This document shows, one piece after another, positions 1-64,000 of a stretch of DNA of 64,000 bases (position 1 is its first letter; each line of letters begins with the position of its first letter). Where the stretch lies: assembly GCF_003402535.2 (NCBI RefSeq), contig NZ_AP025174.1, positions 124,001 to 188,000 of the forward strand, read 5' to 3'. A program made the translations under genes and the position numbers. Origin of the DNA: Cupriavidus sp. P-10. Lineage in GTDB: Bacteria > Pseudomonadota > Gammaproteobacteria > Burkholderiales > Burkholderiaceae. The notes beneath the pieces are model-generated. The model had not been told where the DNA came from. It was given only the letters and a program-made list of their open reading frames with translations, and searched no databases.

Positions 1-2
1 AC

Positions 3-1556
3 TTCATGCATAGCGAGCGGCTCGCACGCAGTCGGCTGGACCATGACTCACCCGAGTGCCATCGGCTGTTGCGGCGCATTGAGGCGATCGTTGGCGAGGT
101 GAGGGTGGAACTTGTGTTCAGTCCGAGCTTTGACTATGCGCGCAAGCCCCACCAATGGGAAGTCGGTTCGCATGGCGTGACCGCTGTATGCGAACACCAA
201 CGTCTCAGCCTGGTATGTTCGCCGCCGCTGCCGCTGCCGCTGCCGCTGCCGCTGGCGACCGAAGCGCACCGCGCCAAAGGTGTGGCCATCGTGCGGCCCG
301 GCGCGCCGCTGTGGGCGATTGCGTCCTTCCAACAAGACGGGCCGGACCGCCCTGTGCACGACCCCCAGGCGGTCCTTGATGAGACCCTACGACATTGGGG
401 CGAGTGGCAGCAGCAATGCACCTATCGCGGTCCCTTCGAACGAGAAGTGCGCACCAGCGCCTGTGTTCTCAAGTTGCTGACGTTTGGCCCGACCGGAGCA
501 CTGGTGGCGGCGCCAACCACCTCGCTGCCGGAGTGGATCGGTAGCAGCCGCAATTGGGACTATCGGTTTTGTTGGCTGCGCGACTCGGCCATGGTGCTGC
601 GCGCGTTGATGGCGCTGGGCCATCACGAGGCCGCAATGGACTTCTTTCGTTGGATCGAGCGATTTTGCGATCTCGAACGACTGCAGATCATGTACCGGAT
701 CGATGGCAGCCCGAACCTGCCTGAGCAGGAGCTTCGCCATCTTGACGGGTACCGTGCGTCCCGTCCGGTGCGTATCGGCAATGCGGCGGCGGAACAGGTG
801 CAACTGGATGTCTATGGGCATGTCCTCGACGCGGCCTGGGTGTGCCAACAGGGCATGCCAATGACACTGTCCGCCCCAATGCGGCGCGTGCTCGCCCGGC
901 TAGCCGACGCCGCCGCGGCGCGCTGGCGTGAGCCGGACCAAGGATTCTGGGAGACGCGCGGGGTGCCCCAGCATTTCGTATCATCCAAGCTGATGTGCTG
1001 GGTGGCGTTGGACCGTGCCATTGCGCTGGCACAGGCTGGGCAACTCGACGGAAACGTTGCTGTCTGGAAGCTCGAACGGGACGCGCTGCGTCGCGTCATC
1101 GAGGGGCAGGGGTTTCACCACGGGACTGACGCGTTCACGCAAAGTTTCGGATCGCCAGCTTTGGATGCGAGCGCGCTACTGATCCCGCTGACCGGCTTTC
1201 TCCCCGCGACTGACGCGCGCGTGAAAGCAACCGTGGCCCGTATTCAGCGGGATCTCACCAAGGATTCGCTGGTCTATCGGTACCGCATCCACGATGGCGT
1301 GCCAGGAGAAGAGGCGACCCTCGCCATCTGCAGCTTCTGGCTGGTACAAGTCCTGGCCCGACAAGGCCGGGCCAAGGAGGCGATCAAACTCTTTCGGCAC
1401 ATCTGCTCGTTTGCCAGCGATCTCGGCTTATTCGCGGAAGAGATCGACCCGGATAGCAAGGCGCTGCTGGGCAACTATCCGCAAGGCTATACCCATCTGG
1501 CACTGATCCAGGCTGCGCTGGACATTCAGCAAGCGCAGCAACGCGGGGAGGCCTGA
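3..1556 (+). CDS. Glycoside hydrolase family 15 protein (glucoamylase/trehalase-like), 5' end outside window
   Basis: This is a GH15-type (alpha/alpha)6-barrel glycosidase, a family that hydrolyses alpha-glucosides such as trehalose or glucan ends with inversion. The reading frame is open to the left edge: the codon before the first ATG (TTC) fits the conserved Asp-Phe-Met stretch of these proteins, so the true start lies upstream. The signature WDYRFCWLRDS is visible near residue 190, with a glutamate-rich patch (LFAEEIDP) near residue 480 as expected for the C-terminal catalytic acid. Bacterial members are about 600 residues, so roughly 80 residues are missing here. The stop codon abuts the next ATG directly, implying translational coupling with the dehydrogenase. 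The substrate cannot be told from sequence. Confidence 0.85.
   Translation, partial: FMHSERLARSRLDHDSPECHRLLRRIEAIVGEVRVELVFSPSFDYARKPHQWEVGSHGVTAVCEHQRLSLVCSPPLPLPLPLPLATEAHRAKGVAIVRPGAPLWAIASFQQDGPDRPVHDPQAVLDETLRHWGEWQQQCTYRGPFEREVRTSACVLKLLTFGPTGALVAAPTTSLPEWIGSSRNWDYRFCWLRDSAMVLRALMALGHHEAAMDFFRWIERFCDLERLQIMYRIDGSPNLPEQELRHLDGYRASRPVRIGNAAAEQVQLDVYGHVLDAAWVCQQGMPMTLSAPMRRVLARLADAAAARWREPDQGFWETRGVPQHFVSSKLMCWVALDRAIALAQAGQLDGNVAVWKLERDALRRVIEGQGFHHGTDAFTQSFGSPALDASALLIPLTGFLPATDARVKATVARIQRDLTKDSLVYRYRIHDGVPGEEATLAICSFWLVQVLARQGRAKEAIKLFRHICSFASDLGLFAEEIDPDSKALLGNYPQGYTHLALIQAALDIQQAQQRGEA
225..254 (+). repeat. Five tandem copies of a 6-bp CCGCTG unit inside the GH15 gene
   Basis: Five perfect CCGCTG copies encode alternating Pro-Leu. 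The unit is a multiple of three, so slippage would change length without breaking the frame. It lies in the N-terminal beta-sandwich part of the enzyme, away from the catalytic motif. Confidence 0.85.
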
Positions 1557-2552
1557 ATGCATCCGCCCAACATTGTTGTCGTCACCGGTGGCACCGCAGG
1601 CGTGGGGCTCGCTGCCGTGCGGGCCTTTGCGCAGCGCGGGGACTGGATCGCGATCCTGGCAAGAGAGCCGGATCGCCTGGCCCGGGTCTGTAGCGAATTG
1701 CGCGACCTGGGGATCCTGGCGCTGGGCATCCCCGTCGATGTCGCCGATGCCCAGCAGGTGGAGGCAGCAGCGTCGCGCATTGAGCTCGAACTGGGACTGA
1801 TCACGATTTGGGTGAACAATGTCTCTACGACCGTGTTTGCGCCGGTCGCCGAAACAACGGCGGCCGAGTATCGCCGCGTCACGGAAGTGGTCTATCTGGG
1901 CGCGGTGCATGGCACGTTGGCCGCGCTGAAACGCATGTCGGCGCGCAATCATGGCTGTATTGTGCAGACCGGCTCGGCGCTGGCCTATCGGTCCATCCCG
2001 CTACAGTCAGCATACTGTGGGGCGAAGGCGGCGATCCGTGGCTTTACCGATTCCCTGCGTTCGGAACTCGTTCACGATCATTCGTCGGTGAGACTGACGA
2101 TGGTGCATTTATCGGCGTTCAATACGCCGCAATTCGATTGGTGCCGCAGCAAGTTGCCACGCCGTGCCCAACCAGTGCCGCCAATATTCCAGCCGGAAAT
2201 CGCCGGCGAGGCCATTGTCTGGGCAGCCACGCACGGCCCTCGCGAGGTATGGGTGGGCTGGCCAGCCGCCAAAACCATTCTGTCCAGTCGATTTTTCCCA
2301 GGCCTGGGTGATCGTGTGGCGGCCAGACAGGCGTATGAGGCACAGCAGACCCAGGAACCCGCCCACCCCGATCGGCCCGATAACCTGTTTGTACCGGTCG
2401 TGGGCTTGTTTGCAGCACATGGCCGCTTTGACAATCAAGCGAAGTCAACCAGTGCGCAGTGGTGGATCTGCGTGCATCGCTGGCAAGTGTCCGCAGCGAT
2501 CGGTGTGGCCGCCGTGGCTGGCCTGCTCGGTCTCTTCATGATAGTCAGATAG
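1557..2552 (+). CDS. Short-chain dehydrogenase/reductase with C-terminal membrane anchor
   Basis: A classical-type SDR oxidoreductase of 331 residues. The NAD(P)-binding motif TGGTAGVG is at residues 10-17, the NNVS structural motif follows near residue 88, and the catalytic Tyr-x-x-x-Lys appears as YCGAK near residue 150 with a serine (TGSAL) upstream. About 60 residues beyond the catalytic domain end in one hydrophobic helix (around residues 305-328), so the enzyme is probably membrane anchored. It starts at the base after the GH15 stop and is followed 21 bases later by the large fusion gene, so the three genes look like one operon. Substrate unknown. Confidence 0.85.
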   Translation: MHPPNIVVVTGGTAGVGLAAVRAFAQRGDWIAILAREPDRLARVCSELRDLGILALGIPVDVADAQQVEAAASRIELELGLITIWVNNVSTTVFAPVAETTAAEYRRVTEVVYLGAVHGTLAALKRMSARNHGCIVQTGSALAYRSIPLQSAYCGAKAAIRGFTDSLRSELVHDHSSVRLTMVHLSAFNTPQFDWCRSKLPRRAQPVPPIFQPEIAGEAIVWAATHGPREVWVGWPAAKTILSSRFFPGLGDRVAARQAYEAQQTQEPAHPDRPDNLFVPVVGLFAAHGRFDNQAKSTSAQWWICVHRWQVSAAIGVAAVAGLLGLFMIVR

Positions 2553-2573
2553 CACCCCGGCAAGGAGTCGGCG

Positions 2574-5141
2574 TTGGCACATAGCACGGACACGATTGTG
2601 GTAGTGGGGGCAGGATCGCTGCTCGGCCGCGCCGTAGTGGCGCGCCTGTTGGAGCAATACCGTGTGGTCGCGCTCGATGGCGAAGACCTTGCCGCAGCGT
2701 TCCCCAGTGCGCTAGCGCTTCGCATCGACGCGACACGTGAAAAAGATATGGCGCAGGCATTCGATGCGGTGATAGCCGGTCACGGCGAGCTTATAACGTC
2801 GGTCGTCTATGTGGTCAGCGAGATGGAAGACGCGCCCAATGCGGACGGCAGCGTGCAGCGGATCGCGGCGGAACTCGACCTTGTCGGCAACCTGCAACGC
2901 ATCATTGTTGAATTGCAGCGGTGCGCGGTGGGTCAATTCGTGCTGGCCGGCACCTTGCTAGTCCATGCCCCGTCGCAACCCGGCAATCCGATCAATGAAG
3001 CCTCGCCCATCGATCCCAAATCGCCATTGCGGGCGATGATGATCAGGGCGGAGCACCTGCTCCAGCACGAACTCGGCGCCGTACCGCGGTTGATGCTGCG
3101 GCTCGCGCCGCTCTACGACGATCTCGGTCATAACGCTTTCCTGGTGCAGCAGATCGCGGCAAGCTACGAGTCCAGCCTTGTCGCCCGGGCCGACACACGT
3201 CCGGACACCGCCCATGTGTTCCTGCACGTCGATGACGCGGCAGCGGCGGTCGCGCACGCTGTCGCAGCGCGCGGCCAGTTGCCTTGCAAGTTGTCGTTAG
3301 TGCTTGCCGAGGAGGAGGCAGTGACACCAAGGCAACTGCGGGCGGCAATTTTGCACGCACTGGATGGCCCGGGCGAAGCGATGCGGCCGCAGGCCGGCGT
3401 CGGGGCGCGCCTTTACTCACGCTGCCAGCATGCGCGAAATGTCGGTGACGCCTCTGACCCGGAACTGCGATGGCTGGCAAGCGATCATTATGAAGTGGAC
3501 AGCGCCAGCGCGCGCGAGAGGCTAAATTGGCGGCCTGAGCGCCGAATTCTAGAAACGATGCCTCGCATCATCGCGGCGCTGAAGCAGGACCCGGTCAGTT
3601 GGTATCGCGCTAACCGGCTAAACACGGCCATCATCGCCGACCATCACCCCGTGGTGCGACACGGCAGCGTGACCGTCAAGGGCGCGCCGGAAATCAGCGG
3701 CTCCGCCGCTAAGCACGAGCACGAGCACGAGCACGAGCAGCATATGCGCGACGCCCATTACAGCCTGTTATGGGCGCATTATCTCAACATCTTGCTTGGT
3801 GCCTGGTTACTCACAAGCCCTTTTGTCTTGGGCGCCTTTGATACTCGGGAGTTTGGCACGCTGGTAATGCAAGTGACCGCAGAACGCGGTCTTGCGCCCC
3901 CTGCGTTGCGCATGACGTGGCTGGGCTGGAGCGACATGGCCAGCGGCAGCCTGATCATGGGCTTCGCCACATTGTCTCTTTCGCGTCGCTTTTCATGGGC
4001 GCAGTGGGGCAACGCCTGTGTCGGGCTCTGGTTGCTGTTCGCGCCACTGGTGTTCTGGGCGCCGTCCTCGGCCGTCTACAACAACGATGTGATCGTCGGC
4101 GGCTTCCTCATCGCCTTTGCCATCCTCGTACCCATGATGCCAGGCATGAGCATGGCGTCGATGAAGGACCAGTCCGATCTGCCGGTCGGGTGGACGTACT
4201 CGCCGTCCACCTATTTGCAGCGGCTGCCCATTATCGGGCTGGCCCTGTTCGGGTTCCTGATCGCACGCCAGCTCACGGCGTATCAACTCGGCCATGCGGC
4301 GGCGGTTTGGGAGCCGTTCTTTTCTCCTGACGCGCAAAAAAACGGGACGGAAACCATTATTACCTCCGCCGTGTCCCGGTCCTGGCCGATTCCGGACGGT
4401 GGCCTTGGCGCGGTCAGTTATCTGCTGGAGGTGTTGATGGGCGCGATGGGTGGGCGCCAGCGTTGGCGCACCATGCCTTGGATGGTGGCGGCATTTGGGA
4501 TCGTCGTCGTGCCCCTTGGCGTGGTGAGCATCTATTTCATCATTATCCAGCCAATCGTGATCGGGACCTGGTGCACGTTGTGCCTGATCGCTGCGGGCGC
4601 AATGACGCTGATGATCCCTTATACGTTGGATGAACTGGTTGCAATGGGTCAGTTTCTGGGACAAGCGCATCGGCGCGGCGAGCCGGTACTTCGCCTCTTC
4701 TTCGTGGGCGGCGCCTCGCCAGGAAGCCAGCGCGACCGGCGTCCCGGTTTCGATAGCGCATTGTCCGACGCGATGGCGTCGGCGTTGCGTGGTGTGCAAT
4801 GGCCCTGGACACTGGTTGCGTGTGTCGGAGTTGGCATCGCGCTGATGTTCACGCGCCTGTTGTTTGGCACCATTCCGCCGTTAGCGGACAGCGATCATTT
4901 GATCGGTGCGCTCGTAATTGTTGTCGCTGTGGCCGCGCTCGCAGAGGTAGCAAGGTTACTGCGCTGGATCAATGTCGGCTTTGGCGCTTGGTTGGTCATC
5001 GCACCGTGGGTGCTCAGCGGCGGAAATTCCGCGGCGGCGGCATTTGGGGCCGTCGCAGGGCTTGCGTTGATCGGATTGAGCCTGCCGCGCGGCTGGCGCA
5101 GCCGGGAGCACTATGGTAGCTGGGATCGGCTCATTCGGTAG
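2574..5141 (+). CDS. Epimerase-like / SPW-repeat / VKOR-like membrane fusion protein
   Basis: An 855-residue protein starting with TTG, chosen because AAGGAG lies 6 bases upstream. Residues 7-340 are an extended-SDR (NAD-dependent epimerase-like) domain with the glycine motif GAGSLLG at 12-18. A charged linker with alternating His-Glu (381-388) leads to membrane segments carrying SPW repeats (TSPFVLG at 414-420; APLVFW at 490-495). Residues 545-690 resemble a vitamin K epoxide reductase (VKOR) family domain with one redox motif, WCTLC at 666-670; the second loop cysteine pair of canonical VKOR is not seen. A further SPW repeat (APWVLSGG at 810-817) closes the protein. The combination suggests a membrane redox or stress function, but this is inference. 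Confidence 0.75.
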   Translation: MAHSTDTIVVVGAGSLLGRAVVARLLEQYRVVALDGEDLAAAFPSALALRIDATREKDMAQAFDAVIAGHGELITSVVYVVSEMEDAPNADGSVQRIAAELDLVGNLQRIIVELQRCAVGQFVLAGTLLVHAPSQPGNPINEASPIDPKSPLRAMMIRAEHLLQHELGAVPRLMLRLAPLYDDLGHNAFLVQQIAASYESSLVARADTRPDTAHVFLHVDDAAAAVAHAVAARGQLPCKLSLVLAEEEAVTPRQLRAAILHALDGPGEAMRPQAGVGARLYSRCQHARNVGDASDPELRWLASDHYEVDSASARERLNWRPERRILETMPRIIAALKQDPVSWYRANRLNTAIIADHHPVVRHGSVTVKGAPEISGSAAKHEHEHEHEQHMRDAHYSLLWAHYLNILLGAWLLTSPFVLGAFDTREFGTLVMQVTAERGLAPPALRMTWLGWSDMASGSLIMGFATLSLSRRFSWAQWGNACVGLWLLFAPLVFWAPSSAVYNNDVIVGGFLIAFAILVPMMPGMSMASMKDQSDLPVGWTYSPSTYLQRLPIIGLALFGFLIARQLTAYQLGHAAAVWEPFFSPDAQKNGTETIITSAVSRSWPIPDGGLGAVSYLLEVLMGAMGGRQRWRTMPWMVAAFGIVVVPLGVVSIYFIIIQPIVIGTWCTLCLIAAGAMTLMIPYTLDELVAMGQFLGQAHRRGEPVLRLFFVGGASPGSQRDRRPGFDSALSDAMASALRGVQWPWTLVACVGVGIALMFTRLLFGTIPPLADSDHLIGALVIVVAVAALAEVARLLRWINVGFGAWLVIAPWVLSGGNSAAAAFGAVAGLALIGLSLPRGWRSREHYGSWDRLIR

Positions 5142-5153
5142 CGGAATGCGGCG

Positions 5154-5179
5154 AACTGGCGGCGGAGTCGCCGCCAGTT
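5154..5179 (+). terminator. Hairpin after the epimerase/SPW/VKOR gene
   Basis: A perfect 10-bp inverted repeat (AACTGGCGGC ... GCCGCCAGTT) with a 6-base loop begins 12 bases after the stop codon. Only a short T run follows, so it may act as a weak intrinsic terminator or an mRNA 3' stabiliser. Confidence 0.6.
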
Positions 5180-5228
5180 TGACCGTCGGCCAGCGTGCCT
5201 TTGTTATCGGACCTCGCCTTCATGCATC

Positions 5229-5552
5229 ATGCCTAACAATCATCTAGCCATCATTAACCTCTCCCGCCTTGACATCCTGATTGCGTCGCTTCAGGCAAAC
5301 GCCGCCTTGCAACGTCGCCGACTTGTGCGCAGTCGGCCAGCAGCAGCGAAGGACGGCCGGGCGCAAAACTTGCTGGAAGTACAACTCGCAGCGCTCACCG
5401 CCCTACGGGCGATACGCTTTAATCTAGTCGAGTCGGCGCCAGCGCCACGCAATGTTGATGGCGCCGCAATATTTGATCAGGCCGCACGGCGGCAGTCTTT
5501 GCCCTTCGGAGCACTATGCCCAGTGGTCGCCGCTGTGGCGAATTGCGCCTGA
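5229..5552 (+). CDS. Hypothetical protein, 107 aa
   Basis: I do not recognise this protein. It is Ala/Leu/Arg-rich, predicted mostly helical (residues 10-75) with no signal peptide, and ends in a small hydrophobic stretch with a terminal cysteine. No clear ribosome binding site precedes the ATG; a second in-frame start is not evident. It follows the hairpin of the preceding operon, so would need its own promoter. It may be a real small gene or chance; codon composition matches its neighbours. Confidence 0.35.
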   Translation: MPNNHLAIINLSRLDILIASLQANAALQRRRLVRSRPAAAKDGRAQNLLEVQLAALTALRAIRFNLVESAPAPRNVDGAAIFDQAARRQSLPFGALCPVVAAVANCA

Positions 5553-5846
5553 CGGGGCGTTCTTATCCCTTTATCAGTAACGAATCCAGCCAGCTTTGAA
5601 TGCAAGAGCTGCGCCGACGCTTTGTCAGCGTACCGTGGCGGCCGGCAGCGGATGACAAGCCTTGTTCCGCAGGGCCCGCCCCGCGGGACAGCTTACGCTT
5701 GCACGATGGCCAGTCGACGGCAGCGGTTGGCATCGTGCAACAACGAACAAAATGGGCACCCCCGCCTGCTTCAGATAGGCGTTTTTGCCATCCCGTCGAA
5801 GCAAATGCAGTCGTCGGAGGGGACGGCCCCACGAGAAACTGCCCGG

Positions 5847-6080
5847 TTACAGCGGAGCCCCATCGGAAGACGACATATATCTTCCAGCGTTCGCGCCATC
5901 GGTGTATGGGTCGAACTTGCCCGCTCTGGCGTCATCGGTATATGAATCGAATTTGCCTGTCTTCGCGCCATCGGTGTACGGCCCAAACTTGCCGGCCGAG
6001 GCCATGGCCGGCACTGTGGAAAGCACACCTGCAACGGCAACAATGGTGGCAATGACAGCGCAACGTTGGATCATCGTCAT
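5847..6080 (-). CDS. Small exported protein with three to four 12-residue repeats
   Basis: A 77-residue protein. I start it at the ATG at 6080 because GGGGGAG lies 6 bases upstream; a longer frame to 6149 lacks such a site. Residues 3-26 form a Sec signal peptide ending in AMA-SA. The mature part is almost only a repeat of period 12 (GKFGPYTDGAKT, GKFDSYTDDARA, GKFDPYTDGANA, then a diverged GRYMSSSDGAPL). Acidic Asp and Tyr residues at fixed spacing suggest a periplasmic metal or cell-wall binding role, but this is inference. It is isolated, with no operon partner. I cannot name the family. Confidence 0.6.
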   Translation of the reverse strand: MTMIQRCAVIATIVAVAGVLSTVPAMASAGKFGPYTDGAKTGKFDSYTDDARAGKFDPYTDGANAGRYMSSSDGAPL

Positions 6081-6254
6081 GATCGTCTCCCCCAACTCTA
6101 CACGCGGCTTCTTCAGCCTTGTAAACCACTCTAGCCGGTCATGACTCACGCAAGCATGATGCTCGCGTTACGAATCTGTCACGTTACGCGCTGCGCGAAG
6201 CGGAATTCAACAATCCGCCTTCGCGCAGCCCGCCTTCACGTTCAGGGTCAACTA

Positions 6255-6473
6255 GTCCGCTGAACCAGAAGATTCGCACCGGATGCGGCGCGTCGGATCG
6301 GAGTACTTCCATTTCAGCGGGGCGGCCAGCTTGTTGTATTGACGGATCCAGCGCTTGAGCTTTTTATCGAGGTCCTTCGTACTGGTGAACACGCCACACG
6401 TGATGACGTCGCGCTGGATACGGGCAAACCAGTTCTCGGCCTGATTCAGCCACGATGAGTACGTGGGGGTGTG
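6255..6473 (-). mobile_element. IS630-family fragment (transposase C-terminus and one end)
   Basis: The translation on the minus strand reads the C-terminal third of an IS630 transposase (HTPTYSSWLNQAENWF, then RDVITCGVFTS), about 73 residues with the catalytic glutamate in AENW. The outer end GTCCGCTGAACCAG follows a TA at 6253-6254 and resembles the ends of the intact IS630 at 36176-37287. The other side stops abruptly where an MFS-transporter relic begins, so everything upstream of the last catalytic motif is lost. A continuous frame through the junction is a chance fusion. Confidence 0.75.
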
Positions 6474-6940
6474 CTCATTGCCAGCACGAGGTGGGCCAGA
6501 ATCAGAATCACAAGACCCCATGCCAGCAGCGTGGTATGACGCAGGCGATCGGAGAGCTTGCCAAACGGATAGGCCGACAACGAATATACGACGTTCATCT
6601 CGACCAACACCAGCGGCGCCAAGTACGGAGGCAGGCCGACCTGCTGGGCACGCAGGACCAGAACGCCTCGCTGAAGCGAGCAAGCGTAAACAGCGCCCCA
6701 ATCGCGATGACTTGCCACTATGAGCCGAGACGGACAAGGTTTGCCCACTTGATCGGATTGGTTCGCTTGGCGCCGACATGAGGCTCGGGTTCTCGCACCC
6801 CCACCCATCAGCAGCAGCACGGAGAGAATGCCCGGGATGACCGCCACCCAGAAGACGGCGCGGAAATCGTTCGCCCACAGAATCATCAGCACCAGATCGC
6901 CGAAGGGATCTGGCTTAACGTGATGCGAGGGGATGCGGTC
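6474..6940 (-). pseudogene. MFS transporter remnant
   Basis: Pieces of a major facilitator protein are readable on the minus strand in shifting frames: LMILWANDFRAVFWVAVIPG, then in another frame EPHVGAKRTNPIKWANL and GALFTLARFSEAF, then VLRAQQVGLPPYLAPLVLV and YPFGKLSDRL. Several frameshifts and a stop separate them, and both ends are missing. The 3' side is cut by the IS630 fragment. It is therefore a dead gene, probably of the drug/metabolite efflux group. Confidence 0.7.
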
Positions 6941-7133
6941 ACGGCGATTCCTTTGAGGCCAGGTTGGCGCCGGGACGATGTGCGCTCCCATGCGAGGCGC
7001 ACGGGAGCGGCACGGCTGAATCGTGGCGCCCGGATTCACACAGTTGGGGCGAAAAGGCGAGGCGCCCGACGTTCTATGGCAGGGAAATCAGCCGTGGAGC
7101 CGTGCTCCCTAGCGTGGCACCGCCTTGGCGGCG

Positions 7134-9062
7134 TTAGGCCTGGGTAGATGCCCGCTGCGACCGGAAATTGTAGGCGATGCTTGCCGCGATAATGAGCAGA
7201 ATCAGAATTTGCGCGGTGACGGTCTGGACAGACGGGTAGACGCCGAGGACGTCGATACGGGGCAGCGAGATCGGCGTAACCTGCAGGAAGCCGACTTTCT
7301 GTAGCGCTGCCACGCCTTTGCCGATCAGGACGACCGCCAACACGCCGACCAGTGCCGAGCTGAAACCGAAGAACTGACGGATTGGAAGGCGCGCCGAGGA
7401 GCGGAGGAGGACAATGGCGATCACAGCCAGGATGGCGATACCCGACGCAAGCCCTGCGAGCAAGTAAACGCCGTTGTCCTCTGTCCACAGAGCAGCGTAA
7501 AAGAGGACCGTTTCAAACACTTCTCGGTAGACTGTAACGAACGACAGCAGGAAAAGCATCAGCGCCGATTTCTTGTTCAAGGCCGACGACAGCTTTTCTT
7601 TCACATAGGCTTGCCATCGACCCGCAAGACTCTTCTGGTGCATCCACATGCCCACGCCGAGCAATACGATCGCAGCAAACACTGCGGAGAACCCTTCCGT
7701 CATCTCGCGGCTGGCGCCGCTCAGGTCGACGACGTAGGTGGCGACCGCCCAGGTCAACCCGCCAGCCGCCAGCGCGGCAATCCAGCCCCCATGCACGTAG
7801 GGCAGGACATCGGTGCGATCCGCTTTCTTCAGGAACGCCATCATCGCGACGACCACCAACAGGGCTTCAAGCCCTTCTCGCAGCAGGATTGTCAGGGCGC
7901 CGAGGAAGGTCGAGACGGCGTCATTGGTGCCGCCCAGTGCCTCCTGTGCCTCGTCAAGCTGTGATTGCAACTGCTGTGCAATCTCGTGGGCACGTTCCAC
8001 TTGGCCCGCGGTCACGGCATTGCGATAGAGCCCCATCGTCTTCTCGATATCCTGGAAGAGCGTCTGGTTCTTGGCAGCGAGCGCCGGCTCGACGGGCTCG
8101 AAGCCGTCGAGGTAGGCGGCCAACGCCAAGCGCGAAGCCGCCTGCCTGTCGTCCTTGTCCAAGGCGGACACGCTTTCCTTCAGCTTATCTTTGGCAATCA
8201 CCAGGCTGTCGGTGTTTGATGTCGCGAGTGAACCTGGCGTACTCCTCAGGTAGGCCGTCAACTGGCGCGAGACGTCCGCCCCGATCGTCTTGGCGAGCGA
8301 AGCTTCGGAGGCCTGGCTTAACATGGCCAGCGTGGGCACGGCTGCATGGAGAGCCGGTTGCGATGCCCACAACTTGGCACCAGCCTGGCGGTCGGCATCC
8401 GAATACGAGAGGGTCGAGGCAAAATAGGCGAGCGCCCAGCGATCGTCGTCCGAGAGCTGGGCAAAACCCGGCATCGACGTTCCCTCCACCCCGCGCGTGA
8501 TGATCTGCTGGAGCGCAAAGACGCTGCGCTCCTGGGCCCGCTCATGATCGGCCAGGGCGATCGGCGGCGGGCTCAGCTTTGCAGCCAGTGGGCCGTCTGC
8601 GTGCCCGGAGACGCCGTGGCACGAAGCACATTGGCTTTGGTAGAGCTTTGCCCCTTGTTGCAGATCGGGCAGCTTGCCAGGGGCCATCGGAACCGGATAG
8701 GCCGCGAGGAGTCCACCGGCCAGTCTGCGGGCTTGCTCCCCGACCGTTTCGGGCGGTGCTTTCTCCGAAATGGCTGCACGCAACGCCGCCGCTTCCTTGG
8801 CCAGCTCTGGCGCGGCTGGCGTTGGCGGCAACTCGGCTAGCTGCCGTTCGGCTGCCTGCGCGAACTCCTGCATCTCAGCATATTCGGCCTCGTTGGCGAC
8901 GTGGCCATCCTTGACGGACCGACCATAGTCGACAGCAAGGTAGTCCAGCAATTGCCAGATTTGCTTGGCCTTGTCTTGCGTCGCCAGAGGATCGGCATGC
9001 GCGGTCGAGACCGTCACGAACAGAGAACACAGAACAAGGGAGAGAATGCGCAGCGCTTGCAT
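7134..9062 (-). CDS. FTR1-family iron permease with fused cytochrome c domain
   Basis: A 642-residue protein for ferrous/ferric iron uptake across the inner membrane. Residues 1-23 are a signal peptide. A periplasmic c-type haem domain carries CASCH at 145-149 with a distal methionine (SMPGF, 196-200). A helical region (280-380) precedes seven membrane helices of the FTR1 permease with the two hallmark motifs REGLE (395-399) and REVFE (513-517). In related systems a haem subunit oxidises Fe(II) before import; the fusion supplies both in one chain. No efeB/efeO-like partner is adjacent. A Fur-like site sits about 40 bases upstream. The start is preceded by a poor ribosome binding site. Confidence 0.88.
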   Translation of the reverse strand: MQALRILSLVLCSLFVTVSTAHADPLATQDKAKQIWQLLDYLAVDYGRSVKDGHVANEAEYAEMQEFAQAAERQLAELPPTPAAPELAKEAAALRAAISEKAPPETVGEQARRLAGGLLAAYPVPMAPGKLPDLQQGAKLYQSQCASCHGVSGHADGPLAAKLSPPPIALADHERAQERSVFALQQIITRGVEGTSMPGFAQLSDDDRWALAYFASTLSYSDADRQAGAKLWASQPALHAAVPTLAMLSQASEASLAKTIGADVSRQLTAYLRSTPGSLATSNTDSLVIAKDKLKESVSALDKDDRQAASRLALAAYLDGFEPVEPALAAKNQTLFQDIEKTMGLYRNAVTAGQVERAHEIAQQLQSQLDEAQEALGGTNDAVSTFLGALTILLREGLEALLVVVAMMAFLKKADRTDVLPYVHGGWIAALAAGGLTWAVATYVVDLSGASREMTEGFSAVFAAIVLLGVGMWMHQKSLAGRWQAYVKEKLSSALNKKSALMLFLLSFVTVYREVFETVLFYAALWTEDNGVYLLAGLASGIAILAVIAIVLLRSSARLPIRQFFGFSSALVGVLAVVLIGKGVAALQKVGFLQVTPISLPRIDVLGVYPSVQTVTAQILILLIIAASIAYNFRSQRASTQA

Positions 9063-9101
9063 GGGGGGCTTACCGGCGGAACGGTGAATTCGCGAACAAA
9101 T

Positions 9102-9120
9102 GCGAATGATTGTAATTCAT
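9102..9120 (-). promoter_or_regulatory. Putative Fur box upstream of the FTR1 gene
   Basis: The 19-bp stretch reads ATGAATTACAATCATTCGC on the minus strand and, by my count, matches 12 of 19 positions of the canonical Fur consensus. It sits in the short AT-rich patch just upstream of the iron permease, where iron repression would be expected. Confidence 0.45.
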
Positions 9121-9248
9121 ATTTTTGGCGCGACGTCACTATCCGGCCAAGGATGGGGGCGGCCGGTAGTCGCGTATATGCGAAGTCTCACATATCCTCA
9201 GGGTGGCTTCCTGATGTGACAGCTCATCGTGAAAAAGCAAGCAGCCGT

Positions 9249-10062
9249 ATGACCATCAACGACGAGTTGAAGCTCTGGAACGATGAGCGGACGCGCTTCG
9301 CTGCCCTCAGCGCGGCTTTGCCGCCGGCGGTGGCCAAAGCGATGATCTCCGCCTGGGCGGAGGCCGTGGAGCACGGCGAGCGCGTGTTTGCTGAGCGGCA
9401 TGAGGAAATGGAGGCTGAGCTGGCCGCGGTCGTCGAGCAGGCAAAGCGCTGGTCATCGCCAACGAAGGCTCCAGGATGAAGTGCGCGCGCTCCGGGTCCA
9501 GCTCCCTGAGCGCCAGGCAGCACCGATCGCGCCTTGTCCAAGCTAGCAGGCGAGTGCTGCCAAGGAGGCCGCGTTTGGTCACTTGCAGAACGTCGAAAGG
9601 CGCTGGCAAGCCAGCGTAATGAGGCAACTCAGGTCCTGGCGGGATGCCAAGCGTGACAGCGCATGCGAATTGGAAGATCTGCGCGCCGCGCTGGCAGAAC
9701 GAGAAGCGGCGGCACGGGCCGAGATCGACAAGGCGACCGCACTGTTGGAAGGCGTGCAGAAGCAAGTCATGCTGCAAGCCAAAGAGGCCAACACGCGCAG
9801 CAGCGCGCGGAACCACGCTCACGAAGGTGCAGCAGCGAAATGAGCAGCTTGTCAGCCAAGTCCAGCAGTTGTCGGCCGAAGTGGCGAGCCAGCATCGTTA
9901 GGCGGAGCGTATGCAGCAGCAGTTCACGGGCGCCGCAGAGGAGGCGGGAAGATTCGGAAGGAGCGTGATTCCATGGCACAGAAACTTGCCTTACAGCAGG
10001 GCCGGATGGAAGCGCAATCCGAACCGGTGACCGCGCGAACTGCAAGGCGAGCATGCGGTTAG
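9249..10062 (+). pseudogene. KfrA-like coiled-coil DNA-binding protein, degenerate
   Basis: The start reads as a segment typical of KfrA-family plasmid proteins after their DNA-binding domain (LPPAVAKAMISAWAEAVEHG), followed by Ala/Glu/Gln/Arg heptads that continue in different frames: DEVRALRVQLPERQ, then ELEDLRAALAEREAAARAEI and LLEGVQKQVMLQAKEANTR, then KVQQRNEQLVSQVQQLSAEV. At least four frameshifts or stops break the coil, and the N-terminal helix-turn-helix is missing. KfrA proteins organise plasmid DNA and partition; the relic hints at plasmid ancestry. Confidence 0.65.
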
Positions 10063-10402
10063 TGGGCAAAGCAGACGCTCTCTGCTTCGCCGCAATTCAA
10101 TGCGTCCACCCTTTAACAATCAACAGGTCGGGTCGAAAAGCGGCGGATTTCATCAGGATTCCGGCCGACCCTCTCTTTGGCTTCGCGCCGCCAATCTGAC
10201 ATGCGGTGGGTCGTTGAGCCTTCACATGTTGTCGATGGTTGCCGTCCTGCATGTCGCGCTTGGTTCTCCATCGAGACCAGCGCCAGTGCCGCGGTGAAGA
10301 AACGCATGACTAGAAAACCGGGAATGCATGGCCAAAATGCCATTGATAACGACTGGACGCCGGTTGAAAAATGGGTGCGTGGCGGTACGGCGCGCGGCCA
10401 CT
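10063..10402. other. 340-bp stretch with no supported gene
   Basis: Only overlapping short frames on both strands with no ribosome binding site or recognisable motif. I see nothing functional here; it separates the kfrA relic from the convergent small transporter. Confidence 0.5.
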
Positions 10403-10789
10403 TCAGGAGCGGGCAACCAAAAGCACGCCACCCAAAATCAGCAGCATGCCGGCCACTCGCATTGGGCCAATCATTTCACCCAGTAGCCAGGAGGCGGCCA
10501 TGGCATTGAGCACATAGCCGACCGACAACATGGGGTAAGCCACCGACACCTCGATGCGCGAGAGACCCACGATCCAAACCACCACGCCAATCCCATATAA
10601 CGCAAGGCCTGCAACTACTTGCCATTGGATCAGCACCTGCAATAGGGCATTCACGAGCGCCGCACGCTCCAGCGGGATAGCTCCCACGGTGCTGACACCG
10701 GCCTTCAACAACAACTGTGCCGCCGCGTTGCACAGGACGCCGGCAAAAAGGAAAGCAAAGCTGGATAGCGCCATCAAGCGATGTGTCAT
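10403..10789 (-). CDS. Small DMT-superfamily membrane transporter (EmrE/ArnF-like)
   Basis: A 128-residue integral membrane protein with four hydrophobic helices and the layout of the EamA/small multidrug resistance group: a first helix with AAQLLLKAG, a GLSRIEVSVAYPMLS segment typical of the third helix, and a final GMLLILGGVLLVARS helix. Such proteins work as dimers; relatives flip undecaprenyl-phosphate-linked sugars (ArnE/ArnF) or export cations. No arn genes are adjacent, but envelope genes (methyltransferase, flippase) lie within 5 kb. The stop is 30 bp beyond a GLLVARS-type end, and the N-terminus begins MTHRLMALSS. Confidence 0.75.
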   Translation of the reverse strand: MTHRLMALSSFAFLFAGVLCNAAAQLLLKAGVSTVGAIPLERAALVNALLQVLIQWQVVAGLALYGIGVVVWIVGLSRIEVSVAYPMLSVGYVLNAMAASWLLGEMIGPMRVAGMLLILGGVLLVARS

Positions 10790-11394
10790 TCAGGACAAAT
10801 GGAATACGCCAGCATCACCGCTCCCGCTGGACGAAGAATGGTCGGCCGCGCCATTGCCCCGAACTGGCCTAAGCTCGTCACAAGGCGGACTATGGCGTGG
10901 TGAAAGTGCGTTCGCTACGTCGCTGGACCAGTAGCAATCTCGCCAAGCGCTACTTGCTGCAAAACTTACCGAACTGCCATTTTTAAGTGCTACCTGCGCG
11001 CGCGCCTTTGGCCTCGGCCTACTATGACCGACGGCGGAGAGCGCCCCAAAAGAACAAAATTGCGAACCGATGCGTTAAATATAACGGCACAAATGGAAAA
11101 TTATATCCACACCAAGCTGACGGGAAGATGACACCAACGTTACCCAAGGACGACATCCCACCACGTCAATTCCATATCCTACCGTCATTGCTTTAAATCG
11201 GCGACTAAACGGCACATTTTCAGCCGCGATGTCTCTTACTCTAAACTCAGGATTACATTCGCGAAAGGAATCGAATTGTTGAGTGCCAAAGAGTAAAGTT
11301 TACTATGCGAGTGGTTGATATAGGCTCAATGTTCGACGGCGCCGGAAAATTGAATCGGTACCAAGAGCAGGGGGGCGTAATAGAGGGTGAAAAC
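10790..11394. other. 605-bp intergenic region, no supported gene
   Basis: The first half has short open frames without support. The second half (from about 11050) is clearly more A/T-rich and probably carries the promoter of the lipoprotein gene at 11395. A diverged copy of the dispersed repeat described at 14329, 16534 and 30772 lies at 11115-11145. Confidence 0.5.
11115..11145 (+). repeat. Diverged fourth copy of the dispersed ~50-bp repeat (core only)
   Basis: The core GCTGACGGGAAGATGACACC aligns with CCTGACCGGAAGATGACGCC of the copy at 30772-30820. The upstream part is too diverged to align with certainty. Confidence 0.35.
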
Positions 11395-11787
11395 ATGAAT
11401 GCCATCCAAGTTGCCGCACCTGCCGCAACACTTTTGATATTGATGTCCGGATGCATTGCGAGTCCAGTCGCACCCTACGACGATGCGCTCTACCCGTATG
11501 CGTATTATGGCGCAAGATCTCCATATTACTCGAGCCAGACTTATGATCCGTATCATCCCTATAGTGGGACGATGCTATATTACCAGCGGCATCGCTCCGG
11601 TGGAAGGCATTTTGGCGATAATCGCGACGGGCATTTCGGCGGCCCCTACGGCCAACATTTTGGAGGGCACTACGGTAACCCGGCCGGCGCGCACAGTGAA
11701 AGCGGCCATGGTGCCGGCCATGGTGGAAGCGATGGGGGCGGGCATGGCGGTGGGCATGGCGGAGGCGGCCATGGTGGCGGACATTAG
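11395..11787 (+). CDS. Gly/His-rich lipoprotein
   Basis: A 130-residue protein started at the ATG at 11395, with GAGGGTGA immediately upstream; an alternative in-frame ATG at 11305 would disrupt the signal sequence. Residues 1-20 form a lipoprotein signal with lipobox LMSGC (Cys20). A Tyr/Pro-rich segment (residues 25-65) leads to a C-terminal half made almost wholly of His-Gly units (for example GGGHGGGHGGGGHGGGH). Such tails usually bind Zn, Cu or Ni. It stands alone. The function is inferred from composition. Confidence 0.6.
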   Translation: MNAIQVAAPAATLLILMSGCIASPVAPYDDALYPYAYYGARSPYYSSQTYDPYHPYSGTMLYYQRHRSGGRHFGDNRDGHFGGPYGQHFGGHYGNPAGAHSESGHGAGHGGSDGGGHGGGHGGGGHGGGH

Positions 11788-11986
11788 TTCAGTGGCGATT
11801 GATGATGCGGGCTAACGGGGAGGCCGGTGCATTCCCGAACGCCAATTAGCTAAGATCTCTGGCCAACCCGCGATATAGACTGCCAAGGACGGGGGAGACG
11901 GCGGTGTTCTTTCCGCCAGAGCATTAGTTGCTTCGCTTAACGGGCATCGTCGCGATAATGAATAACCGCAGCGTCGCCAATCCCAT

Positions 11987-12751
11987 TCAGTCAAGATTCT
12001 TGTCAATCGTCGCGTGTACGGCGCCAGGTCGCGTCATTAAACTCGACAAGAAAAATGGTCGACGCTGTTCTTCTAGCAGCATCAATGCGGGCGACCAATG
12101 AAATGCATTATGTATGCGTCGTGTCAGGCGACTATCTGCTGTGGGAATGGGGAAGAAATGATTGACAACAAGCAGGAGACCGCCGGGAAGGAGCAGCTGA
12201 CCAAGCCGAGATGCGATCTCTTTTAAAGTTTTATCATCAATAGGATGGGGTAGATAGTATAAGGTGTCCGCCACAACAATAAGATCAAATCTGGCGTTCA
12301 ATTCCTGCCCAAGAGAAACAATGTCACCGCGCTGGAAGCTAACGTTATCCAGGGCCATATTTCTTCGCTTTGCGCACGAAATAGCCACGCTGGAAATATC
12401 CATTCCCAATACATGGTCGGCACAAGAGGCTAGGCGCTCTGTGAATAGTCCGATGCCGCACCCCAAATCGAGTGCATGCCGGAATGTCTTGCCTTGCAGC
12501 AAGCTCATCATGGCATCGTACTTGCGCCTTTGATATTGATACTTCGATGATCCGGAAACCCAAGGGTCATTTTGTGGCGCTTCGGCGTAAAGCTGATCGA
12601 AGGCGGTGCACGGCGCCTTAACTTCAGATCGAAGCGCTTCGAGGCGGGCGTCGCTTCTGGCGCTAATTAGAAAGAGCCTCACATCACGACCGACTGAAAG
12701 AAGCAGGAAGATGTGTTGCGCGATCTCTTTTAAAGCTCGATACCTTGCCAT
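11987..12751 (-). CDS. SAM-dependent methyltransferase, NodS-like class I fold
   Basis: A 254-residue class I methyltransferase. Motif I is DLGCGIGLF near residue 95, followed by an acidic strand end (VLGMDIS), then a post-motif region ADTLYYLP and LPGGLLLVVNHF typical of the NodS/Methyltransf group that N-methylates glycan or small molecules. I prefer the ATG at 12751 (MARYRALKEI) with GGAG 9 bases upstream; the frame extends to 12802, where it would overlap the upstream TolC-type gene by 7 bases. It is the second gene of a probable two-gene unit with that channel. The C-terminus includes HATIDKNLD; substrate unknown. Confidence 0.75.
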   Translation of the reverse strand: MARYRALKEIAQHIFLLLSVGRDVRLFLISARSDARLEALRSEVKAPCTAFDQLYAEAPQNDPWVSGSSKYQYQRRKYDAMMSLLQGKTFRHALDLGCGIGLFTERLASCADHVLGMDISSVAISCAKRRNMALDNVSFQRGDIVSLGQELNARFDLIVVADTLYYLPHPIDDKTLKEIASRLGQLLLPGGLLLVVNHFFPIPTADSRLTRRIHNAFHWSPALMLLEEQRRPFFLSSLMTRPGAVHATIDKNLD

Positions 12752-12795
12752 CTCGTTCGCTCCAGTCGAAGGGAATTCCTGCCACCAAAATAGGC

Positions 12796-14151
12796 TTACC
12801 ACCGAAAGTCCGTCTCAATGAGAGTGGACTCGAGCCTCGTACGTGCGTTGACAAAGTCCTTACGCGATTCCAGCAGTTCACGTTGCGTGGCATAGAGTTG
12901 CCGACGGGCATCCAGCAGATCAGTCAATGGAATGCCCCCTTTTTTGTACGCGAATTCGGCCGCTTGAGACGCGGAGAGGGCGTCGGGGAGCATTTGCGCC
13001 TCGAAGCGCATGAGTTGCTGGCGCGCAGATTCAAATTGCGCTAGTGCACGGTCGACGTCCGCATGTACGTTACTGCGCAATTTTTCAAGGTTAATTTGGG
13101 CGCTCGTTAGTTCCGCCTCGGCGCGTACGATGTCGCCAAAATAGTCGTTGTTGATAAAAATCGGCATCGACAACTGTACAACCAGCGTGGTACCGCCATT
13201 GGCGGGAAGATTGCGCTCAGCAATCACCGCCACATTGACATCACGAATACGCTGCGCCTTGGCCAAGCCGAATGCTGCTTCGAGGCTGTGTACTCGTGCA
13301 ATGGCGGCGCGTATATCTGGTCGTTTGTCCACCAAGGCCTCGATACGGTCGCTTTGTAGCATACTATCGCCGGGAACAGGCCATGGATCGACGGCTCGGA
13401 TGGAGGGAGCCTCTTGTTCTCGCGCAAGCAACGTGGCAAGCATCACTTGCGCAACGGCAAGGTCGGTGTGCGCCTGTAGCAATTCATTCTCGCTGCGGCC
13501 CTCCTCGACGCGAAGTCGTATCAGGTCCACGCGCGCGATGTCGCCAGCTTTGAGTCGGAGCTCGGCCGCCTCGCGGCTTCGCGCGAACGCATTTCTAGTG
13601 GCCTGCGCAAGATTCACGTAGTCTTGCGCCTGTTTCACTGCGAAGTAGGCATTGGCCAATGCCAGGCGCACTTGGCGAAATATGTCCTCGATATCGAACT
13701 GGGCGGCATCGGCCGCCAGACTTGCCACTTCGCTGCGCAGCTCCCGCTTGTTGCCGCGCTCAACAAGCTGCGATACGTTGACCAGTACGTCGGCATCGCG
13801 AGGTTGGTATCGGCCAATTAAGCCAGGCCCCGCACCTACCGTCAGCATTGGATTCGGCCGCTTTCCGGCATTAACCAGAATCCCTTTTGCGGCAGTTAAT
13901 GCGGCTCGCGCGATTTGCACATCCCGATTCTGCGCTAAGCCAGCGTCGATGGTGTTGTGCAGCGTTAAGGCGCCAAGGGAAACGTCGATTGGTTCGGCTT
14001 GGATGACGGGCTTCGCGAAAGGAGACGCCCGGTGGAAGGGGGTAGGCGCGCCATTGAAGGGAGTGGCGCCGGTAGCAGGTTGACCGATAGCAGGAATTAC
14101 CGCGCAACATGAGGCTATCACGGCGAGCAGTCTTATTGCGCGATCAATCAT
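12796..14151 (-). CDS. TolC/CzcC-family outer membrane efflux channel
   Basis: A 451-residue outer membrane factor that would dock on an RND or similar pump. Residues 1-23 are a signal peptide. Two long alpha-helical repeats with the outer-membrane-efflux pattern are visible (NRDVQIARAALTAAKG; RPDIRAAIARVHSLEAAFG near residue 275; AEFAYKKGGIPLTDLLDARR near residue 400), as in CzcC and CusC. Unlike CzcC at 41953, no membrane-fusion or inner-membrane pump gene is next to it, so it is an orphan channel. Downstream on the same strand is a methyltransferase. The cognate pump may be elsewhere. Confidence 0.85.
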   Translation of the reverse strand: MIDRAIRLLAVIASCCAVIPAIGQPATGATPFNGAPTPFHRASPFAKPVIQAEPIDVSLGALTLHNTIDAGLAQNRDVQIARAALTAAKGILVNAGKRPNPMLTVGAGPGLIGRYQPRDADVLVNVSQLVERGNKRELRSEVASLAADAAQFDIEDIFRQVRLALANAYFAVKQAQDYVNLAQATRNAFARSREAAELRLKAGDIARVDLIRLRVEEGRSENELLQAHTDLAVAQVMLATLLAREQEAPSIRAVDPWPVPGDSMLQSDRIEALVDKRPDIRAAIARVHSLEAAFGLAKAQRIRDVNVAVIAERNLPANGGTTLVVQLSMPIFINNDYFGDIVRAEAELTSAQINLEKLRSNVHADVDRALAQFESARQQLMRFEAQMLPDALSASQAAEFAYKKGGIPLTDLLDARRQLYATQRELLESRKDFVNARTRLESTLIETDFRW

Positions 14152-14328
14152 GGCCTGACCTATAAGACTCTGCGCAACCGTCTCGGCAAGGCAGCGCTTG
14201 TTCGCACACGTGGTAGGGCACTGCTGTATAGCCGGATGGCGCGTTGCATTTGTCTCAGCCTAGAAAGGCGGGAGGGCACTACCAGCGCATCCAGCCCTGT
14301 TGTCGGGCAGGATACGGTGTAAATGTTG

Positions 14329-14376
14329 GGCTGATTCTAATATGGGCACCTGACAGGAACATGACGCCGACATTGC
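14329..14376 (+). repeat. Dispersed ~50-bp repeat, copy A
   Basis: The sequence from GGCTGATTCTAA to the core CCTGACAGGAACATGACGCC and CGACATTGC matches copies at 16534-16582 and 30772-30820 across its whole length, in the same orientation. It lies in the 310-bp gap upstream of the TolC-type gene, where nothing else is seen. Confidence 0.7.
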
Positions 14377-14463
14377 GAGCGATCGCAGTACTAGAGGAAG
14401 TCGCCGGAAGGTGGTGGCGTAGCGGGATCGGGCTGCGACGTAGCGTCTTCCATGCGCGATGCG

Positions 14464-14496
14464 AAAAAAACCCCCGCACGGACGGACCGGCGGGGG
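14464..14496 (-). terminator. Intrinsic terminator for the flippase gene
   Basis: On the minus strand a 7-bp GC stem (CCCCCGC/GCGGGGG) with a 12-base loop is followed at once by seven T residues. It lies about 135 bases after the stop of the flippase gene. Confidence 0.8.
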
Positions 14497-14630
14497 AGGG
14501 AAACACATCCTGCGGGGGGCTCTGTTAAGCGCCGACCGGGGATCAGGATGTGGGGTTTCGTGCTGATTCGGTGTGTCCGCGTTGCAGGCGCCGGCGACAC
14601 ATCGGCGGAAAGCATCGGCATATCTGCATG

Positions 14631-15884
14631 TCACACGGCTTGCTGGACGGCTACCGGTTCACGGGAGCGGAGGAAGAACCCGATGCCGGCAATTACCGCC
14701 ATCGCATTGCCCGCAATATAGCCATAGATGGCACCCCGGGCACCGTGAATCGGGATCGCAATGACGTCCACTACGATCATGGTGAACAGCACCAAGAACC
14801 ATTTCTCGACCAACCAGTTCGGCTTGCGTAGATAGATCACCAGTAGCGACAGGGCCGCATCGGCGAACACCAGTCCGGATGCCATCGCAGAAAGCCGCAA
14901 CAGGTTTGCCGCGACTTCATAGTGTTCGCCGTAGATCAAGGCGATGATCCAGGGCGCGCAGTAAGCCAGCACTGCGCCGCCCGCGACGCCTAAGGCGACC
15001 ATGCCTGCGGCAACATACAACACATTGCGCCGCACCAGCGCTAGACTTGGCTGCGCGTAGATCATCAACGGCGCCACCGAGGTGGCAACGATGGCGCCGA
15101 GCATCATGAAATTGTCCAGCACCTGCATGGAAGCGGAATAGCCCCCAAGCTCGAACAGGGAAATGTGCGGCTTGAGCAAAAGCTGATCGACGCGCTTGGC
15201 GCAGAGCATCAAAATCATGCTCACCCAAAACACCATGCCATCGCGCAGCAGCAGCCTGGCTAGCGGCCAGTTCAGGTGCACCGCCACGCGAAGGCTGCGT
15301 TGTCTGTAATACCGGGCCAATAGCATGGCACACAGCAAGGACTCCACCGCGAACGCCCAGGCAAACGCCGGAGCCGAGTCCAAGCCTGCCAAGTAGAGCG
15401 CCGCGACCGCGATCACTCGGAAGGTCAGGCCCACCATGCCGTAGACCACCGCTGGGCGACTATCAGTCCGCGCTTGCAGCCAGGCTCGGACTGCGCCAAA
15501 GGGTTCGTACAGCAATATGGGGATGCCCATGACGATTGCGGTCAGGACAATGACCTTGTCCCCCTCCGTCATCGTAATCACCCCCACGAGCAGCAGGTAG
15601 CCCGTCACTGCCGCGAGCGCTCGCAAGCCGAACACATGGGCCAGCAACCGGTATTGCGCCTCCGGCGCAGGGTTGCCGACAAGCCGCGGGACAACGACTT
15701 CACCGCCACAAATCAGCGCGATCGAAGCCGCGATCAACACCAGGGACTGGGCGTACTGGAACTTGGCAAAACCTTCCGGACCAACTGCGCGCGCGATCAG
15801 CCCAATGGCGACGATGCCGAACACCACTTGCAGGCCGCGCTCAAGAACGAGCCAAAGCACATTGCGGGCGATCTTCATACGCAT
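14631..15884 (-). CDS. Wzx-like polysaccharide flippase (MATE/MOP superfamily)
   Basis: A 417-residue polytopic membrane protein with about twelve hydrophobic helices, the pattern of O-antigen or exopolysaccharide flippases: an N-terminal amphipathic start (MRMKIARNVLWLVLERGLQ), GPEGFAKFQYAQSL near residue 35, and a central cationic LLLKPHISLFELGGYS loop. Such proteins move lipid-linked oligosaccharide across the inner membrane. The start is put at 15884 (or 15878, next Met), where GGGAGAGAG lies upstream; a longer frame reaches 15932. No glycosyltransferase is adjacent; one lies at 46.6 kb. Two prolines and Arg/Asp residues in helices are consistent with transport. Confidence 0.8.
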   Translation of the reverse strand: MRMKIARNVLWLVLERGLQVVFGIVAIGLIARAVGPEGFAKFQYAQSLVLIAASIALICGGEVVVPRLVGNPAPEAQYRLLAHVFGLRALAAVTGYLLLVGVITMTEGDKVIVLTAIVMGIPILLYEPFGAVRAWLQARTDSRPAVVYGMVGLTFRVIAVAALYLAGLDSAPAFAWAFAVESLLCAMLLARYYRQRSLRVAVHLNWPLARLLLRDGMVFWVSMILMLCAKRVDQLLLKPHISLFELGGYSASMQVLDNFMMLGAIVATSVAPLMIYAQPSLALVRRNVLYVAAGMVALGVAGGAVLAYCAPWIIALIYGEHYEVAANLLRLSAMASGLVFADAALSLLVIYLRKPNWLVEKWFLVLFTMIVVDVIAIPIHGARGAIYGYIAGNAMAVIAGIGFFLRSREPVAVQQAV

Positions 15885-16171
15885 TGCGAGGTCTCTCTCC
15901 CGACAGATGATCGGTGAACTCTGCGCTGGCATGGCCGCTTGATCTATTGCTCGCTTCCCGCCTGCCAGTCTTGCTGGTCTACTTTGCTACCGAAGCTTCA
16001 GGGCACCGCCTATTGTCGCGAACCGGTGCTGGGAGCCGGTGCTGGCGCCGACTGCACTTCGGCATGCCATCGCACGCACCGTGGCTTTCCGCACACTGCA
16101 AGGACATCTAGGAGTCAGCAACGCTCCCGTTCGGCCCACCGCCAGTCCCGAGCATAGCTGAGCGCTTAGCT

Positions 16172-16417
16172 TTACCTTTTGCATGTCGCCTGGCTCAACG
16201 CTTCGAGGATGGCCGTCCGGTTCGTGCGCAAATCGCGCAGGAACTCGCGTTGCGCACGAAGCAGCTCCAGCATCTGCGTCTGCGCCCGCACCGTGTCGAA
16301 TGGCGCGCCGCGCAGCCATCGCACGAACTCAATATGCTGACGGATACGATCGCGGCAGACAGCGATGCTGACGGCAGCTTGAGCGAGACGGGAGCGTTCT
16401 TCGGTGGCATGCGACAT
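16172..16417 (-). CDS. Hypothetical helical protein, 81 aa
   Basis: Not recognised. The product is almost entirely charged helix (RDRIRQHIEFVRWLRG, then LRAQREFLRDLRTNRTAILE) with no signal or membrane segment. I start it at the ATG at 16417 (MSHATEERSRL), because the upstream 21 codons of the longer frame look non-coding; the ribosome binding site is weak. It could be a small coiled-coil regulator. Gene status moderate. Confidence 0.4.
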   Translation of the reverse strand: MSHATEERSRLAQAAVSIAVCRDRIRQHIEFVRWLRGAPFDTVRAQTQMLELLRAQREFLRDLRTNRTAILEALSQATCKR

Positions 16418-16533
16418 GTGGACAGGCTCCCAGGCCGTACGCGGCCCCCATAGCAATATGCCCGGCAGCGTGGCCCCCAAGCAAAGGCATTGCCCATTGC
16501 TCGGCTACCTGCGCCGGCACGATCAAGCACACC

Positions 16534-16582
16534 GGCTGAATTCTAAGGAGATAACCTGACCGGAACATGACGCGAGCATTGC
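16534..16582 (+). repeat. Dispersed ~50-bp repeat, copy B
   Basis: GGCTGAATTCTAAGGAGATA followed by the core ACCTGACCGGAACATGACGC and GAGCATTGC. Same orientation as copies A and C. Confidence 0.7.
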
Positions 16583-16599
16583 AAGCGCTGCATCAGCCT

Positions 16600-17244
16600 T
16601 TACCAGTTGCGGTGGACGATCAGCGGCATGGGGGAAAGTCTAACGAAACACTTCGTCGCTAGCACAGATAGCCGTGTGCGTCGACATTGCAGTGTTTGCG
16701 TTGCCGCGACATGGTTTTCCACGGAAGCTGCGTCGATATACTCGAACGCGCGCCCCTGCTGATGCTGCACGTCAAAATGAAAACCGTTGGGCATGCAGGT
16801 CGAATACTTCCAATCGCGGGGGAACGGCGCATCTCCGTGATACGGGCCCTCATCCTTCCAGACGTGCTGGTTCACATCGATAAAGAAGCATTCGCTGTGC
16901 TTGTCCCATTTCTTCAGATGATGGTTCTTGAACGCCTGGACGCGGCGGGCCACGCCTTCAAAAAAGCCATCCTCCTTGTTGAAGGCTTCGCACATCGACC
17001 AAACCGCCGAGAGCGATTTCTCGGCGCAAAAGCCGCGTTCAGGCAGGGCTAAAGGCGAGCTTTTCAATACCGGATGCAAGGCGGCGCGCCAACACTCTTC
17101 TTCCGTCAGGGCTTGATTGAGTTGGCTAACGAGCGGCGGCAACGCACTGGTTGCCGCTCGGACAACCTCGGAGGAAAGCCAGCGAAAGCGAAAATGCGCC
17201 CGAATGGCCGCCGCAATCGGTTGTCGATCGCGATCGCCCACCAA
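16600..17244 (-). CDS. Hypothetical protein, 214 aa, possibly frameshifted at its N-terminus
   Basis: I do not recognise this family. The product is soluble, rich in aromatic and charged residues (for example CEAFNKEDGFFEGVARRV and HSECFFIDVNQHVWKDEG), which argues for a real folded protein rather than chance. Around 17210-17260 coding-like sequence continues upstream in another frame (RQLSQLFQEAAQRKGAHIFG), and farther up a third frame gives MNIEELFTALAGVMQEVNL at 17402-17590. The simplest reading is a longer gene broken by one or more frameshifts, of which 16600-17244 is the C-terminal part. It has no partners on its strand. Confidence 0.5.
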   Translation of the reverse strand: MVGDRDRQPIAAAIRAHFRFRWLSSEVVRAATSALPPLVSQLNQALTEEECWRAALHPVLKSSPLALPERGFCAEKSLSAVWSMCEAFNKEDGFFEGVARRVQAFKNHHLKKWDKHSECFFIDVNQHVWKDEGPYHGDAPFPRDWKYSTCMPNGFHFDVQHQQGRAFEYIDAASVENHVAATQTLQCRRTRLSVLATKCFVRLSPMPLIVHRNW

Positions 17245-18083
17245 AGATGTGCGCGCCCTTTCGCTGCGCCGCCTCTTGGAACAACTGCGAAAGTTGCCTG
17301 GGATCGATGCCAGTTGTCGGTCCTGCAGGCCGGGCAGGATGGAATGCGTCCAGCCATCCCCTTTTTGTCTGCTCTAGAGGGCTGCGATCAGGTTCCACGG
17401 CTTACCCTCGGCGACTCCAGGCTATTGCCACCAGATCCAGCGGAATGCTGATGCGCGCCAGATTCACTTCCTGCATCACTCCGGCGAGCGCCGTGAAGAG
17501 TTCTTCGATATTCATTTGCGCCGGTGCGGACACCGACATGCCGGGTAGCTCTCTGGTAGTGGGCTCTCCCTGGCGAACCAGTTGTGCCACGGCACGTCAT
17601 CGTTGCGTAATGCTCCCGTAAGGTAACGAACCTAATACAGCCGATTTAATCATCTGGCGCGAGAATTGCTGCCACTTGGTCGCGTCTCGATCGCATCCCG
17701 TCGGCTTAATCAAGGAGCTTTGCCATGCAACGACGGCATGCGCGCCCCGTTGCACTCGGGTACCAGACGTCACTAGCCTAGTCAGTCCAGAAGCGTCGAC
17801 CACATTGCCGTGCAGCGGACACCCTTTGCCTGGCACCTTCAACGCACGGTCCGATGTCCTGCCGCGTTAGGCTGGCGAGGATTTGATCCAAAGCCTTCAC
17901 AGAATCTTCATGTCACACCTTGATCAATCGACGTTCGGGGTATTGAATGGAGTCTCCCGGCGCGCAGCGCAGGCACGCAGGCCAGCAAGAACCTCGACGT
18001 CTTCGCCCCTTGAATCGAGCTCCTCTGCGACAGCTATCAATGCAACTTCCCAGCAGTCCAAAACCGAAATCCAGGAGACAAGG
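17245..18083. other. 839-bp stretch: possible upstream remains of the 16600 gene, otherwise nothing supported
   Basis: The minus-strand frames at 17126-17398 and 17402-17590 contain protein-like stretches that may be the broken N-terminal half of the hypothetical gene ending at 16600. From 17600 to 18083 I see no supported gene; this part must hold the promoter for the small gene at 18084 and the phasin gene. Confidence 0.4.
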
Positions 18084-18281
18084 ATGCTGAGTCCTCATGA
18101 AGTGGCCACCCTCTTACTCGTCAAGGATGCACCGGATCACGCTGAATTGGACAGTTCGGACCTGGATGCCCTCCTCGAGCGCGAACTGGTGCAACTGGAA
18201 AGGCTTGACTCGGGCCAGCGGCGCCCCTGTATCACCGCCAGAGGCGGCGTCCTCCTCAACGCCATTACACGCATTCGCTAA
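18084..18281 (+). CDS. Small conserved-looking protein upstream of the phasin gene, 65 aa
   Basis: A 65-residue soluble protein (starts MLSPHEVATLLLVKDAPDHA, then Asp/Glu-rich LDSSDLDALLERELVQLERL, ends with a GGVLLNAITRIR helix). The ATG at 18084 is preceded by AGGAGACAAGG, whereas the longer frame from 17883 has a low-complexity leader without such a site. The arrangement of helices could form a small winged-helix-like or helical adaptor fold. It lies 81 bases before phaP on the same strand and may be co-transcribed, so a link with PHA granules is possible but inferred. Confidence 0.55.
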   Translation: MLSPHEVATLLLVKDAPDHAELDSSDLDALLERELVQLERLDSGQRRPCITARGGVLLNAITRIR

Positions 18282-18362
18282 CTAGCCCATCCCGACGTCC
18301 CGCCGACGCTCCACGTCGTTCTATTCCGCGCGAGCGTGTCTTGGTCAATTCTGAGGAGACCC

Positions 18363-18932
18363 ATGATGACTCCGTGGTCCGCTGAGCAAATCGCTGCGGC
18401 GCAACAAGCCAATCTCGCCATCGTGCTTGGCCTGACCAACAAGGCCATCGAAGGCTTTGAGAGGCTGGTCCAGCTTAACCTGCAAGCAATGAAGTCGACG
18501 CTGACAGAAACGCGGGAGAACACACAAAAGGCGCTTAGCGCCGAAGACCAGCAGGAGTTACTAGCCTTGCAGGCGAGCATGATCCCGCAGATCGGCGAGA
18601 AGGCGCTGTTATACCAGCGCCAGCTCATTGAGATCGGAACGGCCACTCAAGCCGAATTCGCCAAGGTCGCCGAAGCGCAATATGAAGCGCACAGCCGCCG
18701 GATGCAGGAGCTCGTCGACAATCTCGCAAACAGCACACCGGCGGGTTCGGAGAACGCGGTGGGGGCGCTGACCTCGGTGATGACCGCCACTAATAAGTTC
18801 TGTGAAGCGATGTACCAGACCACAAAGCAAGCAGTGGAGGTCGCCGAACAGAGCCTCGGTGCGGCGAGCCACGCGGCGTCAAAGGCAGGGAAGCAGGAGG
18901 TCGAGCACACCTCGCTGGCCGCGAAGGCATAA
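18363..18932 (+). CDS. phaP: Phasin (PHA granule-associated protein)
   Basis: A 189-residue phasin that coats polyhydroxyalkanoate granules and limits their coalescence. The amphipathic helical phasin core is clear: WSAEQIAAAQQANLAIVLGL near the start, then GFERLVQLNLQAMKSTL, and the C-terminal AMYQTTKQAVEVAEQSL. The start at 18363 has GAGGAGACCC immediately upstream. It lacks a signal peptide, as expected for a cytoplasmic granule protein. A PHA synthase lies 1.4 kb downstream on the opposite strand, and a decayed phasin copy lies at 23.2-23.4 kb. Confidence 0.88.
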   Translation: MMTPWSAEQIAAAQQANLAIVLGLTNKAIEGFERLVQLNLQAMKSTLTETRENTQKALSAEDQQELLALQASMIPQIGEKALLYQRQLIEIGTATQAEFAKVAEAQYEAHSRRMQELVDNLANSTPAGSENAVGALTSVMTATNKFCEAMYQTTKQAVEVAEQSLGAASHAASKAGKQEVEHTSLAAKA

Positions 18933-19091
18933 CCCTGGCGACACGCCGCTGCGGCTGTCGTCCTACCACCGTCGCGACCGGCGAACCCGCTTCGTTTTTG
19001 AGGAAGCGGCTGGTTGAGACGATCGGCCTTCGGTGGCCAAGGATGGCCGCTGTCTCTGATCTGTGCGCAGCGTTATAACCAGCAGGTGCCG

Positions 19092-19358
19092 ATGCAGCGG
19101 CGGGCGAAGCGTGAAGAGGCAACGCTGTTCCAGCATCTCTTGGTGCCAACCGGCGGGTGGGCACCCTCGGAAGGTGCGGTCCGTGTAGCGGTACAACTCG
19201 CCAAGGCAATTCAGGCCAAGCTCACCTGCCTGCATGTCGACCGCGTCTTCAGCCACCGCATCGACATGCTTGAGGATACCCGAGAGCGCTACGCGCAGCT
19301 TGCTGAGCAGCAACGTGGAGCAGTATCAGCAGACTGCGTGCTGGCCGGACACGATTGA
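19092..19358 (+). pseudogene. Universal stress protein (UspA) N-terminal fragment
   Basis: The first beta-alpha units of a UspA domain are readable (LFQHLLVPTGGWAPSEGAVR, then VAVQLAKAIQAKLTCLHVD), normally the first 50 residues of a ~140-residue nucleotide-binding protein. After residue ~75 the frame changes (SSNVEQYQQTACWPD continues in another frame) and the C-terminal GSxxG nucleotide motif is absent. It is therefore a truncated, frameshifted copy. Confidence 0.6.
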
Positions 19359-19384
19359 ACCCAATATCGCCATGCCGTCTACAG

Positions 19385-19421
19385 AAAAAAATGCCCCCGC
19401 AACTAGCAGTTCTTCGGGGGC
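19385..19421 (-). terminator. Intrinsic terminator of the CzcE-like gene
   Basis: On the minus strand the stem GCCCCCG/CGGGGGC (7 bp) is followed by an A and then seven T residues; it starts 51 bases after the stop of the CzcE-like gene at 19473. Confidence 0.8.
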
Positions 19422-19472
19422 GAGAAACGGGCCGGACCACCGGGAGATGGGCGCCAGCCATTGCTTGCTCGA

Positions 19473-19817
19473 TTAGCCACCGGTAAGGAACTTGCTCCGC
19501 TCGATGTAGACCTTGACTCCACTCGCTTCAGGCACATCCGGGAGGATTACACTCAGCTGCGATGACGTGCCATGGATTGACTCCAGGAACGTCCATGCCA
19601 GCGTCCGACTTCCCGCCCTGAACGCAACGGTTTCACCGGAATCCACGTTCACATACTTCATCCCTGGTGCCAGGGTAATCGTCCGACTAGCGGTCGAGAC
19701 AGCGGCGGGGCTGCCGAGAAGCGCAGCGGCCTTCGCCGGTGTTAAGGGCGCGCAGGCCGAGGCAATGCCGAGGACTGGGAGTGCAAGCGCAATGAGGAGA
19801 GTTTGCTTGGTGTTCAT
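19473..19817 (-). CDS. CzcE-family periplasmic metal-binding protein
   Basis: A 114-residue exported protein. Residues 1-22 are a signal sequence (possible weak lipobox around Cys22). The mature part has the CzcE pattern: a strand TITLAPGMKYVNVDSGETVA followed by a Trp-Phe-containing strand (LAWTFLES) and a C-terminal KVYIERS strand. CzcE of Cupriavidus metallidurans is a periplasmic copper-binding protein of the czc system; here the gene stands alone with its own terminator, between phaP and phaC, 18 kb from the czc genes. A frameshifted paralogue is at 22556-22947. Metal specificity cannot be told. Confidence 0.75.
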   Translation of the reverse strand: MNTKQTLLIALALPVLGIASACAPLTPAKAAALLGSPAAVSTASRTITLAPGMKYVNVDSGETVAFRAGSRTLAWTFLESIHGTSSQLSVILPDVPEASGVKVYIERSKFLTGG

Positions 19818-20326
19818 GATTAGCCCCCCATTCAGGAATGCGGAAATGCTCTTCCTAGAAGAAGTCTACGCAGCCAATAGCCACGGAAGCCTTACGCAGA
19901 GATTACATTTGGTAACGGGTGGCGACAGACGCCTTGAATGACTAAAACTTTGAGCGAGCCCCCAAGCCCATCCGGTTACACGCATCTCTGATCTGACCAG
20001 GGGGCACCCTGGAAATGCCACTTACGTTCCCTGACTTGAAGCGGCACTAGTGAACCAAGGCAAGAGACCAGAGATGGCCAAGCCCTGCGGGCGCGGGCGC
20101 CGGCGTGGTTGGGAAAGAATCCGAAGCGTTTGTTGATTGCAGCAGAGTAGGCTTTCCTCATTTCAGACAACGCAAGAGGACCTACAACCGCCATGCCACC
20201 AACGCGTATCGAACGCAAGGCGGCGCTGATACATCGCGGCCGGCGCAGTGGACCTTCGAGATGCTCAGTCGCATTTGGTTATGCCTGGTGGCTCAATGAG
20301 GCGGGTCAATTGGCATGGGGGGAGTC
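19818..20326. other. 509-bp intergenic region without supported gene
   Basis: Lies between the start of the CzcE-like gene and the stop of phaC, both on the minus strand. Only short frames without signals are present; the part next to 19817 should hold the promoter of the CzcE-like gene. Confidence 0.5.
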
Positions 20327-22138
20327 TCAGGGTGCGAGTACGTAAGTGCCCGGAGCATCTTCCAGCACTGTGCCCCCACCTAACACCGGCGGTGCGCATT
20401 TTTCGCTGGAGTGTGCGGCCAGCCACTGGTGCCAGCACGGCCACCAGGAACCTTCGCAGACCGGTGTCTGCGCGAACCATTCGTTCGGATTCAAAGAGGG
20501 GCCGTCCTTGGGCCGCGTGCTGAAGCGATAGCGACGTCCGGCATGCCCAGGTTCGGAGACGATGCCCGCATTGTGTCCGCCTGAGGCGAGAAGAAAACTG
20601 ACTTCAGTACGGGTCAACAGGTGGAGTTTGTACACGGAGCGCCAAGGTGACACGTGATCCCGTTCGGTGCCGATGACAAAGATGGGCTGCTTGAGATCGG
20701 CGAGTGACACCGGCCGGCCCTTCACGCAGTACCTGCTCTCGGCCAGATCATTGTGCACATACAGCCATTGCAGATTTTCACTATGCATGCGGTAAGGCAA
20801 GCGCGTGGTATCGGCATTCCAGGCCATCAGATCGGTCTGCTCGGTGCGCTGGCCCAGGAGGTATTCGCGCGTCAATCGGGACCAGATTAGATCGCGCGAG
20901 TGCAGCAACTGGAAGGCGGCCGCCATCTGGGCCCCATCCAGATAGCCTTGCTCCCACATCAGCGCGTCGAGGTCGGCAAGTTCGCTCGCATCGATGAATA
21001 GGCCGAGTTCACCCGGCTCGCTGAAGTCGGTCTGCGCGGCGAACAGCGTGATCGTCTTGAAGGGGGGCGATGTGGACTCGATGTCGCGGCCAAGTGCCGC
21101 TGCGCCGATCGCCAACAATGTGCCGCCGAGGCAGTAGCCGGCCGCATGGACCGATATCCCGCCAAAAATGCTGCGCACCTGCGCCAGGGCATCAAGCAGG
21201 CCCAGTTCGAGGTAGTCATTCATGCCGAGGTCGCGCGCCTCCTCATGCGGATTTTTCCACGAGATCAGGAAAACCGTATGCCCCCGCTTAACCAGATAGC
21301 GTACAAGCGAATTGTGAGGCGACAGGTCCAGCACGTAATACTTCAAGAGCCATGAGGGAACGATCAGCACCGGCTCGTGCCAGACGGTCGCGGTCTGCGG
21401 CGCGTACTGGATCAGCTCGATCAAGGCATTGCGATAGACGACCTTACCGGGCGTGATCGCGACGTCTCGCCCGACACAATGGGGGCCGCATCGCCCCCGG
21501 GAGGTATGCAGGACGCGGCCAGCGAAGATGTCATGCTGGTCGTCCAGCCAATGGCAAGCGCCTGCGAGGAAGTTGCGTCCACCCGTCTCGGCCAGCGTCC
21601 GCAGCACTTCGGGGTTCAGCCACCAACAGTTGCTCGGCGACAGCATGTCGGTCCATTGCCGGGCCGAAAAACTGACGACACGTTCATGGTGTGGAGAGAC
21701 GCCGCGCAGGTCGGTGGTCGCTTCCTGCCAAAACGCCTCGGCTTGCAAAAACATGTCACGCAACAGATGGAACGGCCAGCGATCCCACTCCGGATGGGCG
21801 AAGCGCGGGTCGTCTGGCTCAACGGGGGGCGAGGGCCGGCCTGTAAGGCCGGCTGGTTGCGCGACGCGGTGGAACAGTGCCATCTGCTTACCTGGCGAGC
21901 CGGTCAGGTGCCAGGCCCAATCCAGCCACGCCAGCCACAGCGCGGCCGGCGAAACGCCGCCGGTGGCGCGGGCAATGGTCGCGTGCAGGAACTGGTCGAT
22001 CGGCGGCGCCGGCCGGTCGAGCGCAGCGCCCGGGTATGACCGCGCACAATCGGATCCAGCTGAGACGCCTGCCGCGAACCTGCCAGACCCTGGGATAGCG
22101 GGAGGATGTGTCACGGTCTCATCCATCGCAAGCTCCAA
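20327..22138 (-). CDS. phaC: Class I polyhydroxyalkanoate synthase
   Basis: A 603-residue PHA synthase that polymerises (R)-3-hydroxyacyl-CoA. It has the N-terminal PHBC domain (IDQFLHATIARATGGVSPAA near residue 50) and an alpha/beta-hydrolase core. The lipase-box-like GYCLGGT contains the catalytic Cys336, with Asp494 (TERDHVSPW) and His522 (GGHNAGIV) completing the triad. The N-terminal extension is rich in Pro/Gly and unlike the principal PhaC of Cupriavidus, which suggests a secondary synthase (PhaC2 type). No phaA/phaB genes follow; phaP is 1.4 kb away on the other strand. An alternative Met start is 4 codons in (22126). Confidence 0.9.
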   Translation of the reverse strand: MELAMDETVTHPPAIPGSGRFAAGVSAGSDCARSYPGAALDRPAPPIDQFLHATIARATGGVSPAALWLAWLDWAWHLTGSPGKQMALFHRVAQPAGLTGRPSPPVEPDDPRFAHPEWDRWPFHLLRDMFLQAEAFWQEATTDLRGVSPHHERVVSFSARQWTDMLSPSNCWWLNPEVLRTLAETGGRNFLAGACHWLDDQHDIFAGRVLHTSRGRCGPHCVGRDVAITPGKVVYRNALIELIQYAPQTATVWHEPVLIVPSWLLKYYVLDLSPHNSLVRYLVKRGHTVFLISWKNPHEEARDLGMNDYLELGLLDALAQVRSIFGGISVHAAGYCLGGTLLAIGAAALGRDIESTSPPFKTITLFAAQTDFSEPGELGLFIDASELADLDALMWEQGYLDGAQMAAAFQLLHSRDLIWSRLTREYLLGQRTEQTDLMAWNADTTRLPYRMHSENLQWLYVHNDLAESRYCVKGRPVSLADLKQPIFVIGTERDHVSPWRSVYKLHLLTRTEVSFLLASGGHNAGIVSEPGHAGRRYRFSTRPKDGPSLNPNEWFAQTPVCEGSWWPCWHQWLAAHSSEKCAPPVLGGGTVLEDAPGTYVLAP

Positions 22139-22191
22139 CCCTCTTTTTCCTAGCGTATCTCAGCTCCAGCGTCATCACGGCGAAACGCGCG

Positions 22192-22458
22192 TTATTTGTT
22201 TTCTGGCAGCAGATATGGCTTGGCGGCTTCCGGGGATGGCATGCTCGGCCGCCCCGCGCTTTGTGCCGGCTGTGCCGGCGTGACATCCTTTACGTCAGCT
22301 GCCCGCGGGCTCATGTGCTGTCCCACGCGGGGCCTTGCTGCAGGCGCAGAACTTGGCACCCCGCTAGTCGGCTTGCTTGGAGAGGGCTGCGTATGGGCCG
22401 CAACGCTGTACATGGTCGCCAAGCCAATTAGCGCGATAGGTAATGATGTCCTCATCAT
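22192..22458 (-). CDS. Small exported Pro/Ser-rich protein
   Basis: An 88-residue protein started at the first of two adjacent ATGs (22458), which follow GGGGGGAG. Residues 1-22 form a signal peptide (RTSLPIALIGLATMYSVAAH). The mature part is Pro, Ser and Ala rich with no cysteine and no recognisable domain (for example SPSKPTSGVPSSAPAARPRV). It lies between phaC and the CzcE-like relic on the same strand. I cannot assign a function; a periplasmic linker or metal-related accessory protein is possible. Confidence 0.5.
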   Translation of the reverse strand: MMRTSLPIALIGLATMYSVAAHTQPSPSKPTSGVPSSAPAARPRVGQHMSPRAADVKDVTPAQPAQSAGRPSMPSPEAAKPYLLPENK

Positions 22459-22555
22459 AACGAACTTCACTCCCCCCTCATACACAGACACAGCGCGGTT
22501 CCTGGAATTGACCACAGCACCGGACCCTCGCTTACCGGATGGCCGGTACAGGGAC

Positions 22556-22947
22556 TAGTGTCTCCTAAATAGGGTACTCGGTTCAATGATGACAATGAAG
22601 CCTTCGTTTCCGGAAGGTCCGGGAACATGAAGCTCATGTCAACCGACCGGTCGCCGATCGCCTCCAGCAACGTCCACCGTCTTTTGCCCGCGCGTAATGC
22701 AATGGTTTCTCCTGAGCCGACCCGGAGATACTTCATATCTGCTGTCAGCAGTAATGGCTCGGGCAGCTCTGTCGAGGGAAGCTGGGCCTCCAAATAGGGC
22801 GGGCGTCTGGTTCGCCGGCATCATCGACGCAAGTTTTTGTTCACGAACATGCTCGAGCCAATTGCCGCCACCATCACCCAGCCGCTTGTCAGCGCTCCAT
22901 GCCAACAGTAACCGCGCGGTAGCGGTGATAATTTTCTTCGTGGCCAT
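22556..22947 (-). pseudogene. Second CzcE-like gene, frameshifted
   Basis: The first half reads in one frame from the Met at 22947 (MATKKIITATARLL ... PALFGGPASLDRAARAIT) and the second in another (TADMKYLRVGSGETIALRAG, then RRWTLLEAIG). Aligned with the intact paralogue at 19473 (ALLGSPAAVSTASRTITLAP, then MKYVNVDSGETVAFRAG), the two halves join cleanly at about 22740-22760, so a single frameshift destroyed the gene. The C-terminal strand also runs into unrelated sequence. Confidence 0.65.
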
Positions 22948-23239
22948 GATTGGCTCCAGCACGATGAAAAGATTTTAGCCTGAATCACTCTATTGCGCCC
23001 ATGCCGACGATATCGTTACTCATACATTACAATCTGGTCACGAAGCAAACTGTTCCTGCGCCAGTAGTCGATTGATGTTTGCCAGGTATCTCGGGGCGAC
23101 GCGGCTGCGCTCTGCATCGTTCTCACGCGGGCACGCGCGCAGACGACAGGACCCGCAGGCAGGGGACTCAGCGTCAGGTCAGGAGCTTGATTGGCGCAAT
23201 CCATGGGCCGGGCGATCACCGTTACCTGCCTGCTCGCGA

Positions 23240-23425
23240 ACAGCGCGCCGTTGGGATCGGAGGCCGCCGGGGGCACTATGGCCTCGGTGATCACCCGCAC
23301 CAACAATTGGTGTGGGATGTGGTACCAGACCGCGACACAAAAAAGTAGAGGCAGCTGAACGAAACGTGCTCGCGGCTGCGGCACAGCAAGCGGTCGAGCG
23401 GGCCCCACATACCGCGAAGCGCTGA
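23240..23425 (+). pseudogene. Phasin C-terminal remnant
   Basis: The stretch MASVITRTNNWCGMWYQTAT matches the C-terminal part of the intact phasin (LTSVMTATNKFCEAMYQTTK). After a frameshift the reading continues as KVEAAERNVLAAAAQQAVER up to a stop at 23425, again like a phasin tail. Nothing convincing of the N-terminal part remains upstream. It is a second, dead phasin gene. Confidence 0.55.
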
Positions 23426-23691
23426 CGAGTGCAGGGCGCTCGTCGGGCCTATGCAGTCATAGCTTCGATTAATGCGCGCCCCTGGCTGGCCTTGTCGCGA
23501 TGCTGTGCCGGCATATATTGAAGTGTGTGCAGTCGACCTGTGCGCGCAGTGATGGTGACCTGTTGCCTGCTGTCCATGCCAAGGGGCGCGGTGGTTGCAG
23601 CGTGTCGCGCCGGATGTCATGCCTGCCTCGGAAGACGTTAGCGAGGTCAGACTTGGCAGCGGTGCTAACTGGCCCTCGTTGGGGAGCTCAC

Positions 23692-24010
23692 ATGCTGAAT
23701 CCATTCATTGAATATCAGCGCTCGCTGTTTGCACCGTGGACGGCGTGGGCGGAGACAGTCGCAAGCGCGTGGATCGAGCCGGGCAGTCCCTGGTTGCCGT
23801 TCCCCGCTGCGTCGTGTTTTGCCGCCGGCTGGGACATGCTGAACCGGTTTGGTAAGGCCTATCAGAAGCCCGCCTTCGGCATCAGTGCGGTCAACCATGA
23901 CGGCCATGAGATCACTGTGGTCGAGGATGTGGCACTGGACCGTCCATTCTGCCGTCTGCTGCGCTTCGCGCCAGAGGCGCCCGGCGGACGTGTTGGCACG
24001 CGAGAGCCAC
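23692..24010 (+). pseudogene. phaZ: PHB depolymerase (PhaZ) N-terminal part, rearranged
   Basis: From an ATG with GGGGAG 6 bases upstream, the product matches the start of intracellular PHB depolymerases (MLNPFIEYQRSLFAPWTAWA ... LNRFGKAYQKPAFGI ... FCRLLRFAPEAP), about 100 residues. After about 24000 the similarity ends in this direction and the frame stops at 24063. The next part of the same protein lies on the opposite strand immediately downstream (24017-24205), so the gene is internally inverted and dead. The catalytic serine region is missing in this frame. Confidence 0.7.
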
Positions 24011-24016
24011 AACCAC

Positions 24017-24205
24017 CAGCAACGAAACGGCTGCCAGCGCCGGTACGGACGCCTGGCAAATAGCCAGCACGTGCAGCTGTTCCACGCCAACATGGCGAAT
24101 ACCTGTCTGCAGCTCTGCCACGCAATCGTCCAGGGTGAACGGACCGTCCACCGCCGGCACGCGGCGTGCATCATTCCAGTCCGTCACGTACACCACATGC
24201 TTAGG
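24017..24205 (-). pseudogene. phaZ: PHB depolymerase (PhaZ) middle part, inverted
   Basis: On the minus strand this reads HVVYVTDWNDARRVPAVDG, then FTLDDCVAELQTGIRHVGVE and LHVLAICQASVPALAAVSLL, the segment that normally follows the N-terminal part found at 23692-24010. Here it lies in reverse orientation. The lipase-box region appears as AICQAS rather than a Ser-centred motif; intracellular PhaZ uses a cysteine in ICQ, so this is normal. The remaining C-terminal ~200 residues are absent. Confidence 0.7.
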
Positions 24206-24532
24206 GATCCCAAAACAGGAAAGACCTGGTCTGGGCGCGGTCGAACGCCTGCATGGCTTGGAAAGCGACCAGAGCGCTTTCTGATCCAAGCATAAGCCAA
24301 CAACAGGATGCTTTCGCAAGCCGACCACGAGGTCGCTTGATGGCATTCAAGTTCGCTCGCAGGACAGACGACCGGTTTTTAGAAGGATCGCCTTTTTGCG
24401 AACATGAGATGGCTAGGAAATCGCAAGCAGGTAAGCTCATCCCCGCATCAACGATGACGCAGTTGCCAGTACAGCTTGACGGCCGCATCAAAAAGGGAAC
24501 CACGCAGGCCGAGCCCGCGGGGTTCGTGGCGC
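24206..24532. other. 327-bp stretch without supported gene
   Basis: Between the scrambled phaZ and the stop of the TonB receptor. Short frames only, no motif. The missing C-terminal half of phaZ is not found here on either strand. Confidence 0.45.
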
Positions 24533-26668
24533 TTACATCCGGTACCGCAGCGTTGCCATCACGCTGCGCGGCGCACCCGGCATGTTCAGGTTGGGGTTAG
24601 TGCCATGCGCTGAGACGATATAACCCTTGTCGAACAGGTTGTACACGTTCAGCTGCGCCTCGAAGGCGCCGCGGCGGTACCAGGCCATGGCATCGGCAGT
24701 GACGTAGCCGGGCAGCGTCACGGTGTTGAGCGGATCGGCATAGCGCGCGCCCACCAGGTTGACGCCGGCGCCCACGCCGAAGCCGTAGCCCAGGTCCTTG
24801 GTCACCCAAGCGTTGCCCGAGTGGCGCGGCGTGATGGTGGCGCGCTTGCCTTGCAGCGCGGCGGTGGACTTGGTGATGGTGGCATCCAGGTAGGCGTAGC
24901 CTGCCAGCATGCGCCAGCCGCCGCCCAGCTCGGCCGCGCCGGAGAGCTCTACGCCGTCGGTGCGCTGCTCGCCGATCGGCAGCAGTGCCGTGTTGGTGGC
25001 GTTGGCCACCTTGATATTGCTGCGCTCCAGTCGGAACACCGAGATCGTGGTGCTGGCCTTGCCGTTCAGCCAGTCATACTTGGCGCCGACTTCGGTGTTG
25101 TTGGTGGTCTCCGGTGCCAGGTCGGCGTTGTTGGCCGCCAGCGCAAAGGCCTCGCCCGACGGCTGGAACGACTTGCTCCACGACACGTAGTACGACTGCG
25201 CCTTCGACGGCTGCCACACCAGGCCGGCGCGCGGGCTCCAGGCGGTGTCGGTGCGCGACAGGTCGCGCTGGCCGGCGATCCGGTTCTTGGTCTCCTGCTG
25301 GAAGTTGTCGTAGCGCACCCCGATCAGCGCCTTCCACTGCTCGCTGAACTTGATCATGTCCTGGGTGTAGAACGCCAGGGTGTCGAAGACGCCCAGGTTC
25401 GACGTGGTCGGCGAACCCGGTGCCTTCAGCGGCAGCGTCATCAGCACCGGGTTGAACAGGTCGAACACCGCGGGGCGGCCGTTGGCCCCCAGCACCGGCT
25501 TGGTGTTGTTGACCTGGTCCTTGTTCTGTTGCCCGATCTCCATGCCATACAGGATTTCGTGCTCCATGCCCAGGAAGGTCGCCTTCTGGGTCAGGTCGGT
25601 CTGGTTGAACCAGCCATGTTCCTCGCGGCGGACATTGCCGTGGTTCATGGTTAGCGTGCGCGCCGCTTCGTTGACGGCGCTGGTCAGTGTGTTGTTGCGA
25701 TCCAGCGAATAGTGATAGTAGCGCGTGGCGTTGCGGATCGACCAGTTCTCATTGAAGCGGTGATTGATCGTGGCGGTGCCGGAGAACACGCGTGACTGCG
25801 AATAGTCGGCATCGCGCGCATTGGCCGCGCCGTAGTAGCGCGAGGCCGGCACGTCGACCGGGCGGCCCTGGTAGGCCGGGATGCCGAAGTCGGTAACGCG
25901 GCGGTCTTCCAGGTAGTCGGCCTGGAACAGCACGGTGGTCTCGGGCGCTACGCGCAGCTCGAGCGACGGCGCGATCGCCTTGCGGTCCAGGAACTGCTGC
26001 GAGCGGTAGCTGTTGGCCTTTTCCACGGCGCCAGTGATGCGGAACGCGGCGGCGCCATCGGCGAACACGCGGCCGACGTCGGCCTCGGCGCGGCGGTCGG
26101 CCCACATGCCGTAGCTCAGCGCGAAGTCGGTGACGTCGATGCCGGGCTTCTTGGTAACGCGGTTGATCAGGCCGCCGGCCGAGCCGCGGCCATACAGCAC
26201 CGCCGCCGGGCCCTTGATCACTTCGACGCGGTCCACGTTGGACAGGTCGCGGAAGTACAGTGCGTCATCGCGGATGCCATCGACGAACTGGTCGGCGATC
26301 GCGGTAAAGCCGCGGATCGAGACCTGGTCGCGCTGGCCGTCGCCATGCGAGAACGACACGCCCGGCACGTTCTTCAGCGCATCCTGCATCGACGTGGCGT
26401 GCTGGTCGCGCATCACGTCCGCGGTGACCACGTTGACGGTCTGCGGGACATCGCGCAGCGGCGCTTCGGTCTTGGTCGCGCTGACGGCATTGGGCGGGTT
26501 GTACCCCTCGCCAAGCTCCCGGCTCACGTCGACTTTGACGATGACCTCCGGCAACTGCGCCGACGGCGCCGGCACGGTCTCGGCTCGCGCCAGCATCGGG
26601 GGAAAAAGGAAGCTCGCGGCTACCGCGGCGTAAATCGGGTGAAGTTTTGTTCTCATTTTGCTGTTCAT
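24533..26668 (-). CDS. TonB-dependent siderophore receptor
   Basis: A 711-residue outer-membrane receptor for ferric siderophore uptake. Residues 1-29 are the signal peptide. The plug domain is clear: PLRDVPQTVNVVTADVMRDQ, then MQDALKNVPGVSF and VEVIKGPAAVLYGRGSAGG-type motifs. The beta-barrel ends with the aromatic C-terminal strand SVMATLRYRM. An N-terminal signalling (STN) domain is not present, so cell-surface signalling is unlikely. It resembles catecholate or hydroxamate receptors of the Fiu/FhuE group. No transport genes are adjacent; a Fur-like site is about 45 bases upstream of the start. Its even, very GC-rich codon use contrasts with the decayed DNA around it. Confidence 0.9.
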   Translation of the reverse strand: MNSKMRTKLHPIYAAVAASFLFPPMLARAETVPAPSAQLPEVIVKVDVSRELGEGYNPPNAVSATKTEAPLRDVPQTVNVVTADVMRDQHATSMQDALKNVPGVSFSHGDGQRDQVSIRGFTAIADQFVDGIRDDALYFRDLSNVDRVEVIKGPAAVLYGRGSAGGLINRVTKKPGIDVTDFALSYGMWADRRAEADVGRVFADGAAAFRITGAVEKANSYRSQQFLDRKAIAPSLELRVAPETTVLFQADYLEDRRVTDFGIPAYQGRPVDVPASRYYGAANARDADYSQSRVFSGTATINHRFNENWSIRNATRYYHYSLDRNNTLTSAVNEAARTLTMNHGNVRREEHGWFNQTDLTQKATFLGMEHEILYGMEIGQQNKDQVNNTKPVLGANGRPAVFDLFNPVLMTLPLKAPGSPTTSNLGVFDTLAFYTQDMIKFSEQWKALIGVRYDNFQQETKNRIAGQRDLSRTDTAWSPRAGLVWQPSKAQSYYVSWSKSFQPSGEAFALAANNADLAPETTNNTEVGAKYDWLNGKASTTISVFRLERSNIKVANATNTALLPIGEQRTDGVELSGAAELGGGWRMLAGYAYLDATITKSTAALQGKRATITPRHSGNAWVTKDLGYGFGVGAGVNLVGARYADPLNTVTLPGYVTADAMAWYRRGAFEAQLNVYNLFDKGYIVSAHGTNPNLNMPGAPRSVMATLRYRM

Positions 26669-26711
26669 GTCCCTGCTGCTGCTTTTAATGACCCGCTATT
26701 TGTATAAAAAT

Positions 26712-26730
26712 GCGACGCATTATCATTTAC
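26712..26730 (-). promoter_or_regulatory. Putative Fur box upstream of the TonB receptor
   Basis: On the minus strand GTAAATGATAATGCGTCGC contains the half-site AATGATAAT and, by my count, matches 12 of 19 consensus positions. It lies 44 bases before the start codon. The rest of the 325-bp gap to the cyclase gene shows nothing else. Confidence 0.45.
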
Positions 26731-26993
26731 AAAGAGGCAGTTGGTCAACAAACTCCTTGGCCCGACTGGGTGAAAAAAATGAGCCTTGCGACGCACATAT
26801 GAAGTACACGGTGGGGGTGACTAGTCGCGTCTGAAACCGATGGCTTGGGCAAAAGACAAGTCCGAACCTGAGCCAAGCGTTTAGACATATCGAGCCCCCG
26901 CCGACTTTGGTTGCCCTAGGTGATTAATTGCTTGCATTCGGAGCCCTTTCAGATTGAAATGCGCCGTCACAAAATTTCGCCACGGGCTCCTGA

Positions 26994-28244
26994 ATGAACG
27001 CCGATTTGATGACTTCTTTGTATATCCGGACGAGTTACGTTTTCGCCTTTGCTTCGCACGCCATGCTGGCCGGTATTTTGGCTAATTTTTGGCGCAAGAA
27101 ACGCCCCGACATGGGATTGGGTTGGTGGGTCCTCGATGGCCTGCAACTTTCCATCGCATCGCTGCTGTTACTCGCCTGGGGCAAGCTGCCGCCGTGGCTA
27201 ATTCTGGTCGGATCGAATTTTCTGATTTTCTGCAATATGCCGACAATCGAATCCGGATTGCGGGCATTTTTGCGAGACGACATCTGGCCCGGCCTGACTA
27301 CGCGGTGGTTGATCGCCGGCCTTGCCTTCATTGGTTGGGCTCTGACTTGGAGCGAAGGATGGACCTACGCACAGCGCGTTATTGGGTTTTCGGTCGCTTT
27401 TCTGATCCAGCTCGCGCTTTTTCTGGCATACGTGCTGAGCCTGCGTGGCGCCGGTCTGCGCTTCGTGCAGAGCCTGCTGCTGTTCGCTACCTTGCTGGTG
27501 GCGGCAGCGCTCTTCGCACGCATGTTTCATATCCTTCGCCGCATGGATACCGTGACATCGTGGCAGCAAGACGTTTGGCTACCGCTGCAAACATTCACCG
27601 CCGTATTTGCCGCATTTCTGCGCGTCTGCTGCGTCCTTTATCTGATCCAACACCGGACCGAACAGCGGCTGCGCGCTGCCCACCAGGATATTGAACGACG
27701 CGCCAACTTTGATCTTCAAACCGGCGTCATGTCACGGTCGTATTTCGAGATTCAGGTGCACGCGGCAATTGCCACGGCACAACGACAACAGCACCCCTTG
27801 ACGCTCCTCCTGCTTGATGTGGACCACTTCAAGACTGTCAACGATACGTTCGGTCACCAGCAAGGCGATGAGGTACTCGCCAGCATTGGCAAGGCTGTGC
27901 GGGACAATACACGGAGCAATGACCTTGTCGGCCGCCTTGGTGGCGATGAATTCGCGATCCTTTTGCTGAATATGGAGATTGACGACGCCATCGAACTGGC
28001 CGAGCGGATTCGCACCGAAGTCGCGTCGATGCAGACGCGCTGCGGCGCTCTGTCTCTCAGCATCGGCCTGTGTGGCCTTCCGCCTGCAAAGAATTTTGAG
28101 TCGGCGTATCGCTTGGCCGACGCAGCGCTCTATACAGCAAAGCAGGCTGGTCGCGGACGGGTGGTCGCGCACGATCCGCTCAAGCTATCGCACGGCAGTC
28201 TTGCTACGGCAGGGGCATCCAAGGCATGCCTTGATCCAACGTGA
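26994..28244 (+). CDS. Membrane diguanylate cyclase (GGDEF)
   Basis: A 416-residue enzyme making cyclic-di-GMP from two GTP. Residues 10-220 hold about six to seven membrane helices of an unassigned sensor type. The catalytic domain spans residues 235-395 with GGDEF at 316-320 intact, so it should be active; an inhibitory I-site RxxD (RSND, 307-310) lies exactly five residues before it, so product feedback is expected. The domain begins with the usual DLQTGVMSRSYFE. There is no EAL domain. No partner is adjacent; c-di-GMP would favour biofilm and polysaccharide functions. The ATG at 26994 follows a modest purine-rich stretch. Confidence 0.9.
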   Translation: MNADLMTSLYIRTSYVFAFASHAMLAGILANFWRKKRPDMGLGWWVLDGLQLSIASLLLLAWGKLPPWLILVGSNFLIFCNMPTIESGLRAFLRDDIWPGLTTRWLIAGLAFIGWALTWSEGWTYAQRVIGFSVAFLIQLALFLAYVLSLRGAGLRFVQSLLLFATLLVAAALFARMFHILRRMDTVTSWQQDVWLPLQTFTAVFAAFLRVCCVLYLIQHRTEQRLRAAHQDIERRANFDLQTGVMSRSYFEIQVHAAIATAQRQQHPLTLLLLDVDHFKTVNDTFGHQQGDEVLASIGKAVRDNTRSNDLVGRLGGDEFAILLLNMEIDDAIELAERIRTEVASMQTRCGALSLSIGLCGLPPAKNFESAYRLADAALYTAKQAGRGRVVAHDPLKLSHGSLATAGASKACLDPT

Positions 28245-28383
28245 ATTGGAGTCCTCGCCCAGCTTTCTCGCATGCCTCGCAGGGGCACCAGGCGCAATGA
28301 TCGTGGTGCTGGCGAACGCCTTCTAGCAGCCTCGAGGGCGAGAATATCGGTGGTGCTGACGATAGCTAAGCGTTACTCGAGTG

Positions 28384-28533
28384 CTAGTCATCATATCCGT
28401 GGCGGCCGTGATGTCCGCGCTGGCCATGGCCTCCATAGTAGGACGAGTCACCGTGGTAGCCGCCGCCGTATGGAGCCACAACACAGCCAGCCAGTAGTGC
28501 GGTTGCAGTGAATAGGAGGGCAAGGGTTTTCAT
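28384..28533 (-). CDS. Very small His/Gly-rich lipoprotein, 49 aa
   Basis: Starts at the ATG at 28533 with AAGGAAA upstream. Residues 1-17 are a lipoprotein signal with lipobox LLAGC (Cys17). The 33-residue mature part is Gly, Tyr and His rich (YGGHGQRGHHGRHGYDD at the end), suggesting metal binding. The longer frame to 28638 puts the signal sequence internally and is rejected. It resembles in style the Gly/His-rich lipoprotein at 11395. Confidence 0.55.
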   Translation of the reverse strand: MKTLALLFTATALLAGCVVAPYGGGYHGDSSYYGGHGQRGHHGRHGYDD

Positions 28534-29511
28534 TACAGTTTCCTTACTAAACGACAGCGGTCTGAGCAAGACTTCCGGGAGGAAGCAGGTCTGGATCGGT
28601 TCGGCGCGAACCCATCGTACGTCAAATCCGTTAATCATCGTCGCGCCAACGACGCATTCGCGGTACTGGCGACGCCCGATAGCTCGTGAAGTTTCATTCG
28701 CACTTTATGCCGTTTGTAGCCAATGGGTTTTAGCGAAGCTATACAGGCGTTACTGCCTGTAACGGAACGGGCCGATGATCGCGCCGATGACTTGCCAGAG
28801 AAGGCAACCGGATCCTGTGTGCCAGTTCGGGTTGGATCGGCTGCAGGCAGTACCCGAGGCCGGCGTGCCCCCTAGCAACTCACGGCCGGCAATCTGGTGT
28901 GCGCAATTCGGTTTTGTAACTCTTGTCCAGTGTGCAGAGCCTGGAGACCGCATGCCGTAGCAAGTCTCTTTTTTTTGGCTTGTGGAAACAAATGCGATGC
29001 GCGCCGTGCAGATTCTTCAGCGGGCGCACCTTGACGTTCACACTGGCAGTTTCGCTGATAACCGTTGGCCCTGGCAGGAGAAGGGATCCGCGGCAAAGCG
29101 CCGAACAGTCTTCTTTACCAGCGCCAACGCTGTCTTGAGGCTCGCACCTGCCACGCTGAAACGAACGCACAGGCTATGCGGTGACCACGCTGACGTTTGA
29201 TGAGTTCTGCCGCGCCTTCCGCTCAAGCCCTGCCAACCAAGCTATGCGCAGATTCTCAGTCGTGCGGGCGGCGCTAGCCCGGCAGCCGGATCCTGCGAGC
29301 ACGGCGGAAGCACCGTAGTTGGCAGTGGGGCAGGTCCATGTGTCTTGTATGCGCGCGCGAAACGAGGGGAGAGCCGTGCGGACCGCCACAAGCACTCCCG
29401 CTGTGTTTTCCGCCACTCTGGCAAACCGGCATACGCAAGGACCAGCATTGGCTCACCTCGCGTGTTGGCTTCGTCAGTCGCAAGCTCGGCGGAACTTGGA
29501 CTGACACGGCA
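28534..29511. other. 978-bp stretch without supported gene
   Basis: Many short overlapping frames in both strands, none with a convincing start signal or known motif. It may be eroded coding DNA, but I could not identify a parent gene. Part of the left end must hold the promoter of the small lipoprotein gene. Confidence 0.45.
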
Positions 29512-30453
29512 CTATTCTAAATCTTCACGGAGCAGCGCAGTATGAATCCCAATGGCCGCTTGGACGCCTTCCCCGGCAGCAACGACGGCCTGTAGGACGT
29601 CGCGCGAGGCATCACCTGCCACGTACAAACCGGGTACGTGGGTCATCTGCTGGTCGTTATCTATGATGCAACCTTGGGGGGCGTACATATCGCAACCGAG
29701 GCGCTCTGCGAGGTCTGTGGACTGCTGCCTGCCAGTGTTGAAGAAAATGGCAGACCGCGGCAAACGGGCCCCTGAATCAAAAACGATATCAAAGGAGGCT
29801 TGGTACGGGACTTTGCTACGAATATCAAGGCACACTATCTTTTCTTCCCGCACGGCGACCCCATGCTGACCCAAACGTCTGCAAAGGTCAGCGCTCAATT
29901 CCGAGGGCCCATCAGTGCACAGGACTGTGTCTTTACTCCAATGCATCAGTTCTAGCGCCAGTCCACCCCCCTTGTCGTCTCCGCGACCGTAGACAGCAAG
30001 TGGCTGGTCACGCATCTCCCAGCCATCACAAAAAGGACAGTGAAATAGCCCGGTCCCGTAGAGTTCGCGAAACCCCGGCTGTTCCGGTAATTTGTCGACC
30101 ACGCCGGCGGCTAGCAGCAGTTTGCGCGCAAAAAAAACGCGCCCATCGCGCGTGGTTACCGAAAAGCCAGTATCGGCGCGCCTGGCGTCTATCACCCGGG
30201 CCTTCACAAACCTGACCGATGGGTACGCAGCAATTTGCTCCCGCGCAATGGCGCGCAAGTCGGTTGGTGAAATACCGTCCCTGCTCAGAAACCCGTGCAA
30301 CGCATGCGAGACGGCATTGCGCGGCGCTCCATCGTCAAAGAGAATGATATTTCTTCGGCATCTCCCTAATATCAGCGCCGCATTGAGTCCGGCTGGCCCT
30401 CCGCCCACCACTATTACGTCCCATTGACCCGCTTGCTTGTCCCTAATACTCAT
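29512..30453 (-). CDS. Thioredoxin-reductase-like NAD(P)/FAD oxidoreductase
   Basis: A 313-residue two-dinucleotide-binding flavoprotein. The FAD motif GGGPAGLNAAL is near residue 19, the redox disulfide CPFC is near residue 136 (HCPFCDGWEMRD), and the NADPH fold follows (YGRGDDKGGGLALEL, with GRGDD replacing the usual GxGxxA). The C-terminal FAD motif GLYVAGDASRDVLQAV is intact. It is close to TrxB but belongs to a branch of smaller, often stand-alone reductases; the unusual NADPH loop may change the electron donor. The start at 30453 is chosen for GGAAGAAG upstream; the frame extends 7 codons further. No thioredoxin gene is adjacent. Confidence 0.85.
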   Translation of the reverse strand: MSIRDKQAGQWDVIVVGGGPAGLNAALILGRCRRNIILFDDGAPRNAVSHALHGFLSRDGISPTDLRAIAREQIAAYPSVRFVKARVIDARRADTGFSVTTRDGRVFFARKLLLAAGVVDKLPEQPGFRELYGTGLFHCPFCDGWEMRDQPLAVYGRGDDKGGGLALELMHWSKDTVLCTDGPSELSADLCRRLGQHGVAVREEKIVCLDIRSKVPYQASFDIVFDSGARLPRSAIFFNTGRQQSTDLAERLGCDMYAPQGCIIDNDQQMTHVPGLYVAGDASRDVLQAVVAAGEGVQAAIGIHTALLREDLE

Positions 30454-31358
30454 GATTACTTCTTCCATATGCAAAAAAAAGATCGGTAACCGATGCTAAA
30501 TCTGCAGGTAATCCGTTCCTGGTCGAAGTGGTGCTTGTTCGGTACTGTCTCAACGGTCCGTTCGTGGAGGGGTAATGCTAAGGTCGGCATTCCGGCCCGG
30601 CCGGCATCAGGGTCATCACTGCGGCGGCATCGTCCTGCAACAGTGGCATCTTCTGCATGGGCCGTATGTTCTACGCTGCCGCAGTCAGACGGTGGCAGCG
30701 CTCCACGCAGACGCGCAACGAGCGGGTCAAAAAGACGCAGCTTGCCTTTAGGTTTCACAAGACACTGGTTAGGCCGATTTTAGGAAATGATACCTGACCG
30801 GAAGATGACGCCGACATTGCAGACGTTTTTACGCTCATTGAACTCCAGCAAATGCCAAACAGCGGAACGAGTAACCCGTAACGCGCAAGCCATAAGATTC
30901 TAGTGTGCGATAACCCACATAGATCCCCCTTGGATTATTGACTACCACGGAAAAACCTGAAGAAGCTGGCAAAGCTTGCTGAGTAAACTCCGATGATGCC
31001 GTCTGGCGCACAGAACCGAGTTTGAAAATCGCCAACTTGCCCTCCCTCGATGAAATAGAAGTTGCGAAAAGTGCAGTTTGGCGTTTCGGACAAACTAACT
31101 AGACAGGATTCTCGGTTGCTAGCGCGATGACCAGACATTATCGCAAGTAAACTAACGCAATCGCAGCAACATACGCAGTTTGTGCGGGCCCGCACGGAAG
31201 TCTTGCTGACGCAACCCGAAAATGCACAACACTCATTTTCGTTGATTACCGACAGCGGCGGCCCCGTGACTGATGACCCCCCTTAGGCTAATAAAATGAC
31301 AAGAAGACGCTAGTGAGGACTGGCAACAAACATCAATAGCATTGTTCAGGGAACGGAG
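30454..31358. other. 905-bp stretch without supported gene
   Basis: No convincing gene. The left part is GC-rich with shadow frames; from about 30835 the DNA becomes visibly more A/T-rich like the acyltransferase gene that follows. It contains dispersed repeat copy C at 30772-30820. Confidence 0.45.
30772..30820 (+). repeat. Dispersed ~50-bp repeat, copy C
   Basis: GGCCGATTTTAGGAAATGAT followed by the core ACCTGACCGGAAGATGACGC and CGACATTGC; matches copies A and B in the same orientation. It marks the border between GC-rich DNA on the left and more A/T-rich DNA on the right. Confidence 0.7.
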
Positions 31359-32468
31359 ATGCGTCAATTCAGGCCCCTCACCAGCTTACGTCTGTTTCTG
31401 GCGCTTTGGGTATTAAGCCTACACTGGTTCCACGACTATGGTGACGACGGGACCTTGATTAATATTGGCTTTACGAGCTCGCTCGTTGATCATGGCTATC
31501 TCGGTGTGGATGGATTTTTCATCCTGAGTGGCTTCATTCTCGCTTACAACTACGATCCATCGCCTAACTGCCGCCTAGACTTGAAGAAGTTTATTGTTGC
31601 GCGCATCGCGCGAATCTATCCTGTCTATGTCGTCTGTCTATTGGCATTTGCGGCCGCGGTAGTTATTCGCGACTTGACGTTGCATAAGGATTTGGTTGGG
31701 TCCACAAACTATACATTGTCGGACTTTATGCTGGGGCTTTCCCTGCTTAGTGCATGGCGATACGCGGGAACAACGGGGTGGAACGACGTCGGCTGGTCAG
31801 TCAGTGCCGAATGGTTTGCCTATGTTTGGTTTCCCGTGTTCCTGTTGATGGCTCCGCGTCTTAATCGGGGGCGCATCGTGCTGATGGCATGGGTCGCTCT
31901 GACAGTGCTTGGCGTGGTAGAGTCAACCTCGCCTCAACATCTATCGCTCAGCGGCGGCATTGCCCGCTTGATTCCCGAATTTTATTTAGGTGTCCTGGTC
32001 TGCCGCTTACGAGCAGCACTACCGAATTATGACGGTTGCGCAGTGGGGGCGTTGCTGTCGTTGCTCATTTGCGCGATTGGGGTGAAGCTCGGTGCAGATA
32101 CGATTTTTGTCGCCGGGGCTGCCGGACTGGTCTTCTCACTTTCGTATGAGAAAGATGCTCTGACTCGCGTTCTCTCAATGAGGACGCTAGTATTTCTTGG
32201 CGAGATCTCGTATTGCATCTACATCGTACAGCGAATACCGCAGCACCTGTTCATGTTTGTTAGATCCCGGCTGCCCGATATTGCTGCGATGCCAGGCGCG
32301 ATGCAGGCGCTTCTTCTGTTGTCGCTCACGCTAGTTTTTTCGATCTTGCTCCACTATATAGTTGAAAGGCCGGTGCGATCATGGATCAATCATCAGTTCG
32401 GCTCACGGAGCCGACATAAATCGCCGAGTGCGAGCGAGAATAAACCGCAGTATAAAACCATCTTATAG
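31359..32468 (+). CDS. Acyltransferase 3 family membrane protein (OafA/NodX-like)
   Basis: A 369-residue integral membrane O-acyltransferase with about ten hydrophobic helices. The hallmark N-terminal pattern is present: FRPLTSLRLFLALWVLSLHW near residue 5 and LGVDGFFILSGFILA near residue 50. The catalytic histidine is probably in SLHWFHDY. Such enzymes acetylate O-antigen, peptidoglycan or exopolysaccharide from acetyl-CoA. It is isolated, with long gene-poor DNA on both sides, and visibly lower in GC than the neighbouring genes, so it was probably acquired separately. The start is the ATG at 31359 after GGAACGGAG. Confidence 0.85.
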   Translation: MRQFRPLTSLRLFLALWVLSLHWFHDYGDDGTLINIGFTSSLVDHGYLGVDGFFILSGFILAYNYDPSPNCRLDLKKFIVARIARIYPVYVVCLLAFAAAVVIRDLTLHKDLVGSTNYTLSDFMLGLSLLSAWRYAGTTGWNDVGWSVSAEWFAYVWFPVFLLMAPRLNRGRIVLMAWVALTVLGVVESTSPQHLSLSGGIARLIPEFYLGVLVCRLRAALPNYDGCAVGALLSLLICAIGVKLGADTIFVAGAAGLVFSLSYEKDALTRVLSMRTLVFLGEISYCIYIVQRIPQHLFMFVRSRLPDIAAMPGAMQALLLLSLTLVFSILLHYIVERPVRSWINHQFGSRSRHKSPSASENKPQYKTIL

Positions 32469-32949
32469 CGAGGCAGATTCGTCGCGGATAGTTATGTGGC
32501 GCACCGGGAAATTTTCTAACAAGCTGTTGAAATTTGCTCCTGCGAATGCGATTGAGCAACAATTCGCATATCGCGTCGCGCCTTATCACTCTCAGGCTGG
32601 AAACTGGGAACAGCATGGACATGTCAGACCCCTGTCAATCTCGATTGACACGAGGGTCGTACGGGCGGTTGAAATTCAGTGGTCAAAAGACGTAACAGTA
32701 AATTTCGACGAAGGCTCGTGCCGATCTACGCGGGTCGGTTTACCACATTTCAGAAGTCCGCCCAATGAATCAGCCGTTCTAAGGCCGTACTGCTGCGTTG
32801 CAGCCGTTTCACCGATGAGTGTTCGGCGGGGTCCGGCCTGGCCAGGCAATTGGTTGGCGCGGATGCGTGAATCGCAGAGAGATCGCCCAACTCAGCGAGC
32901 ATGCCCACCGCCGTAGTGAAGTCTACGGCGCGCGTGGCCTGCAAGCCCA
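32469..32949. other. 481-bp stretch without supported gene
   Basis: A/T-rich at first, GC-rich after about 32750. No motif seen; it probably contains the junction where the decayed integrase copy was brought in. Confidence 0.4.
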
Positions 32950-33490
32950 GTGCAGCCCCGGTGGCCGCGCTGCGGGCGCGGCGGCGCGCGGACCGTGCGG
33001 GTGCCGCGACGGCGCCGCTGGTGGGCCACCAAGGCAGGACTGGGTGTCGCCAGCGCGCGGCAGGTGGAGGTCTTCATTGCCAGGCATCAGCAGCTGACCG
33101 AGCGGGCGCAGGCGCTGGTCGCGCAATCCCCGCGTGGCGTGGTAGTTCCGTGGGAGCCACTGCGCCTGCTGCAGCAAGTCGACGGCTCGCAAGGGCAGTT
33201 CCGCGCGCCGCGCGCGACCTGCACGCTCAACGCGGACAACGATTACGCCTGCCGTGCAGGCATGGCTGGCGCTGCATGAAGCGCCGGCAACCCAGCGGAT
33301 TTACCGCAAGGAGGCCGAGCGTCTGACCCCGCGGACGATTATTGAGCGCGAACGGCCGTTGTCGTCCCTCAACACGGAGGATGCGACGGCCTACCGCTTT
33401 CTGCGGCAGCCCGATACCCCGTGAGTGCTAGGTCAGGCCGGGGAGAACGCGTAGCACCCCCGACTGGCGCCCGTTCACCGGCTGAGGCGC
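32950..33490 (+). pseudogene. Tyrosine recombinase fragment, paralogue of the integrase at 48042
   Basis: This reads VRVPRRRRWWATKAGLGVAS, then TERAQALVAQSPRGVVVPWE and FRAPRATCTLNADNDYA, closely matching residues 142-230 of the intact integrase; after a frameshift it continues as AWLALHEAPATQRIYRKEAE and LNTEDATAYRF. Homology at the DNA level runs to about 33490. Both the N-terminal part and the whole catalytic domain (from about residue 300) are missing, so it is inactive. It marks an older integration by the same recombinase family. Confidence 0.8.
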
Positions 33491-33731
33491 CGGCACGCTG
33501 ATTTGCCGCGCCGGCGCCCACGCCCGAGTCAGTGTACTCTAAGCGACTGGCGCATTGCAGGCCTTTCGCAGGCACTCCCGGTCAACCCCACGGACAAATC
33601 CGATTTTCAGGGAGGGTATCGACAGGCTTGGGCGCTGCGGGCCCGATGAACCGTGACTCACTGGACCGGCTGCTATCGACAGCTGCATTGTCCAAAATCC
33701 GCATGTCTGCTCTCCAAGAACGACTCGGTAC

Positions 33732-33962
33732 TCAACCGCGAGCTGAAGCGGCATTGGTAGCATGCAGCGTGTCAATAACATACCTAGCCCATAGTATCCC
33801 TTGCAGTTGCGCGCCGTCGCTGGTCTCATGGTAGCCCAGTACGTCGGCCTCTCTAATTGTTTGGAAATCCAAGCTCACGCGACCTACCGCCTCGAACTTA
33901 CCGTTTTCCCGCGGGTTCGCAAATCCCTCTGCAATGTAACCTCGATATTTTTCAATTGACAT
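33732..33962 (-). CDS. Hypothetical protein, 76 aa
   Basis: A compact protein starting MSIEKYRGYIAEGFANPREN with alternating beta-like stretches (KFEAVGRVSLDFQ) and a C-terminal helix (LQGILWARYVIDTLHAT). The ATG has AGGAGAG-like purines (AGCGCTTCT on the other strand reads AGAAGCGCT) some 5-10 bases upstream. This pattern resembles small conserved proteins of Cupriavidus and Ralstonia of unknown function, so I keep it as a gene. It has no partner. Confidence 0.45.
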   Translation of the reverse strand: MSIEKYRGYIAEGFANPRENGKFEAVGRVSLDFQTIREADVLGYHETSDGAQLQGILWARYVIDTLHATNAASARG

Positions 33963-34689
33963 TTAGAAGCGCTCTCCTTACAGCGGGAAGGTATTCGGTC
34001 ATGTAAGGACCAGCTTAATAGCGCTACTTTGATATGCCAAGTTTTGACTGGGCTTGGCAGATTGCGCCACATGCGATGACCCGGTAGCGCCAGCCCGCCC
34101 TTGCCAACGATTGTGCAGTTCCGAGTGTCCGCCAGCCGTGCCGCCCAGCGCCGCTTTGCGCTTCTGATGGCCCAGTCGCGGATGTCGTGGACGGACTGCC
34201 CCAGCAGGTCAAAAGCGGCGAGGGAGCAGGGCACCCGCCACGATACCTAGCCAGCGCGTCGCCAGTGAGATTCTGCGCGGTAGCGCGAGCCGGTCGACGC
34301 TCTCACCTAAGGTGAGCAGCATGTTCGGGGCGGGCCGTTGACGCAATGAGCAACGAGTCTTGCCGAAGGTTAGCATCGGGTTCCCTGGCATGGCTCTCGA
34401 CGCTGTTCCCACTAGGCCTGGGGGCGCCATGGATGCGCCTCATACGGCATAAAAATGGAGAGCGGAGCACCGCCGGAGGTGGCACGCCTAGCGAGCATGC
34501 CCAAACCTGCGCAGGCCAGGAAGCCACAGCCGGCATCCTTCGTGAAAAATCCGCAGGTCTCCCCCTTGAAATTTGGCTGCGCGCTTACTATTTTATTTTC
34601 GCTCAGGCAGTCGCGACGTTGCGCGCTGCGTGTTTCTGTTTGTTTGCCACCAGCTTGGCAGGCGGGTGGGAGCGCGTATGCCCCTTCGC
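33963..34689. other. 727-bp stretch without supported gene
   Basis: Overlapping short frames on both strands without recognisable motif. The right part probably includes the lost N-terminal half of the hsp20 gene, now unrecognisable. Confidence 0.4.
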
Positions 34690-34845
34690 CCCGGGCTGCG
34701 GGTGCGACACGCGGAAATTCGCCAGCCGCACTTCGCACGCGCTTTCTCGCTGAGTTCCGACCTTGAGGCGTCGAAGATCGAGGCGGACCTGCAGGACGGC
34801 GTGCTCAAGCTGACGATCCCGCGCCGCCGCCAGGCGGCCACTTGA
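34690..34845 (+). pseudogene. Small heat-shock protein (Hsp20) C-terminal remnant
   Basis: The end of an alpha-crystallin domain is readable: HFARAFSLSSDLEASKIEAD followed by LQDGVLKLTIPRR and a stop. The GVLKLTIP motif is the conserved end of Hsp20. The N-terminal two thirds are missing. The stop is 17 bases before the ATG of the HPF-sigma relic, so the two formed a stress operon. Confidence 0.65.
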
Positions 34846-34862
34846 GCACGTGTAGGGTCATC

Positions 34863-35885
34863 ATGAGAACGACGATCCATTACCGGACATTCCCGAGCGT
34901 TCCAATTCCGACTGGAAGGCCTGATCGGGTAAGCTCGTGACTCGCTACCTCCAGCGGCATTTGTCCCATTTTCCCTCGGAACTCCCCGTTGCGGGCGACC
35001 CTGGAACGAAGTAGCCACCACCGTCTCTATCGAGCCAGGCTTAGGCTGGGATTGCCGAGCACCATACTCGCCTCCGACTGCCAGGCGCCCGAACTTCGCA
35101 AAGCCCTCGAGCAGTCCTTCGCAGAACTGGAGCAGTGCGAGCCACCTCGTGCATTTTCGCCAAGAGGACGAGTGGCGCGCTCGTTACTGTCCGATCTCAA
35201 GCGCTTCGTGCAGCGTGAGCTCGCGTATTTACAGACGAGCGGCGATCTCCTGCCGGGGGATCTCGAAGTTGACGAGGTCATCGACGAGTCGCTGGCCCGC
35301 GCCTTCGAAAACGTGACGCGGCTCCCGCGCCGGCTCGCGCGGCTCCCCTGGCTCTACCAGATCGCGATCACCCTGTCAGCCGAGGAAGTGACGCGTCGAC
35401 AGGCCGAAGAGGGCCGAGGGATTTCCCTGGAAGGCAGGCTTCGCTTCCAGCTATGGGAGACCCAGGAAGCCGATGACGAGATCCTGTTCGAGTATTGGCA
35501 GCCCGACGAGGTTCTGCGGCTTGAGGACGTAATGTAGGTGCGAGGCAGCATCCCCGAGGAGGAGGTGAGTGCCAAGGAGATGCGCCGGGTCGCGACGGCC
35601 CTCATTGCGGAGATGCCAACGTCCTGGCGCCGGGCCCTGGAGTTCTGTCGTGTAGAAGGCTTGTCCAAAGCCGCTGCCGCGCAGGTGCTCGGCGCCAGCG
35701 AGCAGGAGATCGAGAACTGGCTCGTGCAAGTCGATACCTTTCTCCAGGCCAAGCTTACCGTACTGCGGCTAACGACCAACGGGCTGGACATAGCCATAAC
35801 CGACAATGTCCTCGGGGAGCCGCCACCGGCGCGCCAGCCGACCCGGGACTTTGACGCGGTGACCGGGCGCGGAGCGCCGACGTAA
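34863..35885 (+). pseudogene. HPF-domain / sigma-70-like fusion gene, broken by frameshifts and an amber stop
   Basis: The start MRTTIHYRTFPS and, in another frame, GKLVTRYLQRHLSHFPSELP form a ribosome-hibernation-factor-like (HPF/RaiA) N-terminus, continued in the third frame by RATLERSSHHRLYRARLRLG and ELRKALEQSFAELEQ. The rest resembles a sigma factor: helical region-2-like part (VDEVIDESLARAFENVTRLP), linker EYWQPDEVLRLEDVM, then a TAG at 35535-35537, after which the same frame continues with a region-4 helix-turn-helix (MPTSWRRALEFCRVEGLSKA, then AAAQVLGASEQEIENW). So three lesions are visible. Full-length relatives would be about 330-340 residues and probably couple stress signalling to ribosome state; here it is dead unless TAG is read through and a downstream start is used. 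Confidence 0.65.
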
Positions 35886-36175
35886 GGATTGAGTTGGAAG
35901 TCAGCGGTTGTCCCGAGTTGAACCCCGCGCCCCCGGTCTGCGGCACGCCATGGCCATCCAGCCGTCCAGGCGCGTGGCCTATGGGGCAACGTATCGATCT
36001 TCACGGATCATTCGTCGCAGTTGCAGTAATCGCGGTAAAGACGGCGGAATCGGGTACCAAACCGTAAAAAAGTCGATGCAGTGACGCCCGCTTCCAGATT
36101 GTGAAAGATCGAGCCTAACTGCCTTGCGGGGAAAGTTTCGCCCCTTGTGCGATGAGTACTTCAGAAAGTGGCCTA

Positions 36176-37286
36176 GTCCATCGCGTCAGTGAATTGGCAC
36201 CGGGCGAATTCGCCGCGATGGATCGTCGTACTTCCACTTGATTGGCTTGGGATTCTTGTTGTGTTGACGGATATAACGCATCAGCTTGCGATCCAGGTCC
36301 TTCACCGAAGTGAAGACGCCTCGTGCGATCACATCGCGCTGAATGCGCGCAAACCAGTTCTCGACCTGATTGAGCCAGGACGTGTAGGTCGGCGTGTGGT
36401 GCATGTGGACGTTGGGGTGTTCGCTGAGGAAGTCGCGCACGCGCTCGGTCTTGTGACTGCTCACGTTATCGCAGATGACGTGGATTTCTTGCTCCGGTCG
36501 CTGACTGGCTACAACGTCAGTGAGGAAGGCTACGAACTGCTCACTGGTATGACGTGGCGCAGTCTTGCCGATCACCTCCCCGGTTGCCGTGTTGAGTGCG
36601 GCAAACAGGCTGAGCGTGCCGTTACGCTTGTATTCGAAGCCGTGGCTCTCGGCACGTCCTGGCGACAATGGCAGCATCCGATCCTTGCGATCCAGGGCCT
36701 GGATCGCGGTCTTCTCATCCACGCAGAACACCGCCGCATGCGCGGGCGGGTTCAGATACAGCCCGATCACGTCTGCAGCCTTCGTTTCGAAGTGGGGATC
36801 GTTGGAAATCATGTGCCGCTCCAACCTGTGCGGGCGCACGCCATGTTTGCGCCAGATGCGCTGCACGGTCGAGATGGACACGTCACCCAGCTCCGCGGCA
36901 AGCTTGTAGCTGCTCCAGTGTGTCGATCCGTCCGAGGGCTTGCGCTTGAGCGTGTAGCTCAGAACACGCGCCTCGAGTTTCTCAGGCGGCTGCATGGGCG
37001 CTCGTCCAGGATGGCGCGCGTACAAGCCCGCCAGCCGCTCCGCCAGAAACCGACTCGACCAACGCGAGATGAAACGCGAATCGCACCCCAGCCGCTCAAT
37101 GATCGCGTCGCGCGATTCACCGTCTTCAAGCATCAGGATCAGCTTGGCCCGGCGCGCGTCGGCTGCCCGAATGGTTCGGCTGCAAGTCGCCGACAGCAAT
37201 TGTTCACGCTCGAGCTCGGTCAGATTCATTTTTCCCATGCACCTGATCTAACCATAAATGGGGTGCTTTTTCAATGACGCACTGGA

Positions 37287-37287
<1 letters not shown>
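36176..37287 (-). mobile_element. Complete IS630-family insertion sequence
   Basis: The element is 1112 bp, with imperfect terminal inverted repeats GTCCATCGCGTCAGTGAATT (left) and GTCCAGTGCGTCATTGAAAA (right, complement), both continuing to GCACC. It is flanked by TA at 36174-36175 and 37288-37289, the TA duplication expected of the IS630/Tc1 group. It carries one transposase gene. The right end touches the stop codon of czcA. Confidence 0.9.
36186..37238 (-). CDS. IS630-family transposase
   Basis: A 350-residue DDE transposase that inserts the element at TA. The N-terminal half has a helix-turn-helix (MLEDGESRDAIIERLGCDSR) and a winged-helix region (STVQRIWRKHGVRPHRLERH). The catalytic residues sit in FCVDEKTAIQ (first Asp), VICDNVSSHK (second Asp) and SWLNQVENWF (Glu). 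The length and all motifs are complete, so it should be active. The copy at 63061 is very similar; the fragment at 6255 is a more distant relative. Confidence 0.95.
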   Translation of the reverse strand: MGKMNLTELEREQLLSATCSRTIRAADARRAKLILMLEDGESRDAIIERLGCDSRFISRWSSRFLAERLAGLYARHPGRAPMQPPEKLEARVLSYTLKRKPSDGSTHWSSYKLAAELGDVSISTVQRIWRKHGVRPHRLERHMISNDPHFETKAADVIGLYLNPPAHAAVFCVDEKTAIQALDRKDRMLPLSPGRAESHGFEYKRNGTLSLFAALNTATGEVIGKTAPRHTSEQFVAFLTDVVASQRPEQEIHVICDNVSSHKTERVRDFLSEHPNVHMHHTPTYTSWLNQVENWFARIQRDVIARGVFTSVKDLDRKLMRYIRQHNKNPKPIKWKYDDPSRRIRPVPIH

Positions 37288-41952
<4,665 letters not shown>

Positions 41953-41956
<4 letters not shown>

Positions 41957-43275
41957 TGTGCATCCAACTGGTGGCTGGCCGGCGTCGCGGCGAGTTCAAG
42001 CAAAGCGTTCTTCAGTCGCTCATAACGCGCAGCGGCGGCGCTGTACAGCGCTTCGTTGCGGAAGTAATTGCGCTGGGCGTCAAGGGCGTCCAGGTATGAG
42101 AATTTCCCCAGCTCGTACCCTTTGGTCACGGCACGGACGGCCTCGCGAGAGGCGGGCAGCACCTGCTCGCGCATTGACTGCAGCTCCTGTGCTGCCACGC
42201 CCGCGCCGTCGAGGAGTTCCAATGCCCGGAGCTGCAACTCGTTGCGCGTGGCGTCTGCCTCGAGCCTGGCGCGGTCGAGCTGCTGGGTGGCTTCGTAGAT
42301 ATTGCCCTGATTGCGGTCCAAGAGCGGCAGGGGAATGCCGACGGAGACCATCAGCGTGTTCTGCGCGGCCAGGCCAGTGCTTGGCGGCTGGTGAATACGC
42401 TTGACGCCCGCCGCGAGTGTAATGTCGCCAAACCGCCGCGCGCGCTCGAGGTCCAGCCGCGCTTCCTGCTCCCGAATCGCCTGCTGCCGCGCCATGTATT
42501 CCGGGCGGTGCGGCAATCGCTGCAGAAGCACTTGCCGGTTAGGAAGGATCGCCGGCTCGCCGAATGGACCGCTAAGCAGCGAGAAATCCGGCGCCTCGGC
42601 GCGTCCCCACAGACTGGCAAGACGCCGGCGAGCCACTACGGTGCGCTGTGCCGCATCCTGCAATTCGATCAGGGCAAGGCTGGCTTCCGCTCCGACCTTT
42701 TCCCGTTCGATCGGCGAAACCTTGCCCGCCTCGACCCGACGCGCCACAGCACCGCGGAAGTCATTGAAGACGTCTAGCTTCTGCTGTGCCAGGCGCTCGA
42801 ACGCTTCTGCCTCCTGCAGGCCGACAAAGGCATTGGCCACAGCGGTGCGCAATTCGACACGCTGTGCCGCGAGGGTGGCCTCGGTGCGGTCGCGTCCTGC
42901 CTCGGCGACGGCGGTTCGTGCGCGGCGTTTGCCGCTGATATCGAGCGGCTGGATCAGGCGGATCGCCTCGGTCCGGCTCTCGCTACGTAGTTGGTCCCCC
43001 TCGAGTAGCAGTTCGGGGTTGGCAAGGGCGCCGGCTTGGCGCACGGTGCCGTCCCAGGCAAGCCGATCCTTTTCGGCCGCGAGCAGCGATGGATTTGCCA
43101 AGAGCGCGCGCGCCTGAGCGGCCTGCAGTGTGAGGGTGGTCTGTGCGGATGCCAGGCTGGTCGGCGCTGCAGCGCTGCCCGCCTGCTGCTGGGCAAGGGC
43201 GAGCGGTGCAAGCGCAAGGCCTAGCGCGGCCAACGCAGTCGCACGCAGCCCGCGAGGACATGGGAATGCAATCAT
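41953..43275 (-). CDS. czcC: CzcC outer membrane channel
   Basis: A 440-residue outer membrane factor of the Czc efflux complex. Residues 1-28 are the signal peptide (ending PLALAQ). The two helical hairpin repeats are readable: LLANPSLLAAEKDRLAWDGT near residue 58, and RPEYMARQQAIREQEARLDL near residue 262, each followed by the conserved SVGIPLPLLDRNQGN turn region (near 310). It would form a trimeric tunnel across the outer membrane. It overlaps czcB and follows the CzcI-like gene after 97 bases. Distinct from the orphan channel at 12796. Confidence 0.92.
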
Positions 43276-43372
43276 GTTCAGATTCAGGAACGATGGAGAC
43301 GCGCCACCTCCCGGCTCGGCCAGGTGTGGCGAAGGCAGTGCGGGCGGAGTTGCGCCCGACGCTCGACGGTCG

Positions 43373-43741
43373 TCAGGCGCGAGGGGGCTTGAATGGCTGG
43401 CCGTCCGCGTGGTCGGTCAGCAAGTGGCAGACGTCGGGCAGTGGGCGACTGCGCGCAAGTAGCGGGATGGGAATGGTAAGGCTCGAGGCGAGCGTGGCCG
43501 GCAGCTGCGCGAAGGCGTGCAGCGCACCGTGCGGAATACCAGAATCGTCGTTATGCTCCGGTTCGGCGACGGCCATGATGAGCTCTTCTGCCGCATGACC
43601 GCCATCCATCCCGGCAGCCTCCAGCGCGTGCTCCATTTCGTGATGCAGCCATTGGTGCGACGCGGCCAGGCTCGCGCCGCAGTTCAAGATGAACAGCAGC
43701 GAGACCATACGGACCACGAATCGCGAAAGGAGGCGTTGCAC
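43373..43741 (-). CDS. CzcI-like small periplasmic protein preceding czcCBA
   Basis: A 122-residue exported protein at the usual place of czcI, immediately upstream of czcC. A signal sequence runs to about residue 27 (VSLLFILNCGASLAA); the next Met at residue 12 is an alternative start. The mature part has a His/Glu patch (QWLHHEMEHALEAAG, then GGHAAEELI) and a C-terminal HLLTDHADG that could bind Zn or Co. CzcI-type proteins are thought to modulate czc expression or bind metal in the periplasm. Sequence similarity to CzcI itself is modest, so the name is by position and composition. Confidence 0.6.
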   Translation of the reverse strand: MQRLLSRFVVRMVSLLFILNCGASLAASHQWLHHEMEHALEAAGMDGGHAAEELIMAVAEPEHNDDSGIPHGALHAFAQLPATLASSLTIPIPLLARSRPLPDVCHLLTDHADGQPFKPPRA

Positions 43742-43989
43742 GATGGGAATTTTGGCGGTCTGGATCAGGCTCGGTAGTCAGCGGTCAGGATGCTTCTTGA
43801 GATGCTGGCCGCTATTCTGTGCAAACGATCCGCAACTGGCAATCATGGGAAGCATCCGGACGGTGATTTTAGTGATTATCTGGCCACTTTGGATGAAGGT
43901 CATCGATGGTGAAGGGGTGTCGATGGCTGTGAGGGCCCGTGCGCTCGCCTTCGTCCAGGTGTTCCTCGAACGCCTAAGGGCCGTACCCA

Positions 43990-44128
43990 GGACGCTTCCG
44001 GCGTTCGCACCAGCCAGGTCATAGGCGAGCAGTCCCAGGGCGACCGTCGCGAGGCCCGTGCCGACGAGCGCAATGACCTGGGCCAGGAACAGGTGCCGAT
44101 AGATGCGGTTGGTCAAAACATCCAGCAT
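43990..44128 (-). pseudogene. MFS transporter N-terminal fragment
   Basis: The first 46 residues of an MFS permease are intact (MLDVLTNRIYRHLFLAQVIA, then LVGTGLATVALGLLAYDLAG), ending at SVLGTAL. After that the frame continues into unrelated sequence for about 70 codons with no membrane helices. The gene is thus cut after its first two helices. It sits between dmeF and the CzcI-like gene. Confidence 0.65.
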
Positions 44129-44407
44129 GGCCGCGATCCCTACAGATCCTTGCTGAGGGTGTTGAACTCGTGCAATGCCTCCTCTGCCTTACGGGTGCCG
44201 CTGGGAATTGCGTCGTCGAGACCATGATCGCTATGGTCATGGACAGGCGTCCTCGCGGCGTTCGCCACGGCAGCTTCCACGGCTAGCACGTTGCTACGAC
44301 CCCGTTGGCCTGCGAGACGACCTGCTGCGCTTACGCGGCATGGCGCCCACTGGGGTTTCGCGGCGAAAGAGAGAGGGCGGCAAGTACTCAAGCCAGGTGC
44401 CGCCCGG

Positions 44408-45367
44408 CTATGCCCCACAGTGGTGGATCTCGACCGTAACATGGACGACTTCGTCATGAATTTGGATGGCTTTCTTGACCATTGTCGGGGTAAGCGTCGC
44501 ATCGTGGCTCACGAGGCTTACGATACAGGAGAACTTCTCCTTGCCAACGCGCCATACATGAAGATCAACCATGCGGGCTCCTTTTTCACCGTCTTTGAAG
44601 GTGTCGAGCACCTCGCGGATCTCGTCCACGACTGAGTGGTCCATTTCGCGATCGAGCAGGACCACCGCAGTGCTTTTGAGCAACCGCAGCGCCCACGACC
44701 CGACCAGCGCTGCACCGACGATGCCCATGATCGGATCCAGCCAGCCCCAGCCTAGCCACCACCCGCCTGCCAGCGCTAACAGTGCCAGAACCGAAGTCGC
44801 AGCATCTGCAAGCACGTGCAGATATGCTGACCGTAGATTGAGGTCGTGCTGATGATCCTCGCGATGACGGTGGTGCCGGTGTTCATCATGCTCGCCGCCA
44901 TGCCCATGATCGTGCCTGCCGCCGAGAATCAGCGCGCAGCCGAGGTTGACCAGCAGGCCAAATACGGTGACGGCCATTGCTTCCTTGTAGTGGATGGCCT
45001 GGGGCGAGAAAATCCGCTCGAAGGAGCCAAATACCATCAGTGCCGCAATGCCGAGCAAGAATACAGCGCTCGCGAAGCCGGCTAGGACCTCGATCTTCCA
45101 TGCGCCGAATGCGAAGCGCTGGTCCTTCGCATAGGTGCGGGCCGCCGCATAGGCGAATGCCGTCAGACCAATGGCGAAGGCATGCGAGCTCATGTGCCAG
45201 CCGTCTGCGAGCAGCGCCATCGAATTAAACCAGAGTCCTGCCGCGATCTCCATCACCATCGTGATGGCGGTGAGGATCATTACCAGCCGCGTTTTGCGCT
45301 CGGCCACCTCGTTTCCGTCATCAAAGACATGGGTGTGGGTCCATCTGGAGAGGTCGGTTGCATGCAT
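44408..45367 (-). CDS. dmeF: DmeF-type cation diffusion facilitator
   Basis: A 319-residue CDF transporter of the inner membrane exporting Co/Ni (and Zn, Cd) by proton exchange. Six helices are visible. Metal-binding HxxxD-type sites occur in helix 2 (LADGWHMSSHA) and helix 5 (HVLADAATSV). A histidine-rich cytoplasmic loop lies between helices 4 and 5 (residues ~150-170: many His/Glu/Asp with HDHGHGGEHDEH and HRHHRH). It ends in a C-terminal domain with VTVEIHHCG. It lies 62 bases downstream of dmeR; such dmeRF pairs are known in rhizobia and related bacteria. Confidence 0.9.
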   Translation of the reverse strand: MHATDLSRWTHTHVFDDGNEVAERKTRLVMILTAITMVMEIAAGLWFNSMALLADGWHMSSHAFAIGLTAFAYAAARTYAKDQRFAFGAWKIEVLAGFASAVFLLGIAALMVFGSFERIFSPQAIHYKEAMAVTVFGLLVNLGCALILGGRHDHGHGGEHDEHRHHRHREDHQHDLNLRSAYLHVLADAATSVLALLALAGGWWLGWGWLDPIMGIVGAALVGSWALRLLKSTAVVLLDREMDHSVVDEIREVLDTFKDGEKGARMVDLHVWRVGKEKFSCIVSLVSHDATLTPTMVKKAIQIHDEVVHVTVEIHHCGA

Positions 45368-45429
45368 GCTATTTGCTATCGAGGAGGTGGCAAGGCAAGG
45401 ATCATTCGTGGGGCCGCGGACTGGGACTG

Positions 45430-45702
45430 CTATTTGAAGTATGTTTTGACGATCTCGATGAGCTCTTCCTTCGCGTCACGATGACCTTCGTGCTCGCTGG
45501 CCTCGGCTAGGTGAGTGCGAATGTGGTCTTCGAGCACGACGGCAAGCAACCCGTTCATCGCACCTCGACAACTGACGATTTGCTGAAGGACCTCGACGCA
45601 GCCCTGCTCATCCTCGAGTGAGCGCTCGATTGCGTCGACTTGCCCGCGAATGCGCCGGACACGGTTAAGCAGTTTCTGTTTCTCTCGGACGGTATGACTC
45701 AT
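45430..45702 (-). CDS. dmeR: DmeR, RcnR/CsoR-family metal-responsive repressor
   Basis: A 90-residue all-helical repressor that releases DNA on binding Co or Ni. The four metal ligands of RcnR are all conserved in place: His3, Cys35, His60 and His64. I start it at the ATG at 45702 (MSHTVREKQKLLNRVRRI); the longer frame to 45885 has no coding character. The operator lies 11 bases upstream, so it should repress its own operon, dmeR-dmeF. The extra His71 and His74 lie in a loop after helix 2. Confidence 0.9.
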   Translation of the reverse strand: MSHTVREKQKLLNRVRRIRGQVDAIERSLEDEQGCVEVLQQIVSCRGAMNGLLAVVLEDHIRTHLAEASEHEGHRDAKEELIEIVKTYFK

Positions 45703-45712
45703 GGCCTCACAA

Positions 45713-45736
45713 GTATAGTATAGGGGGGTATAGTAC
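45713..45736 (-). promoter_or_regulatory. DmeR operator (TATAGTA-flanked G/C tract)
   Basis: The plus strand reads GTATAGTATAGGGGGGTATA followed by GTAC: six G between AT-rich TATAGTA arms. DmeR and RcnR boxes have this architecture, a C/G tract between inverted AT-rich repeats (as described for Rhizobium dmeRF). It overlaps the likely -10 region, just before dmeR. Confidence 0.75.
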
Positions 45737-46009
45737 CACGGCCTGCATAATGGGACATGTGGAATCGCCGCCGCCATGGCGAAGACGCCAGAACCGGGCG
45801 CAGAGAGGGGGGCATGCCAAGACATAGGCTGCAGCGTCGCGACGACCTCCTGGGCCATCTCCTCGAGCGAGCCTGCGCCGGCCACGGTTCCCAGCGCCCG
45901 CTATGGCTGCTAAAGGCGGCGTCATAACGATTGCGGCCGAATTCGATCGGCCGAGCCACCACGATCGGTTCGTCGTCCAGACGTTCAATCAACAGGTAAC
46001 GGCCGTGGA

Positions 46010-46240
46010 CTGATTATCTGCTCGTGGCCAGGCAGGCTGCGCAATTGCCGCTTCCAGCGCACTGCGACGCTCGACCGTAAAGCCCGTGCGTGCCGCGATC
46101 GCAGCCACTTCATCGAAGCGCCGTGGATGACGCGGGATCAGCAGCATCGCCGGACGCGACGCTCCGGCGGCGAGCGATTGCCAGCGCGAGAAGGCGTCGA
46201 GCAGCAACGGCTCCTCGCCTTCAAGCGTGCTGGCCAGCAC
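46010..46240 (-). pseudogene. waaA: KDO transferase (WaaA) central fragment, inverted
   Basis: On the minus strand the translation gives VLASTLEGEEPLLLDAFSRW and MLLIPRHPRRFDEVAAIAAR, then TGFTVERRSALEAAIAQ, the central segment of 3-deoxy-manno-octulosonic acid transferase (normal motif AASTREGEE ... PRHPxRFDEVA). The rest of the gene, its C-terminal part, reads on the plus strand from 46245. The two parts meet head-to-head at a perfect 16-bp palindrome (46227-46242). Confidence 0.7.
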
Positions 46241-46242
46241 GG
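46227..46242. repeat. 16-bp perfect palindrome at the waaA inversion junction
   Basis: CGTGCTGGCCAGCACG is identical on both strands. It encodes the Val-Leu-Ala-Ser-Thr of WaaA on the minus strand and lies exactly where the gene changes direction. Confidence 0.8.
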
Positions 46243-46244
46243 AT

Positions 46245-46642
46245 CTCGACAACGTGCAGGCGCCGCTGGCGGCGGATATCGTGCTGGGCGATTCGCCGGG
46301 CGCGATGGCGATGTACTTTGCCGCGTCGGATCTCGTCTTTATCGGCGGCAGCCTGTTGCCGCTGGGCGTGTACCTGATCGAGGCCAGCGCGCTCGGCACG
46401 CCCATTCTGATCGGTCCGACACATACAATTTCGCGCAGCCGACGCAAGATGCCGTTGCCGCGGGGGCCTGTTTGCGCGTGAGCAATGCCGATCAGCTGGT
46501 GGGTACTGCAGCGGGCGTGCTGGCGATCCGGCGCGGCGGTCGGACATACGTGCGCATGCGCAGGCCTTTGCCGGCTTGCATCGCGGCGCCACCGTACGCA
46601 CGCTTGCTGGCCCCCGTGCTCGAGAACCGGACCGGCAGCTAG
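46245..46642 (+). pseudogene. waaA: KDO transferase (WaaA) C-terminal part, frameshifted
   Basis: On the plus strand the sequence reads VLGDSPGAMAMYFAASDLVF, then IGGSLLPLGVYLIEASALGT and PILIGP, the UDP/CMP-sugar-binding C-terminal half of WaaA (family motif LGDSxGEMxxYxAAxDxxFIGGSLxPxGGxNxxE). Near 46425 the frame shifts and continues as TYNFAQPTQDAVAAGACLRV and SNADQLVGTAAGVL to a stop at 46640-46642, which overlaps the stop of the glycosyltransferase. The QN of the GGQN motif is altered (GVYL). The N-terminal half of the gene is not present. Confidence 0.75.
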
Positions 46643-47721
46643 CGCGACTTCACCAGCGCGTCCCACTGCAGGGCAAGCCGCTCCAGCGCAAACCGGCTTG
46701 CCTTGCGGCGGCCTTCGGCGCCAAGGCGGCTGGCCGTGTCCGGCTGGCGGATCGCGGTCAGCAGCGCTTCGGCCAGCGCATCGGCATTGTCCGCCGGCAC
46801 CATCAGCGAATCTTGTCCCGGTGCGAGCAGTTCGCGCGGGCCGGTCTCGCAATCGGTCGATACGATCGGCAGACCAAAGGCCATCGCTTCGATCAGCACC
46901 AGCCCGAAGCCCTCGTAGCGCGAACTCAGGCAGAAGACCGATGCGCGCCCATAGGCCTGCGCGGGATCGTGGCAGATGCCCGGCAGGCTGGCCCGGCCTT
47001 CCAGCCCAAGCTTGCCGATCAGTGCGGCGAGGGCAGAGCGCTCTTCGCCTTCACCGTGGATGACCAGTTGCCAATCCGGCGCCTGCCTGGCCACCGTATG
47101 CCAGGCGTGCAGCAAGACATCGAAACCCTTGGCGGCCACCAGCCGCCCCATCGCCAGCACGGTCTTCTGCGAGCGTGGTGCCGGTTCGGCAGGCAGCGGG
47201 AACGGCAGCGGATTGGGCAGGCAAACCACCTCGCTGCGTGGATGCAGCGCTTCCAGCCAGCGGCTGCGGTCCCGTTCCGTCAGCACCACCACCTGTCGGC
47301 AGTATCGCGCCGCCAGCCGGCGCGCCAGCTTGCGCACCGGCTTGCCAAGATCTTCGTCAAAGTGGCAATGCTCCCAGGCGATATGGTGCAGGCGCAGGCC
47401 GACGGTGGCGGGCCGTACGAAGAGTTCGAGCAGGGGGTCGACCTGCACCAGCACATCGGTCCGGTGCGCCGCGCAATGGCGCCGGATGCCTGCCGCGGTG
47501 GCGAAGTATGCGCGCTTGAAGGAACGTCGCTGCGCAAACAACGCCTCATGGCGGATACGCGGATGCAGGGCAAACTGACTATGTGCATCCACCAAGCTCA
47601 GGATGGTGACGTTGTGGCCAAGCCCGGCCAGCGCATTGGCAATGGTCGCCGCCACGCGCTCAGCGCCGGCCATCGCGTTTAGCGTGCCGGTCAGGAAACA
47701 GATATTGAGGGCTGTCACCAT
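46639..47721 (-). CDS. Glycosyltransferase family 4
   Basis: A 360-residue GT-B retaining glycosyltransferase, probably for lipopolysaccharide or exopolysaccharide. The N-terminal glycine region (GTLNAMAGAERVAATIANAL) is near residue 12, the central hinge VLAMGRLVAAKGFDVLLHAW near 190, and the C-terminal donor site ends with the EX7E motif (RYEGFGLVLIEAMAFGLPIV, Glu near 270-278). I start at the ATG at 47721; a TTG two codons upstream is a possible alternative. It is convergent with waaA, overlapping it by four bases, an arrangement common in lipopolysaccharide-core loci of this group. Confidence 0.9.
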   Translation of the reverse strand: MVTALNICFLTGTLNAMAGAERVAATIANALAGLGHNVTILSLVDAHSQFALHPRIRHEALFAQRRSFKRAYFATAAGIRRHCAAHRTDVLVQVDPLLELFVRPATVGLRLHHIAWEHCHFDEDLGKPVRKLARRLAARYCRQVVVLTERDRSRWLEALHPRSEVVCLPNPLPFPLPAEPAPRSQKTVLAMGRLVAAKGFDVLLHAWHTVARQAPDWQLVIHGEGEERSALAALIGKLGLEGRASLPGICHDPAQAYGRASVFCLSSRYEGFGLVLIEAMAFGLPIVSTDCETGPRELLAPGQDSLMVPADNADALAEALLTAIRQPDTASRLGAEGRRKASRFALERLALQWDALVKSR

Positions 47722-48041
47722 GGGCAATTCTCGAAGAAGTGTCGATCATGGCTGGCAAGGCGATCAGATCGAAACGCTGCCGGGCCAGCCAGGTCTGCAA
47801 CGTGTGCGCGAGCCGTATCGCTGGATCCGAGGGCAAGCCTCATCGCGCCAGCTCGCTGTGGATACCGCGCATGACAAAGACCGGTCGCTCTTTATGTCTC
47901 ACGGCGACAAGCATCACCGATGCTAGGGTAGGCCGCCTGTCACAGGGATTACGGGGACATGACAATCTTTCGTGGTCACCTCGGCTATTGTGATAACTAT
48001 CCTTATCGTAATAGCACTGTTAGTGCGCTAAACTGGCGGGC
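47722..48041. other. 320-bp region upstream of the integrase; inverted repeats near its end
   Basis: A minus-strand stretch (PVFVMRGIHSELAR, stop, GLPSDPAIRLAHTLQTWLAR) looks like a remnant of another coding gene upstream of the glycosyltransferase, not identified. The last 50 bases are more A/T-rich and hold two small inverted repeats: GATAA...TTATC (47992-48007) and GCACT-GTT-AGTGC (48014-48026). They could be recombinase-binding or promoter elements of the integrase. Confidence 0.35.
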
Positions 48042-49748
48042 ATGCAATCCCGCCTCACTCAGACCGAGCCGCCACCGCGTGCGCAAGCCGGCTTCCCGGA
48101 TGCCGCCGCGCTCGCCGCGCTGCGCGCCTGGCATGCCGGCCTGTCGAGCCGGGAGGCCGTTGTCCGCTACTTGGGTGAGGCGCGGGCGCAAGGGCAGTCG
48201 TCGCGCGGCGTCCTGGGTCGGATCCGGCGCCAGCTGGCGGGGTATGCCCGCAGCCGCCAGCGCGAGGACCTGGCCCGGCTGTTTGAGATGCCCGCGGCCG
48301 AGCGGGCGCAGCGGGGCCGGGTGGCCGACCAGGCGATCGAATGGTTGCGCGCACTGCCGGCACCGGTGCCGGCCATCAGCGACGACATCGGCCTGTGGCT
48401 GGCGCCGCGCGCGGTCGCGGCGCTGCGGGCACAAGGCATCGACACCCTGGCGGCGCTGACGGTGCGGGTGCCGCGCCGGCGCCGCTGGTGGGCGGCAATC
48501 CCGGGCCTGGGCGCGGCCGGGGCCCGGCAGGTCGAGGCCTTCTTTGCCCAGCACCCGCAGCTGACCGAACGCGCCCGGGCGCTGGTCACACTGCCGGCGC
48601 ATCCCATCGTGGTGCCCTGGGAGCAGTTGCGCCTGCCGCATCAGGTCGACGGCTCGCGCGGTCAGTTTCGCGCGCCGCGCGAGACCTGCACGCTGAACGC
48701 GGACAACGACTACGCGGCGATCCAGGCCTGGCTGGCGTTGCACGAGGCCCCGGCCACGCAGCGGACGTACCGCAAGGAGGCCGAACGCCTGATCCTGTGG
48801 GCGATGATCGAGCGCGGGCGGCCGCTATCGTCACTGACGACGGAAGACGCGACGGCCTACCGTAGCTTCCTGCGTCGTCCGGCGCCCCATGCGCGCTGGG
48901 TCGGGCCCGCGCGGGCGCGGAGCGCGCCCGATTGGCGCCCATTCACCGGCGCCTTGTCAGCGCACTCCACCGCCCATGCTTTGTCCATCCTCGGGGCGAT
49001 GTTCCGCTGGCTGATCCAGCAACGCTATGTGCTGGCCAATCCGTTTGCCGGCATCAAGGTGCGGGGCGGGGGACGTACGGCGGCCTTGGACCGCTCGCAT
49101 GCCTTCACCGAAGGCGAATGGCTGCTGATTCGCACCCTTGCCGATGGCCTGGAGTGGTCGTATGGTTGGGACGCGTCGGCCGCGCAGCGGCTGCGCTTTG
49201 TGCTGGACTTTGGCTATGCCACCGGGCTGCGCGCCAGCGAGTTGGTCGGTGCAAGCCTCGGTGATATCGAGACCGACGACCAGGGCGACCACTGGCTCAA
49301 GCTGGTCGGCAAGGGCAGTCGCGCCGGCCGGGTGGCGCTGCCGCCGTTGGCCCGGGCGGCGCTGGATCATTACCTCGTCGCGCGCGCCTTGCCGGTGTCG
49401 GCGGCGCGATGGGATCCCACGACGCCGCTCGTGGGCGGGCTGGGCCAGGACATGGCAGCCGGTATCACCAGCACACGTCTGTGGCACGTGCTGCGGCGAT
49501 TTTTTGCGCAAGCTGGCGCGCTGATCGCCAACGACCATCCGGCTGCGGCAGACAAGCTGCTGCGTGCCAGCCCGCATTGGATGCGCCATACGCATGCGAC
49601 CCACGCGCTGGCACGAGGCGCGGAACTGACGACGGTTCGGGACAACCTGCGTCATGCCTCAATTTCTACGACCTCAACCTATCTGCACGGTGACGAAGTG
49701 AAGCGGGCACGACAGCTTGGGACAGCCTTCCCAGCCCATCGTGACTAG
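48042..49748 (+). CDS. Tyrosine-type site-specific recombinase with N-terminal extension
   Basis: A 568-residue phage-integrase-family recombinase. All catalytic residues are present: Arg397 (TGLRASEL), Lys424 (GKGSRAGRV), His512 and Arg515 (PHWMRHTHATH), His538 (LRHASISTT) and the nucleophile Tyr547 (TSTYLHGD). Residues 1-210 are an Ala/Arg-rich extension with helix-hairpin-like repeats (VRVPRRRRWWAAIPGLGAAG), followed by a SAM-like core-binding domain. It begins 45 bases before the Shedu-type gene, which suggests it carries the adjacent defence genes. A related fragment exists at 32950-33490. The start ATG follows a modest ribosome binding site. Confidence 0.92.
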   Translation: MQSRLTQTEPPPRAQAGFPDAAALAALRAWHAGLSSREAVVRYLGEARAQGQSSRGVLGRIRRQLAGYARSRQREDLARLFEMPAAERAQRGRVADQAIEWLRALPAPVPAISDDIGLWLAPRAVAALRAQGIDTLAALTVRVPRRRRWWAAIPGLGAAGARQVEAFFAQHPQLTERARALVTLPAHPIVVPWEQLRLPHQVDGSRGQFRAPRETCTLNADNDYAAIQAWLALHEAPATQRTYRKEAERLILWAMIERGRPLSSLTTEDATAYRSFLRRPAPHARWVGPARARSAPDWRPFTGALSAHSTAHALSILGAMFRWLIQQRYVLANPFAGIKVRGGGRTAALDRSHAFTEGEWLLIRTLADGLEWSYGWDASAAQRLRFVLDFGYATGLRASELVGASLGDIETDDQGDHWLKLVGKGSRAGRVALPPLARAALDHYLVARALPVSAARWDPTTPLVGGLGQDMAAGITSTRLWHVLRRFFAQAGALIANDHPAAADKLLRASPHWMRHTHATHALARGAELTTVRDNLRHASISTTSTYLHGDEVKRARQLGTAFPAHRD

Positions 49749-49793
49749 CCGAGTGATCCGTTGCAAAAAAAGGAACCCGCGTGAGGGGAACAT

Positions 49794-51215
49794 ATGGAAG
49801 GTGAACCAGTGCGTGGCGCCGAGTCAGCCGCCGTCTACGACCACGGCGAAGTCATGAATCCGAGCTTCCGGCTGGCAGTAGGTGCCGACGGAAGTCTTCC
49901 CTGCAGGGATCTCTACGTCCAGACCTTTGCACGGTCGGAACATGGGCCGGATGATTGGATTTCGCAGCCGGAGGGGCAGTGGCATTTGCTGGCGCGGATT
50001 CTGCCGCACAGCATCGTGACGTATCCCGTTCACACCAATCCCCATGCGCAGCGCTATTTGAGGCCTCGGCATGGGCGCATTCGGACAATCATCCTCCAGG
50101 GTGGCGAAGACCATGCGATGCCCGATAGTCCGGAGGCCGCGGTCTCGCTCATTGAAGCGGTGCTGCCCTGGCGTGCCTCCAATGATTGCGCTTACGGCCT
50201 TGGACTGACGAAGGAGCTGGATGCAATCTGGTTGGGCATCCAGCAGATTTCTGGTGTCGACACGCTCATCGTGACAAAAGACGGTGAGACCAAGCTCGAA
50301 GGCAGTGCGGTTGTGATGCCCGAGCGAGAATTGGACAGGCTGCGGCGCGCGCTGGACAGGGCGAATCGGCATGTGCGCAGTCGTGTCCAGTTGGCGAAGA
50401 CCACTCACATCCGGAATACCCTGCTGACCCAACTAATCCCCGAGCGCTTTCCGCCGATCGTCCAAGTCGGAGCCACCGGCGAACTGGTCGAGGTGCGTCT
50501 GGATCGAGCGCGTCAATCGACTGCGGCAGTTCGCGCGCAGCGACGCGCTACCGTTCGGGCCGTGCGCGAGAATGCCGCGCTGATTGCCCACGAAGCCCCC
50601 GAGGAGCTAATGGAGCTCCACGCGGAAATCGAGCGGGTAACCTTGGCCAGCATGATCGAGCGTTATGAGGGGATGCTGGCACAGACGCTACCGGAAGGCC
50701 GGTGGCAGTCCTTTTTCGAGCACAACATCTTCATCCTGACGATGCTGTTCGCTCGGCCCGTTCGCCTGCTTCATACCCAGTTTCACGCCCAAGGGTCGAG
50801 TTTGAGTGGCTCTGGGGCGCAAGTTGGCGATTTCTTGCTCGGGGAACAGGGGCAATCGCTGGCGATTGTCGAGATCAAGAAGCCTTCGACCATGCTCATG
50901 CTGAACGCCGCGTACCGGAACAGCGAGGTGTATGGACCAAGTGCCGAGCTGAGCGGGGCCATTACGCAGGTGCTGTACCAGCAGAGTGCCCTGCACAGTA
51001 ACTGGCTGGCTCACCAGATTCGGTCGGAGCTACGTGATTCCCGGCCCGACGCGACGAAATGCGTGATTATTGCCGGCTTGACGCCCACGGAGGAACGGCA
51101 GCGGCGCAGCTTCGAAATTTTCCGCAACGCGTGCAAGAATGTCGAGGTGGTAACGTTTGACGAGCTATTAGGCAAGCTGCGGGTTCTGTTGCAGCACCTG
51201 GCGCCCGCGAGTTGA
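49794..51215 (+). CDS. sduA: Shedu-type anti-phage nuclease (DUF4263)
   Basis: A 473-residue protein with an N-terminal sensing region and a C-terminal PD-(D/E)xK nuclease domain of the Shedu family. The active-site signature is clear: Asp346 in VGDFLLGEQG, and Glu360-x-Lys362 in LAIVEIKKPST, with a helix containing a conserved Gln (GAITQVLYQQ near residue 393). The FEHNIFILTMLF segment at ~305-316 matches the usual start of the nuclease domain. The ATG follows GAGGGGAACAT. It lies 45 bases after the recombinase and 67 bases before the OLD nuclease gene. Shedu proteins cut DNA as oligomers on phage infection; the trigger for this variant is unknown. Confidence 0.8.
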   Translation: MEGEPVRGAESAAVYDHGEVMNPSFRLAVGADGSLPCRDLYVQTFARSEHGPDDWISQPEGQWHLLARILPHSIVTYPVHTNPHAQRYLRPRHGRIRTIILQGGEDHAMPDSPEAAVSLIEAVLPWRASNDCAYGLGLTKELDAIWLGIQQISGVDTLIVTKDGETKLEGSAVVMPERELDRLRRALDRANRHVRSRVQLAKTTHIRNTLLTQLIPERFPPIVQVGATGELVEVRLDRARQSTAAVRAQRRATVRAVRENAALIAHEAPEELMELHAEIERVTLASMIERYEGMLAQTLPEGRWQSFFEHNIFILTMLFARPVRLLHTQFHAQGSSLSGSGAQVGDFLLGEQGQSLAIVEIKKPSTMLMLNAAYRNSEVYGPSAELSGAITQVLYQQSALHSNWLAHQIRSELRDSRPDATKCVIIAGLTPTEERQRRSFEIFRNACKNVEVVTFDELLGKLRVLLQHLAPAS

Positions 51216-51282
51216 GCAGACAACACCGATCCCTGTACTAAGCCGGTTTGCTGCGTCACCGGAATCTGAGAAGGTCGAATTC

Positions 51283-53355
51283 GTGTATATCTCCAAGATC
51301 CATATCGAGAATTTTCGCCGGTTTGGCGCGGGCGATGACGCCTTTGAGCTGTCGCTGAACCCCGGCCTGACAGCCTTGGTCGGGGAAAATGACGCTGGCA
51401 AGACGGCCATCATCGACGCGTTACGTCTGGTGATTGGCACGCGAGACCAGGAGTCGCTGAGACTGGATAGTACCGATTTTCATCAGTCACCCGCGGGGGC
51501 GCGTGCCAAGGACATCAGAATTCAGCTCACGTTTTCGGCGTTGACGCCAAGCGACAGAGCCGCATTTGCCGAGTATCTGACCTACCACGAAGACGGCCTT
51601 GTCGAGCCGCGTCTCATTGTGACGTGGATTGCTCGGCGGACGGAGGGTGGGGCAGGATTGCGCAAATACCTGCCGGTGGAATGGCGGACGGGAGCCATTG
51701 GTGATGGCCCCTCACTGGACTCGGAAGCCCGCTTCCAGCTTCAGGCAACCTATCTACGGCCGTTGCGTGACGCCGAACGCGCGATGTCGGCAGGGCGGGG
51801 GTCCCGGCTATCGCAGATTCTGCAGCATACAAAGGAGATCAAGGACGGCGTCGAGTTTGACGTCCAGGCGCTCCACACGCTGAAGCCCGAACATCTTAGC
51901 GTATTAGGCGTCGGTGACTACACGAATTACCTAATCGAAACGTCGCGCGGTGTGACAGTGACCCGCCAACGGCTGAACGACGACTATCTCAGGCATCTGT
52001 CCTTCTCTGGGGATACTCTGAATGCTCGCGTCCGCATTAACGGACATCGCGACGACAGTACCCGGTTGCGAACGCTGCTCGAGAAGCTTGAAGTCGCATT
52101 GGGCTCAAACGACCTGTCGGAAGACGCACACTCTCGTGGCCTGGGTTCGAACAATGTCCTGTTTATGGCCTGTGAGCTTCTGCTTCTAGGCACGGAGGAG
52201 GATGGCTTTCCGCTGCTAATCATTGAGGAACCGGAGGCTCACTTGCATCCGCAACGTCAGCTGCGGCTGATGGGCTTCCTCGCGGATCAGGCATCTCAGG
52301 TGCGGCCGGATGGCCAGCAAATTCAAGTCATCCTGACCACGCACAGTCCGAATCTGGCTTCCCACGTGAAACTGGACAACCTCGTACTCGTACGGGACGG
52401 TCGCGCCTATCCGATGGGCGAGGGCCAGACCAAGCTGGAGAGAACCGATTACCGCTTCCTGCAACGGTTCCTTGACGTGACGAAGGCAAACCTGTTCTTC
52501 GCCCGTGGGGTCGTGATCGTCGAGGGGGATGCGGAAAACATCCTGCTTCCGACGCTAGCCAGGCTTGTGGGACGTGATTTCGAACGGTTTGGGGTGTCCG
52601 TCGTCAATGTTGGGGGTGTCGGACTCAGCCGTTATGGTCGGATCTTCATGCGTCGGAATCCAGGCATTAGCCGCGAGCTGAAAGTCCCGGTCGCGTGCAT
52701 TACCGACATGGATGTGATGCCCGATTGTGCGCCGCAAATTGTGGGGAAGATCGAGGCGGGCGCGACCATCCCCAAGCTGCCCGGTTCCAAGCGCCGCTGG
52801 AGGGTAAAGAGCGACTTCTTGCCGGGAGGGCTCGAATCGAGGCGGCACAAGATCCGCGATAAAGCACAGGAGCAGCAGGTTCGCACCTTCGTGGCGGACG
52901 AATGGACGCTTGAGTACGATCTTGCGTACTTCGGCTTGGAGAAGGAACTGTGGTTGGCGGCTGCCCTGGCCGACGCCGATGACAAGCTGAACGAGAAGAA
53001 GGCGACGCCATTTCGGGTTATGTGGGTCGCTTTGCATGCCTACGAGGAGATCGCTAGCCTGTCGCAAGAGGAACGTTGCTCGCACGTGTACGAGCCCTTC
53101 GCCAGATCAGGGGGCGTGTCGAAGGCGATTGCCGCGCAGTATTTGGCGGAACTGTTGGAGTCGAGCGTGCGGCGGGACGAGAAGGAACGGGATCGTTTGC
53201 TTTGGCGCCTTCCTCAATATATCCGGGATGCGATCGCTCATGTGACGGAGCCGTTTGAACCGCTACCTACGTCGACGCCTGAGGCGAAGGCTGCTGACAA
53301 TGCGCTTGACGACGCGAGCTGCCCAGCGATGACACAGGGGGCCGATCATGCGTGA
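51283..53355 (+). CDS. OLD-family ATP-dependent endonuclease (GajA-like)
   Basis: A 690-residue class 2 OLD nuclease. The N-terminal ABC-type ATPase has Walker A GENDAGKT (34-41) and Walker B LLIIEEPEAHLHP (Glu315/316), with the H-loop TTHSPN (His354). The C-terminal TOPRIM nuclease domain starts with VVIVEGDAEN (Glu414) and has DxD-type acids (CITDMDVMPD, Asp475, Asp477). The initiation codon is GTG at 51283 with GAGAAGG upstream. It overlaps the UvrD-like helicase by 8 bases. OLD plus UvrD-like helicase is the Gabija arrangement (GajA plus GajB); this copy is longer than typical GajA (about 580). Confidence 0.85.
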   Translation: MYISKIHIENFRRFGAGDDAFELSLNPGLTALVGENDAGKTAIIDALRLVIGTRDQESLRLDSTDFHQSPAGARAKDIRIQLTFSALTPSDRAAFAEYLTYHEDGLVEPRLIVTWIARRTEGGAGLRKYLPVEWRTGAIGDGPSLDSEARFQLQATYLRPLRDAERAMSAGRGSRLSQILQHTKEIKDGVEFDVQALHTLKPEHLSVLGVGDYTNYLIETSRGVTVTRQRLNDDYLRHLSFSGDTLNARVRINGHRDDSTRLRTLLEKLEVALGSNDLSEDAHSRGLGSNNVLFMACELLLLGTEEDGFPLLIIEEPEAHLHPQRQLRLMGFLADQASQVRPDGQQIQVILTTHSPNLASHVKLDNLVLVRDGRAYPMGEGQTKLERTDYRFLQRFLDVTKANLFFARGVVIVEGDAENILLPTLARLVGRDFERFGVSVVNVGGVGLSRYGRIFMRRNPGISRELKVPVACITDMDVMPDCAPQIVGKIEAGATIPKLPGSKRRWRVKSDFLPGGLESRRHKIRDKAQEQQVRTFVADEWTLEYDLAYFGLEKELWLAAALADADDKLNEKKATPFRVMWVALHAYEEIASLSQEERCSHVYEPFARSGGVSKAIAAQYLAELLESSVRRDEKERDRLLWRLPQYIRDAIAHVTEPFEPLPTSTPEAKAADNALDDASCPAMTQGADHA

Positions 53356-55342
53356 ACCGATTGCGCCAAGCTTCAGCCCTATCAGCGATACGGAAATCGC
53401 GTGGGCCTGTGCCATCATGGGGTTGCCAGATAACGCCTTCTCGGCCGAGGGGAGCGAGGATCCGCGGCTTACCGTCATGCGGTCCCTGGACACGCTAGAT
53501 GTCGAGGCCTGTCCTGGCAGCGGGAAGACAACCTTGTTGGTCGCGAAACTGGCAATTCTCGCCAACCGATGGACATCGAGCCGCCATGGGATCTGTGTGC
53601 TATCGCATACCAATGCCGCCAGAACTGAAATTGGCGATCGCTTGAGCGTATCAAGCGCCGGCGTACGCCTGCTGCGCCACCCACACTTCGTTGGCACAAT
53701 CCATTCGTTCGTGAATGAGTTCCTGGCAGTGCCTTGGCTGCGTTCCAAGGGATTCCCCATCAGGGCGATTGATACCGACATTGCACTGCAGGATCGGTGG
53801 CGCCGGATCCCATGGAACATTCGACTCGGTCTCGGCAAAAAGCGTATGGGATGGTGGTCCCTGACGTACACCAGACCGGATTACACGGGAGGGCCGAAGG
53901 AAGAGTATTCCAGTGCAACGCCGACATACAAGGCCATGCTTGACGCCTGCCAGGAGTCGACAGCGGCGGGGTACTATTGCTTTGATGAAATGTTCATTTG
54001 GGCATCGGAATTGCTCGATCGTCACCCGCATGTCATCCACACGATTCGTCGTCGCTTTCCCTTCGTGTTTATTGACGAAGTCCAAGATAATTGTGAGTTG
54101 CAAGCAGCATTTCTGCACCGGCTGCTCGTGGACGGCGAGGATCCTGTGATTCGTCAACGCTTCGGTGATTCTAATCAGGCGATCTATCATGCATCAGGTG
54201 CCGGCGGCGCCGTAACCGATTGCTTTCCGGGGTCCCAAAAGGCCGATTTGCCGAATAGTTTTCGATTTGGGAACGAAATTGCCTTGGTGTCTGCGCCGCT
54301 GGGGGTTCGCCCCCAAGCGCTTGTTGGGCAGGGACCGACGCCAGCGAAAGTCCAGCACGCCACCTGCAAGAACACGCTCTTTCTGTTCGATGACACGTCG
54401 GTATTGGATGTGCTTCCCGCCTATGCGCGCCATTTGCTCAAATCCTTTGATCACGAGGCGCTCGCGAGAGGCGAGTTCACCGCGGTCGCTGGAGTGCATC
54501 GGTCCGATAAAGACGATCATTTGCCACGGTTCATGGGGCACTATGCGCCTGACTACCTTCCCGAACTCGCCGGCCGTCAGCCCAAACCAGCCTCGTTTCT
54601 CCAGTTTCTCGCGCGCGCAAGGCTGGAGCTGGAGGAAACCCGAAGCACCCATCCAGTAACGCGATATTGCGCGGAGGCAATGCTCAAGCTCATTGAGCTT
54701 TCAAGTCCGGATCAAACCATCCCGACTGGCCGCCATGCTCATCGGCACCTGCTCTCGCTACTCAACAGCGACGGGGATCGCAGCAGCTATCTGACGATTC
54801 TGGATAGTCTCATCGTACAGAGAGGTCAGGTGTCTGCGGACCAATGGCAGGACACGATCCACCCAAAGTTGATTGCCTTAGCCGCTGGCGTCACGGGAGG
54901 CCCCATCACCAACGGGGCGGCCCTCCAGTTTCTCGCATGGACAGATGAGTCGACTGCCCAAGAGAGTGCTGACGCGAAACGTTTGGTCAATCAATTTCAG
55001 TACCCTGACAAGAATCCAAAAGTGTCGATTCGCCTCGCATCGATTCACGGGGTGAAAGGGGAGACGCATACCGCCACGCTAGTCCTCGAGTCCTTTCAGA
55101 AGACGCACCAACTGAAGGCGCTGCTTCCGTGGCTCACCGGAAAAAAGCCAGAAGCGAAGAGCGACAACACGGCAGAAACTCCGACGCTACAGGAACGTCT
55201 GAAATTGCACTACGTTGCCATGACCCGACCTTCCCATATGCTGTGTTTGGCGATGCGACGCGATACCCTGGGCAAGGGCGATCTAGCGGCTTTTCAGGGA
55301 AGAGGGTGGCATATCGTTGACTGCAATGCTGCCGAAACCTAG
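53348..55342 (+). CDS. UvrD/PcrA-like superfamily 1 helicase (GajB-like)
   Basis: A 664-residue SF1 helicase. Motif I is CPGSGKTT (Gly59-Lys60-Thr61), motif Ia LSHTNAARTEI, motif II (Walker B) FIDEVQD (Asp243, Glu244), motif III FGDSNQAIYH, motif V SIHGVKGETHTATLV and motif VI HYVAMTRPSHML (Arg627). Its coding region overlaps the OLD gene by 8 bases, so the two are co-translated. Such helicases in Gabija activate or regulate the nuclease. It is longer than the usual ~500 residue GajB, with an extra insertion between motifs III and V (around residues 300-560). The transcript ends at the terminator at 55539. Confidence 0.87.
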   Translation: MREPIAPSFSPISDTEIAWACAIMGLPDNAFSAEGSEDPRLTVMRSLDTLDVEACPGSGKTTLLVAKLAILANRWTSSRHGICVLSHTNAARTEIGDRLSVSSAGVRLLRHPHFVGTIHSFVNEFLAVPWLRSKGFPIRAIDTDIALQDRWRRIPWNIRLGLGKKRMGWWSLTYTRPDYTGGPKEEYSSATPTYKAMLDACQESTAAGYYCFDEMFIWASELLDRHPHVIHTIRRRFPFVFIDEVQDNCELQAAFLHRLLVDGEDPVIRQRFGDSNQAIYHASGAGGAVTDCFPGSQKADLPNSFRFGNEIALVSAPLGVRPQALVGQGPTPAKVQHATCKNTLFLFDDTSVLDVLPAYARHLLKSFDHEALARGEFTAVAGVHRSDKDDHLPRFMGHYAPDYLPELAGRQPKPASFLQFLARARLELEETRSTHPVTRYCAEAMLKLIELSSPDQTIPTGRHAHRHLLSLLNSDGDRSSYLTILDSLIVQRGQVSADQWQDTIHPKLIALAAGVTGGPITNGAALQFLAWTDESTAQESADAKRLVNQFQYPDKNPKVSIRLASIHGVKGETHTATLVLESFQKTHQLKALLPWLTGKKPEAKSDNTAETPTLQERLKLHYVAMTRPSHMLCLAMRRDTLGKGDLAAFQGRGWHIVDCNAAET

Positions 55343-55875
55343 CGCGCTACGCCGGTACCCCCGTAGCCTGGTTGATTACGCCCGATTTAGATTGCCATCT
55401 TGTAATGCGTGCGCAACATCACGGTTAGCTACCGCCTTGTACATTGGAGACTGATGGGCGCTTCCGAGCTTGGCGGGGTAAGCGGAGACATCCATCGCGC
55501 CAGCTGACGCCTCTCTCCCAGGGGCCCAGCATTCTATAAGTCCCCGCAGCATCCTAGGCTGCGGGGACTCTGTTTTTTCTGACGCACACAGATCGCGGCG
55601 AAAAGCCAAAGGTGTCATCCGGCGTATCGCCGTAAATGCCGTCTTGTTGCGCGAGTTCAGTCGGGTCGCTAGAGCCCATGATTACCTGGTTTCGTTCAAG
55701 AAGATCGCCATGTGGTGGCACATCTTCATCATTGTGCTCGGTCAGAGCGCAGCGGCCGCTCGCGACTTCCGGGAGGCGTCCGCCAGCTTCGATTCCCTCA
55801 TTTATAGGGGTTGACGATAATCCCCGCTGGGGATATAAGTGACCAGGAAAATTAGACCAATATAAATTGGAATAA
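55343..55875. other. 533-bp gap containing the terminator of the defence operon
   Basis: Besides the hairpin at 55539 no supported feature is seen. A minus-strand frame at 55554-55886 has protein-like composition (110 codons) but ends inside the terminator hairpin and lacks a clear start, so I do not call it. The last 60 bases are A/T-rich and probably contain the promoter for the genes that follow. Confidence 0.45.
55539..55578 (+). terminator. Strong intrinsic terminator after the helicase gene
   Basis: A perfect 12-bp stem (AGTCCCCGCAGC / GCTGCGGGGACT) with a 7-base loop is followed by CTGTTTTTT. It lies about 200 bases after the stop of the helicase and separates the recombinase-nuclease operon from the next cluster. 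Confidence 0.9.
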
Positions 55876-56124
55876 ATGGGATCCAAGCAGAAACGCTATC
55901 CAGCCGCCCAGCAGGATTTTCTGCGGGAGGCAATGAACCAACTCGGGATGACGCGCGAAGAGTTTGCGGCACGCCTCAGCGTGGCCAAGCGGACGCTCGA
56001 CAAGTGGCTCTTACCGAGTGAGTCATCTGACTCCCGGGGCTTGCCAGAGATGGGCCGTGCATACATCCAAGAGATTCTGGCGTGGCACCACAATTCAAGT
56101 TCAGATTCGGGGTCGCCTCGATAG
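55876..56124 (+). CDS. Small helix-turn-helix DNA-binding protein, 82 aa
   Basis: An 82-residue protein with one HTH of the lambda-repressor-like/plasmid type: LREAMNQLGMTREEFAARLS followed by VAKRTLDKWLLPSESS and a short C-terminal tail. It should act as a transcriptional regulator, probably for the cluster that follows on the same strand. GGAATAA upstream serves as a weak ribosome binding site. It starts a new transcription unit after the terminator. No metal or ligand domain is visible. Confidence 0.6.
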   Translation: MGSKQKRYPAAQQDFLREAMNQLGMTREEFAARLSVAKRTLDKWLLPSESSDSRGLPEMGRAYIQEILAWHHNSSSDSGSPR

Positions 56125-56321
56125 GGTGTAAATGACAGGGGACCCGGCGGCGGTCTTTCGACAGGGCTGCCGGCGAAATGTCTACTGGTCCGACATCATG
56201 CATGAGCAAGTTTCCTCCTTCACCAGCGATCGTTCAGGAGCCGGAAAAGAGGGTAGCAATGCGGTCAAATGGCTCGGGCCCGATTGTCATACCCGTTGTG
56301 AGAGCAATAGGAAATGCGAGA

Positions 56322-56882
56322 ATGGATAAGAACATGCTCAGGCTTCTCCAGGAGCGTTTAGGCAGAACAGCGATTGGCGCTTCGACTGCCCGTGGAATGG
56401 GGCCTGTCGGGACGATTCAAGCAGCGAGGTCCTTCCTGCAGGCGTGCGACCTGAGGTCCATCAAGGCGAACTCCCCGCAGGCCTATCGCCGACGACTGGA
56501 TGAGTTGACCGACGCATTGATCGAACGTCTCCCGGCGGACGCACAGCATTGGGGGAGCGCGCGAAAGTTCGTCAACATCTTTCTGCGCAACTGTGCCTAC
56601 AACCGTTTCATGTGTGAAGCATATCGCCTTGACCGGGTGGAGGCGTGGATGGAAGTGCCGCTAGATAGCCACGTCGCGGCTGGTCTGAAGCACGACGCGC
56701 TGGAGGCCAATCTTGACCTAACGTTGCCACGCTGGAAAACGGTAATCGGCCTGACGCCGGAACTTAGCGATAGCTGGCAGAGGGTGGCCCATGCTATTGC
56801 GCAGAGGGGAGGAATCCACCGCGTGCACCTCGACGTCAGGTATTGGAACGGGGCGCATTTGCAGCTTCAGGCGAGGCATTAG
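56322..56882 (+). CDS. Unrecognised protein, 186 aa
   Basis: I do not recognise this family. The start is put at the ATG at 56322 (MDKNMLRLLQERLGRTAIGA), with AGGAAA 7 bases upstream; a longer frame from 56178 has a low-complexity leader. The protein is soluble, helical in the N-terminal two thirds (SFLQACDLRSIKANSPQAYR, then RRLDELTDALIERLPADAQH) and ends in a beta-like section (VHLDVRYWNGAHLQLQARH). It is followed 9 bases later by the membrane protein gene, so both are probably co-translated. Confidence 0.6.
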   Translation: MDKNMLRLLQERLGRTAIGASTARGMGPVGTIQAARSFLQACDLRSIKANSPQAYRRRLDELTDALIERLPADAQHWGSARKFVNIFLRNCAYNRFMCEAYRLDRVEAWMEVPLDSHVAAGLKHDALEANLDLTLPRWKTVIGLTPELSDSWQRVAHAIAQRGGIHRVHLDVRYWNGAHLQLQARH

Positions 56883-56891
56883 GAACGAGCA

Positions 56892-57398
56892 ATGGACTCA
56901 TCGCTGGCCAAGGCGGGGCGTATGGAAGCCGCTTCAAACGAAGATGCGGTATTGAAAGCATTTGCTGCGGAACATTCCCATGATCAGTTTTCGATCAACC
57001 GGAGCGCGAGCCTCGGTGCTGCCGGCGTATGCGTCGCAATTGCACTGACCATGGTACAAACTCAACTCAGGACGAATGATGCGGTAGCCAGCGTCATCTG
57101 TTCCTGCATCGCAATTCCACTTTTTCTTCTTTCCGCGTTTATTAACGAGTACTTCTTGTTCTTGGGGGAGAAGTCGTATGGTTTTTACGAACATGTGCGT
57201 ATCCCGCTACGTCTGATCAATGCATCTGCCGGCGGATTGCTCCTGATTTCTTTTGCATACGCCTCGCACAGTGTTTCGTCGTATGCTTTTTATGTGGTAC
57301 TGGTTGCGTCGGTCGCGGCCGCTGTTGGCTTTGGGCGATTTCACCGTAAGCTGGAATCTTGGCTTGCGAAACAAGCTATTGAACGACTCGAGCCCTAA
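56892..57398 (+). CDS. Four-helix membrane protein, 168 aa
   Basis: Not assigned to a family. Four hydrophobic segments are clear (about residues 40-58, 64-84, 106-124 and 130-148), with a soluble N-terminal ~35 residues and a basic C-terminal tail (GFGRFHRKLESWLAKQAIER). Small membrane proteins next to defence genes often act as membrane-damaging effectors, so a role as an abortive-infection effector is possible. It overlaps nothing and lies 9 bases after the preceding gene, suggesting an operon. Confidence 0.6.
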   Translation: MDSSLAKAGRMEAASNEDAVLKAFAAEHSHDQFSINRSASLGAAGVCVAIALTMVQTQLRTNDAVASVICSCIAIPLFLLSAFINEYFLFLGEKSYGFYEHVRIPLRLINASAGGLLLISFAYASHSVSSYAFYVVLVASVAAAVGFGRFHRKLESWLAKQAIERLEP

Positions 57399-57505
57399 GA
57401 CCCAGATGGCTATCTATGATCGTAATGTCGAATGGCCCCGCTGCGTGGCTGCGCCGTTCGAGGTCGGCGCACAACGAAGAACCCCTGAGATGCGAAGAAG
57501 CTAAC

Positions 57506-58075
57506 ATGCCGAAGGCCAATGCGAAACGCTTGTCTGAACTGAGATTCGGCAATGATGTAGGGGCGATCAACGCAGCCCTGGCTAAAGGCGAGATTACCGA
57601 ACGGCAAGCACAGAACATGCTGAAGTTCATCGCGACTGCGACTGCAATCAGGGAGCATCCTTTGCAGACATATCCCATCCAGGACCAGGCTGGTCAGTTT
57701 TTGGGAGAGGTCACTGCTCGCCCTGATGGGACCTGGTCAGCGCGTCGATATGGACCCGAGTACAAGGCAGGCGGCGCGGTCCTCGCAAGCGCGGAGGAGG
57801 CCGAGCGTTACGTCCGCGGCGTCCCTCAGGCGACTGGGACGGAGGTGGGTGTCGAGATCGGCGACCTTGATCTGGCAGCATTGCTTGGTGAGCCCACCAG
57901 TGCGCTGCTCGTAGCGGGACTCCAGGCGCTCTGGCGCGAGCGCGTGGCCGCACGCAGCGCGACGTTGTCTGTTGCGACCATGCGCGGCGTAGAGCCACCT
58001 GCAGAAGAGATGTTTGGCATTGAAGAAGTTGCTGCGCTACTACGGCGCCTCGGGGCCGCGCCGGCTTCAATTTGA
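57506..58075 (+). CDS. Unrecognised soluble protein, 189 aa
   Basis: The likely start is the ATG at 57506 (MPKANAKRLSELRFGNDVGA) with GAAGAAG upstream; the frame is open from 57416. The sequence has a helix-rich N-terminus (KGEITERQAQNMLKFIATAT), a short beta-like middle (GQFLGEVTARPDGTWSARRY) and a helical C-terminus. No known domain is visible. It overlaps the next frame slightly. It belongs to the same-strand cluster 55876-58628. Confidence 0.5.
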   Translation: MPKANAKRLSELRFGNDVGAINAALAKGEITERQAQNMLKFIATATAIREHPLQTYPIQDQAGQFLGEVTARPDGTWSARRYGPEYKAGGAVLASAEEAERYVRGVPQATGTEVGVEIGDLDLAALLGEPTSALLVAGLQALWRERVAARSATLSVATMRGVEPPAEEMFGIEEVAALLRRLGAAPASI

Positions 58076-58230
58076 TCGAAAAAGCAATCGAAATCACAAC
58101 GACGATAGGCCCCGCATCGCTGATACGGGCGTGGCGGAAGCCGTGCGATAGTCAGCGAACACGGCGGGCGCTTTACCCGAAGTTGCGCGCCGTCGTTACA
58201 GCTGAGTCACCACCGAAAATGAGGGAATCG

Positions 58231-58425
58231 ATGAGTTTAGCGGCAAACAATGGCACGGTGCTCGAACGTCTGATGAACGCTGCCACTGACATCTTCCTCG
58301 GCGCACTGAAGCACACTGACCATGGCGGTCGCTTCAAGGGGCTGTTTACACTGAACGTCGATGGGGTACCAAAGCCTGTGTTATTGGTCGGCAGCGCGCA
58401 TGGCAGCCACGAAGACGGTGAGTGA
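58231..58425 (+). CDS. Small unrecognised protein, 64 aa (possibly part of a split gene)
   Basis: Start chosen at the ATG at 58231 (MSLAANNGTVLERLMNAATD) with GAGGGAAT upstream. The product has a helix then a beta-like hairpin (RFKGLFTLNVDGVPKPVLLV). Its stop overlaps the GTG of the next frame (GTGA), so translation of the two is coupled. Alternatively the two form one protein of about 131 residues interrupted by a frameshift; sequence alone cannot decide. Confidence 0.45.
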   Translation: MSLAANNGTVLERLMNAATDIFLGALKHTDHGGRFKGLFTLNVDGVPKPVLLVGSAHGSHEDGE

Positions 58426-58628
58426 TTGCGGTCCTTAACCCGGATTCCGAGGTGAACGAAAAGCTGCGCCCGGGGGTTGCCTACAATGGTGCGTCCTTAA
58501 AGGAAATCGTCGCGGGTAGGTGTGATGCCATGGTCCATGTATGGATTGACGCGTACAAGAGCGACTCTTTCACGATGCTCGAGAAGTACACGGCGCGTGC
58601 GTCTGTCGGGCCGAAGTTCAAAGTCTGA
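58422..58628 (+). CDS. Small unrecognised protein, 68 aa, GTG start
   Basis: Starts with GTG overlapping the preceding stop by four bases. It reads VIAVLNPDSEVNEKLRPGVA, then SLKEIVAGRCDAMVHVWIDA and ends KFKV. The fold looks alpha/beta; no family is recognised. It may be the second half of a split gene with 58231-58425. Confidence 0.4.
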   Translation: MIAVLNPDSEVNEKLRPGVAYNGASLKEIVAGRCDAMVHVWIDAYKSDSFTMLEKYTARASVGPKFKV

Positions 58629-58645
58629 AATGGGCTGGAGACGCC

Positions 58646-58783
58646 ATGCCGGCACTGACTCTTGCGGATTCGCCTAGACTTGCGATCAACGTTCCGCGGG
58701 AGGCCGCAGGGTCCCGTAGTCAAGACGCCGACCGGGCCAATGTTCTGCTAGCGATGCATGGCGAACCGCCGGAACACCTGTAA
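58646..58783 (+). CDS. Very small protein, 45 aa
   Basis: ATG with GGAG 7 bases upstream, then MPALTLADSPRLAINVPREA and a stop at 58781-58783, 9 bases before the HEPN-CBS gene. The short length makes it uncertain, but the ribosome binding site and spacing suggest a real member of the following operon. It lacks a hydrophobic segment. Confidence 0.35.
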   Translation: MPALTLADSPRLAINVPREAAGSRSQDADRANVLLAMHGEPPEHL

Positions 58784-58792
58784 AGCAGCGAA

Positions 58793-59563
58793 ATGAAAAC
58801 ACTTCAGTGGGAAGAGCGCCTCCACTATCGCGACCGCTTGCGCGCATCGCGCTATGCAGCTTTGGCAGACGCCGAGGCGTTCAGCGAGATCTGTTTCGCT
58901 GTGGAGGCAATAGGTCTTCGCCTGGATGGAAGGGAGGCGACGATGAATCAATACTTCCACCGGATACGAGCATTAGCGGAAGACTCTGTTGCATTCAGCG
59001 AAATGCCTCACCGATTTCCGCAACTGTTCTCTCGCTTTGATGCCCTATACAAAACCGTGCAAATCGCGCGCAACGACGCCATGCACGCCGGCATATACGC
59101 GCGACATGTCACCACCGCAGCGATTGAATTGTGCATAGGTTTGGAGGAGGCCTTGATGAAAGAGCAACAGTTGGTACGAACGAAGGTCAAGGACTACATG
59201 GTCCGGTCACCCATCATCGTGCATCCCTGGCAGCCAGTTGCATACGCTCGCCAGCTGATGCTGATGCATTCGTTCACGTTCCTCCCTGTCAAGATCGGCG
59301 ATTGGAAGCTGGTTCCAGAGGTATCCATGGCGAAATTCTTGCGACGACATGATGACAGGAAGTTGGCCCTGGGCATATCTATTCAAGACGCTGCGGGCTT
59401 GGAGAACAATGCTCTCGACCTCCTTACGGCGCACGTGGTGGGGCCGGAGGACGAGGTGTCTGACCTCCTCAGCGGTGCGCAAGCGAATCAACCAACACTG
59501 TGGTTAGTCGACGATGGTCATGCTGGGCTCGCTGGCGTGCTGTCCCCGTTCGAACTGATGTGA
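58793..59563 (+). CDS. HEPN-like / CBS-domain protein
   Basis: A 256-residue protein with two parts. Residues 10-120 are all helical and contain the HEPN-RNase-like motif RNDAMH (Arg93-Asn94-x3-His98; HEPN proteins use RNxxxH). Residues 128-256 resemble a CBS pair, a module that binds adenine nucleotides: the first repeat begins VKDYMVRSPIIVHPWQPVAY, and the second ends with TLWLVDDGHAGLAGVLSPFE. If correct, a nucleotide-sensing domain controls an RNase, as in abortive-infection effectors. It is followed 16 bases later by a DUF2971 gene, so the pair is probably one operon. A DNA-repair or housekeeping role cannot be excluded. Confidence 0.6.
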   Translation: MKTLQWEERLHYRDRLRASRYAALADAEAFSEICFAVEAIGLRLDGREATMNQYFHRIRALAEDSVAFSEMPHRFPQLFSRFDALYKTVQIARNDAMHAGIYARHVTTAAIELCIGLEEALMKEQQLVRTKVKDYMVRSPIIVHPWQPVAYARQLMLMHSFTFLPVKIGDWKLVPEVSMAKFLRRHDDRKLALGISIQDAAGLENNALDLLTAHVVGPEDEVSDLLSGAQANQPTLWLVDDGHAGLAGVLSPFELM

Positions 59564-59579
59564 CGCGGAAAAGAACGAT

Positions 59580-60545
59580 ATGCAAGGGACAGAGTTATAC
59601 AACGCGCTCGTGCCCGCACTGTGGGGCGATGTGGACGAGGACAAGCACTTTCCTGTGGCGCAGCCGTTGCTCGCCCACTATACGTCGGTGGCAAACTTGG
59701 TCAATATCGTGAAGGGAGCGGAGCTTTGGTTCTCCAATCCTCTCAACATGAATGACTACGAGGAGATGCGGTACGGGTTGAGTGAGGGCATGCGCGCGGC
59801 GGAATCGCATGCGCTCCTCCGGGCGACTTGCGAAGAGCACGGCTACTATGCGGAGTTCATCGAAAGCCTATCGACTTGCTACCGGCGGTTTGAGAGTGAG
59901 CACGCGTTTGACACGTATGTCGTTTGCTTTTCGAAGCATGATGAGGCCAAGGATGTCGATGGTCGCCTATCGATGTGGCGCGGGTACGGTGGAAATGGTA
60001 GTGGCGCAGCCATCGTGATTGATACAAAGAAGATCAATGCAAACGAACAGTCACCATTCATCATCGCCCCCGTCGATTATGGCACCGCCGAAGAGCGAAG
60101 GGCATGGATAAGTGAAAGGCTTGATGTTCTCGCCGCGGAATTGAAGCGGCAACAGGTGCGAAAGGACGGTGCCCCAATGGCCGCAGCGGCGTTCTTCGAG
60201 CGCTTAAAGCAGTTCGCCTTGTTCTCGAAGCATCGCGGATTTGAGGAAGAGAAGGAGTGGCGGGTCGTCTATTTCAGAGATAGAGATTCGGCGGGGCGTC
60301 TTTCCGCCATGTTCGGCTACCACATTGGCGCAGACGGAGTGCATCCGAAGCTGAAGCTCAAGTTGGCGCCGATCGACGGAGTCACCGGCGATGACTTCGG
60401 TCTTGACAATATTGTGCACCAAATCATTCTCGGGCCGACGCATACAGGTGTATCAAGGCTGGCCGCACTTAGGATGCTGCAACTTGAACGCCCCGCGCTT
60501 GCAAGTCGATTGAGGGCCTCCTCGACGCCATTCCGGCCGTCGTAA
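59580..60545 (+). CDS. DUF2971-domain protein
   Basis: A 321-residue protein of the DUF2971 family. Conserved features are the start LAHYTSVANLVNIVKGAELW and NPLNMNDYEEMRYGL near residues 32-70, the MWRGYGGNGSGAAIVID segment near residue 138 and the WRVVYFRD block near residue 222. The family has no established activity; members are found in mobile and defence loci. The tight spacing (16 bases) to the HEPN-CBS gene implies a joint function. It ends at 60545, with no obvious terminator. Confidence 0.7.
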   Translation: MQGTELYNALVPALWGDVDEDKHFPVAQPLLAHYTSVANLVNIVKGAELWFSNPLNMNDYEEMRYGLSEGMRAAESHALLRATCEEHGYYAEFIESLSTCYRRFESEHAFDTYVVCFSKHDEAKDVDGRLSMWRGYGGNGSGAAIVIDTKKINANEQSPFIIAPVDYGTAEERRAWISERLDVLAAELKRQQVRKDGAPMAAAAFFERLKQFALFSKHRGFEEEKEWRVVYFRDRDSAGRLSAMFGYHIGADGVHPKLKLKLAPIDGVTGDDFGLDNIVHQIILGPTHTGVSRLAALRMLQLERPALASRLRASSTPFRPS

Positions 60546-60575
60546 CCAGAAACAATCCACCAACGGAATCTTACA

Positions 60576-60674
60576 ATGGAAGAGCAGTTGTTGAACGACG
60601 CTGCTCAGGGGTTGGTACACCTCACCGGCGTGGGTAACGTCTCGGTGTGGACGGAGCAGGTCTATATTGCGTGA
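60576..60674 (+). CDS. Possible 32-residue peptide
   Basis: A short frame beginning at the ATG at 60576 (MEEQLLNDAAQGLVHLTGVG) 30 bases after the DUF2971 stop. No clear ribosome binding site (TACA before ATG). Kept as a weak candidate only because it continues the tight operon. Confidence 0.2.
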   Translation: MEEQLLNDAAQGLVHLTGVGNVSVWTEQVYIA

Positions 60675-60900
60675 CGGGCACGTAAGGACGAGGTAGGCCG
60701 CGCACCCTCCGTTGATCGAAGGAAAAGGCATGATCACCGCAGAATCGAAATCACGGTTCCGACTTTGGTGAAAGATGGTGTTGCACTAACCGCTCAAGTT
60801 GAGAAGCTCTTTAGTACCGTCGCGGCAGCGATACGGGGAGCCAAGTTTGAAGACGCTTGCAGTGTGGTATATCGTGCATATTGCGCAATCGGAGACAGAT

Positions 60901-61119
60901 GTGGGCCGAATCTTGATCGATTTACCTGATACGCAAATAGAGGAATTAGCGGCAATAGCGGAGGCCGAGCATCGTTCACGGGCCGCTGTCATCCGCGATG
61001 CCGTCAAGACGTACATTTCGCAGCGAAAGCTGGGGCTTGGGGCTGACGTATTCGGGCTGTGGAAGGACAAGAAGATCGACGGCCTCGAATACCAGCTGGA
61101 GCGGCGCTCGGAGTGGTGA
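60901..61119 (+). CDS. Ribbon-helix-helix antitoxin (CopG/VapB-like)
   Basis: A 72-residue RHH protein starting at GTG with GGAGA 5-10 bases upstream. The N-terminal strand GRILIDLPDTQIEELAAIAE is followed by the second helix [18 protein letters not shown], typical of antitoxins that dimerise on their operator. The C-terminal GLWKDKKIDGLEYQLERRSE resembles the toxin-binding tail of VapB-type proteins. Its stop overlaps a GTG at 61116 (GTGA) where the toxin gene would begin, but the toxin is gone. Confidence 0.75.
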   Translation: MGRILIDLPDTQIEELAAIAEAEHRSRAAVIRDAVKTYISQRKLGLGADVFGLWKDKKIDGLEYQLERRSEW

Positions 61120-61160
61120 ACGGCGCTCAATATGCGCCAAATGTCACTTTCGTCCAATGA
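61116..61160 (+). pseudogene. Possible remnant of a PIN-domain toxin start
   Basis: The overlapping frame reads VNGAQYAPNVTFVQ then a stop. PIN toxins (VapC) often begin with a strand ending in LDTNxV; here only NGAQY and NVTFV recall it. The Asp of the active site is replaced. No further toxin sequence follows. Confidence 0.25.
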
Positions 61161-61406
61161 CGCCCCTTGGCCAGCTCGAGCTAGTCACGCCGGTGGGCTC
61201 TCTGGTCGATGATATTCCGATGTTCCGGTGCAGCTAGGCACCCTATGCTGAAAGTGCCCGATCCCAGCCCATCTGCTCCCGGTTCATTCAGACTCCCATC
61301 CTGCGAATTGACGTTCAAAATCCGCGGGGTTGAAGTAATCGCGCTCATACAGTGATCTTGTCGTCCACCACTGTGCGCGTTCCCGTCAGCACCTGGCGCC
61401 GGCGGC

Positions 61407-62168
61407 AGTCTGGACACGCTGCAGTCGGCGATCGAGGAGACCGCCTCAGGCGCGGCCGAACCCGCGGGCGTGCTGAAGGTAAGCCTTAGCCCCACGGTGG
61501 GTCCGGCCTATATCCTGCCCTTGCTGCCGGAGTTCCTGCGGCGCTATCCGCGTGTGCGGCCGGAATGGCATTTCGAGAGCCGGCAGGTCGATCTCGTGCA
61601 TGAGGGATATGACCTGGCGATCGGCGGCGGCTTTGAACTGTCCGCCGGAATTGTCGCGCGCGCCCTGGCGCCGGCTCATATCGTCGCGGTCGCGTCTCCC
61701 GACTATCTGCGCAACGCTGGGGCGCTGCCTGACCATCCCGATGAACTGGGGAGCCTGCGAGGCGTTGTAATGCGAAGCATTGCGACAGGCCGTATTCGGA
61801 AATGGACCATGCAAGGCCCGAACGGCGCGCAGGCTACGGCGGCGGTGAACGAGGACATTGTGATGAACGATCCCGCATCCATGCGCGAAGCCACGAGGGT
61901 CGGGCTGGGCGTGGCGATGCTTGCGGTGCCGGACGTCCTGACGGACCTTGCGGAAGGCCGGCTGGTCCGCCTGCTTCCGGAATGGCACGCCGACGCGGGA
62001 ATGATCTCGCTCTACTACGCATCCCGACGGCTATTACCAGGGAAGACACGTGCGTTTGTGGACTTCGTGATCGAGCATTTCCGGCGGTTCGGCTACGCCG
62101 AAAAATTCGACGCCACAACGAACCATGTGGCCCGCGAAAGCAAAAGAATGCGACAGCAACGCAAATGA
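61407..62168 (+). pseudogene. LysR-type regulator, truncated at its N-terminus
   Basis: The effector-binding domain is intact (LKVSLSPTVGPAYILPLLPE near the start of the substrate domain, then FVDFVIEHFRRFGY at the end), together with the linker helix SLDTLQSAIEETASGAAEPA. The first ~60 residues with the helix-turn-helix are missing; upstream sequence is unrelated. About 253 codons remain of the usual ~300. Without the DNA-binding domain it cannot act as a regulator. The break is at about 61400. Confidence 0.75.
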
Positions 62169-62397
62169 GCGGTATGGACTATCGGTAATGAGGCCAGTGT
62201 CGTGGTGAAACCATGGCAGCCCGGGATGCCAATTCCGGCCTCCAAGTGGGTTGATGCACACATAGGTACCGTTGGAAGGTAGGCACCTGGACATTGCCTG
62301 TCTTATGGGTCTGGCTCTGCAGATTGGCCGTATAAGCACTTGAGCACCAGGCGTTGAAGTGCCGGTGCTTGTTGTCCGTTAGGGAGGCTCTGCAAAT

Positions 62398-62790
62398 ATG
62401 AAACTCCGTCCCACAGAACGCCAGTACCTCCTGGAGCAACACGCCAAAGCGGTTGACCGTATGGTCAGGTGCCTGAATGACGCTGAACTCCAGAAGGCCG
62501 ACGAGGAGGTAGTCTCGGCTTGGGCAGAGTATTCCGACGACAATTGCGCAACGTGGCTTGCACTTCCGGATGACGATGCGACCTTGCGCACCATTCTTCT
62601 GAGGTACTTGGTGCGTCAGGAACAAGAAGCGGCTTCTGAGCGCGTTACCGCTATTGCTGCTGCAGACGGGAGCGGGGATCTCATGATTTCGTTGTCTGCA
62701 GAGCTAGTCGAGTCCCTTGACTGGAGGGAAGGAGATCAGCTATCGATTGAGATCGCCGACGGCGACACGTTGGTGCTCCAACGCCTATAG
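62398..62790 (+). CDS. Hypothetical protein with C-terminal AbrB-like fold
   Basis: A 130-residue protein starting with MKLRPTERQYLLEQHAKAVD, with GGGAGG 11 bases upstream. The N-terminal ~75 residues are helical and acidic. The last ~38 residues (GDLMISLSAELVESLDWREG, then DQLSIEIADGDTLVLQRL) show the beta-alpha-beta swapped-hairpin pattern of AbrB/SpoVT proteins, commonly a DNA-binding or antitoxin domain. It has no toxin next to it. I cannot name the family. Confidence 0.5.
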   Translation: MKLRPTERQYLLEQHAKAVDRMVRCLNDAELQKADEEVVSAWAEYSDDNCATWLALPDDDATLRTILLRYLVRQEQEAASERVTAIAAADGSGDLMISLSAELVESLDWREGDQLSIEIADGDTLVLQRL

Positions 62791-63013
62791 CACAGCAGGC
62801 GTTCGAGCCACCAGCGCTCAAAACATCCGCGACGGCTTAACTTCCGCCACCGAAACGGCCCCAGCAAGGTCGCTGGGGGTTGCAACTTCAGCGTCCGCTT
62901 GTGCTCACTATTTAGTCGTTGAGTCGGGAAACGCCCTCAATGAGGTTGGGGTGCCAAGCGATGCCTTGAAGCAACGTGTGGTTCGTTCGCACCCAATGTT
63001 CGGAATCGCACTA

Positions 63014-64000
63014 GTCCACTGCGTCTTTGAAATAGCACCCCTTCCATCTATGATGGATGCATGGGAAAGATGAACTTGGACGAGCTCGAACGAGAGCAAT
63101 TGTTGGCAGCCACGCGCAGCCAGACGGTGCGTGTGGGGGATGTGCGTCGGGCCAGGTTGATCCTGATGCTCGAAGACGGGGAATCGCGCGAGGCGATCAT
63201 GCAGCGGCTCGGTTGCGATTCGCGCTTTATCGCGCGTTGGTCGCGTCGGTTTCTGGCCGAGCGGCTGGCGGGCCTGTATGCACGCCATCCCGGCAGAGCC
63301 CCCGCGCGCGCGCCGGAGAAGCTTGAGGCGCGTGTGTTGAACACCACGCTCAAGCGCAAGCCAGCCGACGGCTCCACGCATTGGAGTAGTTACAAGCTGG
63401 CCGCAGAGTTGGGCAACGTGTCGGTCTCGACCGTGCAACGTATCTGGCGCAAACATGGTCTGCGCCCCCATCGAATGGCGCAGCACATGATCTCCAACGA
63501 TCCGGACTTCGAGACCAAGGCTGCCGACGTCATTGGCTTGTACCTGAACCCGCCGGCGCATGCGGTGGTGTTCTGCGTGGATGAGAAGACCGCGATCCAG
63601 GCATTGGACCGCAAAGACCGCATGTTGCCGCTGTCTCCTGGGCGTGCCGAAAGCCATGGATTCGAGTACAAGCGCAACGGCACCTTGAGCCTGTTTGCCG
63701 CGTTAAACACGGCCACCGGAGAAGTGCTAGGCAAGACTGCGGCGCGCCACACCAGCGAGCAGTTCGTGGCGTTTCTGACCGATATCGTGGCCCATCAGCC
63801 CGAGGGTCAGGAAATCCATGTGATCTGTGACAACGTGAGCAGCCACAAGACGTCGCGCGTCCAGGAATTCCTGCGGGCCTATCGGCACGTGCACATGCAC
63901 TTCACGCCCACCTATTCGTCGTGGCTGAACCAGGTGGAGAATTGGTTCTCCCGTATCCAGCGTGACGTAATTAGTCGCGGCATCTTTACTTCCGTGAAGG
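63014..64000 (+). mobile_element. IS630-family element, right end outside window
   Basis: The left end GTCCACTGCGTCTTTGAAAT follows TA at 63012-63013 and matches the right-hand end of the element at 36176-37287. The transposase starts at 63061. The element runs past the window, so its far end and the TA duplication cannot be checked. Confidence 0.88.
63061..64000 (+). CDS. IS630-family transposase, 3' end outside window
   Basis: The product is very like the transposase at 36186: MLEDGESREAIMQRLGCDSR, then WSSYKLAAELGNVSVSTVQR and FCVDEKTAIQ (Asp), VICDNVSSHKT (Asp) and SWLNQVENWF (Glu). All catalytic residues lie within the window; only the last ~35 residues are cut. It is the same orientation relative to its ends as the other copy, which lies in reverse orientation. 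Confidence 0.9.
   Translation, partial: MGKMNLDELEREQLLAATRSQTVRVGDVRRARLILMLEDGESREAIMQRLGCDSRFIARWSRRFLAERLAGLYARHPGRAPARAPEKLEARVLNTTLKRKPADGSTHWSSYKLAAELGNVSVSTVQRIWRKHGLRPHRMAQHMISNDPDFETKAADVIGLYLNPPAHAVVFCVDEKTAIQALDRKDRMLPLSPGRAESHGFEYKRNGTLSLFAALNTATGEVLGKTAARHTSEQFVAFLTDIVAHQPEGQEIHVICDNVSSHKTSRVQEFLRAYRHVHMHFTPTYSSWLNQVENWFSRIQRDVISRGIFTSVK

Follow-up and report, generated by a model that had tools for sequence, protein, structure and literature searches.

Genes for two phage defences, Shedu and Gabija, lie side by side on one strand of a Cupriavidus sp. P-10 contig, and the same pairing recurs in diverged genomes. We lean slightly towards reading this as the repeated stacking, in a strand-uniform cassette, of two complete and autonomous defences directed at DNA ends. 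Judged from sequence, the pairing is no local accident and has arisen several times with different gene versions, which suggests that the two systems cooperate well without being a single machine. Shedu would, in our preferred reading, complement Gabija, and the present sduA and gajAB copies are both probably active against phages. Defence systems have mostly been catalogued singly, and adjacency is easily dismissed as island clutter; the same two end-directed systems meet here repeatedly with unrelated partner versions, an argument for functional stacking that is specific and can be tested.

Genes and domains of the cassette

The analyzed window is a stretch of 64,000 nucleotides (NZ_AP025174.1, positions 124,001 to 188,000). 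Its open reading frames agree with the gene order, positions and spacings given in a preliminary description of this DNA. On the forward strand, a tyrosine recombinase gene (48042–49748, 568 aa; Pfam DUF3701 and Phage_integrase) is followed after 45 bp by sduA (49794–51215, 473 aa) and, after a further 67 bp, by gajA (51283–53355, 690 aa, GTG start), which overlaps gajB (53348–55342, 664 aa) by 8 bp. Pfam and a PADLOC run on the region likewise bore out the assignment of the last three products as a Shedu nuclease, an OLD nuclease and a UvrD-like helicase. A predicted intrinsic terminator on the forward strand (55539–55569; 12 pairs, nine of them G-C, and a T-tract) begins 196 bp past the gajB stop, but terminator-like sites between 46500 and 56500 were fewer than the shuffled mean (5 versus 7.7), so that only the strength of this stem is notable. 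Promoter-like sites in the same interval were at chance level (2 observed, 2.2 expected). The three genes sduA, gajA and gajB probably share one transcript.

SduA matched the PADLOC model PDLC00380 with 721 bits over residues 10–471. Its SduA_C/DUF4263 PD-(D/E)XK domain retains the conserved D, E, K and Q, and the putative catalytic residues D346, E360 and K362 were invariant in 28/28 aligned proteins. The nuclease domain also matched the solved B. cereus Shedu structures 8ti9 and 8ti8. The N-terminal ~245 residues form a subfamily-specific part and a putative sensor. Structure comparison did not tie this part to a known end-binding clamp, and a match to E. coli SduA over residues 22–471 was not decisive (rmsd about 17). 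A fold search with the N-terminal part gave no clear match among those listed; the domain was modelled only within a longer protein chain, so the missing match does not argue for a new fold.

GajA combines an OLD-type ABC ATPase with an OLD-like TOPRIM domain (Pfam AAA_15; PF13175, 110 bits; PF20469, 60.5 bits) and is adjoined on the same strand by the UvrD-like helicase GajB (UvrD-helicase; PF00580, 78 bits). PADLOC Gabija matches cover almost the whole length of both proteins (GajA, PDLC00099, 672 bits over 1–657; GajB, PDLC00105, 594 bits). Residues G34, K40, E316/E318, H354, E414 and D475 were present in 10/10 aligned GajA proteins and D477 in 9/10; G57, G59, K60, T61, D243 and E244 of GajB were present in 10/10. 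Comparisons of the window with loci L021 and L009, respectively, gave dN/dS ratios of 0.143 and 0.117 for sduA, 0.134 and 0.151 for gajA and 0.185 and 0.193 for gajB, and show on this measure that all three genes are under purifying selection. Both Gabija proteins had been described as longer than typical. This holds against B. cereus GajA and GajB, but such lengths are ordinary for the subfamily; Shedu-free relatives in R. leguminosarum (L132) and B. cepacia (L133) are annotated with 689/665 and 685/667 aa, respectively, which rules out protein length as a mark of a special Gabija.

Recurrence of the Shedu–Gabija pairing

Within the Shedu subfamily represented here, a Gabija or Gabija-like pair occurred within 5 kb of Shedu in 9/32 sequence groups, compared with 1/29 other-Shedu loci (Fisher p = 0.0135) and 2/40 when 11 HamA loci were pooled with these (p = 0.0089). 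The small HamA set, serving as an island-clustering control, contained one positive locus, with an OLD TOPRIM within 5 kb; taken by itself, it did not differ significantly from the subfamily (p = 0.41). Significance fades when two weak cases are set aside (7/32 versus 2/40, p = 0.068), namely L099, with Gabija 2.8 kb off and three intervening genes, and L081, with 174 bits for GajA, 75 bits for GajB and no PF20469 match. When L062, a partial case, was counted as positive among the controls, p was 0.097. Three Shedu groups, including one positive (L108), had been found using a Gabija-linked Shedu query; dropping them left 8/29 (p = 0.0136). The 32 groups omit L009 and L118, where sduA is split, and L123 (182 bits), and five Shedu matches below the Pfam cut-off (G043, G289, G295, G996 and G817) were excluded unfetched. 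The subfamily loci are mostly plasmid-borne, while the control loci come from whole-genome assemblies, and several stretches break off where their contig ends (L075, L102, L115, L118 and L119 among them), so that neighbours there could be missed.

The nine paired groups have eight distinct best-matching GajA models and three gene arrangements, divergent or convergent in five. The preliminary description had named absence of the three-gene order elsewhere as evidence against it, but the order was found in diverged genomes: in Cupriavidus and Sphingomonas, in Citrobacter-type plasmids and, where the Gabija match was weaker, in a genome from a different class within the phylum. Four groups have the order sduA-gajA-gajB on a single strand, the gaps being roughly 67–156 bp. 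In 48/48 plasmid records, the match to the diverged Citrobacter-type trio covered at least 80% of the trio. A Shedu search of the phages collection gave no match. Viral contigs yielded 11 Shedu loci, one of which (L116) repeats the Citrobacter-type trio; no GajA relatives were found in the viral-contig scan. On the Shedu tree the pairing was scattered, with seven changes against a shuffled mean of 8.1 (69/300 shuffles were as low). Subfamily members also adjoin type I restriction–modification (R-M), IetAS and MkoA-like genes, and some lie inside type I R-M operons. The literature searched contained no earlier report of a recurrent Shedu–Gabija cassette, and the two main Shedu mechanism papers may say more. 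In the portions available to us, neither PMC9519451, in which PD-T4-8 shares DUF4263, nor PMC12629846, on islands, reports the pairing.

Recombinase, core site and element boundaries

The recombinase belongs to the Tn4401 TnpR subgroup, as defined in the part of PMC8138268 available to us, and is 67.7% identical to Klebsiella plasmid loci labelled Tn4401 family resolvase TnpR. On its sequence, Tn4401-type transposon resolvase is a more exact name than integrase. Directly upstream on the same strand is a dif-like core site (47985–48014; a 12-bp arm, a 6-bp spacer and a 12-bp arm) with a degenerate left arm; the window has this single match, where 0.02 would be expected. Both arms are perfect in the related loci L009 and L024, the right arm is kept in L023 and nearly so in L124, and no site was found within seven mismatches in L125. 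A second copy was not found in the window. Genome-wide, the core-site pattern returned five sites against four for a reversed-pattern control, so that, apart from the core sites next to recombinases, the hits do not exceed chance.

Collinear DNA homology to L009, L024 and L023 starts at 47982–47985, and homology with Cupriavidus sp. LEh25 spans 47982–55350, limits that at first sight resemble the ends of an element. The motif TAGYGCGCTA occurs close to both ends of the latter stretch. A tnpA-site-recombinase relative (L023) is present elsewhere in the genome. In the window, tblastn gave no match to the L023 tnpA, and the sequence most similar to the L023 terminal repeat differed from it at 15 of 38 positions. 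The DUF3701 recombinase and its core site are thus accompanied by neither tnpA nor terminal inverted repeats around the operon. We rejected the ideas that the recombinase is a defence component or that it integrates a 7.4-kb unit, given that the window held no second core site, tnpA or close terminal repeat.

The preliminary description had called the operon recombinase-linked. The gene looks like a stray transposon resolvase outside the defence, only incidentally linked to it, because it is of transposon type, is shortened in one of two own-genome copies and has no relative by tblastn in the sequence retrieved around each of the eight remaining Shedu–Gabija pairs. Close to the Sphingomonas pair (L089) are a Tn3-type tnpA (44% to the L023 tnpA) and a tyrosine recombinase other than the present one, which counts against Tn3 parts being wholly incidental; neither tnpA nor the present recombinase was seen by tblastn at the other seven pairs.

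Interpretation and comparison with known systems

In the parts available to us, PMC12904381 describes Shedu as DNA-end directed and end-activated, and PMC12407980 describes Gabija as DNA-end directed, with PA14 Gabija blocking end-joining of linear DNA. In the proposed arrangement each defence would act alone. According to published work, Shedu binds free DNA ends and cuts nearby, and Gabija acts on linear phage DNA shielded from RecBCD and blocks end-joining and circularization. A phage with bare ends would be met by Shedu and one with ends capped against RecBCD by Gabija, and we propose that the two are repeatedly joined because together they cover both phage options. If true, this division would predict which phages escape and why two nucleases outdo one.

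That the genes are ordinary defence-island neighbours, brought together in mobile hotspots that gather many systems, Gabija being common, and adjacent without functional meaning, is a substantial possibility, though short of an even chance. The scattered pairing, the unrelated GajA families, the other neighbours of the subfamily and the OLD TOPRIM near one HamA locus are all as such clustering would have it, as is sduA damage where gajAB is kept. The earlier idea of a combined system is supported in part, in that the order recurs and adjacency exceeds the pooled controls; the excess loses significance under the strictest count (p = 0.07), which again suits clustering. Against mere clustering stand the full count of 9/32 versus 2/40, the four groups with short same-strand gaps and the trio kept in every matching plasmid record.

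Tight spacing and recurring order would also suit an obligate composite with SduA as a third subunit or a substitute for the GajA nuclease, which we regard as very improbable. The conserved GajA ATPase and TOPRIM residues and the same Gabija subfamily occurring as a two-gene operon with proteins of similar length speak against it, as do the five divergent or convergent groups. Shedu identities showed no correlation with those of GajA (rank correlation −0.22, p = 0.87; for GajB the value was 0.25, p = 0.08), and a test for co-evolution of Shedu with its Gabija partner did not find it. Of four Cupriavidus copies, two have a damaged sduA beside an intact gajAB, which means that the pairing is not maintained strictly. 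Neither joint inheritance nor joint loss of the trio was thus seen, an obligate system is not supported by these comparisons, and the earlier proposal that Shedu replaces the Gabija effector falls with it. A nuclease relay, in which GajA, or elsewhere a type I restriction enzyme, introduces breaks into phage DNA and Shedu, recruited by the ends so created, completes the degradation, is hardly more probable. It would draw on the end activation of Shedu described in PMC12904381 and on subfamily members within type I R-M operons, but in 23/32 groups the sequence examined contained no Gabija closer than 5 kb, consistent with Shedu autonomy, and the PA14 report of blocked end-joining (PMC12407980) points elsewhere. 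More broadly, but still unlikely, the subfamily may be a plug-in end-nuclease that joins unrelated DNA-targeting systems and works with them in relay or in shifts, the partner making, exposing or capping phage ends and Shedu destroying those beyond its reach. Its partners in this reading range from eight GajA models to type I restriction operons whose genes overlap, IetAS and MkoA-like genes.

The stacking that we prefer can be set against known systems. The recombinase has the DUF3701 and catalytic domains of the Tn4401 TnpR subgroup (PMC8138268) and, like the Tn3-family tyrosine resolvases described in the accessible part of PMC7157771, a core site upstream; unlike a Tn4401-type transposon, the window showed no tnpA and no sequence closely resembling the L023 terminal repeat. 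The overlap of an OLD-type ATPase/TOPRIM nuclease gene with a UvrD-like helicase gene is that of Gabija, but here gajA is preceded at 67 bp by a Shedu gene in the same orientation, and the two Gabija proteins are members of a long subfamily that also occurs alone. SduA shares its nuclease domain with B. cereus Shedu but differs in its subfamily-specific N terminus and in recurrently adjoining other DNA-targeting systems. The nearest parallel is V. cholerae VSP-II, where, according to the part of PMC12137116 available to us, a Shedu gene (VcSduA) directly adjoins the DNA-targeting system GrwAB, the two are reported to be independent and they are rarely together outside V. cholerae; unlike here, GrwAB is a type IV restriction system, and VcSduA carries a GHKL ATPase at its N terminus.

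Gene content and copies of the Cupriavidus locus

Four genes on one strand make up the locus: a DUF3701 tyrosine recombinase (48042-49748; Pfam), sduA (49794-51215; PADLOC PDLC00380, 721 bits), gajA (51283-53355; PDLC00099, 672 bits) and gajB (53348-55342; PDLC00105, 594 bits). The recombinase and sduA are separated by 45 bp, sduA and gajA by 67 bp, while gajA and gajB overlap by 8 bp. Pfam and PADLOC confirmed the recombinase, Shedu, OLD nuclease and helicase genes of the preliminary description. A sequence scan placed a terminator-like stem of 12 pairs with a T-tract at 55539-55569; promoter-like and terminator-like sites taken together showed no excess over shuffled expectation. Beyond the stem lie an 82-aa ORF (55876-56124), annotated as helix-turn-helix in a Cupriavidus oxalaticus T2 plasmid (L024), and a series of mostly unknown ORFs (56178-60545) conserved with this plasmid and, as far as fetched, with the second genomic copy L021; the last encodes a DUF2971 protein weakly matching candidate defence family PDC-S31.

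The ~9.08-Mb genome carries this second copy on another contig (C3), where the 5' end of the recombinase is missing and sduA, gajA and gajB are 97%, 98% and 96% identical to the window genes. L021 also retains downstream ORFs, with ~96% DNA identity to window positions 48689-59627. All four genes are present in Cupriavidus sp. LEh25 (L009) and in the T2 plasmid, the nearest named plasmid record to the operon (99.3% identity across 99% of the 7.6-kb query). At the level of sequence comparison, dN/dS values of 0.11-0.21 (where defined, comparisons with T2 sduA excluded) show purifying selection on sduA, gajA and gajB. Values rose to 0.26-0.87 with T2 sduA because the frame is shifted along one stretch of that gene. 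Its N-terminal half contains this short frame-shifted stretch and a deletion, and LEh25 sduA has an internal stop; T2 gajA has zero codon differences from the window and T2 GajB is 99.5% identical. Damage therefore affects sduA in two of the four Cupriavidus copies and the gajA or gajB ORF in none. Since split sduA ORFs also occur in two further loci of the window-type Shedu subfamily (L015 and L118), decay is not peculiar to Gabija-linked sduA.

The recombinase and its core site

In PMC8138268, a TnpR subgroup of tyrosine recombinases is characterised by the DUF3701 domain at the N-terminus of its members and by the Tn4401 transposon. The window recombinase carries DUF3701 (Pfam) and is 67.7% identical to loci labelled Tn4401 family resolvase on Klebsiella plasmids. 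Directly upstream, at 47985-48014, a pattern scan found a dif-like site made of two 12-bp arms around a 6-bp spacer; the window holds this single match, where 0.02 were expected. The site is perfect in LEh25 and the T2 plasmid; its right arm is retained in L023, another stretch of the same genome, and nearly so in L124. L125 lacks a comparable site even when up to seven mismatches are allowed. Collinear homology with LEh25, T2 and L023 begins at the site. Gene order in L023 is Tn3 transposase (PF01526, 514 bits), core site, recombinase and a terminal repeat resembling the Tn3 repeat consensus. The window holds neither the L023 tnpA nor a close match to its terminal repeat. Our reading is that the window recombinase is a displaced resolvase, with its core site at a recombination boundary. 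The recombinase is followed by other genes in three more loci (L124, L125 and L023), and tblastn found no relative of it in the fetched stretches around the other eight Shedu–Gabija pairs.

L023 itself (6527-11411) is a compact Tn3-like element, with a single terminal repeat by scan and a cargo-free interval between recombinase and repeat. A further gene for a DUF3701-type recombinase is present in fragments at window positions 32959-33482, with 71-78% identity to the one at 48042. In the Sphingomonas locus (L089), the stretch slightly upstream of the trio (488-4322) encodes, divergently, a Tn3-type transposase (tnpA) and a tyrosine recombinase of 257 aa that differs from the one in the window.

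Recurrence of the Shedu–Gabija pairing

Relatives were collected by Shedu sequence only, from seven genome-contig loci, 20 of 112 matched plasmid records, five further plasmids retrieved with the Sphingomonas Shedu query, 11 viral contigs and Shedu loci above the Pfam cut-off in three PF14082 searches of 399, 398 and 385 genomes. Profile separation was clean (subfamily members ≥358 bits, other Shedu ≤134 bits), with L123 (182 bits) excluded. After dropping L009 and L118, which have split ORFs, 45 proteins formed 32 groups at 70% identity.

In nine of these groups, a gajA–gajB pair or similar genes lie no more than 5 kb from sduA, directly adjoining it in eight. The order sduA-gajA-gajB on one strand was found in Cupriavidus, the Citrobacter-type locus, Sphingomonas and L081, the locus of a genome from another class of the same phylum; pairs are convergent in Sinorhizobium meliloti, a Pseudomonas aeruginosa plasmid (L030) and Agrobacterium tumefaciens (L099, 2.8 kb apart) and divergent in Rhizobium gallicum and Phyllobacterium. 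Best GajA models were PDLC00099, 00072, 00063, 04168 (twice), 00098, 00102, 00090 and 00086, the last a weak match in L081 (174 bits). GajB was the best PADLOC match for all nine helicases, again weakly in L081 (75 bits); lacking a PF20469 match, L081 is therefore termed Gabija-like. On the P. aeruginosa plasmid, Shedu and its convergent Gabija adjoin the tmexD-toprJ1 efflux resistance cluster.

Outside the subfamily, Gabija lay within 5 kb in one of 29 Shedu loci (L064, order gajA-gajB-sduA). Two loci showed partial resemblance. In L062, a 954-aa UvrD-like ORF overlaps Shedu and an OLD-like ORF lies ~2 kb away; L084 has just an OLD-like ORF. HamA (PF08878), found in 11 of 399 genomes, had an OLD TOPRIM within 5 kb once (G154), scored by PF20469 alone. 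Fisher tests of 9/32 gave p 0.0135 against 1/29, 0.0089 against pooled controls (2/40) and 0.41 against HamA alone, in a comparison of a mostly plasmid subfamily set with mostly whole-genome controls, using local GajA/GajB profiles derived from the positives and L064. Removing L099 or L081 (8/32 versus 2/40) gave p 0.019, and leaving out the three groups retrieved with a Gabija-linked Shedu as query (8/29) gave p 0.0136; with both L099 and L081 removed, 7/32 gave p 0.068 against 2/40 and 0.097 against 3/40 with L062 counted. These strict counts slightly lowered our confidence that two autonomous defences are repeatedly brought together.

The same counts bear on the rival account, in which Gabija is one of the ordinary neighbours of a defence island, as does what else adjoins subfamily Shedu: it sits within type I restriction operons whose genes overlap (L094 and L110), upstream of REase_I (L117), beside IetAS genes (L012 and L031) and beside an MkoA-like gene (L097). 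We regard island clutter as a possible but somewhat doubtful explanation, and complementary stacking of Shedu and Gabija as just on the probable side of even.

L094 and L110 contain an S subunit, Shedu, a HAD hydrolase and HsdR. In L062 (4695-8788), the non-subfamily Shedu and UvrD-like ORF overlap by 4 bp, possibly forming a different Shedu–helicase operon, and a 311-aa UvrD-like ORF lies immediately upstream of Shedu on a Pseudomonas frederiksbergensis plasmid (L096, 4754-5689).

Probable independence of the partners and relation to known defences

Mapped onto the Shedu tree, presence of Gabija required seven changes (shuffled mean 8.1; 69 of 300 as low) and is therefore scattered. Over nine pairs, Shedu and GajA identities were uncorrelated (rank correlation -0.22, p 0.87), and Shedu and GajB gave 0.25 (p 0.08); between L030 and L099, GajA is related (37%) and Shedu merely 30% identical. 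Two of the Gabija types have Shedu-free relatives. Sphingomonas gajAB matches six Sphingobium plasmid records, and among the four matches listed the alignment begins beyond sduA at ~74% DNA identity; no Shedu was seen in the SYK-6 gajAB neighbourhood. Window-type Gabija in Rhizobium leguminosarum and Burkholderia cepacia has no annotated Shedu within 4 kb, with GajA 61-63% identical between the window and these relatives. An assembled trio can spread: in 48 of 48 plasmid records, under 11 first-word organism names, the Citrobacter-type trio is matched across 80% or more of its length with an identity of ≥99%. Among the five matches listed, one is split in two, with an IS630-like element.

SduA retains D346, E360, K362 and Q392, and its nuclease domain matches solved Shedu; the domain arrangement in its model is not reliable (mean pLDDT 76, pTM 0.44). 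GajA and GajB also retain their motifs. According to a review, Shedu binds DNA ends and cleaves at a set distance, and Gabija is active where RecBCD activity is absent (PMC12904381); PA14 Gabija work is reported in PMC12407980. From these published activities and the retained residues, we infer that Shedu and Gabija would be two autonomous end-directed defences, which together might cover bare and capped DNA ends. The combined system first proposed for this apparent operon holds in part, as a recurrent pairing, but a merged machine is not supported. Vibrio cholerae offers a parallel reported in PMC12137116, with Shedu adjoining another, independently working system.
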